DNA of 64,000 nucleotides from assembly GCA_017795005.1 (NCBI GenBank), contig CP051242.1, positions 2,442,976 through 2,506,975 of the forward strand. Direction: 5' to 3'. This stretch comes from Balneolaceae bacterium (lineage in GTDB: Bacteria > Bacteroidota > Rhodothermia > Balneolales > Balneolaceae). Positions 1 to 64,000 of this stretch are shown here, piece by piece (within the stretch, counting starts at the first letter, position 1; every line of letters starts with the position of its first letter). The position numbers and the translations under genes were made by a program. The notes beneath the pieces were generated by a model. It did not search any database. It was not told where the DNA came from and saw nothing but the letters and a program-made list of their open reading frames with translations.

Positions 1-2293
1 CACCTTGTCCATCTTTTGATATTAATTTGAATTCTCCACCTAATAATTTAACTCTGTTTTCCATATTTCCAACTCCATAACTCAAATCCCCATCTTCTTT
101 TTGCGGAATTTTATTCGGATTGAATCCAACACCATTATCTTTTATCATTACTTCAAGCCGCTCTTTATCGCTCAATTCTAGTTCAATTAGCTGTGCCTTT
201 GAATATTTGAGTGAATTACTAAGTGCCTCCTGAACTATTCGGTAAACATTCATTTCTACGATGGTATCCAACTTCTTGTCGAGTTCAATTCTGCTTTTGA
301 TTTCAATACCCAGCTTATTGATTTTTGAAAGCAATTCCAGAAGATCTTTTTCCAGCCCCTCTCCTGATATAGTACCATCTTTCATTTCTCTAATAATAGC
401 CCTGACCTCTTTGAAGGCGTCATCAATAAACTGATTTCCTTCTGTGAAGGAAGCATGTAATTCCGGCTGTTTTACTTTGATATCATCATCCAGCGAGCTG
501 AAATACATTTTAACCAGTGAAAGAATACTACCAAGCCGATCGTGTAATTCTGCAGCTAGCCGCTTACGTTCTTTCTCCTGTCCTTCCAGCATAGCTGAAA
601 CCGATTCAAGCTGTTGCCGGTCGAGGAGTGAATCTATTTTAGTTTGATATAAACTCTCTTTCTGAGCGTCAATAATACGCTTCTTTCGATTGCTGTAAGT
701 CACCCAGGCAACGATTCCGGTAATAGATCCAATCAAAGCTAATAACCCAATAAATAGCACCCTATTTTCGGCATTTCTTTGTTTGATGAGAGCTTCGTTT
801 TGAGCTTGTTCAGCAAGTAAAAGGTTGTTCTCAGCCTCTACCCTCTCTGTTTCATATTTAGTGATTAGTTCTTCAATCACTTTTAGCCGCTCCAGATTCA
901 AAAGACTGTCTTTATATACATCATGTAGCTGTTGATATTTAAAGGCATTTTCGAAATCTCCTGTTTCTCTATAGACCTCAGCTAAAGCGGCGGTGACTCT
1001 TTCTTCTACTTCCAGATATTCCGTTTCTGTCGCTTTCTCCAGACTTTGCCGATAATAATTTATAGCCTGATTGTACTGCTTCAGATAAAAGTAACTCGAA
1101 CCAATATTGTTATACAGGTTCGCAAATGAACGATCATTTTCAGCTTCCTCAAATATTTCAGCTGCTCTCAATAAGTAATTCAAAGCAAACTCAGGAGACG
1201 ATTTCTGGTTATAAATCACCCCGATATTTTCATAAACCTGAGCAAGTCTTCTCTTATTATTGAGAGGTTCGAGTACCTCAATTGCCAGGTCGTAATAATG
1301 TAAAGCGGAATCGGGTTTATCCAGAAGTTCAAAAGCCTGTCCGGTATTTTGAAAAACAATGCCAATAGTTTCTATATCATCAAATCCTTCTGAAATAGTC
1401 AACGCTGTTTTATAGAATTCAATTGCCTGTTCGGGATTTCCTGCCTTAGAAAGAACAATTCCGATACTTAAATTAAGACTAGCTTCCAGATCATCTTTCA
1501 TTTTCGATGCTTTAAACAAAGAATCAGCACTCATATACATATATAGAGCAGTATCCAGGTTTCCTTTTAAATTATATATGCCTCCTATATTGTTAAGTAC
1601 TGAAGCCATCTCCAGTGTATCTTTTTTTGAAGAGACAATCTTGTAATAATCCTCATACAGTTCTAATGCTGTATCATACTCAGCCTCACTTGCCATCCAA
1701 TTCCCAAGGTTTAAATATGCTGCAGCTGCTCTGTCTTCTTCACCTATTCTTTTTCTTATCTCAATACTTTTAATAAAACTATTATATGCTTTTTCTTTTT
1801 CTCCCATTGCCCTGTACAAGGTTCCCATATTATTTAGAGTACCCGCGGCACTGTTTTCATTGCCAATCTGTATCTTAAGTTCCAGACTTCTTTCATAGCT
1901 CATCAAAGCTTCCTTATACCTACCCGTCCCACGATATAGTAATCCAATACGATTGTAAGAATCCCCCAGCTGAGCGATATTACTTCGTTGTTCACTCAGT
2001 TCAATAGCTTGCAGAAAGTAATCTTCAGAACGTTGTGAATTTCCCATTCTGCGATAAGTTCTTCCAAGCAAATCAAGCATTTGTTCTTCGTATTTAGAAA
2101 TCAATTCCTCTTTTTTGATTTCATTTATTAACTGATTTGCATAAATAACCGTTGAATCAAGCTTTGCAGGATATGCGTCTTCCGCTCTGTTTGCTAAATA
2201 CTCCAGCCGATCCTGAAAAATGAGCTCACCTGATACAACTGAAGTATTTAAGCAAATGAAATAATAGAATGTTATTAGAAGACTGCTAACCAT
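1..2293 (-). CDS. TPR-repeat sensor histidine kinase (HisKA_3/LytS-NarX type), 3' end cut by window edge
   Basis: Reading the minus strand from an ATG at 2293 gives an uninterrupted frame to base 1, about 764 codons, with the C-terminus outside the window. A short hydrophobic N-terminus is followed by tandem tetratricopeptide repeats (roughly residues 60-460), a transmembrane helix near residues 509-530, a coiled linker, a dimerisation/phosphoacceptor segment with ELHDRLG near residue 580 (His is the expected phosphorylation site), then ATPase motifs QEALSNSLKYS near 690, DNGVGF near 718 and GVGNMENR near 740. This order is typical of Bacteroidota TPR kinases that signal to a LuxR-type response regulator. 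The next gene upstream in transcription ends 23 nt before the start, so the two may be co-transcribed. The start is chosen because it follows that stop closely and gives a signal-like N-terminus. The cognate regulator is not in view. Confidence 0.9.
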   Translation of the reverse strand, partial: MVSSLLITFYYFICLNTSVVSGELIFQDRLEYLANRAEDAYPAKLDSTVIYANQLINEIKKEELISKYEEQMLDLLGRTYRRMGNSQRSEDYFLQAIELSEQRSNIAQLGDSYNRIGLLYRGTGRYKEALMSYERSLELKIQIGNENSAAGTLNNMGTLYRAMGEKEKAYNSFIKSIEIRKRIGEEDRAAAAYLNLGNWMASEAEYDTALELYEDYYKIVSSKKDTLEMASVLNNIGGIYNLKGNLDTALYMYMSADSLFKASKMKDDLEASLNLSIGIVLSKAGNPEQAIEFYKTALTISEGFDDIETIGIVFQNTGQAFELLDKPDSALHYYDLAIEVLEPLNNKRRLAQVYENIGVIYNQKSSPEFALNYLLRAAEIFEEAENDRSFANLYNNIGSSYFYLKQYNQAINYYRQSLEKATETEYLEVEERVTAALAEVYRETGDFENAFKYQQLHDVYKDSLLNLERLKVIEELITKYETERVEAENNLLLAEQAQNEALIKQRNAENRVLFIGLLALIGSITGIVAWVTYSNRKKRIIDAQKESLYQTKIDSLLDRQQLESVSAMLEGQEKERKRLAAELHDRLGSILSLVKMYFSSLDDDIKVKQPELHASFTEGNQFIDDAFKEVRAIIREMKDGTISGEGLEKDLLELLSKINKLGIEIKSRIELDKKLDTIVEMNVYRIVQEALSNSLKYSKAQLIELELSDKERLEVMIKDNGVGFNPNKIPQKEDGDLSYGVGNMENRVKLLGGEFKLISKDGQG

Positions 2294-2316
2294 AACATTT
2301 TCAAATGAAAGAAAAG

Positions 2317-2715
2317 CTATTCTTCTTCTGCATCTTCAAACGGAACTTCTGTACTCCCTTCATCTTCAGGATCGTCCAGATATACGGTAGCATTTACAGA
2401 TGAACTCGAACTTGACGGAGCAGGCAATGATACTTTGAAAGAATGAGCTTCCCATGATCCGGAAGGTTCAGCTCCACCACTTTCAACATATACGCTAACC
2501 TGGGTGTTTTCGCCTGATGAACCTACCGTAGGTTCGTTTGGAACAGTATAATTTTTCGGAATAAACGTGACCAGCCATAGATTATAATTATCGGAAGTGT
2601 CCTTAGTTAGCCGAATATATGGAGAGTATTGAATGAAGGATGTATTAGGTGTACTCATAATAGTAAATGATTTAGCATAAAGTTGAATGATTTGACCATT
2701 GCCAATTAATACCAC
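2317..2715 (-). CDS. Hypothetical protein, 132 aa or shorter, upstream of the histidine kinase
   Basis: I do not recognise this protein. The longest frame starts with GTG at 2715; an ATG at 2658 (residue 20, giving MSTPNTSF) is an equally good start and yields 113 residues. The product has no signal peptide or membrane segment. Its middle is beta-rich with a Ser/Pro-rich stretch, and its C-terminus is very acidic, ending in repeated Asp/Glu. It lies 23 nt upstream of the TPR histidine kinase on the same strand, so it may be part of the same transcript and possibly of the same signalling function, but that is only inference from position. Confidence 0.6.
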   Translation of the reverse strand: MVLIGNGQIIQLYAKSFTIMSTPNTSFIQYSPYIRLTKDTSDNYNLWLVTFIPKNYTVPNEPTVGSSGENTQVSVYVESGGAEPSGSWEAHSFKVSLPAPSSSSSSVNATVYLDDPEDEGSTEVPFEDAEEE

Positions 2716-2925
2716 AAAAGTGGTACTCAGTTTTAACCTTTCTGGCGATGTATTTAGTGACCTGAGATGACATCTTAACTACCGAAGTCAGCGGCTAACA
2801 TACTACCAACGACCAATGAAAACAAATACTGTTTAGGGAAAAAAGAAGCTAAAACAATGGCTTCTTTTGGGGTACAGAAATAGAGACAAAACACATAGGA
2901 GAAGATGATCTCCAATGTCCTTCCA

Positions 2926-2959
2926 GGTCACCCGGTTTGAACACCGGGTGGCTATTTTT
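2926..2959 (+). terminator. Rho-independent terminator or attenuator in front of a small ORF
   Basis: Perfect 8-bp arms CACCCGGT (2929-2936) and ACCGGGTG (2943-2950) with a 6-nt loop are followed by GGCTATTTTT. No gene on the plus strand ends just upstream. A second short hairpin, GGAGA/TCTCC, lies at about 2898-2913, and the ATG of the next small ORF is only 18 nt past the U-tract. It therefore either ends a short non-coding transcript or acts as an attenuator. Confidence 0.7.
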
Positions 2960-2976
2960 AACAAACCTGAAGTATC

Positions 2977-3255
2977 ATGTCATACAATACCTGCATTTTA
3001 TATACGGACAATTTTCCCGCTGCGCGACTGGAAATTATTTTACTGGATGGTAAAATTGAAGAAAAAATCTCGAATCGGGTGTTTATTGCTACCCTCCCCA
3101 AAAGTATCCGGAAACAGGATTTAAGTTATTCTGCTCCTGATAAACCAACCGATCTGGAAGATTTTTCAATCCAGTCTATTCAAAGATGGAAGCGATCTTT
3201 CAAATTCGACTCTCTGGAAGATGATGGTTTTTATCGGGTTGCCAGTTTATATTAG
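2977..3255 (+). CDS. Small hypothetical protein (92 aa)
   Basis: A short plus-strand frame with a coherent composition: an alternating beta-like N-terminus (ILYTDNFPAARLEIILLDGK), a central NRVFIATLP stretch, and a charged C-terminal half containing SIQRWKRSF. It is soluble, with no signal peptide. The strand-turn-strand N-terminal half is vaguely like small protease-inhibitor or propeptide proteins, but I cannot assign a family. It starts 18 nt after a strong terminator-like hairpin, which would be an unusual arrangement unless expression is controlled by read-through. The 3' neighbour is transcribed convergently. Confidence 0.5.
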   Translation: MSYNTCILYTDNFPAARLEIILLDGKIEEKISNRVFIATLPKSIRKQDLSYSAPDKPTDLEDFSIQSIQRWKRSFKFDSLEDDGFYRVASLY

Positions 3256-3342
3256 TTTTTTTTAGTAAATAAAAAGACGAACGAGTAAAAACCCATCCGC
3301 CTTTCTTTGTTCAAAGTTGAATAATCAACGTTTAACCGTTCA

Positions 3343-5469
3343 TCAAGCTTCCTCCAACTCCAGATTCTCTTTCACAACACGTTCCTGTACATCAAACGGA
3401 ACAGATGCATAATGTGAGAATTCACGCATATAAGTTGCACTACCCTGCGTCATAGACTTTAGTCTGGTAGAGTAATGATCCAGTTCTTCTAATGGGACAT
3501 GGGCTTTTATTTTCTGAAGTGCTCCTTCAGCCTCCATACCCTGAATTTGTCCACGGCGGGTTCCGAGATCACTCATTACATCTCCCATATATTCAGAAGG
3601 TACCGTAACCTCAATTTCATATACCGGCTCCATTAATTTTGGATTTGCTTTAAGGAACCCATCTCTGAATGCCATTCTTGCTGCTGTTTTGAAAGCTGCT
3701 TCATTTGAATCCACGGAGTGCATAGAACCATCGAAAACAGAAACCCTGATATCTCTGGCTCTGCAACCACTCATTGGACCGTTTTCCATTTTCTCCATGA
3801 CACCTTTCACAATAGCAGGCATAAAGCGATTATCAATCACCCCGCCTACTATACAATTCTGGAATACCAGTTTACCTCCCCAAGGGAGCTCATGCTCCTG
3901 TATATCGCGTACCTTCATGTCTGCCGGATCAAGCATTCCTTCTTCAAATGGTTCAATGAACAAATGAACTTCCGCATATTGTCCCGCTCCACCGGATTGC
4001 TTTTTATGCTTGTATTGAGTTTTAATAGCGCTTGTAATGGTTTCCCGATAAGGAATTCTAGGAGTTGTGAATTCAACATCCAGATTGTACCTGTTTTTAA
4101 GTGCGTGCTCAATGGTTCCAAGATGTTCTTCACCCTGACCATGAATCAGAATCTGCTTTAGCTCCTGGCTATGCTCAATAATCACTGAAGGATCCTCACG
4201 GTGAATCTGATGAAGCGCGTTTCCAAGTTTATCTTCATCCCCTTCTTTAACCAGTTTTACCGCTGTCCTGATGGTGGTTGATGGGAAATGTATAGGATCA
4301 AGTTTAATAGCGTGTCCTTTCTCGTGCAATGTATCATTCACTTCACTGTCTTTCAGTTTAACCACTGCACCAATGTCACCTGTTTTTACTTCAGGAATTT
4401 CTATCCGTTTATGTCCTTCTGTGAGATACAGGTTTCCGAGTCGTACCGTGTTGGAATTACTTTCATTGATCAAATCCATTCCGGCAAGTACAGAACCTCC
4501 ATACACTTTAAAGTAAATCAGATCCCCCACATGAGACTCCGAATGAGTTTTAAACAGAAACATCACCGGTTTTCCCTCAGGATCAAGTTCAAACTCTTCT
4601 CCGGTTTCGGTTTTTGGGCGGTTTGCTTCCAATGGATTTGGAGCTACATCATCAATAAAACCCATAATGCGACCCGTTCCCATATTTCTTGAAGCACAGG
4701 CACAAAACAACGGATGAATATTTCCATTCAATAAAGACAGATGGAGTCCATTCTGCATTTGCTCTTCATCCAGTTCGCCATGTTCAAAATAAATATCCAT
4801 GAGCGTTTCGTCATTTTCAGCAATTACTTCTACCAGTTCCTGGTGAAGTTGGGCAGCCCGGTCTTTTTCGGAATCCGGAATCGGGAGTTTATCAGGTTTC
4901 CCACCATTTTCAGGAAATTCATACATAGTCATTCGCAGCACATCGATAATCGCATGAAAATCTCCTCCTTCACTAAATGGATACTGAACTACGGTAACTT
5001 CCCGACCGAAATGTTCTTTAGATTCTTCAACTGTTTTCCAGAAATCTGAGCGCTCGTTATCCAGTTTATTAACAACAAACATGGATGGTACGTTATATTT
5101 TTGGGTGTATTTCCACAACGAATCGGTAGCTACTTCCACCCCATTTTCCGCATTTAAAGTAAAAATCGCTGTATCTGCAACTCTCAGTGCTCCAACAACT
5201 TCCCCGATATAATCTGAGGTGCCCGGGGTGTCTATCAAATTTATTTTATGCCCTCTCCAGTCCAAATTCATAAACGATGAAAAAATCGACTTCCCCTTCT
5301 CTTTCTCCAATGCGTGATAATCTGATATTGTATTTTTTTCTTCTATACTTCCTCTTCGGTTTATGGCTCCGGCTTCAAACAACATGGTTTCGGCAAGGGT
5401 TGTTTTTCCGGAGCCGGAATGGCCTAACAACACGACATTCCTGACTCGGGTGGGATTATAAACTTTCAT
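3343..5469 (-). CDS. Elongation factor G-like translational GTPase (non-canonical EF-G paralogue)
   Basis: The 708-residue protein has the full EF-G domain layout: a GTPase domain with P-loop GHSGSGKTT (16-24), DTPG (80-83) and NKLD (134-137), a beta-barrel domain 2 near 300-380, then domains III-V including the GGAGQYAEV stretch near residue 495. It differs from housekeeping FusA in key places: the switch I motif is EKGKSI rather than ERGITI, the P-loop is GHSGSGKT rather than GHIDAGKT, and the base-recognition motif is NKLD rather than NKMD. This matches the group of EF-G-like proteins annotated separately from FusA in many bacteria. Its role is unsettled; it probably acts on the ribosome. 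It stands alone, with no str-operon neighbours (rpsL, rpsG, tuf), which supports a paralogue. ATG start at 5469. Confidence 0.9.
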   Translation of the reverse strand: MKVYNPTRVRNVVLLGHSGSGKTTLAETMLFEAGAINRRGSIEEKNTISDYHALEKEKGKSIFSSFMNLDWRGHKINLIDTPGTSDYIGEVVGALRVADTAIFTLNAENGVEVATDSLWKYTQKYNVPSMFVVNKLDNERSDFWKTVEESKEHFGREVTVVQYPFSEGGDFHAIIDVLRMTMYEFPENGGKPDKLPIPDSEKDRAAQLHQELVEVIAENDETLMDIYFEHGELDEEQMQNGLHLSLLNGNIHPLFCACASRNMGTGRIMGFIDDVAPNPLEANRPKTETGEEFELDPEGKPVMFLFKTHSESHVGDLIYFKVYGGSVLAGMDLINESNSNTVRLGNLYLTEGHKRIEIPEVKTGDIGAVVKLKDSEVNDTLHEKGHAIKLDPIHFPSTTIRTAVKLVKEGDEDKLGNALHQIHREDPSVIIEHSQELKQILIHGQGEEHLGTIEHALKNRYNLDVEFTTPRIPYRETITSAIKTQYKHKKQSGGAGQYAEVHLFIEPFEEGMLDPADMKVRDIQEHELPWGGKLVFQNCIVGGVIDNRFMPAIVKGVMEKMENGPMSGCRARDIRVSVFDGSMHSVDSNEAAFKTAARMAFRDGFLKANPKLMEPVYEIEVTVPSEYMGDVMSDLGTRRGQIQGMEAEGALQKIKAHVPLEELDHYSTRLKSMTQGSATYMREFSHYASVPFDVQERVVKENLELEEA

Positions 5470-5530
5470 GGTGAACTCCGTTTTTGATTGCTATTGTTTT
5501 TTTAAACCTTACTAAAGTTAGTAAGCAGAA

Positions 5531-5659
5531 AAGTCTCCCCTTGAGGGGATATGAATAGCCAAATGTGTTCTTTGGCTATTCCGAGGGGTGTTAGTAAAAC
5601 ATCCCCCTCAGTCAGCACAGAACCAATGTGCTGACTGATCCCCCTTCAAAGGGGGACTT
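5531..5659. repeat. MITE-like palindromic element with terminal inverted repeats and two variable-arm hairpins
   Basis: This 129-bp element fills much of the 334-bp gap between the EF-G-like gene and asparaginase. Its ends are near-inverted copies (AAGTCTCCCCTTGAGGGGAT on the left; the right end reversed reads AAGTCCCCCTTTGAAGGGG). Inside are two perfect hairpins: AATAGCCAAA/TTTGGCTATT (5554-5580) and CAGTCAGCACA/TGTGCTGACTG (5609-5637). Their 7-nt loops read GAACACA (on the reverse strand) and GAACCAA. No ORF is present. A half-sized relative is at 23750. The rest of the gap (5470-5530, 5660-5803) shows nothing I can name. Confidence 0.7.
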
Positions 5660-5803
5660 TATGATGTTACCTTTTCTCTAACTATCATCAGTATTAAAAA
5701 AAAGCGCTACCAAAATCTGCGCTTTGATTTGTCAATGAACATGCGGAACATTCGTGAATTGAATGTGAAGAATTAAGTTAAACGACTCAGGGAAAGAAGC
5801 AAG

Positions 5804-6799
5804 ATGAAAAAAATACTTCAAATACAGACTGGCGGAACCATCGCAATGAGTGCAAAAGGGGAAGGAGTAGAACTTGATCCCGAGGCATGGTCAGGCACTT
5901 TGGTTGATCGGGTTACGGAATTAAATGAACTCGCTGAAATTCACACTCGGCCTCTGTTTTTTGAGGATAGCTCGGATCTGAATACCAATCATTGGAAAGA
6001 ACTGGCACTTTGTATTCAATCAAACTATGAAGCGTTTGATGGATTTGTCATCCTGCACGGTACCGATACTATGGCATATACTGCTTCTGCCCTCTCCTTT
6101 GCATTAATGAACTTATCAAAGCCAGTGATTTTAACCGGAAGCCAGGTGCCATTAATCAGCATTCGAAGTGATGCACGCCGGAATTTGATCAATTCCGTTG
6201 AAATGGCAACCACCGATTTACAGGAAGTTGCTATTTGTTTCAACGACCATGTATATCGAGGAAACAGAGCTACGAAGTTAAGTATTGGTGATTTTGATGC
6301 CTTCGGTTCTCCGAACTTTCCTCTTCTTGCAGAAATTGGTTTAACCATCGAGATGAATACCGTACCAAAAACTTCAACTGCATCCTTTGAAGTACTTCCA
6401 GAATTCGATAATTCGCTGGTCGTTTTAACCGTCTTTCCTTCGTTGAATACTGATTTCCTTATGAAACTGGACCTTACAAAGTTGAAAGCTATTATCGTTC
6501 GTTCATTTGGCAGTGGAAATTTCCCAATGAAAGGAGAATTCAGTCTGCTTCCCTTCTTAACGAAATGTGAGCAGCATGACGTAATTGTCGTGTTTGTTTC
6601 TCAAGCCGACTATGACTCTGTGAATCTGACGAAATACCCGGCAGGACGAAAAGCATTGGAAGTTGGTGCCATCTCAGGTTCGGACATGACCCTGGAAGCC
6701 GCACTTACAAAAATGATGTGGTTATTAGGTAATTATGAAGACAGTGCAATCATCCGGAAACTATATCAATCTGATTTAGCCGGAGAACTTAGCAATTAG
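5804..6799 (+). CDS. ansA: Type I L-asparaginase
   Basis: Hydrolyses L-asparagine to aspartate and ammonia. The 331-residue length fits cytoplasmic bacterial type I enzymes, and there is no signal peptide, unlike periplasmic type II. The first catalytic threonine sits in TGGTIAM (Thr12), the second in HGTDTM (Thr87-Asp88), and the catalytic lysine in RATKLS is about residue 158. The C-terminal half carries the FGSGNFP segment expected of the type I subgroup. The ATG at 5804 follows a purine-rich stretch (GGGAAAGAAG). It is a single-gene unit: a long inverted repeat follows its stop. Close relatives include glutamyl-tRNA amidotransferase subunit GatD, but that protein has an extra N-terminal domain absent here. 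Confidence 0.92.
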   Translation: MKKILQIQTGGTIAMSAKGEGVELDPEAWSGTLVDRVTELNELAEIHTRPLFFEDSSDLNTNHWKELALCIQSNYEAFDGFVILHGTDTMAYTASALSFALMNLSKPVILTGSQVPLISIRSDARRNLINSVEMATTDLQEVAICFNDHVYRGNRATKLSIGDFDAFGSPNFPLLAEIGLTIEMNTVPKTSTASFEVLPEFDNSLVVLTVFPSLNTDFLMKLDLTKLKAIIVRSFGSGNFPMKGEFSLLPFLTKCEQHDVIVVFVSQADYDSVNLTKYPAGRKALEVGAISGSDMTLEAALTKMMWLLGNYEDSAIIRKLYQSDLAGELSN

Positions 6800-6874
6800 G
6801 AATATTTGAATACGAGAATTAGGAATAGGTTTTAATAGAGGGTTAACCTATTCCTAATTCCTTTATTCCTAATT
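6793..6874. repeat. Nested inverted repeat built from ATTAGGAATA
   Basis: Between asparaginase and the exonuclease gene. A perfect 16-bp inverted repeat, GAATTAGGAATAGGTT (6816-6831) and its complement (6845-6860), is enclosed by a second pair, AATTAGGAATA (6794-6804) and TATTCCTAATT (6864-6874). It could work as a bidirectional terminator, although no clear U-tract follows. The same 10-mer forms another inverted repeat at 47850-47915, so it is a dispersed element. Confidence 0.65.
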
Positions 6875-6921
6875 TTATATTACTCCATCAATCACTATAC
6901 TCAACAAAAATAACCTCCTCC

Positions 6922-7629
6922 ATGTATTTCATTTTTGATTTAGAAACTATTCCAGATATCGAATTTATTCGAACGGTATTAGATGATCATGATTCAGATG
7001 AAGAACTATTATTGGAAAAAGCCAGTGAAGAATTAGCGAGGAATGCCTCTGGTTTCCTTCCTCCTATGTATCACAGAATGGTATCCTGGGTTGGGTTGTG
7101 GATTGAGAATACGGGTCAACCCAGACAAAAAGTTGGATGGAACGGAAAAGATGAGAAAGCGGGACTTGAAAAGATCTTTAAGACTATCGGTACTTTTAAA
7201 GACTTCGGACTTATTCATCATAATGGTAAAGGTTTTGATATTCCGGTACTCACCTACCGGGCTATGAAACATGGTTTACAAATGCCTGTTCGAATCAGTG
7301 ATTACGACATTCGATACCGTTATAGCCGGCATAACATAGATCTTGTGGATGAATTCAGTAATTACGGAGCGAGCTCATGGCCAAAGCTGAAGCACTTAGG
7401 GCAGTTAATTGGGATTCCGTTTAAACAAACCGGTGAAGGCAATCAGGTGTACGAAATGTTCAAAAGAGAGGAGCTCGATTTAATTGAGCATTATTGTTAT
7501 GAAGACGTGATGGCAACTTATATAGTTTGGCTCTATATGCAATTTACCACAGGGCATATTCCGGAAGATCAATTTAATAATCTGAAAGAAAGAGCATTGT
7601 CAAAATTATCTGAGATTCAGCAAAAATGA
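6922..7629 (+). CDS. Predicted 3'-5' exonuclease related to the DNA polymerase B proofreading domain
   Basis: A 235-residue stand-alone DEDDy-type exonuclease. ExoI motif FDLETIPD gives Asp6 and Glu8; ExoII is in HHNGKGFDIPVL (Asp about 106); ExoIII is YCYED with Tyr191 and Asp195. This pattern and length match the family described as exonucleases related to the PolB proofreading domain (PF10108-like), expected to degrade single-stranded DNA from the 3' end in the cytoplasm. No polymerase domain follows. Its stop overlaps the next gene's start by 4 nt (ATGA), so the two are translationally linked, although the partner is a lipoprotein with no obvious link to DNA metabolism. Confidence 0.85.
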   Translation: MYFIFDLETIPDIEFIRTVLDDHDSDEELLLEKASEELARNASGFLPPMYHRMVSWVGLWIENTGQPRQKVGWNGKDEKAGLEKIFKTIGTFKDFGLIHHNGKGFDIPVLTYRAMKHGLQMPVRISDYDIRYRYSRHNIDLVDEFSNYGASSWPKLKHLGQLIGIPFKQTGEGNQVYEMFKREELDLIEHYCYEDVMATYIVWLYMQFTTGHIPEDQFNNLKERALSKLSEIQQK

Positions 7630-8192
7630 ACAAAAACTTAACCTACTTCTTCTTAACTCTTATTACGCTTTTATTGATTCTAAGCTGTACCAGTACAAAT
7701 ATTACAAGGGAATTCTTTTATCGTACATCATACCAAAATCAGATAGACAGCATTCTCTATTTAGGTTTTTTTGATAATTTTCACTCTCATTCAAAAGGTT
7801 TAATGCGAAACAGTGAAAAGTTATATGAAAAGAATAACATTTCTTTTGAATATGAAAGGTTCAAAAAATCTGATCAAGTTTTTGAGATATCTTCCGATAG
7901 TTTAATTACTCTTTCAAGGGAAAAGGGATACAATTATTTCCTTTATATAAATGAGATTAAATCTGATAAAACATATTCAAGCTATTATGATGGTACTAAT
8001 TTCAATTTCAGTTCTTCTACTGATTATACTTTTGAATTAAAAGTGTATTCAGTAAAAGATTCCACACACTTCTACACTTCGAATTTAGTATTTGAAGGAG
8101 CATCATCATTTAGCATTATTTCTTTTGAAGGACGAAAAACTGCTAAAAGCATCTTTAAAAGACTTGAGGAAAAAAAACTTTTTAAAAATTAA
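7626..8192 (+). CDS. Putative lipoprotein, 188 aa
   Basis: It starts inside the stop codon of the exonuclease gene. The N-terminus has a hydrophobic signal ending in LILSC, with Cys21 as the likely lipidation site. The mature part is rich in Tyr, Phe, Ser and Lys, with long beta-type stretches and several Asp-Ser and Thr-rich segments. I do not recognise a family, but the layout recalls small outer-membrane lipoproteins of unknown function in Bacteroidota. The base composition is noticeably more AT-rich than the neighbouring genes, and the downstream 160 nt before amtB is also very AT-rich. No catalytic motif is visible. Confidence 0.8.
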   Translation: MNKNLTYFFLTLITLLLILSCTSTNITREFFYRTSYQNQIDSILYLGFFDNFHSHSKGLMRNSEKLYEKNNISFEYERFKKSDQVFEISSDSLITLSREKGYNYFLYINEIKSDKTYSSYYDGTNFNFSSSTDYTFELKVYSVKDSTHFYTSNLVFEGASSFSIISFEGRKTAKSIFKRLEEKKLFKN

Positions 8193-8352
8193 TTTTATTA
8201 GCCGTAATCCCTTTTTAAAATTCAGAAAAGCCCTTCCATTCTATATTGTGTTAAATTTTTTAGGATTTATTTGTTTTTACCTAAAGAATTTTTGATTTCA
8301 TTTAATTATACTCTGTACCATCTCAACTCGGAATAACATTGGAGTACATTAA

Positions 8353-9660
8353 ATGAAAAAAATCACAGCAACTCTTCTGCTGTCTTTATTTGGGGCAATG
8401 ACAGTTTTGGCTCAGGAAGCAGAAGCAACTATTAACGCCGGCGACACCGCCTGGCTTCTAATCGCAACCGCCCTCGTCATGCTTATGACTCCCGCTGGTC
8501 TGGCTCTATTTTATGGTGGGCTTACCCAGAATAAACACGTATTAAATACCATTGGAATGAGCTATATGGCATTTTGTACAGGAACAATAGTCTGGGTAGT
8601 TGCAGGCTATTCTCTTGCATTCGGAGAAGGAAACGCATTCATAGGAGATTTCAGTAATATTCTCCTTACCGGAATTGGAGTCAATGATGTAAGCGGAAGC
8701 ATTCCTACCCTTCTTTTTGTAGTGTTCCAAGGGACTTTTGCCGCGATAGCCGTAGCTATTGTGAGTGGATCTATTATTGAAAGGGTTCGCTTTTCAACCT
8801 GGGGCATCTTCAGCGTCCTCTGGGTAATAGCTGTATACGCTCCTATTGCTCACTGGGTTTGGGGCGGCGGTTTCCTAAGCGAATCCGGAGAAATGGATTT
8901 CGCAGGCGGAACCGTAATTCATATCAACGCCGGTGTAGCTGGCCTGGTTCTTTCCTACTTAGTTGGAAAACGTATGGAGCACAGCCTTGAAGAAGTTAGA
9001 AAACCTTCATCTATCAAATTTATGATATTGGGTTCCGCCCTTCTATGGTTTGGGTGGTTTGGATTCAACGGTGGAAGTCAGCTTGCCGCAGATGGAATCG
9101 CTGCAAATGCACTTTTAGTGACAAATGTCGCTGCTTGTGCCGGAGCTTTAATCTGGTTAACCATTGAATGGTTTATTGTTAAAAAGCCAACTCTTATTGG
9201 TATGGCATCAGGAGCCGTTTCAGGTTTAGTTGGTATAACACCAGCATCTGGTTTTGTAGATGTAAGCGGTGCACTTGCGATTGGTGTTATCTCTGGTCTT
9301 GTTGGATACTGGGGAGTTGTTCACTTAAAATCTATGATTAAACATGATGATACTTTAGACGCGTTCGGTATTCATGGACTTGTTGGAATAGCTGGCGCAA
9401 TACTTACCGGCGTTTTTGCCAACCCGGAAATTAATGGCGGTGCAGGACTACTATATGGTAATGCAGCCCAGGTTTGGGTTCAAACGAAAGCAGTATTAAT
9501 AACCATCGCCTATTCCGCTGTCGGAACCTTTATTGTTTGGAAGATCTCTTCCCTAATTACCCAAGGTGGCAGAATAGATGAAGAACTGGAATTAGAAGGA
9601 ATGGATATTGGATTCCATGGCGAACAACATATGGTTATGGAGGAAAAACAAATTGTCTGA
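8353..9660 (+). CDS. amtB: Ammonium transporter (Amt/MEP/Rh channel)
   Basis: Carries ammonium across the inner membrane. The 435-residue protein begins with a cleavable-looking signal (MKKI...VLAQ), as in many Amt proteins, then eleven predicted membrane helices. The conserved pore residues are present: Asp182 and His190 in DFAGGTVIHINAG, the GWFGFNGGS segment with the Phe-gate region, and the second twin histidine, His341, in DAFGIHGLVG. The cytoplasmic tail is short and acidic. No P-II regulator gene (glnK) follows, although it often does in other bacteria; a strong terminator closes the unit right after the stop. The asparaginase 2.5 kb upstream would release ammonium, but the two are not in one operon. 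Confidence 0.95.
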   Translation: MKKITATLLLSLFGAMTVLAQEAEATINAGDTAWLLIATALVMLMTPAGLALFYGGLTQNKHVLNTIGMSYMAFCTGTIVWVVAGYSLAFGEGNAFIGDFSNILLTGIGVNDVSGSIPTLLFVVFQGTFAAIAVAIVSGSIIERVRFSTWGIFSVLWVIAVYAPIAHWVWGGGFLSESGEMDFAGGTVIHINAGVAGLVLSYLVGKRMEHSLEEVRKPSSIKFMILGSALLWFGWFGFNGGSQLAADGIAANALLVTNVAACAGALIWLTIEWFIVKKPTLIGMASGAVSGLVGITPASGFVDVSGALAIGVISGLVGYWGVVHLKSMIKHDDTLDAFGIHGLVGIAGAILTGVFANPEINGGAGLLYGNAAQVWVQTKAVLITIAYSAVGTFIVWKISSLITQGGRIDEELELEGMDIGFHGEQHMVMEEKQIV

Positions 9661-9690
9661 TACATTCTAATAAAACTCTAACTCATTGCA

Positions 9691-9724
9691 AGCCCGACAG
9701 TTAATTCTGATCGGGTTTTTTATT
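9691..9724 (+). terminator. Rho-independent terminator of amtB
   Basis: Stem CCCGACAG/CTGATCGGG (one bulged base) closed by TTAATT and followed by TTTTTTATT, beginning 31 nt after the amtB stop codon. Confidence 0.85.
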
Positions 9725-9795
9725 AAAAATATTTAAATATTAAAATTTTCTAATGTTAATTTATTTTTATATTTTTGTTTTGTCTGAATTACAGT

Positions 9796-10347
9796 ATGAC
9801 AAAATTCAACTACATATTATTTCTTTGTTTGACTTTGTTGGCATGTCAAGCTTCACCTCTATCTATAGAAGAAGAAGTTAGTTTTGAGAATGAAAAATCC
9901 ACCACGAGTGAACCTGTTTGTGAAGAGAATACTACTTCGGGTGATTGCGCCCTTTTGCTTTCTGCTATCGATTATAAATTTCCTGATCAGGAATGTCAGG
10001 TTTATGATTTACTCATCGAAATTGATACGAAATTTAATGCACCGGCCGGACTAAATGACGAATCCACTGCCCGTGTAGATTGGGAATTTTTTCCAAGTGG
10101 AAATGCTGGTTTCTGGATCATGCCCATAGAAAATACTTCATTGGATTCAGGCATCATCAGAATTAATGGATGCTTTACGTATGGAGATCAGCAAACACTG
10201 AAAGTTACCCGAACAATTACAGATCATAACGGTGTTGAAAGCAATGCTCTATCAATTGATATCCCAAAACCATTAGAAAAAATATCTTCAGCGGAAAATC
10301 AAGATACCGGGTTTGAGGTAATTACTTCCTCCGCAATAATTAAGTAG
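9796..10347 (+). CDS. Cysteine-containing lipoprotein, 183 aa, function unknown
   Basis: An upstream in-frame ATG at 9775 would add seven residues that do not look like a signal, so I prefer the ATG at 9796, giving MTKFNYILFLCLTLLAC with a clear lipobox and Cys17 as lipid site. The mature protein is acidic, with four more cysteines (in PVCEEN, GDCALL, QECQVY and NGCFTY) that could form disulfides. The rest is predicted beta-rich, perhaps an immunoglobulin-like fold. No recognised domain. It sits alone between the amtB terminator and a convergent gene. Confidence 0.75.
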   Translation: MTKFNYILFLCLTLLACQASPLSIEEEVSFENEKSTTSEPVCEENTTSGDCALLLSAIDYKFPDQECQVYDLLIEIDTKFNAPAGLNDESTARVDWEFFPSGNAGFWIMPIENTSLDSGIIRINGCFTYGDQQTLKVTRTITDHNGVESNALSIDIPKPLEKISSAENQDTGFEVITSSAIIK

Positions 10348-10364
10348 TTCTCTTTTTTTTATTA

Positions 10365-11126
10365 TCAGAACTTAAGACCCAGTCCTACTTTTAGATTAAT
10401 TCTTTTTTTGGGTGCCTCGGAAGGTGGATTAGAATCCCAGGAATAAGTATTGGAAATATTCAGGCTCATCTTCTCTGATAATACAACTACGACTCTGGAT
10501 TCATTGTGCAATCTGAAATCATTCCATTCATTATATATTGGCTGATAATAGGTAGTCGCATATAAATCAGCTGATTCCGAAATTTTGAAAACAAAGCTGG
10601 TGTATTGGCTGATTCTTATATTCTGATGAGTAGTTGAAGCAGCATCAAGTAATTCTTCAAACTCATACATTGGAATTGCCCCAATATTGAGAAGTAAAGA
10701 TTCATTATTCACTAAAGCTATCCTCCCTCCCACACCAGAAAGAAACCGGTATTTTAACAATGAGATTTTATCATCCTGAATTTGAGTAAATGCTTCTAGT
10801 GTAACCGTTTTAGTTAATGAACGATTATACCTGAGGTGAAGAAAAGCAGCGTCCTGAAAATCAGTATCAGATGATCTGGAAATCTTATAATCTCCAATTA
10901 ACAGAAAAAAATTATTATCCAGCCGATACTGAGAATTACTTAATATGTTTAAAGTGTAAATGACTTTATCGTTGTCGAGATAGCTTCCATTTAGATTCAG
11001 AGAACCCGACAAGCCATTTTCTTCTGAATTTAATCTCTGTCTCTCAATATCAACAACCTGTGCAATATTTGAATTAGAAGTAATGAATAGCACAAGTATT
11101 AAAATAAAGATATTCTTTCTGCTCAC
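10365..11126 (-). CDS. DUF481-like outer membrane beta-barrel protein
   Basis: 253 residues with a signal peptide (cleavage near residue 22, after NIAQ). The mature chain alternates polar and hydrophobic residues throughout and ends in Phe, as outer-membrane barrels do. Phrases such as FLHLRYNRSLTKTVTLEAFTQ and RFLSGVGGRIAL match what I know of the DUF481/YdiY group of outer-membrane proteins, whose function is poorly defined. It is transcribed alone, convergent with the preceding lipoprotein (17 nt between stops). The distance to the oxidoreductase gene upstream in transcription is 59 nt, so read-through is possible. Confidence 0.75.
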   Translation of the reverse strand: MSRKNIFILILVLFITSNSNIAQVVDIERQRLNSEENGLSGSLNLNGSYLDNDKVIYTLNILSNSQYRLDNNFFLLIGDYKISRSSDTDFQDAAFLHLRYNRSLTKTVTLEAFTQIQDDKISLLKYRFLSGVGGRIALVNNESLLLNIGAIPMYEFEELLDAASTTHQNIRISQYTSFVFKISESADLYATTYYQPIYNEWNDFRLHNESRVVVVLSEKMSLNISNTYSWDSNPPSEAPKKRINLKVGLGLKF

Positions 11127-11185
11127 GATGAATAGTTTGAAAGTGTAGATGAATTTATTTAGAAGCTAAGATACCAACATTGGTA

Positions 11186-12667
11186 TTAAACTATTCGATC
11201 AGGATCACTGAAATCCGGAATATCACCTTTGTAGCCAAATACTTTTTTGATCAACTTTACAGACCATTCACTTTGATTCTTGATATACCATTGGTCAGCT
11301 GCTCTCCTTGCTCCTAATCCCCAGCTTGGATATGGATGAATAGTATCTGCTATATTTTTTAAGCTAACTCCATTTCTTACGGCTAGCGCATATTCTGAAA
11401 TCAGTTCTCCCGCATGAGCCCCTACCACCGAAGCACCGTAAAGTTTACCTGTTAGTTTATTCCCAAAGAGTTTTATCATTCCTACTGCTTCATTATCAGT
11501 TAATGCACGATCAATTTTTGAATATGGGAATCGATACACTTCGTAGCTCGTTCCATTTTTCAGTAGCTGCTCTTCAGTCTGTCCTACATGTCCTAATTCC
11601 GGACTTGTATAGGTAACCCAGGGTACGTTTTGGGAATCAATACTCATTGGGATTTTCAATAGTGCACTTGTGACTGCAACTTTAGCAGTATGTTCACTCA
11701 TATGCGTGAACTGATACATTCCATTTACATCTCCAATAGCATAAATATGGCTTACATTTGTTTGACAATGTTTATCTGCATGAATTCCTTTTTTCCCAAA
11801 ACGTACTCCGGCTTTTTCCAGATTAAGCTGTTCCGTATTGGGAGTTCTCCCTGCAGCTATCAAAAGATTTGTTCCTTGAATGATTCGTTCGCTTCCATTT
11901 TGTTCAATATGTATGAGCACTTTATCGCCATCCCCAGATACCTTTTTGATGGAGGCATTCAATTCAAAATTAACGCCTTGTGCTCTTAGCTCACTCATCA
12001 GAATTTCGACCAATTCTTCATCATCATTTTGCATGATTCGGTCCGCCATATCTATAACGGATACTTTTGAACCAAGATTGGCAAAGGCCTGACACATTTC
12101 TATACCTATTGGTCCGCCACCAATAATCAACAGTTCTTCAGGAAGCTTATCAATTTCGAATAGTAATTCATTTGTCAGATAATTCACCTTATCTAACCCT
12201 TCGATAGGAGGAATTGCTGCCCGGGCTCCGGTAGCAATAAAGAAGTATTTCGAGGTTACGGTTCGCTTCTCTCCTTCTTCCAGGTCTATCTCAAGAGTAT
12301 GTGCATCTAAAAATCGGGCTTCCCCAAATACCACTTCAATATTTTGATCCTCATAAATCTTTGGGTCATCTGCTTCTTCATAAATTTCCTGACGAATGCG
12401 ATGCGTATGTTCAATTACCTTTTTGAAATTAATTTCAGGCATGGAGCCAATAAGTCCGAATTTACTTGCCTCTCTGATATTTTGTGCTACTTTCCCAGCT
12501 TTTAAAAGCACTTTACTTGGAACGCATCCTGTCCATGTGCAATCCCCACCAAGACGATGCCGTTCAATCATCATGGTTTTTGCACCTACATTTGCAGATA
12601 TACCGGAGGCCGTTAATCCTGCAGCGCCGCCGCCAATTACAATACTATCAAATTCAAATTTGGACAT
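11186..12667 (-). CDS. Mercuric-reductase-like FAD/NAD(P) disulfide oxidoreductase
   Basis: A class I pyridine nucleotide-disulfide oxidoreductase of 493 residues. The FAD-binding motif GGGAAG is at residues 12-17, the redox-active disulfide GGDCTWTGC gives Cys43 and Cys48, and a second Rossmann motif, GGGPIG, lies near residue 181. The dimerisation domain ends with HPYPSWGLGARR around residue 442, whose His is the expected acid/base residue. The fused HMA domain and C-terminal Cys pair of true MerA are absent, so mercury reduction is unlikely. It is best called a MerA-like or lipoamide-dehydrogenase-like enzyme of unknown substrate. An unusual terminator hairpin for the upstream gene ends directly against its ATG. 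Confidence 0.88.
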   Translation of the reverse strand: MSKFEFDSIVIGGGAAGLTASGISANVGAKTMMIERHRLGGDCTWTGCVPSKVLLKAGKVAQNIREASKFGLIGSMPEINFKKVIEHTHRIRQEIYEEADDPKIYEDQNIEVVFGEARFLDAHTLEIDLEEGEKRTVTSKYFFIATGARAAIPPIEGLDKVNYLTNELLFEIDKLPEELLIIGGGPIGIEMCQAFANLGSKVSVIDMADRIMQNDDEELVEILMSELRAQGVNFELNASIKKVSGDGDKVLIHIEQNGSERIIQGTNLLIAAGRTPNTEQLNLEKAGVRFGKKGIHADKHCQTNVSHIYAIGDVNGMYQFTHMSEHTAKVAVTSALLKIPMSIDSQNVPWVTYTSPELGHVGQTEEQLLKNGTSYEVYRFPYSKIDRALTDNEAVGMIKLFGNKLTGKLYGASVVGAHAGELISEYALAVRNGVSLKNIADTIHPYPSWGLGARRAADQWYIKNQSEWSVKLIKKVFGYKGDIPDFSDPDRIV

Positions 12668-12735
12668 AAAAAAACTTCGGGTTGGTTATAGATTCAAAAG
12701 ATAACCTGATGAATCTAACTACCAAATCCCGAAGC
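12668..12735 (-). terminator. Terminator hairpin of ppdK touching the next start codon
   Basis: On the minus strand after the ppdK stop, CTTCGGGATTTGG (12734-12722) pairs imperfectly with CCAACCCGAAG (ending at 12675), with an inner AGATTCA/TGAATCT pair. Seven U residues (12674-12668) follow, and the oxidoreductase ATG comes immediately after. It is either a terminator or an attenuator that controls the downstream gene. Confidence 0.75.
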
Positions 12736-12758
12736 TTAACGTTTCTATAAAATAACAA

Positions 12759-15422
12759 TCAGACTAATTCTGATTGCCTAGTCGTCTTTCCCGACTTTAT
12801 TGCTGCCTGAGCGATAGCAAGATGAGCAATCGGAACTCTGTAAGGAGAGCAAGAGACATAATTCATATCTAATGAATAGCAGAATTCTATACTTGCTGGG
12901 TCTCCTCCGTGTTCGCCACAAATCCCCACTTTCAATTCCGGGTTAACTGCTCTTCCCAACTCAGCTCCCATATGAACAAGTTGACCTACCCCTTTTGTAT
13001 CCAGTGTCTGGAAAGGATCTTCTTTGAGGATTCCTTCTTCCAGATAGTGAGGGATAAACTTGGCAGCATCGTCACGACTGTATCCAAGTGTCATTTGGGT
13101 TAAATCATTGGTACCGAATGAAAAGAACTCAGCTTCTCCAGCAATTTCATTCGCAGTTAAAGCAGCTCTTGGAACTTCAATCATAGTTCCAATTTTGAAA
13201 GAAATTCTATCATCAAATTCTTCAAAAACCTCTTCTGCGGTTTGTTCAATGATTCTTCTTTGATTAATAAACTCACGAACTGTTCCAACTAATGGAACCA
13301 TAATTTCCGGAACTGCATGAATTCCGTCTTGCTTTAGTTCAAGAGCGGCTTCCATAATCGCTCTGGTTTGCATTTCGGTAATTTCAGGATGAGTGATACC
13401 TAAACGGCATCCTCTATGTCCAAGCATTGGATTGAACTCTTTAAGAGCATCAATTTTCCGGTTGAGTTTATCTTTTCTGATCCCCAATTGTTCTGCAAGA
13501 ACTTTGACTTCCTCTTTGGTATGAGGAAGGAATTCATGCAGTGGCGGATCCAGAAGTCGAACGGTTACAGGAAGTCCATCCATAATTCGGAATATCCCTT
13601 TAAAGTCTTCCTTTTGATATGGAAGTAATTTAAGAATCGAATCCCTTCTTTCAGTTTCAGATTCTGCAACAATCATTCTTCGAACAGCTGTAACACGATC
13701 ATCTTTAAAGAACATATGCTCTGTTCTTGCAAGCCCGATTCCTTTAGCCCCTAATGACCTGGCCAATTCTGCGTCTTCGGGTGTTTCAGCATTTGTTCGA
13801 ACATCCATACTTTCGAACGCAGATACCCAACGCATAAAGGTTTCGTATTCTTCACTTAATACTGGTGGAAACATTTCACGCTGACCTTCCATGATTAACC
13901 CTCTGGTTCCATCGATGGAAATCCAGTCTCCTTCATGTATGGTTATTTCACCATTAGTAAAGGTTTTAGCTTTGTAATTGATCACAATATCACTACATCC
14001 AGCCACACAGGGTTTTCCCCAACCTCTTGCTACAACTGCAGCGTGACTGGTCATCCCCCCACGGGAGGTTAAAATACCCTCGGCAGAAGACATCCCACCA
14101 ACATCTTCCGGACTGGTTTCAATTCTGACCAGAATTACCATTTCACCTCTTTCAGTAGCCCTTTCTGCTTCTTTTGAACTGAAGACAACTTTTCCAACTG
14201 CAGCACCAGGTGATGCGGGTAACCCTTTTCCAATGATTTCTTTTTCAAGCACATCTTCGGTAGAGAATTGAGGATGCAACAGCTGCTCGATATGTTCAGG
14301 TTCAACAAGCCCACTTATTGCTTCTTCTTTTGTAATTATTCCCTGATTTACCAGATCGACAGCGATTTTAACAGCTGCAGTTCCAGTGCGTTTTCCATTT
14401 CTGGTTTGAAGAATAAAGAGTTTTCCTTCCTGAATGGTGAACTCTATATCTTGCATGTTTTTATAATGAGCTTCCAATTTATTAGTATAGCCAACCAGCT
14501 CTTCATAAACTTCAGGCATTTGCTTCTTCATTAACCGAATCGGTTTTGGAGTTCTGATACCGGCCACAACATCCTCGCCCTGTGCATTAATCAAATATTC
14601 CCCGTACAACTCGTTTAAACCGGTGGACGGATTCCGGGTAAAGCATACCCCTGTTGCGCTTTTCTGGCTCATATTTCCAAAAACCATAGCCTGCACATTT
14701 ACACCAGTACCAATCAATCCTGAAATGTGACTTACTTCACGGTATTTTATAGCCCGACTGCTGTTCCAGGATTTAAATACTGCATTTACTGCAAATTTAA
14801 GCTGTTCTATAGGACTTTCTGGGAACATATGTCCGGTATGCTTGCGGTATATAGCCTTATAACGATCTACCAGATCCTTTAGATGTTCTGTTGAAAGATT
14901 GATGTCCTCTCTTACCCCTGCCTCTTCTTTGATGTGCTCAATGGCATCTTCAAAATATTCGTGGCTTACTCCCATAACCACATCTCCAAACATATCGATG
15001 AATCTTCGATAGCTGTCATAAACAAAACGTTCATTCCCGGTTTTTTTGATGAGTGCTTCCACAACATCATCATTAATTCCAAGATTAAGTATGGTATCCA
15101 TCATTCCGGGCATTGATACCGCTGCGCCTGATCTCACGGAAACAAGTAATGGATTATCCTTATCCCCTAATTTTGAACCCATTTCACTTTCAATATGGAA
15201 AATTCCGGCTTTGATTTGATCTTCCAATCCTTCCGGCCAGATAAGACCATGATCGATTGTGTGTTTACAAGCTTCTGTTGAAATAGTAAACCCGGGGGGA
15301 ACAGGGATACCAATATTACACATTTCAGCCAGATTGGCTCCTTTTCCTCCGATTAGTTCCCGCATTGTGCGATTGCCGTCTGTTATTGATCCGAAGCGGT
15401 ATACAAATTTTGATTCAGCCAT
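12759..15422 (-). CDS. ppdK: Pyruvate, phosphate dikinase
   Basis: Interconverts pyruvate, ATP and phosphate with phosphoenolpyruvate, AMP and pyrophosphate in the cytoplasm. The 887 residues carry the N-terminal ATP-grasp domain (GGKGANLAEM at 26-35; QTRNGKRTGTAAV near 345), the swivelling phosphohistidine domain with GGMTSHAAVVARG (catalytic His near 457), and the C-terminal PEP/pyruvate barrel with GIGLARTEHMFF near 560 and GTNDLTQ near 775. The length is that of ordinary bacterial PPDK and longer than PEP synthase. The enzyme would suit gluconeogenic growth or PPi-based glycolysis. It is separated from the downstream flavoprotein by a terminator hairpin. No PPDK regulatory kinase was seen nearby. 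Confidence 0.96.
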   Translation of the reverse strand: MAESKFVYRFGSITDGNRTMRELIGGKGANLAEMCNIGIPVPPGFTISTEACKHTIDHGLIWPEGLEDQIKAGIFHIESEMGSKLGDKDNPLLVSVRSGAAVSMPGMMDTILNLGINDDVVEALIKKTGNERFVYDSYRRFIDMFGDVVMGVSHEYFEDAIEHIKEEAGVREDINLSTEHLKDLVDRYKAIYRKHTGHMFPESPIEQLKFAVNAVFKSWNSSRAIKYREVSHISGLIGTGVNVQAMVFGNMSQKSATGVCFTRNPSTGLNELYGEYLINAQGEDVVAGIRTPKPIRLMKKQMPEVYEELVGYTNKLEAHYKNMQDIEFTIQEGKLFILQTRNGKRTGTAAVKIAVDLVNQGIITKEEAISGLVEPEHIEQLLHPQFSTEDVLEKEIIGKGLPASPGAAVGKVVFSSKEAERATERGEMVILVRIETSPEDVGGMSSAEGILTSRGGMTSHAAVVARGWGKPCVAGCSDIVINYKAKTFTNGEITIHEGDWISIDGTRGLIMEGQREMFPPVLSEEYETFMRWVSAFESMDVRTNAETPEDAELARSLGAKGIGLARTEHMFFKDDRVTAVRRMIVAESETERRDSILKLLPYQKEDFKGIFRIMDGLPVTVRLLDPPLHEFLPHTKEEVKVLAEQLGIRKDKLNRKIDALKEFNPMLGHRGCRLGITHPEITEMQTRAIMEAALELKQDGIHAVPEIMVPLVGTVREFINQRRIIEQTAEEVFEEFDDRISFKIGTMIEVPRAALTANEIAGEAEFFSFGTNDLTQMTLGYSRDDAAKFIPHYLEEGILKEDPFQTLDTKGVGQLVHMGAELGRAVNPELKVGICGEHGGDPASIEFCYSLDMNYVSCSPYRVPIAHLAIAQAAIKSGKTTRQSELV

Positions 15423-15546
15423 AATTAAACCTCTATTGATTTATTTTGGCTCTCAAATCATTTAGAAAGGCATGGTTTAAGAGTCGTATTAAAAATTACG
15501 CTCCAATTTGTAGATCGAATGTGAAGAATCTATGTAGAAGGGGCTT

Positions 15547-15888
15547 CTAATTCTCTGAATCTGTTTCTTCGAACTTCTCTTTCAGTTTTACTCTTACTGA
15601 GTATGTTCCATAAATAATCAAAAATGCAATAATTAGATATACCCACCAGGCTACATTTCTGCCAAAAATTGCAACATAAAGCGCAGGGAGGATAAAAAAG
15701 AATAAAGTACTTATCACTGGAAGTGAAACGCTTCTATTTTTTCTATGATTTTGAACTGCCCAAAACATGGAACCCATATATGGTGGGATACTTCCAAAAT
15801 AAAGAATGGCAAAAAGTATAGGATCGACATTATGTTCTACACCCATTTCTGTTATTTTTTGCCATAAGCCATCAAAAAATTCAACCAT
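15547..15888 (-). CDS. Small membrane protein, three predicted TM helices (tandem paralogue 2)
   Basis: 113 residues with hydrophobic segments at about 22-45, 52-75 and 80-98 and a charged C-terminal tail. It aligns along its whole length with the protein encoded immediately upstream in transcription: both share a VDPI-or-VNPI-type start of helix 1, a YxGxIP segment, a basic loop before a VSLPVIS or IILPVLS helix, and a third helix beginning WWVYLIIA or YWVYIFIA. A 5-nt gap separates the genes, so they form a two-gene operon from a tandem duplication. I do not recognise the family and no catalytic residues are evident. Confidence 0.75.
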   Translation of the reverse strand: MVEFFDGLWQKITEMGVEHNVDPILFAILYFGSIPPYMGSMFWAVQNHRKNRSVSLPVISTLFFFILPALYVAIFGRNVAWWVYLIIAFLIIYGTYSVRVKLKEKFEETDSEN

Positions 15889-15893
15889 AACTG

Positions 15894-16226
15894 CTATTCA
15901 CCCGACTCTAATCTGTTCTGAATTTTTTTGTATGTGGAGAATCCTCCGCCAATCACCATAACTGCAATAAAAATATAGACCCAATAAGGAACATTTTCCC
16001 CGGCAATTATCAGGTACAAGTAGGCAGAGACAAAGAAGAATCCTGAACTAAGAACCGGTAATATAATTGATTTCCCGTTCTTTAGGTTTTTAACTAACCA
16101 ACCGATTGATAGTGTAAAGAAAGGAATTGCACCAACATAAATAGATCCAAAAATAATAGGGTTTACTCCATAATTCTCACCCAGACTCAGAAACCAAATC
16201 TTGATCGCTTCAAATAATTCTGCCAT
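15894..16226 (-). CDS. Small membrane protein, three predicted TM helices (tandem paralogue 1)
   Basis: 110 residues, the first gene of the pair, with the same three-helix plan as its neighbour. Conserved positions include the Asn-Pro-Ile before helix 1, the Gly-x-Ile-Pro turn, the basic loop with NLKNGKS, and the WVY start of helix 3. The C-terminal tail is charged. The upstream gap is shared with the divergent zinc-type operon and is 98 nt long, so the two transcripts start back to back. Function unknown; the two subunits might form a hetero-oligomer. Confidence 0.75.
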   Translation of the reverse strand: MAELFEAIKIWFLSLGENYGVNPIIFGSIYVGAIPFFTLSIGWLVKNLKNGKSIILPVLSSGFFFVSAYLYLIIAGENVPYWVYIFIAVMVIGGGFSTYKKIQNRLESGE

Positions 16227-16324
16227 TAATTTTATCGTTAATACTTTTTACTTTTTTACGATAATATTGGAATAAAATAGTGATAAATTAAGTTGTATTA
16301 GCGAAATAATGATTTTCACAAACT
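16227..16324. promoter_or_regulatory. Divergent promoter region with imperfect inverted repeat
   Basis: A very AT-rich 98-bp gap between two back-to-back genes. TATCGTTAA (16233-16241) and TTACGATA (16256-16263) form an imperfect inverted repeat that could be an operator for a metal regulator such as Zur, given the zinc-type genes on the right. This is inference only; no consensus could be tested. Confidence 0.25.
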
Positions 16325-16636
16325 TTGAGTAGGCAAAAAACATATCAGTACTTTTTCTTTTCTCTGTTAGTAGTCTTTAGTCTTTTGGGCTCTCTTACTC
16401 ACTATCACAGCGAGAGTATGGAATGTTTATTGCATGCTGATGAACACCATTTCGTTCAAAACGAAGAAGTTTATTGCCCTGTTTGTATCCTTTCTAATAC
16501 TCTTTTTACACCTTCAAATAATTCAGTTGCAGTAGTATTTAATACTGAAGATTTTGTAGAAGAATTTGATGAAATACATTTTGAAAAAGAACTAGTACAA
16601 TTTAAAACATCTCGTGCCCCACCTCAGCTAGTTTAA
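16325..16636 (+). CDS. Small His/Cys-rich signal-anchored protein, probable metal-associated
   Basis: 103 residues starting at TTG; an in-frame stop at 16310-16312 leaves no upstream ATG. A hydrophobic segment (10-24) is followed by a metal-ligand-like stretch with His26, His28, Cys34, His37, His41, His42 and a CPVC pair at 51-54. Small proteins of this layout, like the DUF2946 group, are commonly found beside copper or zinc TonB receptors. Here a His-rich lipoprotein and a ZnuD-like receptor follow on the same strand, 60 nt downstream. I infer a role in sensing or binding zinc (or copper) at the envelope, but that is not shown by sequence alone. Confidence 0.7.
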   Translation: MSRQKTYQYFFFSLLVVFSLLGSLTHYHSESMECLLHADEHHFVQNEEVYCPVCILSNTLFTPSNNSVAVVFNTEDFVEEFDEIHFEKELVQFKTSRAPPQLV

Positions 16637-16696
16637 CATCTACCCCCACGCTTTTTGTGGAATCTTATTATAATTTCAAAATTAATTCATTAAACC

Positions 16697-17182
16697 ATGA
16701 AAAAATCATTCATTTATTCGGCAAAAACTGCCCTTACTTTACTATTAGTTACCGGATTATTTATCTCTTGTGATAATGCAACAGGAGATGATCACGACGA
16801 TGATCACGCAGAACCAGCTGGCTTCGTATTAAAAATGAACGGAGCTGATGTAATAACTCAGTTACCTGGAGGTAACGTTACCGGTGAGTTTGAACTAGAG
16901 CCTGGTGAAGAAACTCCGCTTATAACAATCTATTTTCTTGCAGAAGATGGAGACGAATTCCAACCGGACGAGCCAGAGTTTAGTTTGGCTGCTGAATTCG
17001 AAACAGATGGAATTGCAGAATTCGAACAACATGAAGAAGATGGAAAATGGAGTTTCCATATCCATGCTGAAGCAGAAGGAATTACTGATATGACATTAAT
17101 GCTCATGCATAATGGTCATTCAGATTTCAATACTCAGGGAATTCATGTTCACGTAGAAGCTGCTTCAACTCAGCCTAATTAA
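16697..17182 (+). CDS. Histidine-rich lipoprotein, putative zinc-binding
   Basis: 161 residues with signal peptide and lipobox FISC (Cys25 or so). A DDHDDDH cluster follows immediately, and the C-terminal half has further His-rich strands (EQHEEDGKWSFHIHAE, NGHSDF, GIHVHVEA). Between them is an acidic beta-rich domain. The composition fits a periplasmic or surface metal-capturing protein. Its stop overlaps the start of the following TonB-dependent receptor by one base, so the two are translationally coupled. Substrate is inferred as zinc because the receptor resembles ZnuD; copper remains possible. Confidence 0.8.
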   Translation: MKKSFIYSAKTALTLLLVTGLFISCDNATGDDHDDDHAEPAGFVLKMNGADVITQLPGGNVTGEFELEPGEETPLITIYFLAEDGDEFQPDEPEFSLAAEFETDGIAEFEQHEEDGKWSFHIHAEAEGITDMTLMLMHNGHSDFNTQGIHVHVEAASTQPN

Positions 17183-19404
17183 TGAGTATATCTCTTCTAT
17201 TATTCACTTTCCTTTCGGGTCTGTCTGTTTTTACAGCAGACTCGTTGGAGAGTGCTTTTACAGTTAGCGGTAAAATTTATGACTCAGAAAACAATGAACC
17301 CGTTTCATTTGCTTACATTCACCTTGAAGAGCTAAACCGTACAGCAATTTCGGATATTGAAGGGTTGTTCGATTTAACCAACGTACCAGCCGGAAACTAT
17401 ACACTAAGTATTCACAGGATTGGCTACAAAACTCAAAAAAGAGAAGTTAAAGTAACTGAGAATGTAACACTTATTATCCAGCTTACCGCTAGCATCCTTA
17501 GTTCGGAAACAATCGAGGTAATTGCCTTCGATAATACCTTAGCTGGATCAAATATTGGGCATGTTTCTAAATCAGTTTCAGGCTCTACATTGCGAAGGGA
17601 ACTTGGAACTACGCTATCGAATACGCTGTCTAATTTACCAGGATTCGATCAACGCGCACTAGGAAACACTACTACCCGCCCTATAATACGTGGATTAGGA
17701 GACGAGCGAATACTTGTGTTACAAGATGGACTTTCAACAGGTGATGTTTCCGATCAATCTCCCGATCATTCCGTTTCAGTAGATCCTATAGCCAGTTCAG
17801 AAATAGAAATTGCTAAAGGTGCAACTGCTTTAGAATACGGAGCTAATGCCGTGGGAGGAGTCATTAATGTGGTAAATAATTTAATTTCAACAACGCTTCC
17901 GGGTTCAATTACAGGAAGCGCAACACTAGGTACTGAGTCAGTTAACACAAGTGCTTCAGGGGCTGTTAATCTTTCCCTTCCGTTAAAAAATTTTGTGTTA
18001 AATGCACATTTGAATGGAAGAATTGGGGGGGATACACAAACTCCCGCAGGATCCATTAAAAATACCAATTTCGCTACCACCAATAATTCTATCGGTATTA
18101 GTTATGTACAGGAATGGGGCTACTTTGGGGGTTCTTTTGGTACTTATATTAGTAATTATGGAATTCCTCCTGATCCTAGGGGCCATCCTGATGGGGTAAA
18201 TATTGAAATGCAGAAATTTAACTATGCGCTAAAAGGAGAATATATTTTTCTGGATTCTTTCTTAAAAACTATTGAAGCTGATTTTAGTATTAATAACTAT
18301 TTCCATGCTGAATATGAAACCCCAACTTCAATTGGTACAGAATTTGGACTTGTAACATCTGTATTACAGGTTGATGCGAATCATGGTGAGCTGTTTTTTT
18401 TTGAAAATGGTAAATTTGGGGTTGTAGGAAGTACGGAAGACTATGCAGTTTTCGGTGCCAGTACACCCAATGCCAATAGTTACAACCTTGGAGCGTACTT
18501 GATTGAAAATTTTAGCCTTAACGCATTCAATTTAGAGGCAGGACTTAGATACGACTATGTATTGAATAAACCTGTTGAAGATGATCCGGATTCTGATATT
18601 GGATTCATCCAAGCCAAAGACTACCATGCTCTTTCCAGCTCTTTGAATGCATGGTATGAGTTAGGAAAAGGTTTTTCGATTGGTACCGTTTTGCTACATT
18701 CATTCAGAGCACCATCGCTTGAAGAATTATATTCTGAAGGACCTCATCTGGCAGTATTTACCTATGAAATAGGTAACCCGGAGCTTAAGCCTGAAAGAAG
18801 CTTAGCTAAAGAATTTTTCAGTCAATGGCAGGGAAGTACTTCAACTTTCCGTTTGGCTTTATTTCATAATGATTTTTCGAATTATCTTTATCCTCAAAAC
18901 ACTGGAGAAAGAACTACTCGGTTTCCCGATTTAAACAATTATCAATTTACCGGCACTGAAGCACTCTTTTATGGATTAGAAGTTATCGGAGAAACAAAAA
19001 TTACCAATCGATGGGTTTTTAATGCTTCTGCCAGTTTTACTATTGCTGAGCAAGATACGACATCGCCTTCTGGTGAAAAAGGAGTGCAACCTCTCCCTTT
19101 AATCCCTCCACTAAAGGGAAATATTTCACTGAAATATGCTAAAGGAGGTTTTGAAGCCGGAAGCCGCATCAAACTGGCTGCAAAACAAACCAGAACGGGA
19201 GATTTCGAAACACAAACAGATGGATATGTATTAACTGATTTATTCTCACAATATAGATTCAGTTCAAAAAAACTGTTGCATACATTTTCGTTCGGGATTA
19301 ATAATCTTTTTGACGTTCGATACAGGAATCATTTATCCCTGATTAAAGAACTACACTTAGAACCTGGAAGGAACATCAGTATTTTATATCGTGTATATTT
19401 CTAA
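17182..19404 (+). CDS. ZnuD-like TonB-dependent outer membrane receptor, probable zinc uptake
   Basis: 740 residues: signal peptide (1-24), a carboxypeptidase-regulatory-like beta domain (about 28-110, VSGKIYDSENNEPVSFAYI), a plug (about 125-235) and a 22-strand barrel ending in a terminal Phe (LYRVYF). The plug contains RPIIRGLGDERILVLQDG and SPDHSVSVDP, closely matching my memory of the ZnuD/zinc-piracy receptor family (RPVIRGL..., SPDHAVAVDP). The extracellular His-rich loop of Neisseria ZnuD is not obvious; the His-rich lipoprotein made from the same operon could supply that function. Transcription ends at a strong terminator just downstream. No Zur site could be identified with confidence. 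Confidence 0.88.
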   Translation: MSISLLLFTFLSGLSVFTADSLESAFTVSGKIYDSENNEPVSFAYIHLEELNRTAISDIEGLFDLTNVPAGNYTLSIHRIGYKTQKREVKVTENVTLIIQLTASILSSETIEVIAFDNTLAGSNIGHVSKSVSGSTLRRELGTTLSNTLSNLPGFDQRALGNTTTRPIIRGLGDERILVLQDGLSTGDVSDQSPDHSVSVDPIASSEIEIAKGATALEYGANAVGGVINVVNNLISTTLPGSITGSATLGTESVNTSASGAVNLSLPLKNFVLNAHLNGRIGGDTQTPAGSIKNTNFATTNNSIGISYVQEWGYFGGSFGTYISNYGIPPDPRGHPDGVNIEMQKFNYALKGEYIFLDSFLKTIEADFSINNYFHAEYETPTSIGTEFGLVTSVLQVDANHGELFFFENGKFGVVGSTEDYAVFGASTPNANSYNLGAYLIENFSLNAFNLEAGLRYDYVLNKPVEDDPDSDIGFIQAKDYHALSSSLNAWYELGKGFSIGTVLLHSFRAPSLEELYSEGPHLAVFTYEIGNPELKPERSLAKEFFSQWQGSTSTFRLALFHNDFSNYLYPQNTGERTTRFPDLNNYQFTGTEALFYGLEVIGETKITNRWVFNASASFTIAEQDTTSPSGEKGVQPLPLIPPLKGNISLKYAKGGFEAGSRIKLAAKQTRTGDFETQTDGYVLTDLFSQYRFSSKKLLHTFSFGINNLFDVRYRNHLSLIKELHLEPGRNISILYRVYF

Positions 19405-19410
19405 TAAAAA

Positions 19411-19437
19411 ACCCCGGGTGTTCAATCCGGGGTTTTG
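19411..19437 (+). terminator. Rho-independent terminator of the zinc-type operon
   Basis: CCCCGG/CCGGGG stem with a 9-nt loop (GTGTTCAAT), preceded by A-rich sequence and followed by TTTT; starts a few bases after the receptor stop. Confidence 0.85.
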
Positions 19438-19607
19438 GCTTTAGGTTTTTTAGCTTAAGGAGTGACTAGTTGACTAACTTCTGTAGGTAAATACAGATGC
19501 TCTCTTAGCTATAGCAAAAGAGTAAGCCCGAAAGAAAGTGTTACACTTTTTTTTAAATTTTTTTTATCAATAGATTAATCAAGTAAAACTAACTATTAAG
19601 AGAGCAT

Positions 19608-20465
19608 ATGAAATTCATGAAAAACTCCCTGGCACTTATTCTTATCACCTTCTTTTTGACAAATTGTTCTCAATTAAAAGAATTGGCTGATATCAAAAAA
19701 CCGACTGTCTCTGTAGATGATTTTCGAATAACCGGATTATCTATCCGGAATGTTGAATTAACTTTTGATATAGAAGTAGATAATCCCAATGCAGTTGCTC
19801 TTACTCTTGCTTCTTATGATTATGATCTGAAAATAGAAGAAAATTCTTTTGTACAGGGTTCTCAGCCTTTAAATACTACAATCGACGCAAAAGGTAACAG
19901 TATGATATCTGTACCTGTCACATTTACTTTCAGAGAGCTTTATGAGACCTTTTCAACTATCAATAGTAAAAGAGATGCTAATTATTCTTTTTTGGCTAAT
20001 GTTGCCGTAGACGTGCCTGTATTAGGCTTAGTAGAGGCTCCTATTGAAAAATCTGGGAGTTTTCCTGTTGTAAAAGCTCCTACCATTTCCGTTTCTAATC
20101 TTTCTGTAAAAGATATTTCATTTTCCGGGGCAGACATCGAGGTGGAATTAGATGTGAGTAATCCTAACTATTTCGGACTTATTTTGAATCAATTGGCTTA
20201 TAATGTGGATTTACAAGGGTTAAGTGCTATCAAAGGCGAATCGAATACTTCAGTAGAAATCGGAGAAAATGAAACCGGGACAATTAAAATTCCAGCCTCT
20301 TTCAGTTTTTCCGAGTTAGGAATGGCAGCATACCGGGCTTTAACCAGCGATGATCCCTTTGAATACTCACTTTCCGGATCAGCAAATGTGGGTGCCACTC
20401 TTCCCTTTTTCGATTCTTCATCTTTTAATTTTGATAAATCAGGTTCGGTTAATATCCTCAAATAA
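19608..20465 (+). CDS. LEA type 2 (WHy-domain) lipoprotein
   Basis: 285 residues with a lipobox LTNC at the end of the signal segment, so Cys20 is the likely anchor. Two similar beta-sandwich units follow (about 33-150 and 158-285). Each carries the LEA_2/WHy hallmark: a strand ending in VDNPN (first) or VSNPN (second) followed by a lipid-like hydrophobic run and a basic or polar hairpin. Such proteins are stress-linked envelope proteins in bacteria, of unknown molecular function. The next gene (ogt) starts 14 nt later, so they may share a transcript. The preceding 200 nt is AT-rich with an AGTGTTACACT palindrome at about 19539, otherwise empty. Confidence 0.85.
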   Translation: MKFMKNSLALILITFFLTNCSQLKELADIKKPTVSVDDFRITGLSIRNVELTFDIEVDNPNAVALTLASYDYDLKIEENSFVQGSQPLNTTIDAKGNSMISVPVTFTFRELYETFSTINSKRDANYSFLANVAVDVPVLGLVEAPIEKSGSFPVVKAPTISVSNLSVKDISFSGADIEVELDVSNPNYFGLILNQLAYNVDLQGLSAIKGESNTSVEIGENETGTIKIPASFSFSELGMAAYRALTSDDPFEYSLSGSANVGATLPFFDSSSFNFDKSGSVNILK

Positions 20466-20478
20466 AAAAAGCAATACA

Positions 20479-20937
20479 TTGACTTACCAAAGCTATCTCG
20501 AAACTCCGATTGGATATCTCAGAATTCTATCAAATGGAGAAGGAATAACCGAAATTAAATTTCAGGATACAGACGGACCTGAAGATCCAGATGTTCATAC
20601 TGAATCTGCTCGCACTCAGTTAAGGGAATATTTTGAGGGTACCAGAAACGAATTTGATTTAGTATTACAACAAAGCGGAACCAATTTTGAAAATCAGGTT
20701 TGGAATGAACTGGTTACAATCCCTTTTGGGTCTACCACTACCTATGGAACTATTGCTGGTAAATTAGGGGATAAAAATTTCTCACAAGCTGTTGGAAGTG
20801 CTAATGGTAAAAATCCTATTGCTGTAGTAATTCCTTGCCATAGGGTAATTGGCTCAAATAATAATCTTGTTGGATATGCCGGAGGTCTCCACCGTAAAGA
20901 ATGGCTCCTTAAGCATGAGGGAGCTTTACTTTTATAA
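20479..20937 (+). CDS. ogt: Methylated-DNA--protein-cysteine S-methyltransferase
   Basis: Suicide repair of O6-methylguanine in DNA. The active-site motif IPCHRVIG is present with Cys near residue 120, preceded by the helix-turn-helix region (FGSTTTYGTIAGKLG, Arg-finger-type QAVGSANGKNP). A longer reading from ATG 20350 would overlap the LEA gene in another frame and start with junk, so I choose TTG at 20479. It gives MTYQSYLETPIGYL, the usual N-terminus of this family, and a normal length of about 152 residues. It lacks the AdaA regulatory domain, so it is Ogt-like rather than Ada. Confidence 0.88.
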   Translation: MTYQSYLETPIGYLRILSNGEGITEIKFQDTDGPEDPDVHTESARTQLREYFEGTRNEFDLVLQQSGTNFENQVWNELVTIPFGSTTTYGTIAGKLGDKNFSQAVGSANGKNPIAVVIPCHRVIGSNNNLVGYAGGLHRKEWLLKHEGALLL

Positions 20938-20996
20938 CTATTTACGGCGTATTAGCTCATCATTTTTTACTTTCTGCCAGTCAATAAATTTTATCT

Positions 20997-22580
20997 ATGA
21001 AAAAGCTACTACTTCTGATCTTTTCGATCTTTATCACTTCTCTGTCTTATGCTCAAATGGTCGATGCTCCACCCCGTTCTGAAGGAGAAGGTCCTTTTGA
21101 TCGTTTGATTATTCGAGGAGTTCATTTAATCGATGGAACAGGGTCTCCTGCAACCGGTCCTGTAGACATTGTTGTTGAAGGTAATCGTATTACCAGTATA
21201 AGAACCGTAGGTTATCCGGGGCTTCCTATTAATGAACGCAGAAGACCTCAGGCGGGTGAAAATGATAAAGTTATTGATGCAGAAGGAATGTATTTACTTC
21301 CCGGTTTTTTTGATATGCATGCTCATACCGGAGGTGGGGCTCAGGGAACCACTCCTGAATATGTGTATAAACTCTGGCTAGCTCACGGAATCACCTCTAT
21401 TCGTGAACCCGGTTCATTCAACGGGATGGATTGGACTATTAGGCACCGTGAGCTGAGTGAAAAGAATGAAATTACTGCTCCAAGAATCTCAGCATGGATT
21501 GGTTTCGGACAAGGAAATAATAGCCCTATTACAAATGGCGAAGAAGCCCGGAAGTGGGTTCAAATGATTCACAAAAAAGGAGCAGACGGAATTAAATTTT
21601 TTGGAGCATCACCGGAAGTATACTCCGCAGCAATTGACGAAGCCAATAAACTTGGGCTTGGAACAATGACTCATCATGCTCAAACAAGAGTTGTTTATAA
21701 TAACGCCCTCACTTCTGCCCGACTCGGGTTAACAAGTATGACGCATTGGTACGGATTGCCAGAAGCTCTTTTTGAGGATAAAATAATTCAGGATTACCCA
21801 CTGGATTACAACTATAATAATGAACAACATCGTTTTGAGGAAGCTGGTCAACTTTGGAAACAAGCTGCAAAACCGGGTTCAAATAAATGGAACTCTGTTA
21901 TGGACGAAATGGTGGATTTAGACTTCAGTATTAATCCTACCCTTACTATTTATGAAGCAAGTCGTGACTTGATGAAACAACGTCGTGCAGAGTGGCATGA
22001 AAAATACACTCTTCCCTCCCTTTGGAGATTTTACGCTCCTAGCAGAATTTCCCATGGTTCGTATTGGCTTAATTGGGGAACAGAACAGGAAATTGCATGG
22101 AAAGAGAACTTCAGAATTTGGATGCAGTTTATTAATGAGTTTAAAAATAAAGGTGGAAGAGTTACTCTTGGTTCCGATGCAGGTTATATCTACAAGCTTT
22201 ATGGGTTTGCCTATATTCAGGAAATGGAAATGATGCGTGAAGCGGGTTTCCACCCTCTTGAAATATTTCAGTCTGCATCACTAAAAGGTGCAGAAGTTCT
22301 TGGAGTAGATGATCAACTTGGAACCATTGAAGTTGGTAAACTTGCTGATATGGTCATTGTGGATGCAAACCCTATGGCAAACCTGAAAGTATTATTTGGA
22401 ACCGGTGCTATCATCGTTGATGAAGAAAATAATGTTCAGAGATATGGCGGAATCGTTTATACCATTAAAGATGGAATTGTATTTGATGCTAAACAATTAT
22501 TAAGAGATGTGGAAGAAATGGTAAATGCCAAAAAACAGGAAGAAGGTTTTACCATTACTCAACCCGGACTTGATTACTAA
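20997..22580 (+). CDS. Secreted amidohydrolase (imidazolonepropionase/prolidase-like)
   Basis: 527 residues with a signal peptide (MKKLLL...SYAQ, cleavage near 19). A metal-dependent amidohydrolase barrel follows: HAH in DMHAHTGGG (near residue 111), MTHH near 224 and TSMTHWYG near 243 as further metal ligands, and GSDAGY near 394 for the catalytic Asp. The C-terminus has the LGTIEVGKLADMVIVDANP composite-domain motif. The usual carbamylated Lys appears to be replaced by GIKFF near 200. Substrate is unknown; relatives include periplasmic peptidase-like amidohydrolases of Bacteroidota. It precedes two small envelope-protein genes at 21 and 18 nt spacing, suggesting a three-gene operon. Confidence 0.87.
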   Translation: MKKLLLLIFSIFITSLSYAQMVDAPPRSEGEGPFDRLIIRGVHLIDGTGSPATGPVDIVVEGNRITSIRTVGYPGLPINERRRPQAGENDKVIDAEGMYLLPGFFDMHAHTGGGAQGTTPEYVYKLWLAHGITSIREPGSFNGMDWTIRHRELSEKNEITAPRISAWIGFGQGNNSPITNGEEARKWVQMIHKKGADGIKFFGASPEVYSAAIDEANKLGLGTMTHHAQTRVVYNNALTSARLGLTSMTHWYGLPEALFEDKIIQDYPLDYNYNNEQHRFEEAGQLWKQAAKPGSNKWNSVMDEMVDLDFSINPTLTIYEASRDLMKQRRAEWHEKYTLPSLWRFYAPSRISHGSYWLNWGTEQEIAWKENFRIWMQFINEFKNKGGRVTLGSDAGYIYKLYGFAYIQEMEMMREAGFHPLEIFQSASLKGAEVLGVDDQLGTIEVGKLADMVIVDANPMANLKVLFGTGAIIVDEENNVQRYGGIVYTIKDGIVFDAKQLLRDVEEMVNAKKQEEGFTITQPGLDY

Positions 22581-22601
22581 CCATAACTAACCAATACAAT
22601 C

Positions 22602-23069
22602 ATGAAAACTAGATTTCTAATCGCAACGCTATCTACCGTTTTTCTATTAACCACTTCAAGTTCCTTTGCACAGGATGGAGTTGGTGTGGGTGGAGAACTT
22701 ATTTCTCCAGTTGGATTGTCTTACAAGGTCCCTATCAATGAGTCCTCAGCAGTAACCGGAGCATTAGGTCTTTTTGTTACCGACGGCTTTAACAGCTCAA
22801 GATTTGAAATAAATTATCTTTCTTACAGAGATAATGAAGATATCAATATTGCATCAGGAGATCTTAATCCTTACATCGGTGCCGGATTATCATTCAGGTT
22901 CGCTGAAAATTTGGACCCAACTGTTTCACTAAGAGTACCTTTTGGTATTGAATATATGATCGATAATTCCCCGATTGAGGTGTATATGGATATTGGTCCG
23001 TTTCTGACTGTTACCGATCCGCTTTCATTTTCTTTTGACAGTTCTCTGGGGTTCCGATATCGATTCTAA
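22602..23069 (+). CDS. Small outer membrane beta-barrel protein
   Basis: 155 residues with a signal peptide (to about residue 23, SSFAQ). The mature protein has alternating strands and a terminal aromatic motif (LGFRYRF) as in outer-membrane barrels of about eight strands. GVGGELISPVGLSYKVP and YIGAGLSFRF look like the small barrels related to DUF3996, but I am not certain. It lies between the amidohydrolase and the PepSY protein with short gaps, so probably co-transcribed. Confidence 0.75.
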   Translation: MKTRFLIATLSTVFLLTTSSSFAQDGVGVGGELISPVGLSYKVPINESSAVTGALGLFVTDGFNSSRFEINYLSYRDNEDINIASGDLNPYIGAGLSFRFAENLDPTVSLRVPFGIEYMIDNSPIEVYMDIGPFLTVTDPLSFSFDSSLGFRYRF

Positions 23070-23087
23070 CTAAACAAATTTATATTT

Positions 23088-23648
23088 ATGAACTGGCACT
23101 CCCGCCGGGATACCCGTAAAATTCATCGTTGGGGATCCATATTAATTGCGATCCCCTTTCTTATTGTCTTGATTTCAGGACTTTTCCTGCAACTCAAAAA
23201 AGATGTGGCATGGATTCAGCCTGAATCCAAGGAAGGTGTATCTACAATACCCTCCATTTCTTTTGAAGAAATACTGGAAGCGGCGAAAACGATTCCAGAA
23301 GCTGAAATATCAACATGGAAAGATATCGACCGCCTGGACGTTCGACCGGATAAAGGGATGGTGAAAGTGCGTGCGGTAAATCACTGGGAAATCCAGATTG
23401 ACACCCAAACCGGAGCAGTTCTTCAATCAGAATATCGTCGCTCTGATATCATTGAAGCTATTCATGACGGTTCCTGGTTTCATGAGTCCGCTAAACTCTG
23501 GATTTTCCTCCCCACCGGAATTATTGTAACTGTATTATGGATTACCGGGATATACATGTTTTTCATCCCCTATCTTAACAAACGAAGAAACCGAATTCGC
23601 AAAGAGCAGCTCCAGGAGGATTCGATTAAAGAGGAAAGTGCTTTGTAA
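23088..23648 (+). CDS. PepSY-associated TM domain protein
   Basis: 186 residues. An N-terminal RKIHRWGSI segment leads into a membrane helix (about 15-37), then a periplasmic PepSY-like domain (about 55-120, ending in WEIQIDTQTGAVL), a second helix (about 141-163) and a basic tail. This is the short form of the PepSY_TM family, often linked to iron or siderophore reductases, but no such genes are adjacent. It is the last gene of the apparent three-gene unit. Confidence 0.82.
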   Translation: MNWHSRRDTRKIHRWGSILIAIPFLIVLISGLFLQLKKDVAWIQPESKEGVSTIPSISFEEILEAAKTIPEAEISTWKDIDRLDVRPDKGMVKVRAVNHWEIQIDTQTGAVLQSEYRRSDIIEAIHDGSWFHESAKLWIFLPTGIIVTVLWITGIYMFFIPYLNKRRNRIRKEQLQEDSIKEESAL

Positions 23649-23749
23649 AACCTAATTACTGCGATATATATCTCAATTTTTAGCACTGTACGGGCGGATG
23701 GCTATTCGCCTTTGATTTGGGGCACATCCTTTTTTTTGGAATACAGCAA

Positions 23750-23811
23750 CATCCCCCTGAAAATTTCTGAACGAAATTTTCATCCCCCTTCGAAGGGGGA
23801 CTTGTATATTC
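23750..23811. repeat. Half-size palindromic element related to the one at 5531
   Basis: ACATCCCCCT, then a hairpin GAAAATTTC/GAAATTTTC (23759-23781) with TGAAC in its loop, then ATCCCCCTTCGAAGGGGGACTT. The same frame, in the same order, with a different hairpin, is found at 5600-5659. It sits in the convergent gap between the PepSY protein and the tricorn-like peptidase. The sequence just before it (23690-23720) has its own imperfect hairpin (GGCGGAT/ATTCGCC). Confidence 0.65.
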
Positions 23812-23867
23812 GACGCAGGATTTCCCAAAGGCACCCCTATGGGGAAAATCATGTTTATGTCCTTTTC

Positions 23868-23930
23868 CTCGCTCCAATGCTCTGCGTTGGAGCGGTGTGA
23901 TATGGTAACGACGCAGAGCATCGTTACCAG
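23868..23930. repeat. Two-hairpin dispersed repeat with complementary loops, copy 1
   Basis: Hairpin 1 has arms GCTCCAA (23871-23877) and TTGGAGC (23887-23893); hairpin 2 has arms GGTAACGA (23904-23911) and TCGTTACC (23921-23928). The loop of the first (TGCTCTGCG) is the exact reverse complement of the loop of the second (CGCAGAGCA), and the match extends to 11 nt. A second copy lies at 34904-34960, also between convergent genes. Confidence 0.7.
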
Positions 23931-23954
23931 AATCTCACCAACTTTTTTCTTAGT

Positions 23955-23984
23955 AAACAAAAAAGGGGCTTTCGCCCCTTTCCT
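23955..23984 (-). terminator. Terminator of the tricorn-like peptidase gene
   Basis: On the minus strand, AAAGGGGC/GCCCCTTT with a GAAA-type tetraloop and a run of six U, about 27 nt beyond the stop codon of the 24011-27172 gene. With A-tracts on both sides it may serve both directions. Confidence 0.8.
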
Positions 23985-24010
23985 GATTAATAATATTTAG
24001 TTACTAAAAT

Positions 24011-27000
24011 CTACTCGTCTATTTGTCCGAGTAATACTTCAACCGCTCTTTTAAGCTGAGGATCTTCCCCTTTGGCTTTACTGTCGGGTTCGTTATCAAC
24101 GATTACATCCGGTACGGCCGGACCATTTTCCATATTCTCACCTGTTGCTTTTACGTACCATCCGCGGAATGGCATTCGTACAAATGATCCATCTAATAAA
24201 CCCATTCCCCCTGTGGAAATAACTGCCCCAAAAGTAGGCATACCAACCAGAGTTCCAATATCCAACGTTTTAAAAGCATGAGAAAAGATTTCGGCATTTG
24301 AATAACTGCTCTCATTGGAAATTGCTACTGATGGTTTAGTCCACCATGCTAATGGTAAACGCTCACTGTATGGATAGTAATCTCTATAATCCGCATGATC
24401 ACTATTTAGGTCATCGGTAGCACCCCGAGGAATGGTATAAGCATGTTGTCTCACATTAAGAACAGCCATCAGGTAATCGGTAGTCCAGCCACCTCCGTTC
24501 CAACGTACATCAATAACTACACCTTCCTTACCATATCCCTGTGCTGTTAATTCTCTTTCGAAGCGTTCGAAACTAGGCCAATTCATACCTTCAATGTGTA
24601 TATATCCCAACCGTCCGTTCGAATATTCTTCGGTGAGCTTTTCCCGGGAGTCGATCCATTCTTCATAAAGTTCGTCTCCCAAACTATTTGTCGGGCGAAT
24701 AACCACTTCCCTGCTATCGCCATCTTCATCACGTACCTGGAGAAGAATCTGCTCAGAACTTTGATTCACAAAATAGGAATAGAAGTTTGTTCCCGGAGCA
24801 ATCTCTTTTCCATTCACATGAGTGACTACGTCTCCCACATTTAGTTTGCTTGCTTCACGATCGGCTGGCGAGTTTTTGATTACATGTGTAATCTCAACTC
24901 CTCTTCGAACCGGCTCCACAGCCACTCCAATTAACCCTGTTCTCTGGGTGCTTACCTCTTCAGGATTGGATCCATAAATTCCCATATGACTTGCATTCAG
25001 CTGACCGAGCATCCAGTTGAACATATACCTGAAGTCCTGTGATGTCGACGCTGAAAGTGCCCATGGACGATATTTTTCGCGTAATTCATCCCAGTCGTCT
25101 CCGTGGAACTGTGGATCATAAAACCCTTCATTCAACCCACTCCATGCCTCATCAAACACCTGCTTCTGTTCTTCCTGGTAGTTAATGAGCATATTGAATC
25201 TAAATGGAAGTGTAGTAAACTTACCGGAACCATCCACCTCGTTCAGGCTTCCTCTTCTCAATGCGTAATAAGTATCTCCATCCGGACTTAAAGACATTGC
25301 ATAAGGATTTTGTCCGCCTTCAGTAAGTTGTTTCAAATCGTCCCGGTCAAAGGAAATGCTATATAAGTCACTTCCGCTTGCAGCTGGATCGCTTGCAGTG
25401 AAAAAGAACGTTTCCCCGTCTTTTGATATAACCAAGCCACTCTCATTTCCAGGCATAGAAGTTACCTGCCAGAGTCGTTCATGAATATTCTCAAAATCAA
25501 TAGTTACAGAAACGTCATCGGATTCTTCTTCATCTGTATCGAAATAATATCCTTCTTCGCGGTCTTCTTCTGTTTTGAGCCAGTCTTCTTCGGTCAGCCA
25601 CACAAACCAGATGTCGTTATCACCATTATTTCTCCCGGAAACAAATCCCAGTTTTGACCCATCACGGCTCCAAACAGGACTATAATCTCCTTTAGGATGC
25701 ATAGTAACATTTACAGGCTCGCTGCTATTGTCCGCAGCGTGAATGTACACTTCATCGTTGAAATAAAGATCAGCAAGAGAATACGCCAACCATTTGCTAT
25801 CCGGACTCCAGGCAACTCCGCTCGGAGTGTCCCAGCCATCCAGTAATACTTCTTCGTTTGTAAGTCGTCCGTTTTCATTGATAGAAGCCACAATCAACTT
25901 ACCTCTTCCTTGTCTGTATGCGATCTTCTCGCCATCCGGAGAAATAACAGGATTAAGCTCATGCTCTTCAGAATTCGTAAGTCTAACCACTTCATGTTTC
26001 AGACTTTCGAAGATGTCGGTTTTATTTTCATCTGAAGATTTCGCTAGGTACAAGTCATACTGCCCTTCACGGTCAGAGCTGAAAATCACAGTAGAATCAT
26101 TCAGCCATTCAGGAGATTGATCTCTGAAAGGGTGGTTTGAGACGTTTACCGTTTTGCGAACATCTTTGTCGTTCTTTTTGATTACAATCTCGCCTCGAAT
26201 CGTTAATGCAGCATATTCACCATTCGGAGATATACTGTACTCGCTAATGTTGCTTGTGAACGTTTCATAGTCCTCAGGGTAAAAACGGTAATCAGAAGAT
26301 AGATTTACTGAAATAGTTTTTACCCTTGATGAACCCGAAGCAATCGTATGGATACCGAGCCGACGAACAAATACCAGATCTCCATTATCAGAAACATCAA
26401 AATGACGTACTCCGTCATCGTTAAAACTGGTAACAGCCTCTTTCGCTGATGAAGCCACATCCATCATATAGATATTGTATCTGCCACTTTCGGCACTAAT
26501 GAAATAGAGGGTGTTATCATCCTTCCACCTGGGTAAAAAATCATTGACAGAATTATCAGTAAGTAGCGTAAACGTTCCTTCGCGCGTATCATAAAGCCAT
26601 AAATCCAAATCTGCTGGTCCGTTATACTCTTCTCTTGAAATACGGCAAGACCCTCGAACAAATGCGATATATCGACCATTTGGAGACATGACCGGCATTT
26701 TACCTAATGCATCCATCAGGCGTACCGGAGTTCCACCGGCAGCAGGTACCGTCTGAAGTTCGCTATCCCATTCTACATGGTTAAACGTTCGGTTGCTTTG
26801 GAATAAAAGTTCACCGGAGTTCGTCCAATCGAATAACGCATCTCCGCCAGAATAGTAGGTGATCCGTTTTGACATCCCTCCACTAGCAGGAATCGTAAAA
26901 ATATCCTGATTTCCATATCTGCTTCCATTAAACGCAATTTCGGAACCATCGGGACTCCAGATTGGAGATGATTCATAAGCTTCGTGGATGGTTAGTCTTT

Positions 27001-27172
27001 TAGCATCTCCACCATCAAATGGCACGGTCCAGATATCTCCCTGATAAGAAAAACTGATCATCGAACCATCTGGACTTACAGATGGCTCACGAACCAGCAA
27101 TTCTGTTTCCTGGGCAGATGTTGTTGTTGCAACCATCAACATTGCAAAAATAAGCGTAAAAGTTGTTTTCAT
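24011..27172 (-). CDS. Secreted tricorn-like protease (PD40 propeller, PDZ, peptidase S41)
   Basis: 1053 residues. After a signal peptide (to about 20) come many WD40-like PD40 blades with SPDGSxIxF motifs (about 30-650), a tricorn-type core domain (about 680-760), a PDZ domain (about 765-855, GVAVEPVRRG...NVGDVVTHVNG), and the S41 protease domain. Catalytic candidates are His in LNASHMGIYG near 729 and Ser in ESSYSNAEIF near 957. The layout and length match tricorn-family S41 peptidases, here with a signal peptide and so periplasmic or exported rather than cytosolic. It is transcribed together with a second peptidase gene upstream in transcription (32 nt gap), giving a two-peptidase unit for peptide degradation. 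Confidence 0.92.
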   Translation of the reverse strand: MKTTFTLIFAMLMVATTTSAQETELLVREPSVSPDGSMISFSYQGDIWTVPFDGGDAKRLTIHEAYESSPIWSPDGSEIAFNGSRYGNQDIFTIPASGGMSKRITYYSGGDALFDWTNSGELLFQSNRTFNHVEWDSELQTVPAAGGTPVRLMDALGKMPVMSPNGRYIAFVRGSCRISREEYNGPADLDLWLYDTREGTFTLLTDNSVNDFLPRWKDDNTLYFISAESGRYNIYMMDVASSAKEAVTSFNDDGVRHFDVSDNGDLVFVRRLGIHTIASGSSRVKTISVNLSSDYRFYPEDYETFTSNISEYSISPNGEYAALTIRGEIVIKKNDKDVRKTVNVSNHPFRDQSPEWLNDSTVIFSSDREGQYDLYLAKSSDENKTDIFESLKHEVVRLTNSEEHELNPVISPDGEKIAYRQGRGKLIVASINENGRLTNEEVLLDGWDTPSGVAWSPDSKWLAYSLADLYFNDEVYIHAADNSSEPVNVTMHPKGDYSPVWSRDGSKLGFVSGRNNGDNDIWFVWLTEEDWLKTEEDREEGYYFDTDEEESDDVSVTIDFENIHERLWQVTSMPGNESGLVISKDGETFFFTASDPAASGSDLYSISFDRDDLKQLTEGGQNPYAMSLSPDGDTYYALRRGSLNEVDGSGKFTTLPFRFNMLINYQEEQKQVFDEAWSGLNEGFYDPQFHGDDWDELREKYRPWALSASTSQDFRYMFNWMLGQLNASHMGIYGSNPEEVSTQRTGLIGVAVEPVRRGVEITHVIKNSPADREASKLNVGDVVTHVNGKEIAPGTNFYSYFVNQSSEQILLQVRDEDGDSREVVIRPTNSLGDELYEEWIDSREKLTEEYSNGRLGYIHIEGMNWPSFERFERELTAQGYGKEGVVIDVRWNGGGWTTDYLMAVLNVRQHAYTIPRGATDDLNSDHADYRDYYPYSERLPLAWWTKPSVAISNESSYSNAEIFSHAFKTLDIGTLVGMPTFGAVISTGGMGLLDGSFVRMPFRGWYVKATGENMENGPAVPDVIVDNEPDSKAKGEDPQLKRAVEVLLGQIDE

Positions 27173-27204
27173 TGTATTACTTTTAATTTTTATGATTAAT
27201 TGTG

Positions 27205-29801
27205 TTAAAAGCCCGGCACCAACATCACTGCATTCTGCATAAATCTTGCCGGACCGACCCAGAACATTCGGTATTGGGTATTATCAAATAGAAAGACTAC
27301 TTGTCCTTGTCCCATGCTATGTACCGCTGCAAATGCCTTTCCTTCAGCATTCGCTTTATTTTCAGAAGATGCATATCCGGAAGCCAATACATCTTCTTTC
27401 GCGTAATATCCAACCGTATTGAAGGAAGGATCTGGCATAAGAGCATCGGTTCTGAACTTTAAAGAATACAGTTTATCAGGCATACCAAACGCTAAAGGAT
27501 GCGTATTATCTACAATTCCTTTAAATGAAGAACCGGGAATTCTTCGTAATCCTGAAGAGTCTTCAAGATCGGCGTAGCGAGTGTATGCCGCAGGATCAAC
27601 CTCGTCTCCATCGTTGTCGTCATCATCTGCATCAAAGAGTTTGGCACCGCTAATTCCAGATTGCCCATCGGTTAACCAGGAAGCACTGGACTCTGTACCA
27701 ACCAAAGTACCTCCACTTCTTACCCATGCTCTAAGTTGATTTCTGGCATTTTCATTGAAAATACGATTCAACCCAAATCCTCCGGGTAAAATGATTACAT
27801 CGTATTCATTCAGATTAAAATTCCCTCCGACTCTGTCAGAACGGATTCTGGATATACCAAACTCAGTCCACTGATCAAATAAAAACCAGATTTGTCCGGC
27901 TGTATATGAGCTGAATCCCGAATCCATCATTAACCCAACTTTTGGTTCTTCAATAGGTCTCATGCTTGGAGAACCAAGATCACTTCCTGCATCCATTCTA
28001 CCGGTATTAAAGCCGACAATGTTTACGTCTGTATATTCTGCGATTGTACGCATATCGGCATGAATGAAAGCTTCTTTGTGCTTATTTCTTCCTAAAAGAA
28101 CTACCAGGCTTCCTCTTGAATAGCTGATATCGTCTTTTGTAAAGCCTTTGAGGGATGAACGTACTTTGTAGCCATGTTCCCATAATTTAGCTAGTGCTTT
28201 TGGAGCATTTCTTTGATTCCAATCCACTACGTAAGCATACGTCGCACGATTATTTTCCACTCCATTTGGGTGAACCAATACCTCAGAAACCTGATTGGTA
28301 TTTACTCCAACATTTGAGGTTGTCCACGCGGCATCCAAATTATAGGCTTGCGGAGCCGACCAGGTGCTCATGTCGTACATCACCGAATCCCTGATTTCCA
28401 GCTGCCTTCTCATAATCGTATTAATGAACAAGTGCGCCGGTTGATCGGTTTTTATGATAAAGTCTCCTTCGCTGAACGACCTCGAACTTGAACTTCCATC
28501 CCAATAACTAAATGCGTTTCGGACATTAAAATCCTGAGAAGCTTGTTCTACTTTGATATTTTGTTTCAACATCAGGTTGATGAGATCATACGTATAATCA
28601 TTTGGATTATTTGGAATGATGTATGCTTTTGTATTCCCTTTCTGAGCACCTTGAGCCCGCGCATCCTTAAAATATCCGAGCAAAGCTTCCCGGTTCTCCA
28701 CAGAAGTTTTTACTACTGAAACACCATTTTTGTAGTGATCAAATACCGTTGGCGAAGGGTAAGTACATAGCCATCATCCGTTTCTACAGCACGCCCCCCC
28801 CTGCTATGACCACCTTGCTCTGCGAGCATGCCAATACTACCCATAATACTTGGATAGGATGAACCGTAACCCGGATAAAAGAAGTCAAACCGTTCACGGG
28901 TTTCGAAGTTAACCTGTGCTTTATCAAACTCTGCAATCGCTCCGCGACCAAAAACATCTGCCCAGTATTCATAATCCTCTGGAAGCTCATGATTACGTGG
29001 AGTGGTTCCCGGCATAGTGAAATAGTTGTTATTGAATCCCTGCTCGTGGAAATCGAGGTGGACCTGGGGCATCCACTGTTGATACACAGAAATTCTTCCC
29101 CTTGACTCCGGATGAATCAACCAAACCCAATCCCTGTTTAGATCAAACCAATAGTGATTAGTTCTACCTCCGGGCCAGATTTCATCATGCTCTAAATCAT
29201 TTGGATCAACATTTAACACATTTGCCTGCGAGGATTTGTACCAATATATGTAGCGGTCGCGACCATCAGGGTTCAACACGGGATCAATTATAACCACGGC
29301 ATTTTCCAGCCAATTTGCGGTTTCGCTGTCTAAACTTGCTGCCAGGCGGTAGGCCGTTTGCATTGCAGATTCGCTCGTTGAGGGCTCGTTTCCATGAACA
29401 CTATAACTTAACCAAACTATAACAGGTTGATCAGTTACGTTTACATTTCCCGGGTTATTTGCCAGCTCATAATTAGTTTCCCGAATGGTATCAATATTCC
29501 GTTGATTTTCTTCAGAAGTGATAACCACATAGTTTAGTTTTCGGCGTTCGTAGGTTTCTCCATAGTTATGGAACGTTACCTTGCCCGAGACATTAGCAAG
29601 TTCTTCAAAGTATCCCATCACTTCGTGATGGAACGTGTATTCGTCGCCCAATTCATAACCGAGATAATCTTTAGGAGAAGGAATGGAAGTATCATAGGTT
29701 ATCTCAGGGTCAAACTGAAAGCGATCTATCGCATCCTGAGTTTGTGCCGTTACCGAAATTGAACATAAAAGGGATATCGAAAGCAGAAAAAATCGTTTCA
29801 T
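27205..29801 (-). pseudogene. M14 zinc carboxypeptidase gene interrupted by a one-base frameshift
   Basis: Two adjacent minus-strand frames (29801-28713 and 28701-27205) join into one protein of about 860 residues if one base is restored near 28750. Upstream frame: signal peptide (MKRFFLLSISLLC...VTAQ), then an M14 domain with Zn ligands in SVHGNEPS (His136, Glu139) and QVHLDFHEQG (near 246-250) and catalytic Glu in MLAEQGGH near 326. It reads RQRYL, then runs into a stop. Reading on with one base inserted gives DHYKNGVSVVKTSVENREALL, which is the expected continuation. The second frame holds the C-terminal half with a glutamine-amidotransferase-like beta/alpha region (YDVIILPGGFG). The GTG at 28701 is not a convincing start. 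A real inactivation and a base-calling error are both possible. Confidence 0.8.
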
Positions 29802-29897
29802 AGGAGTGTTAGTTTTTTGATTGCAGGCAGGCTAACAAAAAATCCCGTAAAATGGAGTAAATAATTTTTCAAAAAGACTTTATGTTCTTCGAATTAA

Positions 29898-31487
29898 ATG
29901 ATTACTTCCCGAATGAGTAAAACTTCAAAAATCATACTTTTCACTTTTCTTTTTCTAATTATTGCCATTGGTGCAGCAGGAATTATACTACCTGATTTAC
30001 TTGAAACTAAATTAAGAGATGCACTGATTGGCGAGTTTTCGGAACAGACAGAAAAACGGTATGAGTTGGACCTCAAATCAATTAATATTTCTCTGTGGAG
30101 CAGAAAAATTTCAGCCAATAGTATTGTTGTTACACCAACTAGTGATTCCTTAGAACTAAGAAAGGTTGAAGCTTCGTCAATTTTGATTGATGGCATAAAG
30201 TGGAGAACATTACTCACACAACGATTTCCTGAATTTAGATCTGTATCAGTTACTAATCCTGATGTAGAACTATATTCCAGAAGAATTTCATCTGCAAAAC
30301 CCGGTAATGAAAAACTATCAGATTCAGGAACTGATATCGTACTATCCACTTTTGATATTTTCATAACAGGAGGAACCGGAAAAGTAATTGAGCGAAGTGA
30401 GAATGTTGTTTTTTCTTTAGGGTCTTTTGATTTAAGCGCAAGAGAAGTAAACCTTAATACTCTTCTGCAAGGAGCTTTTGTTCCCTATTTGCAGGATCTT
30501 TCATTACAAGGAACTCAACTTTTTTGGAATCTGGAAGATGATTTTTATCATTTTACTATCGATGAATTCGCCTTCAACAAAGAAAGTAAAATGGGACGCA
30601 TTCATGGGCTTGCCTTTACCCCCATTGTCCCTAAATATGACTTTGCAAAGTACAAAGGAAAACAACTTGACAGATTTGATTTAACAGTTGAAAGTATTCA
30701 GATGGAAAATATAAATCTGGATTCCTTATTCGTGCCTGCGGTCAACCTCTCGAAAATTACTATTGAAAATGCAGATCTGGAAGTTTTTCATGATAAACAT
30801 ATGCCTCCGGGTCCAACCATCCGATATAAGCCTTTACTACATGATGTTTCTAAAAAACTTGGGTTTTCATTTGGAATTGAAGAACTGGAAATAAAAAATT
30901 CCAGGATTGCTTACGGAGAACATCTTCCAGGATCTGAACTTCCCGGATATATTTCATTTGAAAATTTGAATGCTTCACTGACAAATTTCTATACCATAGA
31001 ACACCCAAATTATTATTCAGACTCTCTTCGTCTGGACGCTACAACTGAGTTTATAGATGTTACTACTCTTTCTATTGATCTGGCTTATGCTACTTTTGAT
31101 GATCAAGATACCCATACCCTTAAAGCTTCTTTAAAAGACCTGAATGGTACATTCTTAAACGACATGTTGATAAATACGGCTTTTACAAGAGTTGACCGTG
31201 GCTATATCCATAACCTCGAAATTGATCTTAAGCTAGATACCTTTAGTGCGACTGGTAAAATGCTCCTTGAATACGAAAATTTAAAAATTACAGTACTGGA
31301 CGAAAATGATGCTACTAATACTAATTTTAAAACCCGTTTGAAGTCATTCCTGGCTAACAACTTTGTTATGAATACGGATAACTTTGGCACCCCCACCGAA
31401 ATTGATTATCAGCGCCCAAAAGACAAAGCCATTTTTGGTTATTGGTGGAAATCCATACAAAGTGGTTTGGAAGACACTATAAAGTAA
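29898..31487 (+). CDS. AsmA/DUF748-like single-pass membrane protein
   Basis: 529 residues; the start may be ATG 29898 or, more typically, ATG 29913 (MSKTSKII). One membrane helix near the N-terminus (about 10-30) is followed by a long beta-rich periplasmic region. The first 60 mature residues (ALIGEFSEQTEKRYELDLKSINISLWSRKI) and the recurring short amphipathic strands resemble AsmA/TamB-type bridge-like proteins of DUF748 form, involved in envelope homeostasis. There is no repeated catalytic motif. It is transcribed divergently from the M14 peptidase gene and convergently with the DUF5916 gene, with only 4 nt between stop codons. Function is inferred from fold-like features only. Confidence 0.7.
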   Translation: MITSRMSKTSKIILFTFLFLIIAIGAAGIILPDLLETKLRDALIGEFSEQTEKRYELDLKSINISLWSRKISANSIVVTPTSDSLELRKVEASSILIDGIKWRTLLTQRFPEFRSVSVTNPDVELYSRRISSAKPGNEKLSDSGTDIVLSTFDIFITGGTGKVIERSENVVFSLGSFDLSAREVNLNTLLQGAFVPYLQDLSLQGTQLFWNLEDDFYHFTIDEFAFNKESKMGRIHGLAFTPIVPKYDFAKYKGKQLDRFDLTVESIQMENINLDSLFVPAVNLSKITIENADLEVFHDKHMPPGPTIRYKPLLHDVSKKLGFSFGIEELEIKNSRIAYGEHLPGSELPGYISFENLNASLTNFYTIEHPNYYSDSLRLDATTEFIDVTTLSIDLAYATFDDQDTHTLKASLKDLNGTFLNDMLINTAFTRVDRGYIHNLEIDLKLDTFSATGKMLLEYENLKITVLDENDATNTNFKTRLKSFLANNFVMNTDNFGTPTEIDYQRPKDKAIFGYWWKSIQSGLEDTIK

Positions 31488-31491
31488 TTTT

Positions 31492-33756
31492 TTAGAAAAT
31501 AAAGGTATGTGTATACTTAATTAGTATAGATCTGTTTTGTAAATAAGGAAGTCTGGGTAAACCAACTTCCAGAGGATCTCTGTTGGTGTAGGTTTGTTCA
31601 TTAACAACGAACCAGAAATCCCTTCCTTCGCTAAAATTATATCTGAAACGCACATTTGCTCCAATCAACTCACTTACATTACTGTATTGCACAAACATAT
31701 TAACAGATGCTTTCTTATTGAAGGCATACTGACCTCTGAACTGCCCGAGATGAGTAGTAAATTCTGTTGTCTCTCTACCTGCTCTTTCAGGAAACTCCAA
31801 ATGTGTAATCCGATAGCTTCCTCCTAGCTCAAGGTTCGTGGAAACAAAAAATCTTGGGTTTAAACTCAGTTCTTTAATTTCTCCATCATAAAGATTTCCA
31901 AACGACCCATTTATTCCCCCTCCTACTTTCCATGCTTCTGTAAACTCATAATTCAAATTGAATCTATAGTCATTATAAACATCTGATGGAATCAAAATTT
32001 TTCCGACCAAATTGAAATCATCTCCTTCTAAAATTGTTTCTTTCCCAAATGAAAGCTGTAGATTTAGACTTCCATATTGTTTAAATCTACCATTCCAATC
32101 AACACTGGCCGTTCTACCCTGAATACTTTTATCGAAAGAAAGCAGCTCATGATCTTCATTATAAAAACGACCATAATAAAATAATCTTACCTGATTTCTT
32201 TGAAATACAGACTCTTCGTCTGCCAACCATCCATAACCGATTCTCCCAAATTTTTGAACAACTCCACCTACCCTTACAAAACCTAATTCCGGGTTATAAG
32301 AATTCCCAAAGCTGCTATACATAGCTTCATATAAAAAACCTGTATTCGATTGATTTCTTAATGATAATCGCAAAGCCCCCGTTTCTTCAAAATCTGAATT
32401 CACCTCATCTGAGAAATCACTGTCAACTGATTTGGCCGTCCGAAACTCAAAAAAATTTTCTCCGAAAATGTTCATGTCACCATCCAAACCATACACAAGA
32501 TTAGAACTACCATCGGTTCCAACTCTGTTTGTAAATATTCCTCCCAAATAGGAGCGCTCATTAAACACCTGTTGTCTCAATCTGACAACACCGAAATTCT
32601 CTGAAGGAAGATTCCCACTATCACCGGTTTGCATATTTAACACACCAATATCCAAACCGCCTACTCTTCCGGTTAGTCTTGCACCTCCCAGGATCCTTAC
32701 CGGGTTTCCGTCGTCATCTAAACCTATTCTTCGGCTGTAAAAAACGCGATCACCTCCAAAGGTATAATCAAACAATCCGGATCTTTGCTGAAAAAATTGT
32801 CGCTTTTCGGGGAAGAATAATGAAAACCGAGACAAATTCAGTTGCTGGTCATCGGCTTCAACCTGAGCAAAATCTGTGTTTACAGTGACATCGAGAGTAA
32901 GATTATTAGTTACATTATATTTTAAATCAAATCCAAGTTCAGTCTGTAAATCATCGTCTAGAACATATGACGAAGAATCAGAATTCAGCCCGGAATTAAC
33001 TGTTGAGTATCCCCCAAGACCATAAGGAGTTATATATACCGGATTCTTAGATTCTACTCCTTCTAATACAACATCGTAAGCTTGAGAGGGTTTTGCATTC
33101 CCTAAGTTCCAATTAGGAGGAATAGCTGGAAAAATATGTCTCTCATTGATGCTTGAAATCCATCGATAGGTTATGAAACCAATTTCAGCAACTCCATCCT
33201 CCTCTACTATTCCAATGCTTGAAAAAGGAATTCGAAGTTCTGCAAACCATCCATCTTCAGTTTGAGTAGTAGCTGCATCCCAGAAAGTGTTAAAACTTGA
33301 ATTGAAAGAATTTCGCCCACCACTGAAATCTGCATCATTTGATAGTGCAACATCAAAAAGTACCCCTGCCGGATTAGTAAAAAACCAGGTAGCATTTTGA
33401 TTATCATTAAAGCCATCAATAATGATAGCAAAAACATCATCACTGCTATATCTGTCCCTGTATAAAGAATTCGTAGCGATTGTTTCGGGATCTTTGGTAA
33501 ACATTTTCCCTGCTACGTAAATAAAGTTCTCATCGTAGGCTACTTTAATACGGGTTTCTTCGTTCATTACTCCCTGAAAAGTAGGCTCATATTGAACCAA
33601 AGGAAGTTCATCTATCTGTTCCCATGCCGGTTCATCGATAATCCCATCCAGAATAATTGGTGAAGTGATTTTCTTAAGCGTGATATTCTCCTGAGCAAAA
33701 AGTGAAAAGGAAAACAATCCGCAAAAACATCCAACAACAAGTAATTTATTAATCAA
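31492..33756 (-). CDS. DUF5916 outer membrane protein with N-terminal carbohydrate-binding-like domain
   Basis: 754 residues starting at TTG 33756; an in-frame stop lies just upstream and no ATG gives the signal peptide (MINKLL...SLFAQ). An N-terminal CBM9/DOMON-like domain (about 25-210; SPIILDGIIDEPAWEQID, AYDENFIYVAGKM, SSDDVFAIIIDGF) is followed by a long barrel-type region ending in Phe (KYTHTFIF). This matches the DUF5916 family common in Bacteroidota, often next to peptidases or glycan systems; its substrate is unknown. No partner gene is adjacent. Confidence 0.87.
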   Translation of the reverse strand: MINKLLVVGCFCGLFSFSLFAQENITLKKITSPIILDGIIDEPAWEQIDELPLVQYEPTFQGVMNEETRIKVAYDENFIYVAGKMFTKDPETIATNSLYRDRYSSDDVFAIIIDGFNDNQNATWFFTNPAGVLFDVALSNDADFSGGRNSFNSSFNTFWDAATTQTEDGWFAELRIPFSSIGIVEEDGVAEIGFITYRWISSINERHIFPAIPPNWNLGNAKPSQAYDVVLEGVESKNPVYITPYGLGGYSTVNSGLNSDSSSYVLDDDLQTELGFDLKYNVTNNLTLDVTVNTDFAQVEADDQQLNLSRFSLFFPEKRQFFQQRSGLFDYTFGGDRVFYSRRIGLDDDGNPVRILGGARLTGRVGGLDIGVLNMQTGDSGNLPSENFGVVRLRQQVFNERSYLGGIFTNRVGTDGSSNLVYGLDGDMNIFGENFFEFRTAKSVDSDFSDEVNSDFEETGALRLSLRNQSNTGFLYEAMYSSFGNSYNPELGFVRVGGVVQKFGRIGYGWLADEESVFQRNQVRLFYYGRFYNEDHELLSFDKSIQGRTASVDWNGRFKQYGSLNLQLSFGKETILEGDDFNLVGKILIPSDVYNDYRFNLNYEFTEAWKVGGGINGSFGNLYDGEIKELSLNPRFFVSTNLELGGSYRITHLEFPERAGRETTEFTTHLGQFRGQYAFNKKASVNMFVQYSNVSELIGANVRFRYNFSEGRDFWFVVNEQTYTNRDPLEVGLPRLPYLQNRSILIKYTHTFIF

Positions 33757-33902
33757 TAGTAACTCCGAAAATTTTGATGGTTAAACATAGAACTTTTCAA
33801 GTCCAAAATGGAAGGCACATTTTCTAACTTTTACACCTCTTTTTTTTATAAAAGCACTGATTTAAAGCTTCGTTCTGTGTATTTTTGCTAAACTATTTTT
33901 TT

Positions 33903-34859
33903 ATGATTGACCTACTTGCTATTCCCACACTTTCAGATATTATAAAGGCTCATGAAGTTATCAAGCCTTATGCTCGTTTTACTCCCGTTTTAAGAAGCGA
34001 ACATGTAAATAAAAGAACACAGTCTGATGTTTATTTTAAATGTGAAAACTTCCAAAAAGTCGGAGCTTTTAAATTCAGAGGAGCCTGTAATGCCGTACTT
34101 ACTTTAAGTGATGAAGAAGCATCTAAAGGAGTTGCAACTCATTCTTCCGGTAACCATGCCCAAGCACTTGCATTAGCAGCCAAGATAAAAGGAATTCCTG
34201 CTTTTGTAGTAATGCCGGATAATGCTCCTAAAGTAAAAGTTGAAGCTGTACAAAATTATGGGGCAGAAATCACTTTCTGTGAATCTACACTTGAAGGTCG
34301 GGAAAATACCTTAAAACAAGTAGTTGCTGAAACTGGCGCAACCATTATCCATCCTTATAATGATTCACGCATTGTAACCGGACAGGGAACTGCTGCACTC
34401 GAACTACTTGAAACAAACCCAGATCTGGACATCATTTTAACTCCTGTTGGCGGCGGTGGATTATTAAGCGGTACTGTAATTTCAGCAAAAGCAATCAAGC
34501 CTGAAATAAAGGTTATTGGAACTGAACCCGAACAGGCAGATGATGCCTATGAATCTTTCAAGGCCGGAAAGTTAATCCCGGCTTACAGTACTAATACTAT
34601 TGCTGACGGATTACGAACTTCATTAGGAGAACTCCCATTTAATATCATAAAAACTCATGTGGATGATATAGTTACAGTAAGCGAAGATTCTATTAAAGAA
34701 GCAATGCGTTATATCTGGGAACGGATGAATATCATCATTGAACCTTCCTGTGCTGTACCCGTTGCGGCTATATTCGAAGGAAAAGTTGATGTGAGAGGAA
34801 AAAAAGTTGGGATAATAATTACTGGCGGAAATGTTGATTTAGATAATCTACCCTGGTAA
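33903..34859 (+). CDS. Serine racemase / threonine dehydratase-like PLP enzyme
   Basis: A fold-type II PLP enzyme of 318 residues when started at ATG 33903 (MIDLLAIPTL); an ATG six codons earlier is less likely. The PLP lysine is in KVGAFKFRGA (near residue 50), the SSGNHAQ loop that binds the substrate carboxylate is near 76, and the phosphate-binding glycine loop GGGGLLSG is near 180. The C-terminal Ser-Cys in EPSCAVP would face the pyridine N. Family knowledge: biosynthetic IlvA has an extra regulatory ACT-like domain, absent here, so catabolic serine/threonine dehydratase or serine racemase is more likely. The gene stands alone with a repeat element behind it. Confidence 0.88.
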   Translation: MIDLLAIPTLSDIIKAHEVIKPYARFTPVLRSEHVNKRTQSDVYFKCENFQKVGAFKFRGACNAVLTLSDEEASKGVATHSSGNHAQALALAAKIKGIPAFVVMPDNAPKVKVEAVQNYGAEITFCESTLEGRENTLKQVVAETGATIIHPYNDSRIVTGQGTAALELLETNPDLDIILTPVGGGGLLSGTVISAKAIKPEIKVIGTEPEQADDAYESFKAGKLIPAYSTNTIADGLRTSLGELPFNIIKTHVDDIVTVSEDSIKEAMRYIWERMNIIIEPSCAVPVAAIFEGKVDVRGKKVGIIITGGNVDLDNLPW

Positions 34860-34903
34860 GTAAAAGAGGTATTCCGCAGCACAAGCCTGAATCTAAATTT
34901 TTA

Positions 34904-34960
34904 CCTCGCTCCGAGGCACTTCGTCGGAGCGGCATGTAACGACGCTGAGCATCGTTACAA
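34904..34960. repeat. Two-hairpin dispersed repeat, copy 2
   Basis: Hairpin 1 arms GCTCCGA (34908-34914) and TCGGAGC (34924-34930); hairpin 2 arms GTAACGA (34936-34942) and TCGTTAC (34952-34958). Compared with copy 1 at 23868, hairpin 1 shows paired base changes (A-T to G-C) that keep the stem. The loops are less complementary here. Like copy 1 it lies between two convergent genes. Confidence 0.65.
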
Positions 34961-34994
34961 GTGGAAAGGCTTTATACGCTATTGAATTATTCTT

Positions 34995-37301
34995 TTATTC
35001 AACCAACTCCAGCTCGAGGGTTTGAACATCATTTGAATTAGTTCCTACCATCAAACTAAACATTCCCGGTTCAGCTTTGAATTGTTCATCAGCGGCATAA
35101 AAAGCTAGGGTTTCCCAATTCACGATAAAAGTCACCGTTTTCGATTCGCCCGTTTCAAGCATGATTTTTTCAAAACCTTTTAGTTCTTTTACCGGACGTA
35201 TTGCTGACGCAAAATGATCTTTGATATAGAATTGAACTACTTCTTCCCCAGCAACAGATCCTGAATTTTTTACTGTAACTGTAACTTCTACTTCATCATC
35301 CATTGCCATTGTATTCTTGGTTACACTAAAATCTGAATATTCGAATTCAGTATAGCTTAATCCGTACCCGAATATATACTGTGGAGAATTAGGCATATCG
35401 TTAAACTGGCTCCAGAACACTGAGCCTGCATCTCCCGGTCCTGGGGTTGGTCTACCCGGATTTCTGAAATTATAGTAAATCGGAATCTGACCAACATCTC
35501 TTGGAATTGACATGGGTAATTTTGCAGCTGGATTGTAATCACCGAATAACACATCGGCTATCGCATTTCCTGCTTCTGTTCCTAAATGCCATGCATATAG
35601 TAACGATGAAGCATTTTCATAAAGTTCAGGCTCAACAATTGGTCGCCCTGCCATCACTACCGTTACAATATTATCATTTACTTCCTGAACCAGCTTGAAT
35701 AACTCAAGTTGTCTTCCCTTCAAGCTAATGTCTGTTTGACTTCGACCCTCACCCGATTGAAGTCCTTCTTCACCAACGACCATGATTACCACATCCGCTT
35801 CTCTGGCGTTTGAAACTGCATCATCAAAACCTGAGCCATCATCTTTCGGGAAATTTAATGCCTGAGAAAATGAACCATTTCCTTCAGCAAGGGTATAGCC
35901 TTCTGCATAAGTTACTTCTACATCAGATCCTACAGCATTTTCAATTCCTTCCAGTAATGAAACCGCAGATTCAGATTCACCTCTTCCTCTCCAGTTTCCT
36001 AAAGGAGTATCTTTATCCGCAGCCAAATGACCAATAACTGCAATTTTTGGAGTACTTTTTGATATTGGGAGTAATTCATTTTCATTCTTCAAGAGAACGA
36101 TGGAGCGTTTTGCAACATCCCTTGCTATGGCCCTGTGTTCTTCTGTATAAATCATATTTGCTTCCCGAGTTTCATCAGAATATTTATACGGATCATCAAA
36201 AAGTCCTAAATGAAATTTCATTCTTAATACTCTTCGGACAGCTTCATCAACAAACTTTATATCTACTTCACCGGATTCCACCAAATCAACCAAATGATGC
36301 TGATAAGCTTCTGATTCCATATCCATATCATTCCCGCTGGTTATTGAATGATAAGCAGCTTGCTTAAGATCTTTTGAATAACCATGGTTAATCATTTGAC
36401 GGATAGAACCCCAGTCTGAAATGATAAACCCTTCAAATCCCCAATCCTCCTTTAGTAGTGTTCTTTGGAGATAGGTATCTCCATTAGCAGGAATCCCGTT
36501 TAGGTCATTAAATGAATTCATAAAAGTGCCTACTCCGTTTTTAGCTAACGCTTCAAATGGAGGCAAAATGATATTCAATAAAGTATGTTTTCCCACATCA
36601 ACAGTATTGTAATCTCTGCCTGATTCCGAAAAACCGTATCCTGCCAGATGTTTCCCTGTTGCCATTATAGAATTATAACTAGAGAGATCAGAAGTCTGGA
36701 ATCCCTGCATTCTGGCAAGAGCCATTTGAGTCCCTAAATAAGGATCTTCTCCTGAACCTTCCATTACTCTACCCCACCGCGCATCTCTTCCTACATCAAC
36801 CATAGGTGCAAATGTCCAGTTTACACCTGCTGCTGAAGCCTCAATTGCAGCTACTCTGGCAGATTGTTCTACTGCTTTAACATCCCAGCTGGCTGCTTCT
36901 GCTAAAGGAATTGGAAAGATAGTTTTAAACCCATGTATAACATCAAATCCAAAGATTAGTGGGATTCCAAGTCTGCTATTCTCAACCACCAGTTTTTGAG
37001 CTTCATAGGTAGCTTTTGCTCCTGTAACATTGAGTAAAGAACCAACCCCTCCATTTTTTAATAGTGCGGCTCTTGTTTGTGCATATTCATTTCCATCAGG
37101 AACAGGACCAGTAAAATCCCAACTTCCATTATGTTGATTTAATTGACCAGCTTTTTCCTCTAACGTCATCAGTGCAAGAACACTATCAACTTTCTGTTCA
37201 ATTTTTTCATTGGTTAGAGGATTCTGGGCAAATACGGATCCCGAAATCAAAATCAACATCAAAGTAAAAAAGAAAGGCCTTACCATTTTATTCATAATCA
37301 A
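34995..37301 (-). CDS. bglX: Glycoside hydrolase family 3 beta-glucosidase (BglX-like)
   Basis: 768 residues with a signal peptide (to about residue 25, VFAQ). The N-terminal TIM barrel has MTLEEKAGQL near 47, the KHLAGYG loop near 220 and the nucleophile region IISDWGS with Asp near 295. The C-terminal alpha/beta sandwich and fibronectin-III-like domain (about 690-768) complete the periplasmic BglX layout. It would release glucose from beta-linked oligosaccharides. GH3 enzymes vary in specificity (glucosidase, xylosidase), so the sugar is inferred. It is a single-gene unit, with no SusC/SusD pair next to it. The ATG at 37301 or Met3/Met6 are all possible starts. Confidence 0.9.
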   Translation of the reverse strand: MIMNKMVRPFFFTLMLILISGSVFAQNPLTNEKIEQKVDSVLALMTLEEKAGQLNQHNGSWDFTGPVPDGNEYAQTRAALLKNGGVGSLLNVTGAKATYEAQKLVVENSRLGIPLIFGFDVIHGFKTIFPIPLAEAASWDVKAVEQSARVAAIEASAAGVNWTFAPMVDVGRDARWGRVMEGSGEDPYLGTQMALARMQGFQTSDLSSYNSIMATGKHLAGYGFSESGRDYNTVDVGKHTLLNIILPPFEALAKNGVGTFMNSFNDLNGIPANGDTYLQRTLLKEDWGFEGFIISDWGSIRQMINHGYSKDLKQAAYHSITSGNDMDMESEAYQHHLVDLVESGEVDIKFVDEAVRRVLRMKFHLGLFDDPYKYSDETREANMIYTEEHRAIARDVAKRSIVLLKNENELLPISKSTPKIAVIGHLAADKDTPLGNWRGRGESESAVSLLEGIENAVGSDVEVTYAEGYTLAEGNGSFSQALNFPKDDGSGFDDAVSNAREADVVIMVVGEEGLQSGEGRSQTDISLKGRQLELFKLVQEVNDNIVTVVMAGRPIVEPELYENASSLLYAWHLGTEAGNAIADVLFGDYNPAAKLPMSIPRDVGQIPIYYNFRNPGRPTPGPGDAGSVFWSQFNDMPNSPQYIFGYGLSYTEFEYSDFSVTKNTMAMDDEVEVTVTVKNSGSVAGEEVVQFYIKDHFASAIRPVKELKGFEKIMLETGESKTVTFIVNWETLAFYAADEQFKAEPGMFSLMVGTNSNDVQTLELELVE

Positions 37302-37477
37302 TCAGTTATCTAAAAATTCAAGAATTGCTCAGAAAATAACTTTTTTGATGCAAAATGAACGTGATAAGAATTCTCATGAGCTTTACACGTAATAGTAACA
37401 TCCATATGTGATATAAAGGATTAAAGAAGTCGCCTATCCTTATCAAGACATCCTTAACCAAATCAAGAGGTATTTAT

Positions 37478-39373
37478 ATGAAGCTTCTAATCGCTACGTT
37501 ACTCTTCACACTTTCACCTGTTTTAGAAACAGTACAAAAACAAACAAATCAATCTGATTATAAACCTACCGTTTCCGGAAAAGTTATCGATGCTGATACA
37601 AATGATCCCATTCCAGCTGCAACGGTTTCTATTAAAGAATTATCTATAGGCACTACTACTAATGTAGATGGCGAATTTGAACTTAAGGTCCCGGAAGGAA
37701 ACTACACGCTATTAGTCCAGTTTATTGGCTATGAATCCGTTAAACAAAAAATAACAGTAGGAAAAGAAGGGTTAAAAAACCTAACCATCAAAGTAACCCA
37801 ACAAATTATTGGCTTGGAAGAAGTAGTTGTAACGGGAGTTGGAAGTGACACCCGAACTCAGAAACTCGGTTTTTCGGTCCGGCTAAGAGGTGCCGGCAAT
37901 AATGCAGAATCAAACTCACCATATTACCCGCCAGTTCCCCGGACTAGTGAGGAATACGATGCTATTTCTGAAAATGTATTTAAATGGGCTCAAAAAAACC
38001 CTCTTTCCACTTTTTCTATTGATGTGGATGGAGCATCCTATTCGAATGTCAGAAGGATGATTACAGATGGATATCTCCCACATGTTGATGCTGTAAGAAT
38101 TGAGGAGATGATTAACTATTTCAATTACAATTATTCCGCTCCAACAGGAAATGATCCATTCTCTGTACATACCGAAATAGCACCAGCACCATGGAATAAA
38201 AAACATCAACTTGTACAAATTGGAATTCAGGGAGAACGTATTGAAGCTGATAATTTACCGCCAAGTAATTTAGTTTTTCTTTTAGATGTTTCAGGGTCGA
38301 TGAACTCTCAAGATAAACTTCCTTTATTGAAAAAAGGATTCAAACTGCTAGTAAATCAACTTAGGGAAGAAGACTATGTTTCCATCGTAGTGTATGCTGG
38401 AAGATCAGGACTTGTACTTCCACCTACTTCAGGATATGATAAAGAAACTATCCTGGAAGCATTAGATAGATTACAATCTGGTGGGTCTACTGCCGGAGAA
38501 GCAGGTATTAAACAAGCATATAAGATTGCAATGGAAAACTTCCGGGAAGATGCCAATAACAGAGTAATATTAGCTACTGATGGCGATTTTAATGTCGGAG
38601 TTTCCAATGATGCCGCTTTAGTAGAACTGATTGAAGAAAAGAGAGAACATGGTATTTTTCTTTCTGTATTGGGTTTCGGAACTGGTAATCTGAAAGATTC
38701 CAAAATGGAAAAAATTGCTAATCATGGAAATGGCAATTATTACTACATAGATAATCTACTGGAAGCTAAGAAAGTGCTTGTTTCTGAAATGGGTGGCACT
38801 CTTCATACCATTGCAAAGGATGTAAAAATTCAGGTAGAGTTCAATCCTCATAATGTCCAGGGTTATCGATTAATTGGATACGAAAACAGACTGTTAGCTG
38901 AAGAAGACTTCAATGACGATAAAAAGGATGCCGGTGAATTGGGTTCGGGTCATACAGTTACTGCGTTATATGAAGTAATTCCAACAGGTATAAATATAGA
39001 CGAAAATATTACTGATGTTGATCCTTTAAAGTATCAAACACCTTCTAATCCTGTGAATAATTATAATAATGAGTTAATGACCGTGAAATTAAGGTTCAAA
39101 CAGCCCGATGGTGATGAAAGTAAGCTGATTTCAAGAGTAATTAACAAAAGCGAACTGAAAACAGAGCTTTCTGAAAATTTATCTTTCGCTGCTTCAGTAG
39201 CCTCTTTTGGTATGCTTTTAAGAGATTCCAAATTTAAAGGTAATTCTTCTTTTGAAATGGTAAACAGGTTAGCAAAAGAAGGAAAAGGAATTGATGATCA
39301 GGGTTATCGATCAGAATTCATAAAAATAGTTGAGTTTGCTGATTTACTTTGGCAAGGCCAATCCAAGAATTGA
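37478..39373 (+). CDS. von Willebrand factor A domain protein with carboxypeptidase-regulatory-like N-terminus (YfbK-like)
   Basis: 631 residues: a signal-like N-terminus, a beta-sandwich CarboxypepD_reg-like domain (about 30-115, SGKVIDADTNDPIPAATV), a YfbK-type N-domain with TFSIDVDGASYSNVRRM near 180, a VWA domain with the metal-ion site DVSGS at 270-274, and a C-terminal domain of the DUF3520 kind (about 460-625). Such proteins are envelope-associated and of unknown role, possibly in protein-protein binding. A good terminator follows, so it is not in one transcript with the repeat-protein operon 108 nt downstream, although neighbourhood suggests a possible link. Confidence 0.9.
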   Translation: MKLLIATLLFTLSPVLETVQKQTNQSDYKPTVSGKVIDADTNDPIPAATVSIKELSIGTTTNVDGEFELKVPEGNYTLLVQFIGYESVKQKITVGKEGLKNLTIKVTQQIIGLEEVVVTGVGSDTRTQKLGFSVRLRGAGNNAESNSPYYPPVPRTSEEYDAISENVFKWAQKNPLSTFSIDVDGASYSNVRRMITDGYLPHVDAVRIEEMINYFNYNYSAPTGNDPFSVHTEIAPAPWNKKHQLVQIGIQGERIEADNLPPSNLVFLLDVSGSMNSQDKLPLLKKGFKLLVNQLREEDYVSIVVYAGRSGLVLPPTSGYDKETILEALDRLQSGGSTAGEAGIKQAYKIAMENFREDANNRVILATDGDFNVGVSNDAALVELIEEKREHGIFLSVLGFGTGNLKDSKMEKIANHGNGNYYYIDNLLEAKKVLVSEMGGTLHTIAKDVKIQVEFNPHNVQGYRLIGYENRLLAEEDFNDDKKDAGELGSGHTVTALYEVIPTGINIDENITDVDPLKYQTPSNPVNNYNNELMTVKLRFKQPDGDESKLISRVINKSELKTELSENLSFAASVASFGMLLRDSKFKGNSSFEMVNRLAKEGKGIDDQGYRSEFIKIVEFADLLWQGQSKN

Positions 39374-39380
39374 TTAATTA

Positions 39381-39408
39381 AAGCCCTTCATACCGAAGGG
39401 CTTTTTTT
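39381..39408 (+). terminator. Terminator between VWA gene and repeat-protein operon
   Basis: AAGCCCTTC/GAAGGGCTT stem, loop ATACC, then seven T; starts 7 nt after the VWA protein stop. Confidence 0.88.
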
Positions 39409-39481
39409 GTGAGTTTAATTTAGATTGAAACAATGATGATGTTTAACTCGTCTTTTTACAGAACTATTCCAAATTTTAATT

Positions 39482-40411
39482 ATGTCACAAAAGGGAAATT
39501 TTAAAAACCACTCTTTAAAAAATGATCTAGATTCCGACTTTGATTTAGACGGATATCTGGATGAACAATCTCAAAGTCAGAGGTCTGAAAATTCTCTGGA
39601 TGAAGATACTTCAGAAGAACGTTCTGATTTGATAAAAAACTCTCTTTTGGTAGTCGCTGTAATTACTACCATTTTTTTATGGACTTTTGACTGGAGCCCA
39701 CGAAATGCTTTCACTTATTTTTTTGGAGAAGAAGCAACGACCTATGTCGTAGGAACTGGTGATCAGGCTGTAGCTCCTGATGTGGAACGCACAGTTGTAA
39801 TTGAAACTAATCGCTTTCCCGAATTTGATGCCCCAGCTGAACCAACAAGTGTTTCATCTGCGGTACAATACATGGCGGAGTTAAAAGAAAAGAACCTGTT
39901 GGATAAAGGAAACTTATCCTCCTTCTCAGCCAGTCAATTATTCAGTTCCGGAGTTCCGGTTTCTTATCTGGAAGAGTTAGATGCAGCAAACTTTCTGGAT
40001 GATTTTTCTTTTGTAGATATTTCTGATTTTTACTCCAACAGAATTCCGGTAGAGTATTTACAGGCATTTGAGAACTCTGGATATTTATCTGACTTTTCCT
40101 TTGTAGAGATCTCCGCAATCTATAATAACAGAGTACCTTTTTCTTACCTAGATCAATTAGCTGAAATCAATATACTCGACAAATTATCATTCGTTGAAAT
40201 AACTAATTTTTATAATGCTAATGTTTCCAGTGATTATTTAACCGACTTGGATGCAAATGGTTACATCGATCAGCTATCTTTTGTTGAGATAACTAACTTT
40301 TATCAAAATAATGTTACCATTGATTTTCTGAACCAGCTAAGAGATAATGACTTGCTGGACGATTTGAGTTTTGTGGATGTTGTAAATTTATACAACGGAG
40401 AGAATAATTAA
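39482..40411 (+). CDS. 30-residue-repeat membrane protein, paralogue A
   Basis: 309 residues. The N-terminus is polar and cytoplasmic-looking with a DFDLDGYLDEQS motif (residues 19-30); one membrane helix (about 53-70) is followed by FDWSPRNAFTYFFGEE; then a low-complexity linker and tandem 30-residue repeats at 145-174, 175-204, 205-234, 235-264 and 265-294, plus a 15-residue half repeat. The consensus is roughly (F/L)SFVEIxxFYxNxVPxxYL, five residues, then a (G/N)(Y/I)LD ending. No known domain is recognised. First gene of a four-gene operon, with 11 nt to the next. The signals I can see do not tell whether the repeats face the periplasm, but the helix topology (acidic N-terminus inside, repeats outside) suggests it. 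Confidence 0.85.
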   Translation: MSQKGNFKNHSLKNDLDSDFDLDGYLDEQSQSQRSENSLDEDTSEERSDLIKNSLLVVAVITTIFLWTFDWSPRNAFTYFFGEEATTYVVGTGDQAVAPDVERTVVIETNRFPEFDAPAEPTSVSSAVQYMAELKEKNLLDKGNLSSFSASQLFSSGVPVSYLEELDAANFLDDFSFVDISDFYSNRIPVEYLQAFENSGYLSDFSFVEISAIYNNRVPFSYLDQLAEINILDKLSFVEITNFYNANVSSDYLTDLDANGYIDQLSFVEITNFYQNNVTIDFLNQLRDNDLLDDLSFVDVVNLYNGENN

Positions 40412-40422
40412 GTCTTTAGGAT

Positions 40423-41445
40423 ATGTCTAAACAACGCAATAAAACGAATAACAACAATTCAGACTTCAATCTGGATAATTTTTTAGAAGAACAGTCAGAA
40501 CCTGTTCAAAATGCAGATGTAAAAGAAGAAGTTGAGGAGTCTACTTCTTTCACCCGGAATCTTATTCTGATATGTGCAGTAAGTGCCGCTTCTTTCCTAT
40601 GGTATTTTGATTGGAGTCCCAGAAACGCTTACAATTTCTTTTTTGGACAGGAAGTTACTCAGGCACAGCAAGCAAGCGGAATAAATATTGATATACCATC
40701 TATTAATGTTGAAATACCAGACATCAACGTGGATATACCAACCATTCCGACTCCCCCTATTCCACCAACACCTCCTGGTACTGGTGTTGCATCTACTCTG
40801 GATATGAGTTTCACAGATTATATGGCGGCATTAAATGATCTTGGATATTTAGATAACTTTGGAAGCTCTTCTCTTTCAACCTTATACCAGAATAATGTAC
40901 CAATTGAATATATAGATCAGCTTGGTAAAGCCAGGTTACTTGATAACTTTGGAGGATCATCTATCGCCACTCTTTACACCAACAATGTTCCTTTTGAATA
41001 TCTTCAAAGATTAGGTCAGGCAGGTATTATTGATAATTTCGGAGGTTCTTCAATCTCAACATTGTATAATAATAATGTACCATTTGAATACCTTGAAAAG
41101 CTAAAGGATGCTAATGTCATCGATAATTTTGGTGGTTCCTCTATTTCTACTATGTATTCCAATCAGGTTCCGTTTGAATACATTAATGAACTAAAAAATG
41201 CAGGTGTAATAGAAGAATTTGGTGGCTCCTCAATTTCGAGACTCTATACTAATCAGGTTCCAACCTCTTACATCACTGATCTTGCTAACAATAATTTGTT
41301 AAATAATTTTGGAAGTACTTCTATTACCAGACTATACTCGAATAATGTTCCGATATCGTTTATTAAAACCTTAGACGATCGGGGACTATTAGAAAATATG
41401 TCTTCACAATCAGTAGTAGACGCTTATAGGTTAGACGGACAATAA
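40423..41445 (+). CDS. 30-residue-repeat membrane protein, paralogue B
   Basis: 340 residues. Shares with paralogue A the N-terminal motif DFNLDNFLEEQS (14-25), a membrane helix (about 47-64) and the post-membrane motif FDWSPRNAYNFFFGQE. A Pro/Ile/Asp-rich linker (about 85-130, repeated IPSINVEIPDINVDIP) leads into six exact 30-residue repeats (146-325) and the 15-residue cap MSSQSVVDAYRLDGQ. The repeat core here is FGGSSISTLYxNNVPFEYL. Repeats within this protein are more alike than to those of A or D at the first five positions, while codons differ between copies. Start is 11 nt after gene A stop, so co-transcribed. Confidence 0.87.
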   Translation: MSKQRNKTNNNNSDFNLDNFLEEQSEPVQNADVKEEVEESTSFTRNLILICAVSAASFLWYFDWSPRNAYNFFFGQEVTQAQQASGINIDIPSINVEIPDINVDIPTIPTPPIPPTPPGTGVASTLDMSFTDYMAALNDLGYLDNFGSSSLSTLYQNNVPIEYIDQLGKARLLDNFGGSSIATLYTNNVPFEYLQRLGQAGIIDNFGGSSISTLYNNNVPFEYLEKLKDANVIDNFGGSSISTMYSNQVPFEYINELKNAGVIEEFGGSSISRLYTNQVPTSYITDLANNNLLNNFGSTSITRLYSNNVPISFIKTLDDRGLLENMSSQSVVDAYRLDGQ

Positions 41446-41452
41446 TTATATC

Positions 41453-42319
41453 ATGACTCAAAAAAATTTATACAGACCATCAAATTCCGACGATAACTTT
41501 GATCTTGATAATTATATTGAGGAAAAAGCAAATTCCGGCAATCGGGAACAATTCAAGGAAAGTAAATCTCCAGAGCAAAAATCAAATTGGTTTAAAAATG
41601 CTCTTATCCTCTCTGTTTTTGGATTTACAACACTTTTGTATTTCAATGACTGGAGTCCCAAACAGGTGTATGGCAATATTTTTGGAATCGAGGAATATCA
41701 GGCCGGATATGTTGCACCTTCTTCATCAACACAACCTGTAACCACAGATTTACAACCCGGAGCTGAAAGACAACTTGTAGATTTGAGTCGTCTGGAAGAA
41801 CTTTCAAAATTAGAAAGACTGGAAGGCTTAGAATCTCTCGAAGGGTTAGAAGGACTGGAAGGTCTAGCAGAAATCGAAGGGCTTGAAAATCTTGAAGCTA
41901 GTATTGCAAATCTCGAAAGTATGGAAGAAATGAATGAGCTTAGAGAATTTGCTTTAAGTACTGCCATGGAAGCGCTAGCCGGAATAAGTGAATCAGATGA
42001 ATTTGGAAATGCTATTGGAGAAGCAGCGCAATTAGGAATTCAGGAAGCACTAAGAGAATTGGAAGCCCTTAGAGAACAAGAGTTATTAGATGCCGAAAAT
42101 TTAGCCGAACAAGCCAGAGAATTGAATCAAGGTTTTATTGATTATTCGGGCGAGCTGGCAAAATTGGGATTAGATGAAAAATTCAATAATTCTTCACTTC
42201 AGAAACTTCTTGAAGCAAATGTACCCACAAGTTTTCTACAAAATTTGGATGAACGTGGATTACTAGAAAAAATGACCACTGATGGAATTATAAAAGCTTA
42301 CCAGGAAGAAGGACAATAA
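41453..42319 (+). CDS. 30-residue-repeat membrane protein, paralogue C (coiled-coil variant)
   Basis: 288 residues. Same N-terminal motif (NFDLDNYIEEKA, about 15-26), membrane helix (about 48-64) and NDWSPKQVYGNIFG. Where A, B and D have repeats, C has a long Leu/Glu-rich region (about 105-235) with an LEGLEGLEG-type run that should form an extended helix or coiled coil. It retains only one full repeat (244-273, FNNSSLQKLLEANVPTSFL...) and the 15-residue cap MTTDGIIKAYQEEGQ, nearly the same as B. Gap to gene B is 7 nt, to gene D 4 nt. It may bridge or space the other subunits; that is inference. Confidence 0.85.
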   Translation: MTQKNLYRPSNSDDNFDLDNYIEEKANSGNREQFKESKSPEQKSNWFKNALILSVFGFTTLLYFNDWSPKQVYGNIFGIEEYQAGYVAPSSSTQPVTTDLQPGAERQLVDLSRLEELSKLERLEGLESLEGLEGLEGLAEIEGLENLEASIANLESMEEMNELREFALSTAMEALAGISESDEFGNAIGEAAQLGIQEALRELEALREQELLDAENLAEQARELNQGFIDYSGELAKLGLDEKFNNSSLQKLLEANVPTSFLQNLDERGLLEKMTTDGIIKAYQEEGQ

Positions 42320-42323
42320 TCAG

Positions 42324-43493
42324 ATGGCTGCGCAAAGATTTAAAAACAAAGATTCAAACTTCGATTTGGATGAATATATCTATGAGAAGTCGAACGAAAT
42401 TACCGGTGAGAATGAGCTTCCTGAGGAAGATATTAATTATCCAAAACCATCCAATAGAAGAAATATTATTGCAATTGGAATTTTTACTGTAGTTGCCGGG
42501 ATCTGGGCTATCACTGGAGGTTCAAATCTTTTGGAAGCTCTTGGAATGAAAGAAGATCCAACCCAAAGTCAAATCACTACATTATCCAATACCCCTTCTC
42601 TATTACCTCCGGCCGCTCCTCTACCTCCCATGCCACCTGTTCCTCAAAGAATAACATCTAATGATGGAGTTCCAGGTGTTTATCTCGATTACCTTCAGGT
42701 AGCAAATCAAGCAGGATATACAATTAATATAAGTCCAAGCGGAATCCGGGCATTGTATGATAGTGGAGTACCTCTATCCTACCTCGAAACTTTGAGTAAT
42801 GCTGGTTATTTGGATGAATTTTCGTATTCAGCAATTATTGGATTCTTTAGTTCAGGAGTTCCAATTGAATACCTGAATCAATTTAACGAAGCAGGATATC
42901 TGAATGAATTCTCTTATTCAGGAATTATCGGGTTATTCAGTAGCGGCGTCCCGGTGGAGTACATCGACTTAATGAATGAATCAGGGTTTCTTGATGAGTT
43001 CTCTTATTCTGCTATTATAGGTTTGTATAACAGTGGAGTTTCTATGGACTACCTCAATCAGATGAATCAAGCTGGTTTTTTAGATGAGTTTTCCTATTCA
43101 GGACTTATTGGTCTTTCAAATAGTGGAGTTTCTATTGATTATTTAAATCAAATGAATGAAGCGGGTTATCTGGATGAATTTTCGTATTCCGCTATAATTG
43201 GATTATATAATAGCGAGGTTTCTCTGGACTATTTAACCCAAATGCAGACTTCCGGTTATTTAGATGAGTTTTCTTATTCAGCTTTGATTGGTTTATACAA
43301 TAGTGATGTTTCTATCGAGTACTTAAATGACCTTAACAGCTCCGGTTTCCTCGATACTTTTTCTTATTCCGGAATTATAGGGCTATATAATTCTGATGTA
43401 CCCGTGCAGTTTCTTCAGATTCTGGAAGAGCGTGATTTACTGGATAACATGAGTTACTCAGATGTAATTCAGGCTTACAATGCTGATAATTAA
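42324..43493 (+). CDS. 30-residue-repeat membrane protein, paralogue D
   Basis: 389 residues. N-terminal motif NFDLDEYIYEKS (12-23), a membrane helix (about 48-66) followed by GGSNLLEALG instead of the DWSP motif, a Pro-rich linker (about 90-112), then eight 30-residue repeats (136-375) and a 14-residue cap (MSYSDVIQAYNADN). The core is FSYSAIIGLYNSGVSxDYLNQ. Codons vary between copies (for FSY: TTTTCGTAT, TTCTCTTAT, TTTTCCTAT), so the repeats are held by protein-level selection, not recent DNA duplication. It ends the operon; a palindromic element follows. Confidence 0.87.
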   Translation: MAAQRFKNKDSNFDLDEYIYEKSNEITGENELPEEDINYPKPSNRRNIIAIGIFTVVAGIWAITGGSNLLEALGMKEDPTQSQITTLSNTPSLLPPAAPLPPMPPVPQRITSNDGVPGVYLDYLQVANQAGYTINISPSGIRALYDSGVPLSYLETLSNAGYLDEFSYSAIIGFFSSGVPIEYLNQFNEAGYLNEFSYSGIIGLFSSGVPVEYIDLMNESGFLDEFSYSAIIGLYNSGVSMDYLNQMNQAGFLDEFSYSGLIGLSNSGVSIDYLNQMNEAGYLDEFSYSAIIGLYNSEVSLDYLTQMQTSGYLDEFSYSALIGLYNSDVSIEYLNDLNSSGFLDTFSYSGIIGLYNSDVPVQFLQILEERDLLDNMSYSDVIQAYNADN

Positions 43494-43511
43494 TAATTTC
43501 CATTAATATAA

Positions 43512-43580
43512 GTCATTCCTGCGAAGGCAGGAATCCAGAGTTTTTAGTCAGCTCAAAACCCCCGCCTTCGTGGGGATGAT
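43512..43580. repeat. Palindromic element with inverted, GCGAAGGC-type ends
   Basis: ATTCCTGC/GCAGGAAT (43515-43534) with a GAAG loop, then about 25 bp of spacer, then CCCCCGCCTTCGTGGGG. The second hairpin is the inverted counterpart of the first (GCGAAGGC against GCCTTCGT), so the loops can pair. It lies between the repeat-protein operon and the convergent ABC transporter and could end both transcripts. Confidence 0.7.
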
Positions 43581-43590
43581 AACACATGCT

Positions 43591-45375
43591 TTAGACAGCA
43601 TCCATATCCAAATCTTTGAATTGAAGCTCATATAAGTGGCTGTATAATCCTCCCATAGCCAACAATTGCTGGTGAGTTCCATCCTCTACTATTTCCCCTT
43701 TATCTAATACCAATATCCGATCTGCATGTTGTACAGTGGATAAACGATGTGCTATTACGAAAGTCGTTCTTCCTTTCATCAAGCGATATAAAGCTTCCTG
43801 AACCTGTGCTTCAGACTCAGAATCTAATGAAGAAGTAGCTTCATCAAGGAGTAGAATTTTCGGGTTTTTAAGAATGGCTCTTGCGATAGCTAGTCGCTGT
43901 CTTTGTCCTCCGCTTAATTTAACTCCCTTCTCACCAATTAAAGCATCGTACGCTTCAGGAATTTCTGAAATAAAATCATGAGCATTGGCATCTCTGGCAG
44001 CAGCTTCAATTTCTTCATCGGTAGCTTCCAGATTACCATATTTGATGTTTTCTTTAATACTTGTCCCAAATAAATGAACTTCCTGTGGAACAATAGAAAT
44101 ATGTTCTCTAAGCGATTTAACCTGAAGTTCATCGATTGACTTTCCATCAACTTTGATACTTCCTTCCTGAGGATCATAAAATCTTGGAATCAAATTCAAT
44201 AAAGTAGTTTTACCTGCTCCACTTGGTCCTACTAAAGCCACCGTTTGTCCCGCTTCAACTTCAAATGAAATGTCCTTCAAAATAGTACGGTCATCTTCGT
44301 AAGCAAAGATCAATCCTTCCACACTTATCTGACCGTCTACTTCTTCTAATTCTAAAGCATTCTCCCTGTCTTGTATTTCAGGAATTTCCTCCAGTAGTTC
44401 AAAAATACGCTCTGAAGCGCCTGCAGCTGTATTCACAGCGGTATATAATCTGGAAGTCTGACTAATTGAACGGGAGATATTCAACGCGTAAATAATAAAA
44501 GCGACCAGATCACCGGCTGTAAGCCGATCGGCAAGCACTTCTTTACCCCCGTACCAAAAAATAACCACGAGAGTACCCATAAACATAATCCCTACTCCTG
44601 ACCAAAAAAACTGAGTCAGTACCACCTTTCTGCGAACCGTAGTAAATAGTTTTTCTATTGCGGAGGAATAACGTTCAACTTCATATTCTTCTCTAACAAA
44701 AGCTTTTACAAGTCGAACAGAACCCAAGGCGTCTTCAGCTACAGCGGTAGAATCCGCCAGTTCATCCTGAATTCCTTTAGAGAGTTTTCTGATTTTTAAA
44801 CCAAAGTAACGCGTTGCTATCGTTACAAATGGAACCGTGGCAAAAATCACTGCACTTAATCTCCAGTTCAGTACTACCATCAAAGAAACAGATCCAATCA
44901 TTGAAAAAGTAATGGTAAGTAATTGAGGTAGTGAATCTGTAAGAGCGGTACGTATGGAACCTACATCATTGGTAAGTCGGGAAGTAATTTCTCCTAATCT
45001 TCGCTCCGCAAAAAAGCGGAATCCTAATCGGTGTAAATGCTCATATACTTTTTTTCTAAGATCTGTTACAACGCGTTCACCTACCCATTCTAAATGGTAA
45101 TTCCCGGTAAACGTGAACAGCGCCTGTACTATGAATAACCCCAGAAGTCCAATTGCGAGCAGATTCAAAAGACTTTCATCTCCCCTTTCAAAAACAGCAT
45201 CGAGTAGCTCTCTTAATCCCAAAGGAACAGATAACCAAATACCTGACCCAATCAAAACCACTACCGTTGCAAAGTAAAATCTCCCTCTATAGGGTTTACT
45301 TAGTGCGAAAATTTTTACCAGCGTCTCTTTGAGGCTTTTAAGTCCCCGCCTTTCTTTTTCTTCTGTTTTACTCAT
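43591..45375 (-). CDS. ABC exporter, MsbA/MDR-like half transporter
   Basis: 594 residues with an N-terminal six-helix export domain (about 25-330) and a C-terminal ATPase: Walker A GPSGAGKTT near 384, signature LSGGQRQRLAIARA near 487, Walker B ILLLDEATSS near 508 and the H-loop IAHRLST near 545. This is a complete half transporter that works as a homodimer, in the type IV exporter (MsbA/BmrA/LmrA) group. Exported substrate cannot be told from sequence; lipid A core or drugs are typical. Transcribed alone, convergent with the repeat-protein operon and divergent from nfeD (93 nt between starts). Confidence 0.93.
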   Translation of the reverse strand: MSKTEEKERRGLKSLKETLVKIFALSKPYRGRFYFATVVVLIGSGIWLSVPLGLRELLDAVFERGDESLLNLLAIGLLGLFIVQALFTFTGNYHLEWVGERVVTDLRKKVYEHLHRLGFRFFAERRLGEITSRLTNDVGSIRTALTDSLPQLLTITFSMIGSVSLMVVLNWRLSAVIFATVPFVTIATRYFGLKIRKLSKGIQDELADSTAVAEDALGSVRLVKAFVREEYEVERYSSAIEKLFTTVRRKVVLTQFFWSGVGIMFMGTLVVIFWYGGKEVLADRLTAGDLVAFIIYALNISRSISQTSRLYTAVNTAAGASERIFELLEEIPEIQDRENALELEEVDGQISVEGLIFAYEDDRTILKDISFEVEAGQTVALVGPSGAGKTTLLNLIPRFYDPQEGSIKVDGKSIDELQVKSLREHISIVPQEVHLFGTSIKENIKYGNLEATDEEIEAAARDANAHDFISEIPEAYDALIGEKGVKLSGGQRQRLAIARAILKNPKILLLDEATSSLDSESEAQVQEALYRLMKGRTTFVIAHRLSTVQHADRILVLDKGEIVEDGTHQQLLAMGGLYSHLYELQFKDLDMDAV

Positions 45376-45468
45376 GTCAATAATTTGGCAAATATAATGC
45401 CAAGAAGTTGAGATTTTTTCCTTTCAATTTGCTATCTACCTATTCACAGAAACAAGAGTAATAGAATC

Positions 45469-45963
45469 ATGGATGGAGATACGCTCACCTGGATTTTTTT
45501 GATTGGCGGAATCATACTTATGGCACTCGAATGGGTTATTCCAAGTGGTATGGCTGTTATTTTAGGGTTTAGCGGACTCATTGTCGGCATTATTCGTTTT
45601 CTTGGATTTCTTGATGATCCTGTGACTGCAAGTTTGGCATGGGTAATTTTATCTGCTGTACTTACTGTTGTTACTCTGCCATTTCTAAAAAAATATTTTG
45701 GTGGAGAGAGTTCCTTTAAAGTTGCAGATGAGGATTTTGAGGCAATGGATCAGATTGTAGATGTAATCGAACCCATTGATGATGTAACTAATGAAGGAAG
45801 AATCCGTTTTCAGGGAATATCATGGCAGGCTCGTTCCATGGAGGGCGAAATACCGGCAGGAACACAGGTTCGTATTGTCTATCGTGATAATACAACATGG
45901 ATAGTAGAACCTGTTAGCAAGTTAGACCAACCGGAAACTCAAAGACTTAAACAAAAAAACTAG
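45469..45963 (+). CDS. NfeD-like membrane protein
   Basis: 164 residues: hydrophobic helices at about 8-28, 30-48 and 56-75, then a C-terminal OB-fold NfeD domain (about 98-150, ending AGTQVRIVYRDNTTWIVEP). This is the short form without the serine-protease domain. Members are membrane partners of SPFH-domain proteins, and two genes of that kind follow directly (6 nt to the first). Together they probably form a membrane-organising module. Confidence 0.9.
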   Translation: MDGDTLTWIFLIGGIILMALEWVIPSGMAVILGFSGLIVGIIRFLGFLDDPVTASLAWVILSAVLTVVTLPFLKKYFGGESSFKVADEDFEAMDQIVDVIEPIDDVTNEGRIRFQGISWQARSMEGEIPAGTQVRIVYRDNTTWIVEPVSKLDQPETQRLKQKN

Positions 45964-45969
45964 AACATC

Positions 45970-46899
45970 ATGTTTTGGACAGCAACATTGGTCACCTTAC
46001 TGGTTACCTATTTCATTTTAACACGACTTTTCATCATTGTTGAGTTTCGGGAAGAAGTAATTCAGGAACGGCTTGGAAAGTTTAAGAAAAACCTGAAACC
46101 AGGCTTTCATTTTCTTGTCCCCTTTGTGGACCGACCGGCCTACAGCCGTGAAATGCGTGAACAAGTACTTGATGTTCCAAGTCAAACCTGTATCACAAAA
46201 GACAATATTGAAGTTGCCGTAGACGGACTTGTATACATTAAAGTGATGGATGCATATAAAGCCAGTTATGGGATTTCTAACTATCAGGCTGCGGCTATTA
46301 ACCTTGCTCAAACGACCATGCGCAGTGAGATTGGTAAAATCACTCTTGACGATACCTTTTCCGAACGTGAGATGATGAATGAGAATATCGTTAGGGAAAT
46401 TGATAAAGCGGCTGATCCCTGGGGAATTAAGGTGCTTCGCTACGAAATTAAGAATATCCGCCCTTCCAACGAGATCGTGGATACCATGGAAAAGCAAATG
46501 GAAGCCGAGCGGGAAAAACGAGCTGAAATCGTACACTCAGAAGGATTCCGTCAGGCAAGAATCAATGAATCTGAAGGCGAGCAGCAAAGTCAGGTTTTAG
46601 TTTCTGAAGCAAGCAGACAAAAGAGAATTAACGAAGCTCAGGGTAAAGCCAAAGAAATAGAAATGGTTGCAACTGCTACGGCTCAAGGAATTCAGCGAAT
46701 TGCTGAGGCTATGCAAAAGCCCGGAGGTGATTTAGCTGTTAAAACCAAATTAGTTGAGCAATACATAGATGAATTTGGAAAAATTATCGCTCAGTCAAAA
46801 ATATCTGTATTACCTACAGAAACTGCGAATCTTAAAACATTCTTTGAAGGTGTGAGCACCATCAGTGATCATACCAAAGATAATGGAGGAGACCAATAA
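45970..46899 (+). CDS. SPFH/band-7 (stomatin-like) protein, first copy
   Basis: 309 residues. An N-terminal membrane helix (1-22), then an SPFH domain (about 25-180; IQERLGKFKKNLKPGFHFLVPF, REQVLDVPSQ, TKDNIEVAVDG), then a long alpha-helical region rich in Glu, Ala and Arg (about 180-260) that should form oligomeric coiled coils. Family members organise membrane microdomains and cooperate with NfeD proteins. Its stop codon overlaps the start of the next copy by one base. The two copies are related by duplication but have diverged in the C-terminus. Confidence 0.92.
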   Translation: MFWTATLVTLLVTYFILTRLFIIVEFREEVIQERLGKFKKNLKPGFHFLVPFVDRPAYSREMREQVLDVPSQTCITKDNIEVAVDGLVYIKVMDAYKASYGISNYQAAAINLAQTTMRSEIGKITLDDTFSEREMMNENIVREIDKAADPWGIKVLRYEIKNIRPSNEIVDTMEKQMEAEREKRAEIVHSEGFRQARINESEGEQQSQVLVSEASRQKRINEAQGKAKEIEMVATATAQGIQRIAEAMQKPGGDLAVKTKLVEQYIDEFGKIIAQSKISVLPTETANLKTFFEGVSTISDHTKDNGGDQ

Positions 46900-47846
46900 T
46901 GGGATTTTTAGAAATACTTGACACAATAAGTTTTGGATTGGTAATGGCCTTCATGGTCTTCATCCTTTTTAAAGTGGTTCAGTCCTTCAGATTAGTTCCT
47001 AATCAATATGCTTATATCGTAGAACGTTTGGGTAATTATCAAAGAACGCTTGGACCTGGTTTCCATGCGCTTATCCCCTTTCTCGATAAAGTTGTTTACA
47101 AGCAGGATTTAAGGGAAGAAACCATAGAAGTAGAACCACAGGAATGCTTCACTAAAGACAACGTAAAGGTTGAAGTGGATGGAGTTATATATCTGAGCGT
47201 GATGGACCCTGTAAATGCTAGTTATGGCGTCACCAATTATCGCTACGCAGCTATTCAACTTGCCCAAACTACCACACGTTCGGTTATTGGCTTAATGGAT
47301 CTGGATGAGACCTTCGAAGAACGTGCCAGAATGAGTCGCGAAGTAGTTTCCGTACTTAGCGAAATGGAAATGCCATGGGGGATTAAAGTTCACCGATATG
47401 AGATAAAGAATATTATGACACCAAGAACGGTCCAAAAAGCAATGGAACGGCAAATGACAGCAGAACGTGACAGACGTGCTGTAATCGCTAAGTCAGAAGG
47501 GGTTAAAGGCTCTAAAGTAAATGATGCAGAAGGTATGAGAGCAGAAATCATCAACATATCTGAAGCAGAAATGCAGCGCCGGATTAATGAAGCCGAAGGG
47601 TTAGCGCAAGAAATTGAAGCTCTTGCTGAAGCAACTGCAGTTTCTATTGAGAAGATTGCAGAAGCTCTTTCTCAACCAAAAGGAGCAGAAGCCATGCAAC
47701 TTCGCCTGGCAGAAAAATACCTTGGGAAGTTAAAAGGACTTGGACGAGATGAAAACCAAATTATCATTCCTCAGGATATTTCCAACTATGAAGAAGTGAT
47801 GAAAGGACTTTCACTTAATGAGTTGAATAAAATCAATAAAAAATAG
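46899..47846 (+). CDS. SPFH/band-7 (stomatin-like) protein, second copy
   Basis: 315 residues with the same plan as the previous protein: membrane helix (about 10-30), SPFH domain (VPNQYAYIVERLGNYQRTLG, KDNVKVEVDGVIYL) and the coiled helical C-terminal half. The residues DPVNASYGVTNYRYAAIQLAQTT match copy one nearly position for position (DAYKASYGISNYQAAAINLAQTT), so the pair arose by duplication and likely form a hetero-oligomer. Last gene of the nfeD-SPFH-SPFH operon; a dispersed inverted repeat and a convergent gene follow. Confidence 0.92.
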   Translation: MGFLEILDTISFGLVMAFMVFILFKVVQSFRLVPNQYAYIVERLGNYQRTLGPGFHALIPFLDKVVYKQDLREETIEVEPQECFTKDNVKVEVDGVIYLSVMDPVNASYGVTNYRYAAIQLAQTTTRSVIGLMDLDETFEERARMSREVVSVLSEMEMPWGIKVHRYEIKNIMTPRTVQKAMERQMTAERDRRAVIAKSEGVKGSKVNDAEGMRAEIINISEAEMQRRINEAEGLAQEIEALAEATAVSIEKIAEALSQPKGAEAMQLRLAEKYLGKLKGLGRDENQIIIPQDISNYEEVMKGLSLNELNKINKK

Positions 47847-47849
47847 TTG

Positions 47850-47915
47850 AATTAGGAATTAGGAATAAAAAGCAACAAAACCTCTTTATTCCTAATTGAA
47901 CTATTCCTAATTCTA
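47850..47915. repeat. Dispersed inverted repeat with ATTAGGAATA arms, second copy
   Basis: Perfect 13-bp arms AATTAGGAATAAA (47857-47869) and TTTATTCCTAATT (47885-47897), plus a further ATTAGGAAT/ATTCCTAAT pair outside. The same decamer builds the repeat at 6793-6874. Here it sits between converging genes and overlaps the stop codon of the M23 gene by a few bases. Confidence 0.65.
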
Positions 47916-48722
47916 AAGAGCTTTATAACTCTCTTTTTCCTTCAACCGGATCGCACCTTTTTGTGTGGAGAACTTAACCGGAATGGTAATAAAATCTCCA
48001 CCTTTTACTACTTTTTTCACATGAAAGTGTAAATGAGGTCCGGTAGCATAACCTGTTGCGCCCGAATAACCTAACAATTGTCCTGATCGAATTCTTTGGC
48101 CTACAGAAACAGCTATGCCGTTGAGCTTCAAATGAGAATATTCTGCAAAGGTCCCGTCTTTATGTACAACCGTAACAAAGTTGGCTTTGTCCTGAAAATA
48201 TTCATCTGTCCCCCCTTCACTATAACTCTCCTGGGTTTCCACTACAACACCTGATCGTGCCGAATAAACGGGTGTTCCTTCAGGCATATCGAAGTCAATG
48301 GAATAGGCAAGTTTTCCTTTATGTGAGAAATCTCCGTTATAAGCTTGTGCAACTTTAAATTCAGCACCCAATTGATAGGGAAGCCGATATACATAATTAT
48401 CGTTATGTCTGGAAAAGATATTTCCCATGTGGTATTTGTAAGTGGTGCCAAGGCTCCACCGTTTATCTCTTTTCTTAACCGTAAGTTCAGTTATCAGTTT
48501 TTCTGAGTCTGGCGCCATTCCTTCAACAACAGGTAATTTCTTTGAGGATGAAAGGTTTTCCAGATCTATATCAACTTCAATAGTAACCGGATAAAGATTT
48601 GTATTCTTTGCATACACTTCGATACTGTTTTCTTTTTCCACATTATAGACTTCTACAGAAGGCTTTTCCTGAATAAAACTTACTAGTAGAAATAATCCGG
48701 CAATGAATAGTGAAAACTTCAT
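47913..48722 (-). CDS. M23 family metallopeptidase (LytM/lysostaphin-type), secreted
   Basis: 269 residues with a signal peptide (to about 18). The C-terminal half holds the M23 fold: His in SHKGKLAYSIDFDMPEGTP with Asp (SIDF) as zinc ligands near 135-145, His in EYSHLKL near 193, and the HLHFH motif near 230. The short N-terminal half is a beta-sandwich (Ig-like). In other bacteria such enzymes cut peptidoglycan crosslinks or act as regulators of amidases. Catalytic ligands look intact, so an active enzyme is likely. Convergent with the SPFH gene and divergent from the sigma factor (64 nt between starts). Confidence 0.87.
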   Translation of the reverse strand: MKFSLFIAGLFLLVSFIQEKPSVEVYNVEKENSIEVYAKNTNLYPVTIEVDIDLENLSSSKKLPVVEGMAPDSEKLITELTVKKRDKRWSLGTTYKYHMGNIFSRHNDNYVYRLPYQLGAEFKVAQAYNGDFSHKGKLAYSIDFDMPEGTPVYSARSGVVVETQESYSEGGTDEYFQDKANFVTVVHKDGTFAEYSHLKLNGIAVSVGQRIRSGQLLGYSGATGYATGPHLHFHVKKVVKGGDFITIPVKFSTQKGAIRLKEKESYKAL

Positions 48723-48786
48723 AGGAAAAATGTAGTCATTCTCTTTTAATTTTGCGCAATTCTAAAGAGAGCGTGTATATTTCGGT

Positions 48787-49371
48787 ATGAACATGTATGT
48801 ATTGTATTTATTGTTTCTGCTGGCCGTTCGGGGAACCGCAGAACAGGATGATCCGGAGCTACTTCTGGCAATTAAAAATGGAGATCATGCTGCATTTAAA
48901 AAATTCTTTGAGAAACATCACTCCTATCTATATCACTTTCTGCTAAAAAAAGGGATTTCTGAACAACAGGCTGAAGATTTGGTACAACAGGCCTTTGTGA
49001 TGATCTGGGATAAACGGGATTCCATTGATGAAACCAAATCCCTTCGCTCTTACCTCTTCCGTATCGCGTACACACGTATGCTGAACGTATTCCGGGACAC
49101 TAAGAAATTTGATGAGAATGCAGACTTTGCGACCGAGGAGTCCGGACACGAAACTGACCAACAGCTGGAAGCGAAAGAACTGGGAAATGCTATTGAAGCA
49201 TCTATAGCATCGATGCCGGAAAAACGCCAGGTAGTATTCCGTTTATGTTTTATCCAGGAATTCACTTATAAAGAAGCAGCCGAAACCCTGGATGTATCCG
49301 TTAAAACCATTGAAAACCATATGGGTCTGGCATTGAAAGAACTAAGAGGAAAACTGGAGAGGTTTAGGTAG
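48787..49371 (+). CDS. RNA polymerase sigma-70 factor, ECF/FecI-like
   Basis: 194 residues. Sigma region 2 (about 33-100; FFEKHHSYLYHFLLKKG, AEDLVQQAFVMIWDKR, SLRSYLFRIAYTRMLN) binds the core enzyme and the -10 element; region 4 (about 138-190; PEKRQVVFRLCFIQEFTYKEAAE and an SVKTIENH helix-turn-helix) binds -35. The N-terminus of the annotated frame is unusual: MNMYVLYLLFLLAV is hydrophobic, as if a signal anchor, and the sigma fold begins only near residue 22. A later start is possible. The anti-sigma FecR and a TonB receptor are 2.4-3.3 kb downstream, so this is a surface-signalling system broken up by inserted DNA. Confidence 0.9.
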   Translation: MNMYVLYLLFLLAVRGTAEQDDPELLLAIKNGDHAAFKKFFEKHHSYLYHFLLKKGISEQQAEDLVQQAFVMIWDKRDSIDETKSLRSYLFRIAYTRMLNVFRDTKKFDENADFATEESGHETDQQLEAKELGNAIEASIASMPEKRQVVFRLCFIQEFTYKEAAETLDVSVKTIENHMGLALKELRGKLERFR

Positions 49372-49428
49372 TTAACAAATCATCTATTGTTCTTCTCAAA
49401 CCATAAACCAATCCCTGTCTTTTTTCAG

Positions 49429-49545
49429 ATATTTCTTACCCCTCCTCGTTCCTCCCCTTTTATCAAGGGGAGGAAGCTTTATAATTACTTCATTCCCCGT
49501 TATGAGGTCTCCCTCCCTGCTGTGAAAGGAGGGAACAAGGATGGG
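49429..49545 (+). repeat. 117-bp direct repeat, left copy, flanking a DUF559 remnant
   Basis: Aligns along 117 bp with 49893-50009. Conserved blocks: ATATTTCTTACCCCTCCTC; a perfect 9-bp hairpin CCTCCCCTT/AAGGGGAGG; AATTA and CCCGTTAT; then GTCTCCC with a second palindrome TCCCTCC/GGAGGGA and GAACAAG. The 216 bp from the sigma-factor stop to the DUF559 remnant holds only this. Confidence 0.8.
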
Positions 49546-49587
49546 ATTTATTTGTAAGGACTGTCAAAAAAACCGGTCATACTTTCC

Positions 49588-49847
49588 ATGAATAGCCACA
49601 ACAAAAAAAGTATCACCGAATTAGCTCGTGAACTAAGAAAGAATCAAACTCCTTCCGAACGAAAACTTTGGGAGGAAATCAGGTATCGAAAGCTGGATGG
49701 AAAAGTCCATGATTATCAGAAAGAATATGACAAACAACGTGATTTTATAATAACAAGTTAGGTTTGAAAGTCCTTAGAATCAGAAATCAAGAACTTTATG
49801 ATATGAAGGAAGTATTGGATAAAATCAGGCAATCTTTAAATAAATAG
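49588..49847 (+). pseudogene. DUF559 (endonuclease-like) gene remnant
   Basis: Starts with a typical DUF559 N-terminus, SITELARELRKNQTPSERK (residues 8-26) then LWEEIRYRKLDGK, but the middle of the family (the part with the conserved acidic DFYC/EIDG core) is missing. The frame jumps from RKLDGK straight to VHDYQKEYDKQRDFI, the part after the core. The reading frame then meets a stop at TAG and continues in another frame (LGLKVLRIRNQEL...), as expected if one T is lost from an AGTTTAGG run. So there is an internal in-frame deletion plus a one-base frameshift; the gene is inactive. 117-bp direct repeats bracket it. Confidence 0.8.
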
Positions 49848-49892
49848 ATACTAACCTTATTCAATTTCTCTTCAAACCCATCTCTTCCCCTC

Positions 49893-50009
49893 ATATTTCT
49901 TACCCCTCCTCATTCCTCCCCTTTAACCAAGGGGAGGAAGCTCCTTAATTAATTCTTTTCCCGTTATTAAGTCTCCCACCCTAGTGTCTAGGGTGGGAAC
50001 AAGAGTGGG
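49893..50009 (+). repeat. 117-bp direct repeat, right copy, flanking a DUF559 remnant
   Basis: Same orientation and order as the left copy. The first hairpin is conserved exactly in its arms (CCTCCCCTT/AAGGGGAGG). The second has changed on both sides to TCCCACCCTAG/CTAGGGTGGGA (49974-49998), keeping the pairing. The 145 bp between it and the next gene holds no clear gene; one frame reads NTDTELNLPIGKQVQYG, possibly a scrap of coding DNA. Confidence 0.8.
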
Positions 50010-50154
50010 TCAACACAGATACCGAACTTAACCTGCCCATCGGTAAACAGGTTCAATATGGCAATTTTGTCTCTTGTTGCTAACCTATTAATTCTGTTAC
50101 TTCAATAAAAACCGAACACCTGAGCCGCCTGCCTGCCGGGGCTTTAGGTAACCT

Positions 50155-50568
50155 ATGATAGAGTATATCCTTTTAAATAAAAATTGTGATCTTCCTGAAA
50201 TAAGTCACTTCAAACCTTTTCGAGCCATAGTAGTTATTGAAAGTATAGTGTCCTCGGATTGGCAATATGAGGTAAGCAAATGGCTGGTTAATTCTGGCTG
50301 TCTTTATATGATGGTCTGGGGAAATGAATGTAGTTCTTGGGATGACTCTGTGGATTTTGCAAGTTTAGAAATCTATAACTACGATGAGATTCCAGACGAA
50401 TCATCTGTAATGACCACTTGGCACGACAATGAATCCCTTGAAGAAGTTTTTTGGTTCGATAAATATTGCGCATTAAATATGGATCAGAGATTACAAAATC
50501 TATTGATACTACACATTAGTGTTGAATCAAAAGAAAATGAATTTATCGAGTTACATCGGGTTACATAA
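50155..50568 (+). CDS. DUF7684-like small protein (137 aa), function unknown
   Basis: 137 residues, soluble, rich in Trp, Cys and acidic residues. FRAIVVIE, VSKWLVNSGCLYMMVWGNEC, SSWDDSVDFASLE and VMTTWHDNESLEEVFWF match what I recall of the uncharacterised DUF7684 family. No catalytic motif is known to me. It lies in repeat-rich DNA between a decayed DUF559 gene and the lipoprotein-FecR unit. The sequence just past its stop resembles the start of an integron recombination site, and one reading of the gene is as a captured cassette; this is weakly supported. Confidence 0.7.
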   Translation: MIEYILLNKNCDLPEISHFKPFRAIVVIESIVSSDWQYEVSKWLVNSGCLYMMVWGNECSSWDDSVDFASLEIYNYDEIPDESSVMTTWHDNESLEEVFWFDKYCALNMDQRLQNLLILHISVESKENEFIELHRVT

Positions 50569-50637
50569 CAAGCGTTTCAAGCGGACACTGAATCAAGTTC
50601 AGCATGATAAGTTTAAGACTAACTGTGGCTTGATTTT
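50563..50637 (+). other. attC-like sequence at the 3' end of the DUF7684-like gene (tentative)
   Basis: The stop codon is inside ACATAACAAGCGTTTCAAGC, which resembles the left half of integron attC sites (TAACAA...TCAAGC) including the VCR type. A GTGGCTTGA partner lies 50 bp on, but the expected right-end GTTRRRY core is not found, so the site is degenerate or coincidental. A weak counterpart (ACCTGAGCC ... GGCTTTAGGT) sits at 50118-50149 before the gene. Confidence 0.3.
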
Positions 50638-50694
50638 TGAAATTTGAAATTTTCTTTGAAAAAGAATTAGGGGTACTTCCAATGTTGCGTGTAT

Positions 50695-50722
50695 TAAGGA
50701 TGAATCACGAAATTAATCCTTA
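50695..50722. promoter_or_regulatory. Inverted repeat upstream of the lipoprotein start
   Basis: TAAGGAT (50695-50701) and ATCCTTA (50716-50722) with a 14-nt spacer, 24 nt before the lipoprotein start codon. It could be an operator or an mRNA hairpin; the preceding sequence (GGGTACTTCCAATGTTGCGT) might contain the promoter. Function not tested. Confidence 0.35.
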
Positions 50723-50746
50723 ACAAAACAACAACAGGTGACTCAA

Positions 50747-51667
50747 ATGAAAACTCTAACCCCAATCAAACAACTATCTCTTTTTGCAGTAGCACTGGCT
50801 GTTTCTTTCACGGCCTGTTCTTCTGTTAACAACGATGTAGAATCTCTTTCTGAAGAAGATGTTCAGCTTGCTGCTGAAATCGTAGCTGTTTCTCTGGCTG
50901 ATAATGAATCAGGTGCAATGAGCAGCATGTATGATGCTTTCTCCGGTATTGATGATTCCGGAATCTCTTATGGTAGCGAATCATTATTTAAACACAGAGA
51001 CCGAAGACATCGCAACAGCGGACGAGGAGCAGAGCGTAACTATACTCACTCCTACGATTCAACAACCGGTGTTCATACTATATCTTATGAGAGAAGCGTA
51101 GAGACTGATAATTTTAATAAATCAGTAAGCATGTACCAGGAAATCATTTTCACTGATTTAGATGGCGCATTCATTGCACGTCCAAAAGCGGAGAAGAACG
51201 ACATAGAAGCGATTTCCTTTCAAGGTACCAAATCAGGTGAATCTAACGGACTTTATCGTAGCTCAAGCTTCACTAAAAATGACGTTTTTGATATCTCTGG
51301 TATACATGCAACAAGCCCGGTGTTAAGTTTTTCAGGAACTCACACTGGAGCAGGAGAAGCAGAAGTTACCCTCAGAGACAGTACTACAAAATCACGTTCT
51401 TATGAAATTGATATCACTTTCGAGAACGTAGAAGTGAATAAAGACACTGTACTTGCTTACGGAAATCTTGAAAACGGTGTTAGCGGAACTCTTACCTACA
51501 GTATTCTAATGAATAAGACGGTAAATGGTGTTCCTGAAGAAACCTTAGTCGAAGGAACAATTCAACTGGAAGAAGACGGAACTGCCCTGCTCCGATTCAA
51601 AAAGATTCCTAAAGTAATTCGCTTCTCATTAGTAGATGGCGAGGAAACTGACGAAGAAAGAGACTAA
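50747..51667 (+). CDS. Lipoprotein of unknown function in a FecR/TonB signalling locus
   Basis: I use ATG 50747, which follows AGGTG at a good ribosome-binding distance; a GTG three codons upstream is less likely. The 306-residue product has a signal with lipobox SFTAC, so it is anchored in a membrane. The mature part has a short helical segment (SLSEEDVQLAAEIVAVSL), a basic linker (HRDRRHRNSGRG) and then a large beta-rich domain of about 200 residues. No known domain. A terminator separates it from fecR, yet the order (sigma, lipoprotein, FecR, TonB receptor) suggests that it is a target or partner of the sigma system. Confidence 0.82.
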   Translation: MKTLTPIKQLSLFAVALAVSFTACSSVNNDVESLSEEDVQLAAEIVAVSLADNESGAMSSMYDAFSGIDDSGISYGSESLFKHRDRRHRNSGRGAERNYTHSYDSTTGVHTISYERSVETDNFNKSVSMYQEIIFTDLDGAFIARPKAEKNDIEAISFQGTKSGESNGLYRSSSFTKNDVFDISGIHATSPVLSFSGTHTGAGEAEVTLRDSTTKSRSYEIDITFENVEVNKDTVLAYGNLENGVSGTLTYSILMNKTVNGVPEETLVEGTIQLEEDGTALLRFKKIPKVIRFSLVDGEETDEERD

Positions 51668-51681
51668 TCCAATATTCTTAA

Positions 51682-51711
51682 AAGCAGGTTACTAATTGTA
51701 ACCTGCTTTTT
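51682..51711 (+). terminator. Terminator after the lipoprotein gene
   Basis: AAGCAGGTTAC/GTAACCTGCTT stem with a short loop (TAATT) and five T; 16 nt before the fecR-like ATG. Confidence 0.85.
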
Positions 51712-51727
51712 CCTATTATCCACCATC

Positions 51728-52687
51728 ATGGCTACCGAACAACAACTTCCTGAAAACGATCTTGATCTTCTTCTTGCCCGAAGTCTTGGACAAGTATTGG
51801 AATCGAAGTCAGATTATTCGGCATTAAATAATCCGTTGATTGACCAGTTGGTGGAATTTAAAACAAGAGAACTTTCCAGCTATGAACAAACTGCTCCTGA
51901 TTCAGCTTCTATTTGGGAACACATTGAATCCCAAACCAAACCGAAAGCAAACATTCTCCCTTTTTATCAACGACCAATTGCCTATACCTGGGTTGCAGCG
52001 GCCGTGTTACTGATAGCAGCATTTATTGGAATTTACTGGATTACATTAGATCCTAATCCACAACTGGTTGCTCAATCTGATTCGACAATTCAAAAAGTTG
52101 TATTAGAGGATGGCACCGAAATCACTCTTCGCCCCTACTCTGAGCTTTATGAACTTGCTTCAAATGACACAGAACGAAATTACTCTATAAAAGGGGAAGC
52201 CTTTTTTGAAGTTACTTCCGATCCGAATCGCCCATTTAGTGTAGAAGCTGGTGATGGTTTGGTAACCGTACTTGGTACACGTTTCAATGTAAGTAGTTGG
52301 GGAAATGCCACTCAGGTATATCTTGAAGAAGGTAGTGTACGATTTGAAAATTCATACAATGAAGCTGTACTGCTTGAACCAGGACAGAAGTCAGAAATTG
52401 TTGATGGTATAATTACCAGCCCAGAAAGTACGTTAGCGGAAGAGTATACTGATTGGTTATTAAATACCATTGTATTTAACGGTAGTAATCCCGAAGATGT
52501 AGTTGCTGAAATTGGACAACACTTCAACATTTCAATCGATTTAAGCCAACTGGATGATACAAGTGCTCTTAATGGTACGCTTCAACTGGACTCTGTTTCC
52601 CAGACACTTGAAGATCTCGGACTTGTACTAGGTGGCACCTTCCGGTCAGTTTCTGCTAACGAATATATCTTCATTGCAATTGACTAA
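51728..52687 (+). CDS. FecR-type anti-sigma factor
   Basis: 319 residues: a cytoplasmic N-terminal part (1-80) that would bind the sigma factor, one membrane helix (about 87-106), a periplasmic FecR domain (about 115-215; VVLEDGTEITLRPYSEL, GEAFFEVTSDPNRPFSVEAG, LGTRFNV) and a C-terminal DUF4974-like domain (about 245-318). This is the usual Bacteroidota FecR layout. Its stop is 6 nt before the ATG of the TonB receptor, so the two are co-transcribed. The partner sigma factor is probably the gene at 48787. Confidence 0.93.
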   Translation: MATEQQLPENDLDLLLARSLGQVLESKSDYSALNNPLIDQLVEFKTRELSSYEQTAPDSASIWEHIESQTKPKANILPFYQRPIAYTWVAAAVLLIAAFIGIYWITLDPNPQLVAQSDSTIQKVVLEDGTEITLRPYSELYELASNDTERNYSIKGEAFFEVTSDPNRPFSVEAGDGLVTVLGTRFNVSSWGNATQVYLEEGSVRFENSYNEAVLLEPGQKSEIVDGIITSPESTLAEEYTDWLLNTIVFNGSNPEDVVAEIGQHFNISIDLSQLDDTSALNGTLQLDSVSQTLEDLGLVLGGTFRSVSANEYIFIAID

Positions 52688-52693
52688 GTGCAT

Positions 52694-55336
52694 ATGAACA
52701 AACCGATTCGCATACTCTGTGTATTGTTCGCGATTCTGTTTTCTGCTTTCGCAAATATCAATGCGCAAAGCTTCTCATATACTAACGAACCACTCCTATC
52801 GGTAATTTCTGATATTGAAACACAGACACCTTATCGTTTTCTTTATCGTGAATCCCTTATTTCGAATGTAAGAGTTACACTAACTGCTGATGAGGGTTCA
52901 GTAATGGAAGAGCTATCCGGACGCCTTAGAACTAAAAACATCGGGCTTAAAGTTGATGAAGAAAGGTATCAGGCATTAATCTATTCAGCAACTGAACAAC
53001 AGGATTCCAGGCAAATCCTGATTTCAGGGTTTGTTTTGGATGATAACACTGGAGAACGACTACCCTACTCTACCATCTCATGGCGGGATAATGGAGAATT
53101 ATTCGGAGTTTCAAGTAATCCCTCTGGAACATTCACGATCACCACTACTTCAGAGTCACAAGAACTTTCATTTCTTGTTTCTTTTGTGGGATATAAACCT
53201 CAACGATTTAGTCTGAGTTTTGAAGATCAACAAATCTGGAAAGGTGTTTCCATCCGACTAGAACCTGAACCATACAGCGGGAAGGAAATCCTTGTTAAAG
53301 GGGTCAACTTCTACAATGCTTCCGATACTGCATTTTCAGGGCTAATAAAAGTTGGAGCTTTTAGTCCGTTAGGAGAAAATAATGCTGTCCGATCGTTACA
53401 GATGCTCCCTTCCGTTTCTCTGAGCTCTGCAATCAACGATGGAATAAACATTCGTGGAAGTGCTTCTGATGGATTTCAGGTTCTTCTTGATGGTCAAACG
53501 GTATATCATCAAAGTCATTTGTTTGGATTACTGGATGCCATGAATCCGGATGTGTTAAAAACCAGCGGATTTTATTACGATGTAACGCCAGCACAATTTC
53601 AGGCTCCACTAGGAGGAACACTTTCCCTGATTACCAGAACGGGTTCATTAAATAGAATCCAAGGATCTGCAGGCTTTAGTAATACAGCTGCGAATGCTAC
53701 ACTCGAAGGTCCGATATTCAGAGGTTCATCCAGTTGGCTGATTTCAGGTAGAATCTCTTATTTAGACGAAATAAACTGGATGAATAATCAGGATTTGATT
53801 GAATACGGGCTGGATGTAAACAGACCTGCTGATATTATTCTTAACAGAGAACTTCCCAACTTTGTGGAAGAAATAGCTCTAAATCCCATCAATATTCAAA
53901 GCACGGATGCACGGTTTTACGATCTGCATGCGAAAACTCATTTTGAAACAAAGAATGGGAATCAGTTATCCATTAGTGGATATATAGGGTATGATAATGC
54001 TTCTCAGGAATATCTAAGAGATCAGACTGATCTGATTGAACCCTATGAAACCTCCAACAATTGGCAAACCAATACTATAGCTGCTAATTATAGTGCAGAG
54101 CTTAGCTCAAATACCTATTCTGTTACTAATATTGGTTTTAGTGATTACAGAAGCAGGTATTCAAAAGGAGATTTCGAATACCCGGTAAGGAGACAAAATA
54201 ATTCTGATAATGTACCTCCGGATTCCAGCATTCTTGCCCCTCTTATCCTGGAGAATACCTTACAGGATTTTTCTGCAAAACAAAGCTTCTTTTCCTCTTT
54301 TGAAGATTTTTCAATGGAGTATGGAATTAGTTACAGTGACTTTGATGTGGAATATATCCAGCAAAGTATTAACCGATCCTCTTTTCTCAGTAGAAGAACC
54401 AGCCAGTTAGTAGATGTTTTCCATCAGATTGATGTGGCTGCATTGGAAAATGTAAATCTGAATTTGGGTAACCGGATTCATTATTTTAGTAACGGAAGAT
54501 ACCTGAGATGGTCACCCCGGATTAAGACTGAATTTTATATTAATAAACCGGTTTCATTTGGAACTGGTTTCAGCAGAAACTATCAATTCTTAAACCAACT
54601 TCAGTTTTATAATATCAATAGTTCCGATTTCTGGATCTTAACAAACGAAGATCAGCCTCCATCTTCTGTTAATTATTACTCTGCCGAACTCAAAATCCGA
54701 TATTTTGAACGCACTTACTTTCAAGTGGAAGGATATATCAAAGATTACCAGAATCTCCGATTACATGAATTAAATACCAGTGGTGTTTCAACTTCATTCA
54801 GAGCTGATGATACTCCCTGGTTTTTTGAAAATGAAGGACTTGGTAAAGGTCTGGAGTTTTTAATGAAGAATAATCTGGGGCAGCTGGTCCTCAACTCTTC
54901 CTATACTCTATCCTCTATGCAGTTGAAGAATGAACAAATAAATAACGGGGAATATTTTTATGCGGAATGGGATCGAATGCATCAATTCTCTTTTGTTTCA
55001 GAAATAATGCTTTCGAAAAATTTTGATCTTTTTATTTCCTGGATGTATGGAAGTGGTGCTCCCAACCGACTTGATCTTCAAAGGCAGGAAGAAAGCCCCC
55101 GATTACCCGATTACTCCCGCATGGATGCAACTATCACATATTCGTCATTGATAAAATCCGGAAAGGTAAAAGCTTCATTCTCGATTTATAACATCCTAAA
55201 CCGTAATAATCCGTGGTATACTGAGATAAAGCAAATCAGAGTGGAAACCAGAAACCGCGATTTTCAAACTTCGGCCCGAACCAATGTATTTGATTTAGGT
55301 ATCCAGCCTTCTTTTAATATCGGATTCTATTTCTAA
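52694..55336 (+). CDS. TonB-dependent receptor with STN-like signalling domain
   Basis: 880 residues from ATG 52694 (two codons after a GTG). Signal peptide to about 25 (NINAQ), an STN/secretin-like domain (about 28-105) of the kind that talks to FecR, a carboxypeptidase-regulatory-like domain (about 108-190, ISGFVLDDNTGERLPYSTI), a plug (about 210-310, DGINIRGSASDGFQVLLDGQ) and a barrel with terminal Phe (FNIGFYF). The STN region makes it a transducer type receptor, closing the circuit with FecR and the ECF sigma factor. No SusD gene follows. Its stop overlaps the convergent cyclase gene by 4 nt. Substrate is unknown. Confidence 0.92.
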   Translation: MNKPIRILCVLFAILFSAFANINAQSFSYTNEPLLSVISDIETQTPYRFLYRESLISNVRVTLTADEGSVMEELSGRLRTKNIGLKVDEERYQALIYSATEQQDSRQILISGFVLDDNTGERLPYSTISWRDNGELFGVSSNPSGTFTITTTSESQELSFLVSFVGYKPQRFSLSFEDQQIWKGVSIRLEPEPYSGKEILVKGVNFYNASDTAFSGLIKVGAFSPLGENNAVRSLQMLPSVSLSSAINDGINIRGSASDGFQVLLDGQTVYHQSHLFGLLDAMNPDVLKTSGFYYDVTPAQFQAPLGGTLSLITRTGSLNRIQGSAGFSNTAANATLEGPIFRGSSSWLISGRISYLDEINWMNNQDLIEYGLDVNRPADIILNRELPNFVEEIALNPINIQSTDARFYDLHAKTHFETKNGNQLSISGYIGYDNASQEYLRDQTDLIEPYETSNNWQTNTIAANYSAELSSNTYSVTNIGFSDYRSRYSKGDFEYPVRRQNNSDNVPPDSSILAPLILENTLQDFSAKQSFFSSFEDFSMEYGISYSDFDVEYIQQSINRSSFLSRRTSQLVDVFHQIDVAALENVNLNLGNRIHYFSNGRYLRWSPRIKTEFYINKPVSFGTGFSRNYQFLNQLQFYNINSSDFWILTNEDQPPSSVNYYSAELKIRYFERTYFQVEGYIKDYQNLRLHELNTSGVSTSFRADDTPWFFENEGLGKGLEFLMKNNLGQLVLNSSYTLSSMQLKNEQINNGEYFYAEWDRMHQFSFVSEIMLSKNFDLFISWMYGSGAPNRLDLQRQEESPRLPDYSRMDATITYSSLIKSGKVKASFSIYNILNRNNPWYTEIKQIRVETRNRDFQTSARTNVFDLGIQPSFNIGFYF

Positions 55337-58300
55337 GACGGGTTTACTGCTTTTATTTCTTCACCCACGAAATACATATCCATCTCACCCTGACCTTCGA
55401 CGCTTACTTTTCCGCGGTATTCACAATCGAAATAATCCTGAACATAATCACAGGTAGTTGCTGAGATATTTACTTTCCCAATTTCTCCAACCTCTTCCAT
55501 TCTACTTGCGAGAATTACAGTAGATCCCCAAATATCATAAGTGAATTTCTTTTTACCAACGATCCCTGCAATAATACTACCGCTGTGAATACCAATTCTC
55601 ATTCTCCATTTCACGGCAGCATTTTCATTTCTATCATTGATGTACTTCTGCATCTCTTTGGCTGCTTTTACACAAATCTGAGCATGCATATCATTCTCTA
55701 TTGGAAGTCCTGAAACAGCCATATAAGCATCCCCAATAGTCTTAATTTTTTCAAGACCGTATTTTTCCATGATATTATCAAATGCTTCAAAAATCTCATT
55801 GATCTCAGTAACCAGCTTTTTAGCCGACATAGTGGCTGCTGTCGATGTAAAGTTCTCAAAGTCGGTAAATAACACACTTACTTCTTCATAACGTCGGGGA
55901 GCAGCTGACCCTTTTTCTTTGATTTCATCTGCAATTTCTTTGGGAAGCATGTTATAAAGTAGAGCGTCACTCTTTTCCTTCTCGTTCTCTAGTAATATCG
56001 TTCGTTCTTTTACAAGTGCTTCAAGCTCTTCATTATAACGTTCTACCTGTTCCTTTTTCTTCCTTTCCTTTGAAATTCTAAAGTTGATAAAGCCAATCAA
56101 TAATCCAGCTCCAAATATGGAATAAATACTATATGCCCACCAGGTCTTCCAAGGTGGAGGTAATATTTTTAATTTTATTGCAACACCCTCTTCATTCCAT
56201 ATTCCATCTTTATTTGAAGCCTTTACTCTGAAGGTATAATTATATCCTTCCGGTAAATTGGTATAAGATACAAATCGACGGTTTCCAACATCCTGCCATT
56301 CTTCGTCAAAGCCCTCCATTTTATACTGATATTGGTTTTGTTCAGGAGCGGCAAAGTGTAAAGCTGCAAATTCAAATGAAATCACCTCTTCACGCCAGGT
56401 AAGTACAATTTCATCGGTTTCAATAATGGATTTAGACAGCGGAGAATTAGTGGCAGAAATAATCACATCTTCATTAAAAATCTGGAAATCTGTAATTACA
56501 ACCGGTGGTATGTATGGGTTGTCCCGAATACTATCCGGCTTGAAAACTACCATCCCATTAATTCCGCCAAAATAAAGAGACCCATCCTGACCTCTGTGAT
56601 ATGCTCCGAATCGATATTCATTACTTGGTAAACCATCACCCCTGTCATATACACGAACTGAATTGATTTCGGGATCAAAATCAGCTATACCACTATTTGT
56701 ACTCAACCATAGATGGCCTCTGTAATCTTCTATAATTCCATAAATTACGTTGTTCGGTAATCCATCAGCGGTGGTGAATCTTGTGAATGACTGAGTCCGT
56801 TCATTAAACCTGTTCAACCCATTAATAGTACCAACCCAAAGTACCCCATCACTATCCTGAGTAATTACATTTACAAAGTTATCACTAAGAGTTGTTTCAT
56901 CACCGGGAGTGTTAGCAAAGCGCGTAAAATTACCTCTTGCACGATCGTACCTGTTTAGCCCATATCCATGTGTGCCAACCCAAAAGACTCCTCTTCTATC
57001 TTCATACATTGACCATATTTTATTATGGCTAATAGAATTGGGATCGCTCTCAATATTCTGAAATCTTCTGAATTCACCGGTCTCAGGGTTATAAGCATTT
57101 AGTCCATTATTTAGTGTTCCAATCCAAATAAGTCCCCGACTATCTTCAAGTAACGTGGTTACAATATTTCCACTTATTGTTGATTCATCAAGAGGATCGT
57201 TTTTAAAGTGAGAAAAGTTTCCTGTTTCAGCATTAAATTTATTTAGTCCATCTATGGTACCGATCCAAATAGTGCCTCTGCTATCTTTAATAATAGCATT
57301 CACAAAATCGTTTGATAGTGAACCTTCATCTTCCGAGTTACTTCTGAACTTTTCAAATGTATTAGTTTGCGGATTTAACTTGTTAACCCCTCCGCCTTGA
57401 GTTCCAATCCATACATGACCTTCATTGTCTTCTACAATTGCCCAAATGTTATTATTGGTAAGACTATTAGAATTAGCAGGGTCATTTTGATAAACCGTAA
57501 AACTTTCTGATGAAGAACGAATAAATTTATTTAAGGCTCCATTTCTGGTACCAACCCAAAAGACCCCTGAGCGATCTTCATACAATGCCGAAATCGAGTT
57601 ATTACTCAAATTGATTGGATAATTAAGATCTATAAAACTGGTAAACAACCCCGTTTCTCTATCAAGGATATTCAACCCATTTAACGTACCAACCCAAAAA
57701 GTGCCCCGGGAATCTTCATAAAGTGATAACACCCAATTATTGCTTAAACTAGAAGATGATGAATTGACTGATGTAAAACTTGTAAAGGACTGCGCTTCAG
57801 TATTATACCTTAACAAACCTCCGGATTGTGTACCTACCCAAAGTACTTTTTGTTTGTCCTCATATAAAGTAACAATCCAGTTATCTGAAATCCTTGAGCT
57901 TCTGTCTCCTCCTCTCTGAAAATGTTTGATATCTCCACTTAACCGGTCGAATCTAAACAAACCTTGTTGTTCAGTACCAATCCAGATAAAGTCATTGCTA
58001 TCTTTGAATAAGGTTGTAATTCGTGCCTCTCTCAGAGCAGTATTTTCATCCATTTGAGAATAAACACTGAACTCATTGTTTTCGGGATTTAAAATATTCA
58101 ACCCACTTTGCGTCCCAACAAGGATCACACCTGCTTCATCTTCAAAAAGGGCGTTGATGTAATTATGACTAATTGATTTCTCGTCTTCATCATCATGAGT
58201 AAATCGCATAAACCGATCCTTTTCACGATCAAGTTTGTTTAGCCCTCCTCCTTTCGTACCAACCCAGATTGCTCCTTTTCTATCCTCAATAATACTCGAA

Positions 58301-58560
58301 ATTTGATTACTGGAAATTGAGAATATATCGTAAGGGTCATTTCGGTAAACCTTAAATTCATAACCATCATACCTGTTTAACCCATCTTCAGTAGCAAACC
58401 ATAAAAAGCCTCTGCTATCCTGAAGAATTGCATTAACGGTACTTTGAGACAGACCGTCCTGAGTTGTAATTTGTTCAAACCGAATGGACATTTCTTGTCC
58501 ATTAACACCTTGAACCCCGATAAAAATTAAGAAAAGCGCTAACCTAAAAGCTTTTACCAT
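55333..58560 (-). CDS. Two-propeller sensor fused to class III adenylate cyclase
   Basis: 1075 residues. A signal peptide (to about 21) is followed by 14 Reg_prop blades (WxGTxxGGL type, about 25-690), consistent with two seven-bladed propellers; then a Y_Y_Y domain (about 715-800), a membrane helix (about 812-832), a coiled segment (833-880) and a cyclase catalytic domain (about 890-1070). Metal-binding Asp residues are in VLFTDFENF and IKTIGDAYM; the Lys of EKIKTIGD, the Asp of YDIWGS and the Arg of ILASRMEE are the ATP-type specificity and transition-state residues, so adenylate rather than guanylate cyclase is likely. Usually such propeller sensors are fused to a histidine kinase or DNA-binding domain; here the output is cAMP. 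It faces the uronate genes. Confidence 0.92.
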   Translation of the reverse strand: MVKAFRLALFLIFIGVQGVNGQEMSIRFEQITTQDGLSQSTVNAILQDSRGFLWFATEDGLNRYDGYEFKVYRNDPYDIFSISSNQISSIIEDRKGAIWVGTKGGGLNKLDREKDRFMRFTHDDEDEKSISHNYINALFEDEAGVILVGTQSGLNILNPENNEFSVYSQMDENTALREARITTLFKDSNDFIWIGTEQQGLFRFDRLSGDIKHFQRGGDRSSRISDNWIVTLYEDKQKVLWVGTQSGGLLRYNTEAQSFTSFTSVNSSSSSLSNNWVLSLYEDSRGTFWVGTLNGLNILDRETGLFTSFIDLNYPINLSNNSISALYEDRSGVFWVGTRNGALNKFIRSSSESFTVYQNDPANSNSLTNNNIWAIVEDNEGHVWIGTQGGGVNKLNPQTNTFEKFRSNSEDEGSLSNDFVNAIIKDSRGTIWIGTIDGLNKFNAETGNFSHFKNDPLDESTISGNIVTTLLEDSRGLIWIGTLNNGLNAYNPETGEFRRFQNIESDPNSISHNKIWSMYEDRRGVFWVGTHGYGLNRYDRARGNFTRFANTPGDETTLSDNFVNVITQDSDGVLWVGTINGLNRFNERTQSFTRFTTADGLPNNVIYGIIEDYRGHLWLSTNSGIADFDPEINSVRVYDRGDGLPSNEYRFGAYHRGQDGSLYFGGINGMVVFKPDSIRDNPYIPPVVITDFQIFNEDVIISATNSPLSKSIIETDEIVLTWREEVISFEFAALHFAAPEQNQYQYKMEGFDEEWQDVGNRRFVSYTNLPEGYNYTFRVKASNKDGIWNEEGVAIKLKILPPPWKTWWAYSIYSIFGAGLLIGFINFRISKERKKKEQVERYNEELEALVKERTILLENEKEKSDALLYNMLPKEIADEIKEKGSAAPRRYEEVSVLFTDFENFTSTAATMSAKKLVTEINEIFEAFDNIMEKYGLEKIKTIGDAYMAVSGLPIENDMHAQICVKAAKEMQKYINDRNENAAVKWRMRIGIHSGSIIAGIVGKKKFTYDIWGSTVILASRMEEVGEIGKVNISATTCDYVQDYFDCEYRGKVSVEGQGEMDMYFVGEEIKAVNPS

Positions 58561-58667
58561 ACAAACTACTAGTACTCGTTTAAAGTCATTTCATTGTAAC
58601 AAAGACTTTTGAAAAAGGGTAGTTAAATTATCTTATAAATTGAGATGGTTTAATAAATTAGTAGAAA

Positions 58668-60080
58668 TCATACATCAAACCCAAAATAAGTATTGGAATT
58701 TGAAAAACAGATCCTTTCGATGTATGAATTTAATAAGTCAATGTTATCAGGAAGAAGTCCTTGCTCAACCTCATTACCTAACAAGTTGCATAAAATTCTA
58801 CGGAAATAATCATGTCTTGGGTATGAAAGAAAACTTCTGGAATCGGTAGTCATCCCAATGAACTCATATAAAATTCCCATATTAGAAAGAGATTCGATCT
58901 GTCGCTCTATTCCATCTTTCTGATCAAGAAACCACCATGAAGGACCATGTTGTATTTTTCCCGGGATTGAACCATCCTGAAAATTCCCAATCATTGTAGA
59001 AAACAATTCATTATCACTTGGGTTACTATTATAAAGAATTGTTTTTGGTAGATTATTACCCGAATCTAACCTATTTAGCAACTTGGATAATGATTGAGCT
59101 ATTGGAGCATCTCCAATAGAATCAAAACCAGCATCCTTCCCCACTTTCTTCATCATCCGGGAATTATTATTGCGAACCGGACCAATATGAAGCTGCATTA
59201 CCCAACCTTTCTCTGCATCCATAATTCCGCAGTAATAAAGAAATGCAGATTTAAACACCTCTACATCACCTTCGTCAAGGATTTGCTTCTTCATAATCTT
59301 ATCAAAAATTCCCGAAACTTTACTTTCAGAAAATGAAGCTGCATGAGGGCGTTCAATCCCATGATCTGAAGCCCTGCACCCTAACTCATCAAAAAAATCA
59401 TGCCTGCTTTTTAGTGCATCCAGAAAGTGCTGAAAAGTAGTAATTTCAGTATCACTCACCTTTTCCAGGTTGCTAACCCATTCCCTGAATGTTTCCTTAT
59501 TCTCGACTGCCATCCCATTATCAGGTCGGAAAGTAGGAACTACCTTAAATTCCTTTTCTTCATTTTTCAGCTGCAGATGATATTCAAGTGAATCCGTTGG
59601 GTCATCTGTAGTACCAACTACTTTTACTTTATTCTTTTTTAAAAGTGATTGAGTTGAAAATTCCGGTTTCCGAAGCAAATCATTACACTCTTCCCATACA
59701 GACTCCGCAGTTTCCTCACTTAGTAACCGGTTTGTAATCCCAAACGGATTTTTAAGCTCCATATGGGTCCAGTGGTAAAGTGGATTTCTAAGTGTTTTTG
59801 GAACTGTTCTTGCCCAGGCCAAAAACTTTTCTTTATCTGATGCTGCTCCTGTTATTAATAACTCATCTTCTCCACATGCACGCATTGCCCTCCATTTGTA
59901 ATGATCTCCATCAAGCCATATATGCGTTAAGTTTCTGAAATTGATATCACCAGCAATTTCTTTTGGTGATAAATGGCAATGAAAGTCTATAATTGGCAAA
60001 TCTTTTGCACAATTATGATATAAATTTTGTGCAGTTTTATTGAGTAGTAAAAAATCGTCGTTTATATACGCTTTGCTCAT
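58668..60080 (-). CDS. uxaC: Glucuronate isomerase
   Basis: Interconverts D-glucuronate and D-fructuronate (and galacturonate with tagaturonate). 470 residues, the usual length. The amidohydrolase-type metal motif IDFHCHLSP has His34 and His36 near the N-terminus; further hallmarks are DDPTDSLEYH near 193, TFRPDNGM near 214, QLHIGPVRN near 300 and TDSRSFLSYPRHDYFR near 437. It is divergent from kdgK by a 140-bp shared promoter region, consistent with joint control of the uronate pathway. Confidence 0.95.
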   Translation of the reverse strand: MSKAYINDDFLLLNKTAQNLYHNCAKDLPIIDFHCHLSPKEIAGDINFRNLTHIWLDGDHYKWRAMRACGEDELLITGAASDKEKFLAWARTVPKTLRNPLYHWTHMELKNPFGITNRLLSEETAESVWEECNDLLRKPEFSTQSLLKKNKVKVVGTTDDPTDSLEYHLQLKNEEKEFKVVPTFRPDNGMAVENKETFREWVSNLEKVSDTEITTFQHFLDALKSRHDFFDELGCRASDHGIERPHAASFSESKVSGIFDKIMKKQILDEGDVEVFKSAFLYYCGIMDAEKGWVMQLHIGPVRNNNSRMMKKVGKDAGFDSIGDAPIAQSLSKLLNRLDSGNNLPKTILYNSNPSDNELFSTMIGNFQDGSIPGKIQHGPSWWFLDQKDGIERQIESLSNMGILYEFIGMTTDSRSFLSYPRHDYFRRILCNLLGNEVEQGLLPDNIDLLNSYIERICFSNSNTYFGFDV

Positions 60081-60220
60081 TTATGAATCTATTTCCTTTA
60101 ATTGGAAAGTATATTAATTATCTTTTGTGTTTAAAAATCGAGTCTGAAATTTTCAAAAAGTAATGATATACTTGAAGTGAACAAATTTTACTCACTAACC
60201 AACATTTTTTTGCTCAATTA
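60081..60220. promoter_or_regulatory. Divergent promoter region of the uronate genes
   Basis: 140 bp, very AT-rich, separating uxaC and kdgK. It should hold both promoters and any operator for a uronate-responsive regulator. The only inverted repeat I see is the short TTTCC/GGAAA pair near 60090-60108. No regulator gene is inside the window. Confidence 0.4.
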
Positions 60221-61258
60221 ATGAAAAAAGTAGTCACATTCGGCGAAATCATGCTTCGCTTGTCCCCTCCCGGTTTTCAAAGATTTTCACAAGCTAATTC
60301 GTTTGATGTAATCTATGGCGGTGGTGAGTCGAACGTAGCTGTATCGCTTGCTAACTATGGAATTCCAACAGAGTTTGTAACCCGACTTCCTGATAACGAT
60401 ATCGGAGATTGCGCGTTAATGGAAATGAGAAAAAGAAATGTTGGAACTAGTCATATACTAAGGGGCGGAGAACGACTTGGAATTTACTTTCTTGAGACCG
60501 GAGCCGTTAGCCGGGGAAGTAAAGTGGTGTATGACCGGTCTCACTCTTCCATTTCAACCATTGAAAAAGGAACAATTGATTGGGAAAAGGTATTCGCTGA
60601 TGCTGAATGGTTTCATTGGACAGGAATTACGCCTGCCCTTTCTCAAGGAGCGGCCGATGTATGTCTTGAAGCAATTAAAGCAGCGAATAAACTTGGTGTA
60701 ACTGTATCTACTGACTTAAACTATCGGGCGAAACTTTGGAAGTATGGAAAAAATCCGGATGAAGTAATGCCTGCGCTTGTTGAAGGTTGTGATGTTATTC
60801 TTGGGAATGAAGAAGATGCTGAGAAACATTTCCATATTCATCCAGATTCGGTCGATATAACTCATGGCGAAACTATGGACGCTCAGGCCTACCTTTCTGT
60901 TTGCAAAAAACTAAAAGAACGCTTCCCAAGAGCAAAAAGGATTATTACTACACTTCGTGGATCTATAAGTGCCTCTCATAATTCATGGGCTGGCGTTTTG
61001 TATAACGGAGAAGAATTCCTTGAATCCAGAACTTATCAAATTACCCATATTGTAGACCGTGTTGGCGGCGGAGATTCTTTCATGGGCGGCTTGATCTATG
61101 GCTTACTTACTTATAAAGATGATGATCAGAAAGCGCTCGATTTTGCAGTGGCCGCCTCATGTTTAAAACATACCATTATTGGTGATGCGAATTTAGTTAC
61201 TATTGAAGAAGTAGAAAAGCTAATGGGTGGTGACGCTTCTGGGAGAGTTGCACGATGA
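60221..61258 (+). CDS. kdgK: 2-dehydro-3-deoxygluconokinase (PfkB family)
   Basis: Phosphorylates 2-keto-3-deoxygluconate (KDG) to KDPG with ATP. 345 residues with the ribokinase fold: N-terminal signature TFGEIMLRLSPPG near 6-18, GGGESNVAVSLA near 35, and the C-terminal signature DRVGGGDSFMGG with the catalytic Asp near 285. Its stop overlaps the uxuA start by 4 nt (ATGA). Related PfkB kinases act on other sugars, but the setting beside uxuA and a KDPG aldolase makes KDG the natural substrate. Confidence 0.92.
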   Translation: MKKVVTFGEIMLRLSPPGFQRFSQANSFDVIYGGGESNVAVSLANYGIPTEFVTRLPDNDIGDCALMEMRKRNVGTSHILRGGERLGIYFLETGAVSRGSKVVYDRSHSSISTIEKGTIDWEKVFADAEWFHWTGITPALSQGAADVCLEAIKAANKLGVTVSTDLNYRAKLWKYGKNPDEVMPALVEGCDVILGNEEDAEKHFHIHPDSVDITHGETMDAQAYLSVCKKLKERFPRAKRIITTLRGSISASHNSWAGVLYNGEEFLESRTYQITHIVDRVGGGDSFMGGLIYGLLTYKDDDQKALDFAVAASCLKHTIIGDANLVTIEEVEKLMGGDASGRVAR

Positions 61259-62427
61259 AATTCGAATACACCATGCGCTGGTATGGACCAAAAGATGATA
61301 TTTCTCTAAGTGAGATCAAACAATGTGGGGCAACTGGAATTGTAACCGCATTACATGATATTCCTTATGGTGAAGTCTGGCCTGTTAAGGAAATCAGGAA
61401 AAGAAAAAAGATGATTGAGAAAGCCGGGATGAGGTGGTCCGTCGTCGAAAGTGTTCCGGTACATGAAGACATCAAAAAGAAAAGCGGAAATTACCTTGAG
61501 TACATTGAAAACTATAAACAGACTCTAAGAAATTTATCCGAGTGTGATATTTATACAGTCTGTTATAATTTCATGCCTGTTTTAGATTGGATTCGTACCG
61601 ACTTAAATTATCGATTGGATAACGGCACCTATGCCCTTCGCTTCGATGCTACCCAATTTATTGCATTCGATTTGTTCATTCTGGAACGAGATGGTGCTAC
61701 CGAACAATATTCAAAAGATACCATTGCAAAGGCAGAGGCTTACTACAAGCTTCTATCAAAAAAGCAGATCAAGGAATTAATCAGCAACATCATTGAAGGT
61801 ATTCCTGGTGGTAAATCAGGTTTAACATTGGAACGAGTTCGTGAGATCATTGAGGAATACAAAGAATATGATCACGAAAAAATTCACGAACACTTACAGT
61901 TTTTTCTTGAGCAAGTAATCCCTGTTGCAGAGGATGTTGGGGTCTTGATGTGTATTCATCCCGATGATCCGCCCTACTCTGTATTTGGATTACCAAGGAT
62001 TGTTGGGACAAATGCAGATATTGACCGACTTTTGAACGCTGTTCCTTCAAAATACAATGGTATAACACTTTGCACAGGATCCTACGCGGTTCGACCTGAA
62101 AACGATCTGATTGAAATTGTAAGTAAACATGCTGAACGAATTCATTTTCTGCATTTCAGGAGTATTCAAAGAGAACCGGATCAAAGTTTCTACGAAGCGA
62201 ATCACTTAAAAGGAGACTCAAATATTGTTTCTGTGATGAATGCGGTGATTAATTCAGACAAATTACACCCAGACCTTCATATTCCGGTACGTCCTGATCA
62301 TGGTCACAAAATGCTTTACGATATTCCAATGCATCATTATCCCGGTTATTCCTTAATTGGCAGACTTCAGGGGTTAAGCGAGCTTAAGGGAATGGAACAA
62401 GGGCTTCGTTATAACTTGAAAACATAA
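61255..62427 (+). CDS. uxuA: Mannonate dehydratase
   Basis: Dehydrates D-mannonate to KDG. 390 residues, TIM-barrel family related to sugar isomerases. Motifs include TMRWYGPKDDISLSEIKQCG (5-24), the metal-site region CIHPDDPP near 222, LCTGSYAVRPENDL near 272 and HFRSIQ near 300. The N-terminal half has VVESVPVHEDIK near 62. The product feeds the kinase encoded just before. Fructuronate reductase (uxuB), which would link uxaC to this step, is not in view. Confidence 0.94.
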   Translation: MKFEYTMRWYGPKDDISLSEIKQCGATGIVTALHDIPYGEVWPVKEIRKRKKMIEKAGMRWSVVESVPVHEDIKKKSGNYLEYIENYKQTLRNLSECDIYTVCYNFMPVLDWIRTDLNYRLDNGTYALRFDATQFIAFDLFILERDGATEQYSKDTIAKAEAYYKLLSKKQIKELISNIIEGIPGGKSGLTLERVREIIEEYKEYDHEKIHEHLQFFLEQVIPVAEDVGVLMCIHPDDPPYSVFGLPRIVGTNADIDRLLNAVPSKYNGITLCTGSYAVRPENDLIEIVSKHAERIHFLHFRSIQREPDQSFYEANHLKGDSNIVSVMNAVINSDKLHPDLHIPVRPDHGHKMLYDIPMHHYPGYSLIGRLQGLSELKGMEQGLRYNLKT

Positions 62428-62478
62428 GTGAAGTTTAAAAGGATTTAGTGTTTATTAACTGAAATTTTTATTTAACAC

Positions 62479-63150
62479 ATGGCAAGATTTTCACGCATAG
62501 AAGTAGCATCGGTAATGGAAGAAACAGGATTAGTTCCTCTTTTCTTTCATCAAGAACTTGAAGTCAGTAAACAGGTACTGAAAGCTTGTTATAATGGTGG
62601 TGCAAGACTTTTAGAGTTCACAAGTCGTGGAGATTTTGCGCATGAAATCTTTGGCGAATTAAATAAATATGCCGCCAAAGAACTTCCTGAAATGATTTTA
62701 GGAGTAGGCTCTGTGACTGATGCAGCTTCAGCATCTTTATTTATGGGACTTGGTGCTAACTTTGTGGTAACCCCTGTTCTTAGGAAAGACATTGCCATTG
62801 TTTGTAATCGAAGAAAATTACTTTGGTCACCGGGCTGTGGCTCGCTTACCGAAATTGCCCAAGCTGAAGAACTGGGAGCTGAAATTATTAAGGTTTTTCC
62901 TGGCAGTTCCCTTGGACCGGATTTTGTTAAAGCGATCAAAGGTCCATGTCCCTGGACCAGTATTATGCCTACCGGTGGAGTTACTGCCGAAAAAGAGAAT
63001 TTGGAAGCATGGTTTAAGGCTGGAGTAACCTGTGTAGGTATGGGTTCTCAATTAATTACTAAGGAATATCTGGCTTCAAAAGACTTTGACGGGCTGGAAA
63101 ATCATATTCGCGCTACTGTTGAGCTTATCAAATCTATTCGAAATAAGTAA
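62479..63150 (+). CDS. eda: KDPG/KHG aldolase
   Basis: Cleaves KDPG to pyruvate and glyceraldehyde 3-phosphate, and often 4-hydroxy-2-oxoglutarate too. 223 residues, class I aldolase barrel with the Schiff-base lysine in IIKVFPGS (Lys138) and the phosphate-binding loop near PTGGVTAEKENLEAW (near 169). EFTSRGDF near 49 stands where the common LRT motif is. With kdgK and uxuA it completes the lower uronate route; 51 nt from uxuA, so likely the same operon. Confidence 0.92.
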   Translation: MARFSRIEVASVMEETGLVPLFFHQELEVSKQVLKACYNGGARLLEFTSRGDFAHEIFGELNKYAAKELPEMILGVGSVTDAASASLFMGLGANFVVTPVLRKDIAIVCNRRKLLWSPGCGSLTEIAQAEELGAEIIKVFPGSSLGPDFVKAIKGPCPWTSIMPTGGVTAEKENLEAWFKAGVTCVGMGSQLITKEYLASKDFDGLENHIRATVELIKSIRNK

Positions 63151-63154
63151 TTCT

Positions 63155-64000
63155 ATGCGAAATAAAATCACGGTATTACTATTTATTTTCGTAAGCGCTT
63201 TTCTGAGTAGCTGTTCAAAATCTTCCTCTACAAAAACCATTCATCTGGCTCATGCATTGAATACTAAACATCCTGTTCATTTAGGAATTACCAGGATGGC
63301 AGAATTAGTTGAGGAAAATTCTGAAGGTCGTTTAACAATAAAAGTATACCCAAACCAACAATTGGGAACCGAACGTGAAGCATTAGAACTTTTGCAGATT
63401 GGAAGCATCGGTATGACAAAAGTATCTGCAGCTGCTATTGAAAATTTTGTTCCGGAGCTCAGAGTTTACAGTCTCCCTTATTTATTCAGAGATGACGCAC
63501 ATATACAATCTGTTTTAAATGGAGAAATCGGGAAAGAACTTCTTCTAGCAGGTGAAGAGTACTGGCTTAGGGGTTTAACCTATTATGATGCTGGTAAGCG
63601 AAGTTTTTACACTAAAGACCAACCCATCCTTACTCCCGACGACCTCCAGGGTTTAAAAATTCGTGTTATGGAAAGTCAGATGTCAATGAGTATGGTTCGC
63701 AGTTTGAATGGCTCCCCTACTCCTATCTCATTTGGCGAATTATATACCGCTTTACAACAGGGTGTAGTAGATGGAGCAGAAAATAATCCTCCTTCCTATT
63801 TCTCTTCCAGGCATTATGAAGTAGCAAAATATTATAGCCTGGACGAACACCTGATGATTCCTGATTTACTGATTATTAGTACATTGGTTTGGAATAATTT
63901 GACCATACAGGAACAAGAATGGATTCAGGCAGCTGCAGATTCTTCTTCCAGCTATCAGTTTCAGGTTTGGGCAGAATCTGAGAAAGAAGCTCTTGCTGAA
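63155..64000 (+). CDS. TRAP transporter solute-binding lipoprotein (DctP family), 3' end cut by window edge
   Basis: Begins 4 nt after the aldolase stop; 282 codons are inside the window with no stop. The N-terminus is a lipoprotein signal (LSSC, Cys20). The mature part has the DctP/TAXI order: HLAHALNTKHPVHLG near 30, the YPNQQLGTEREALELLQIG segment near 63, the conserved ligand-binding Arg in LKIRVMES near 170, and QQGVVDGAENN near 203. Given the upstream genes, glucuronate or another uronate is the likely substrate. The membrane subunits would lie beyond 64000. Confidence 0.9.
   Translation, partial: MRNKITVLLFIFVSAFLSSCSKSSSTKTIHLAHALNTKHPVHLGITRMAELVEENSEGRLTIKVYPNQQLGTEREALELLQIGSIGMTKVSAAAIENFVPELRVYSLPYLFRDDAHIQSVLNGEIGKELLLAGEEYWLRGLTYYDAGKRSFYTKDQPILTPDDLQGLKIRVMESQMSMSMVRSLNGSPTPISFGELYTALQQGVVDGAENNPPSYFSSRHYEVAKYYSLDEHLMIPDLLIISTLVWNNLTIQEQEWIQAAADSSSSYQFQVWAESEKEALAE

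Follow-up and report, generated by a model that had tools for sequence, protein, structure and literature searches.

Four adjacent genes in the window (the whole 64,000-nucleotide stretch analysed here, from a complete genome of 3.75 Mb) form a real, conserved operon that is restricted to the Balneolaceae lineage, some of whose members are marine bacteria. The genes, termed A to D, encode paralogous single-pass proteins, and we see a roughly even chance that these constitute a membrane-tethered periplasmic solenoid set, acting as a modular binding scaffold or as sensors in the envelope. An unnamed Balneolaceae operon is now tied to an unmodelled repeat on BlaR1-like sensors across Bacteroidota. 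As A–D are small and regular, one structure or partner search could reveal what the whole repeat class binds.

A–D are complete open reading frames spanning 39482–43493 on the forward strand, with intergenic gaps of 11, 7 and 4 nt (Table 1), in agreement with the layout described in an earlier note on this DNA. The upstream VWA/YfbK gene was rejected as part of the unit, because a terminator-like stem intervenes and several relatives have other genes between; such stems are no commoner in the region than in shuffles (4 found versus 3.4 expected). In some relatives, the VWA/YfbK gene is present as two adjacent copies (L038:56-3638, L040:1972-5526). A promoter scan gave a result no better than shuffles, and an Rfam scan of 39000–45500 returned no match. 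Searches of A–D against Pfam and NCBIfam yielded no family over cut-off, only sub-cut-off noise, and no catalytic or DNA-binding domain; Pfam gave no match to the M56 peptidase domain (PF05569) and none to OmpA, LysM or TonB_C domains. A sequence search of the PDB was also without a match. Elsewhere in the window, an ECF sigma factor and a FecR-type anti-sigma protein (both by Pfam) lie in a row with a TonB-dependent receptor-like gene (assigned by eye) at 48787–55336 on the forward strand. One protein encoded at 55333–58560 on the reverse strand combines two-component regulator propeller repeats, a Y_Y_Y domain and a class III adenylate/guanylate cyclase.

Table 1 Features of the A–D operon (window coordinates)
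Feature	Position	Strand	Description
Intrinsic-terminator-like stem	39380..39404	+	between upstream VWA/YfbK gene and A; consensus match only
Gene A, single-pass protein	39482..40411	+	309 aa; 5 repeat units, LSFVxI type
A N-terminal motif DFDLDGYLDEQS	39536..39571	+	
A predicted transmembrane helix	39629..39685	+	aa 50-68; then FDWSPRNA
A array, 5 units of 30 residues	39953..40408	+	aa 158-309
Gene B, single-pass protein	40423..41445	+	340 aa; Pro-rich linker; 6 repeat units, FGGSSIS type
B N-terminal motif DFNLDNFLEEQS	40462..40497	+	
B predicted transmembrane helix	40561..40617	+	about aa 47-65; overlaps FDWSPRNA
B array, 6 units of 30 residues	40897..41442	+	aa 159-340
Gene C, single-pass protein	41453..42319	+	288 aa; acidic LExLEGL helical linker; one full C-end repeat unit
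C N-terminal motif NFDLDNYIEEKA	41495..41530	+	
C predicted transmembrane helix	41588..41644	+	aa 46-64 (43-64 also given); then NDWSPKQV
C LExLEGL-rich acidic helical stretch	41777..42163	+	low to medium model confidence
C single full C-terminal unit	42221..42316	+	aa 257-288
Gene D, single-pass protein	42324..43493	+	389 aa; Pro-rich linker; 8 repeat units, FSYSAIIG type
D N-terminal motif NFDLDEYIYEKS	42357..42392	+	short helix in model
D predicted transmembrane helix	42465..42521	+	aa 48-66 (44-64 in model); no DWSP motif
D array, 8 units of 30 residues	42768..43490	+	aa 149-389

All four proteins share an N-terminal FDLDxYI motif (SDFDLDGYLDEQS in A, SDFNLDNFLEEQS in B, DNFDLDNYIEEKA in C and SNFDLDEYIYEKS in D) and one predicted membrane helix, visible as a single clear hydropathy peak in each; motif and helix together define a proposed Balneolaceae FDLD-anchor family to which A–D belong. 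The sequence DWSPRNA occurs in A and B, becomes DWSPKQV in C and is absent from D. The linkers of B and D are Pro-rich, and the region past residue 100 is acidic, with 3 K/R and 36 D/E per 289 residues in D. The proteins would be oriented N-in, C-out, with their outer parts in the periplasm. An anchor profile covering the N-terminus and membrane helix retrieved exactly seven loci in the source genome, namely A–D, the solo paralogs E (1995 kb) and F (816 kb) and a single sister-family gene. Sister-family rows are among the profile's own sequences, which partly accounts for the retrieval of that gene. Across a sample of 296 genomes from the phylum, matches to the profile were confined to Balneolaceae.

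The motif, the single helix, the DWSPRNA series (degenerate in C, absent from D) and repeat counts of 5, 6, 1 and 8 had all been claimed in the earlier note, and each was recovered here. Its description of the 30-residue repeats as exact applies to unit length, as 214 of 216 repeat steps across relatives of the family measure exactly 30 residues, and not to sequence, which is about 50–62% identical within a protein. The 14–15-residue C-terminal cap that it set apart is no separate domain and corresponds to the second helix of the final unit. Identities at a lag of 30 residues far exceeded those of shuffled sequences in A (71 versus 19.8 ± 4.2), B (103 versus 20.4 ± 4.3) and D (156 versus 25.6 ± 4.9). 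C gave no signal (25 versus 20.7 in shuffles), because it contains only one full unit; an acidic LExLEGL helical stretch occupies the place where repeats would be. Ahead of the array comes one further, degenerate unit (for example, D 116–148), and copy number varies among orthologs by whole units. The repeat is widespread and is unmodelled in the family databases searched, with no Pfam or NCBIfam model covering it in any protein tested. Titles and abstracts of the literature on M56 tails or 30-residue repeats held nothing relevant, which leaves novelty in print unproven.

AlphaFold2 was applied to D with a shallow alignment of 26 sequences, giving a model (m98ce9a8a795f) with a pLDDT of 79.7 and a pTM of 0.63. 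The model contains a short N-terminal helix (15–23) and a membrane helix (44–64); beyond a disordered linker, 9-residue helices follow one another in pairs as a chain, consistent with the solenoid that the earlier note had anticipated. Its repeat blocks mostly reach pLDDT 90–97, with a dip at 280–320, a region of weaker confidence where most relatives lack one unit. The model of C is of low confidence save for the C-terminal repeat region. The outer part of A–D is predicted to be a rod-like alpha-solenoid of 30-residue helix-pair units.

The D query matched 28 of 92 Balneolaceae genomes, representing 8 of 21 genera; the other 13 sampled genera gave no D-type match, and the operon is therefore dispensable. 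Named matches in the GTDB collection were nearly all Balneolaceae, Balneola or Gracilimonas, with two labelled only Balneolales or Rhodothermia. The operon is syntenic, adjoining an ABC transporter, NfeD and two SPFH genes, and gene order, proposed in the earlier note as a check, is conserved across Balneolaceae relatives, several of which keep only one or two genes. Six relatives from several genera carry all four genes (G001, G014, G018, G028, G026 and G011), one carries three (G002), two carry two (G023 and G008) and two carry one (G005 and G032). The D type is retained in every version, and the single-gene genomes indicate that D can stand alone. Among D-negative genomes, the NfeD–SPFH locus was located in five, all five lacking the operon. 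No ExbBD/TolQR-type partner genes lie beside the operon in the loci examined.

A paralog tree built from the anchor and C-terminal segments placed A, C, E and F each in a single, strongly supported clade (support 100/99 for A and 99/97 for C), while B and D each split. The strong A and C clades indicate that the paralogs are old. The splits of B and D are explained by exchange of anchors between paralogs that kept their own repeat type. Balneola B proteins join a B-type repeat region (53–62% to other B) to a D-like anchor (42–65% to D anchors), and the D proteins of G023 and G005 (Gracilimonas-like) carry a D-type repeat region on an A-like anchor. Exchanged anchors occur in B at L040, L041, L060, L064, L065 and L067 and in D at L042 and L045, with pairwise checks made in L040, L041, L060, L042 and L045. 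By these sequence comparisons, anchor and solenoid recombine as modules, which suggests a shared membrane platform. Repeat identity was 0.33 between paralogs of the same genome versus 0.55–0.57 between B or D orthologs; for A orthologs it was 0.48, from five proteins only. C is under purifying selection (dN/dS 0.13); for A, B and D, dS is saturated and dN is 0.20–0.27.

The earlier note had drawn a loose likeness to repeats behind M56/BlaR1 peptidases, and for the repeat this hint was right, because profile comparison links both. Aligned by hhalign, the repeats of the A–D family and the M56-tail set matched at 99.3% (E = 4.8e-20, score 139.6, 219 columns), whereas the reversed control reached 54% (E = 1.3e-4, score 38) and 40 column permutations scored at most 23. 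The reversed control is non-negligible, as helical repeats lead one to expect; the gap is still wide, and the two repeats are probably homologous. The M56-tail query was a hand-written consensus run on 296 genomes; the homology claim is based on the real sequences that it retrieved, not on the consensus itself. Besides M56 tails, this query brought in the sister family, Rhodothermia M56 genes that have a second repeat protein after them and, as weak matches, E and proteins of the D type. The M56 link emerged only with tail repeats of other lineages, and a strict 30-mer HMM found no tail repeats in Balneolales M56 proteins. In M56 proteins, the repeat forms a tail behind the peptidase, on sensor-transducers. 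Rhodothermia M56 proteins with repeat tails adjoin a second repeat protein (L134:4256-8002, L135:5601-10027), and the L135 locus includes a BlaI-type repressor gene.

The sister family comprises single-pass Balneolaceae proteins ending in RYRISNQ (L117, L119, L120 and L115; in the source genome G000:C1:2625552-2626304, that is, L127:6550-7326). Like A–D, they have an N-terminal KNxL..(DLD.Y) motif, a membrane helix and helix-pair repeats; unlike A–D, their repeats measure 29 residues, they lie outside the four-gene operon and in many genomes they occur as one gene behind a receiver-only regulator. The anchor regions of the two families, compared without repeats, matched at 95% by hhalign (E = 4e-8; reversed, 3%). 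In six genomes examined (the source genome, L128, L129, L130, L131 and L050), a gene for a receiver-only response regulator precedes the sister gene by ~70 nt and an outer-membrane barrel gene comes after it, all three co-directional; G015 also has the sister gene beside such a regulator. A further relative in G035 (L051:6815-8026, 403 aa) combines 30-residue repeats with an LEGL linker like that of C; its gene immediately precedes those for a PAS histidine kinase and a sigma54 (NtrC-type) response regulator.

In the model that we prefer, A–D would be inner-membrane paralogs in which a single membrane helix separates a short, acidic tail in the cytosol from a flexible linker that leads to a periplasmic alpha-solenoid. 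Their common, exchangeable anchor, made up of the FDLD tail and membrane helix, would position the solenoids in the periplasm, where surfaces and lengths that differ by paralog may hold or sense envelope partners. The gene contexts of the sister family, the G035 relative and the M56 proteins favour periplasmic recognition or sensing. None of these contexts occurs in the A–D operon, and we therefore only infer the function of A–D, namely a binding or sensing role, and likewise their co-assembly.

The same contexts leave some room for a more specific possibility, held tentatively, that A–D are input arms whose solenoids sense an envelope signal while the cytosolic FDLD tail relays it to a partner in the cytosol, such as a response regulator. 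The repeat shared with M56 sensor tails, the regulators adjoining the sister and G035 genes and the conserved cytosolic motif would fit such a relay; against it, the relatives' loci examined have no regulator or other signalling gene in or directly beside the A–D operon, and the proteins have no catalytic or DNA-binding domain. It is improbable that the paralogs have separate targets and act independently, the operon reflecting tandem duplication and repeat slippage with no joint assembly: one- and two-gene versions, the solo paralogs E and F and whole-unit shifts in repeat number agree with this, whereas the fixed gene order, the separate conservation of old clades and the platform suggested by anchor exchange speak against it. 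Trans-envelope tethers or rulers like TonB/TolA, with a Pro-rich linker and a stiff rod of set length reaching the outer membrane or cell wall, are about as improbable. In their favour, B and D have such linkers, whole-unit changes would alter rod length and MotA/ExbB and MotB-OmpA genes lie upstream of F in the source genome (similarly in G002). Against them, F has other neighbours in G026, sitting there behind a dehydrogenase E1 gene, C is nearly without repeats, ortholog lengths vary and A–D lack OmpA, LysM and TonB_C domains.

Within the preferred reading of a periplasmic binding or sensing set, the stronger proposal that A–D make up one hetero-oligomeric solenoid assembly, with interchangeable anchors and a repeat shared with many BlaR1-type sensors, is a prediction that we regard as unlikely. 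If true, it would give Bacteroidota-type bacteria a modular device for envelope recognition that belongs to a new class. The earlier note had suggested a hetero-oligomeric scaffold or ligand-binding assembly; several genomes have just one or two of the genes, the D type always among them.

Among known structures, the D model gave no clear Foldseek match in the PDB (best E = 0.29). Left-handed alpha-solenoids (MTERF, BurrH/TALE-like proteins and designed alpha/alpha toroids) may resemble it in the overall arrangement of short helix pairs, at VIA Z 4–7, within the range of common arrangements, and no sequence relationship to A–D was seen. The designed toroid was a weak match (Z = 7.0), and the MTERF, BurrH and TALE-like solenoids gave Z of 3.8–6.0 with rmsd of 6.6–14.7. 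MTERF and BurrH bind nucleic acids. The tails of Bacteroidota M56/BlaR1-type transducers resemble A–D in their GV.xEYI..L...GY-type helix pair outside the membrane, with a 29-residue unit in place of 30 (a one-residue insertion in A–D). In contrast to those transducers, A–D have no M56 peptidase, a single membrane helix, an acidic composition and their own N-terminal FDLD anchor. A–D represent a new, lineage-specific form of an undescribed yet widespread repeat and do not make up a system of a categorically new kind.
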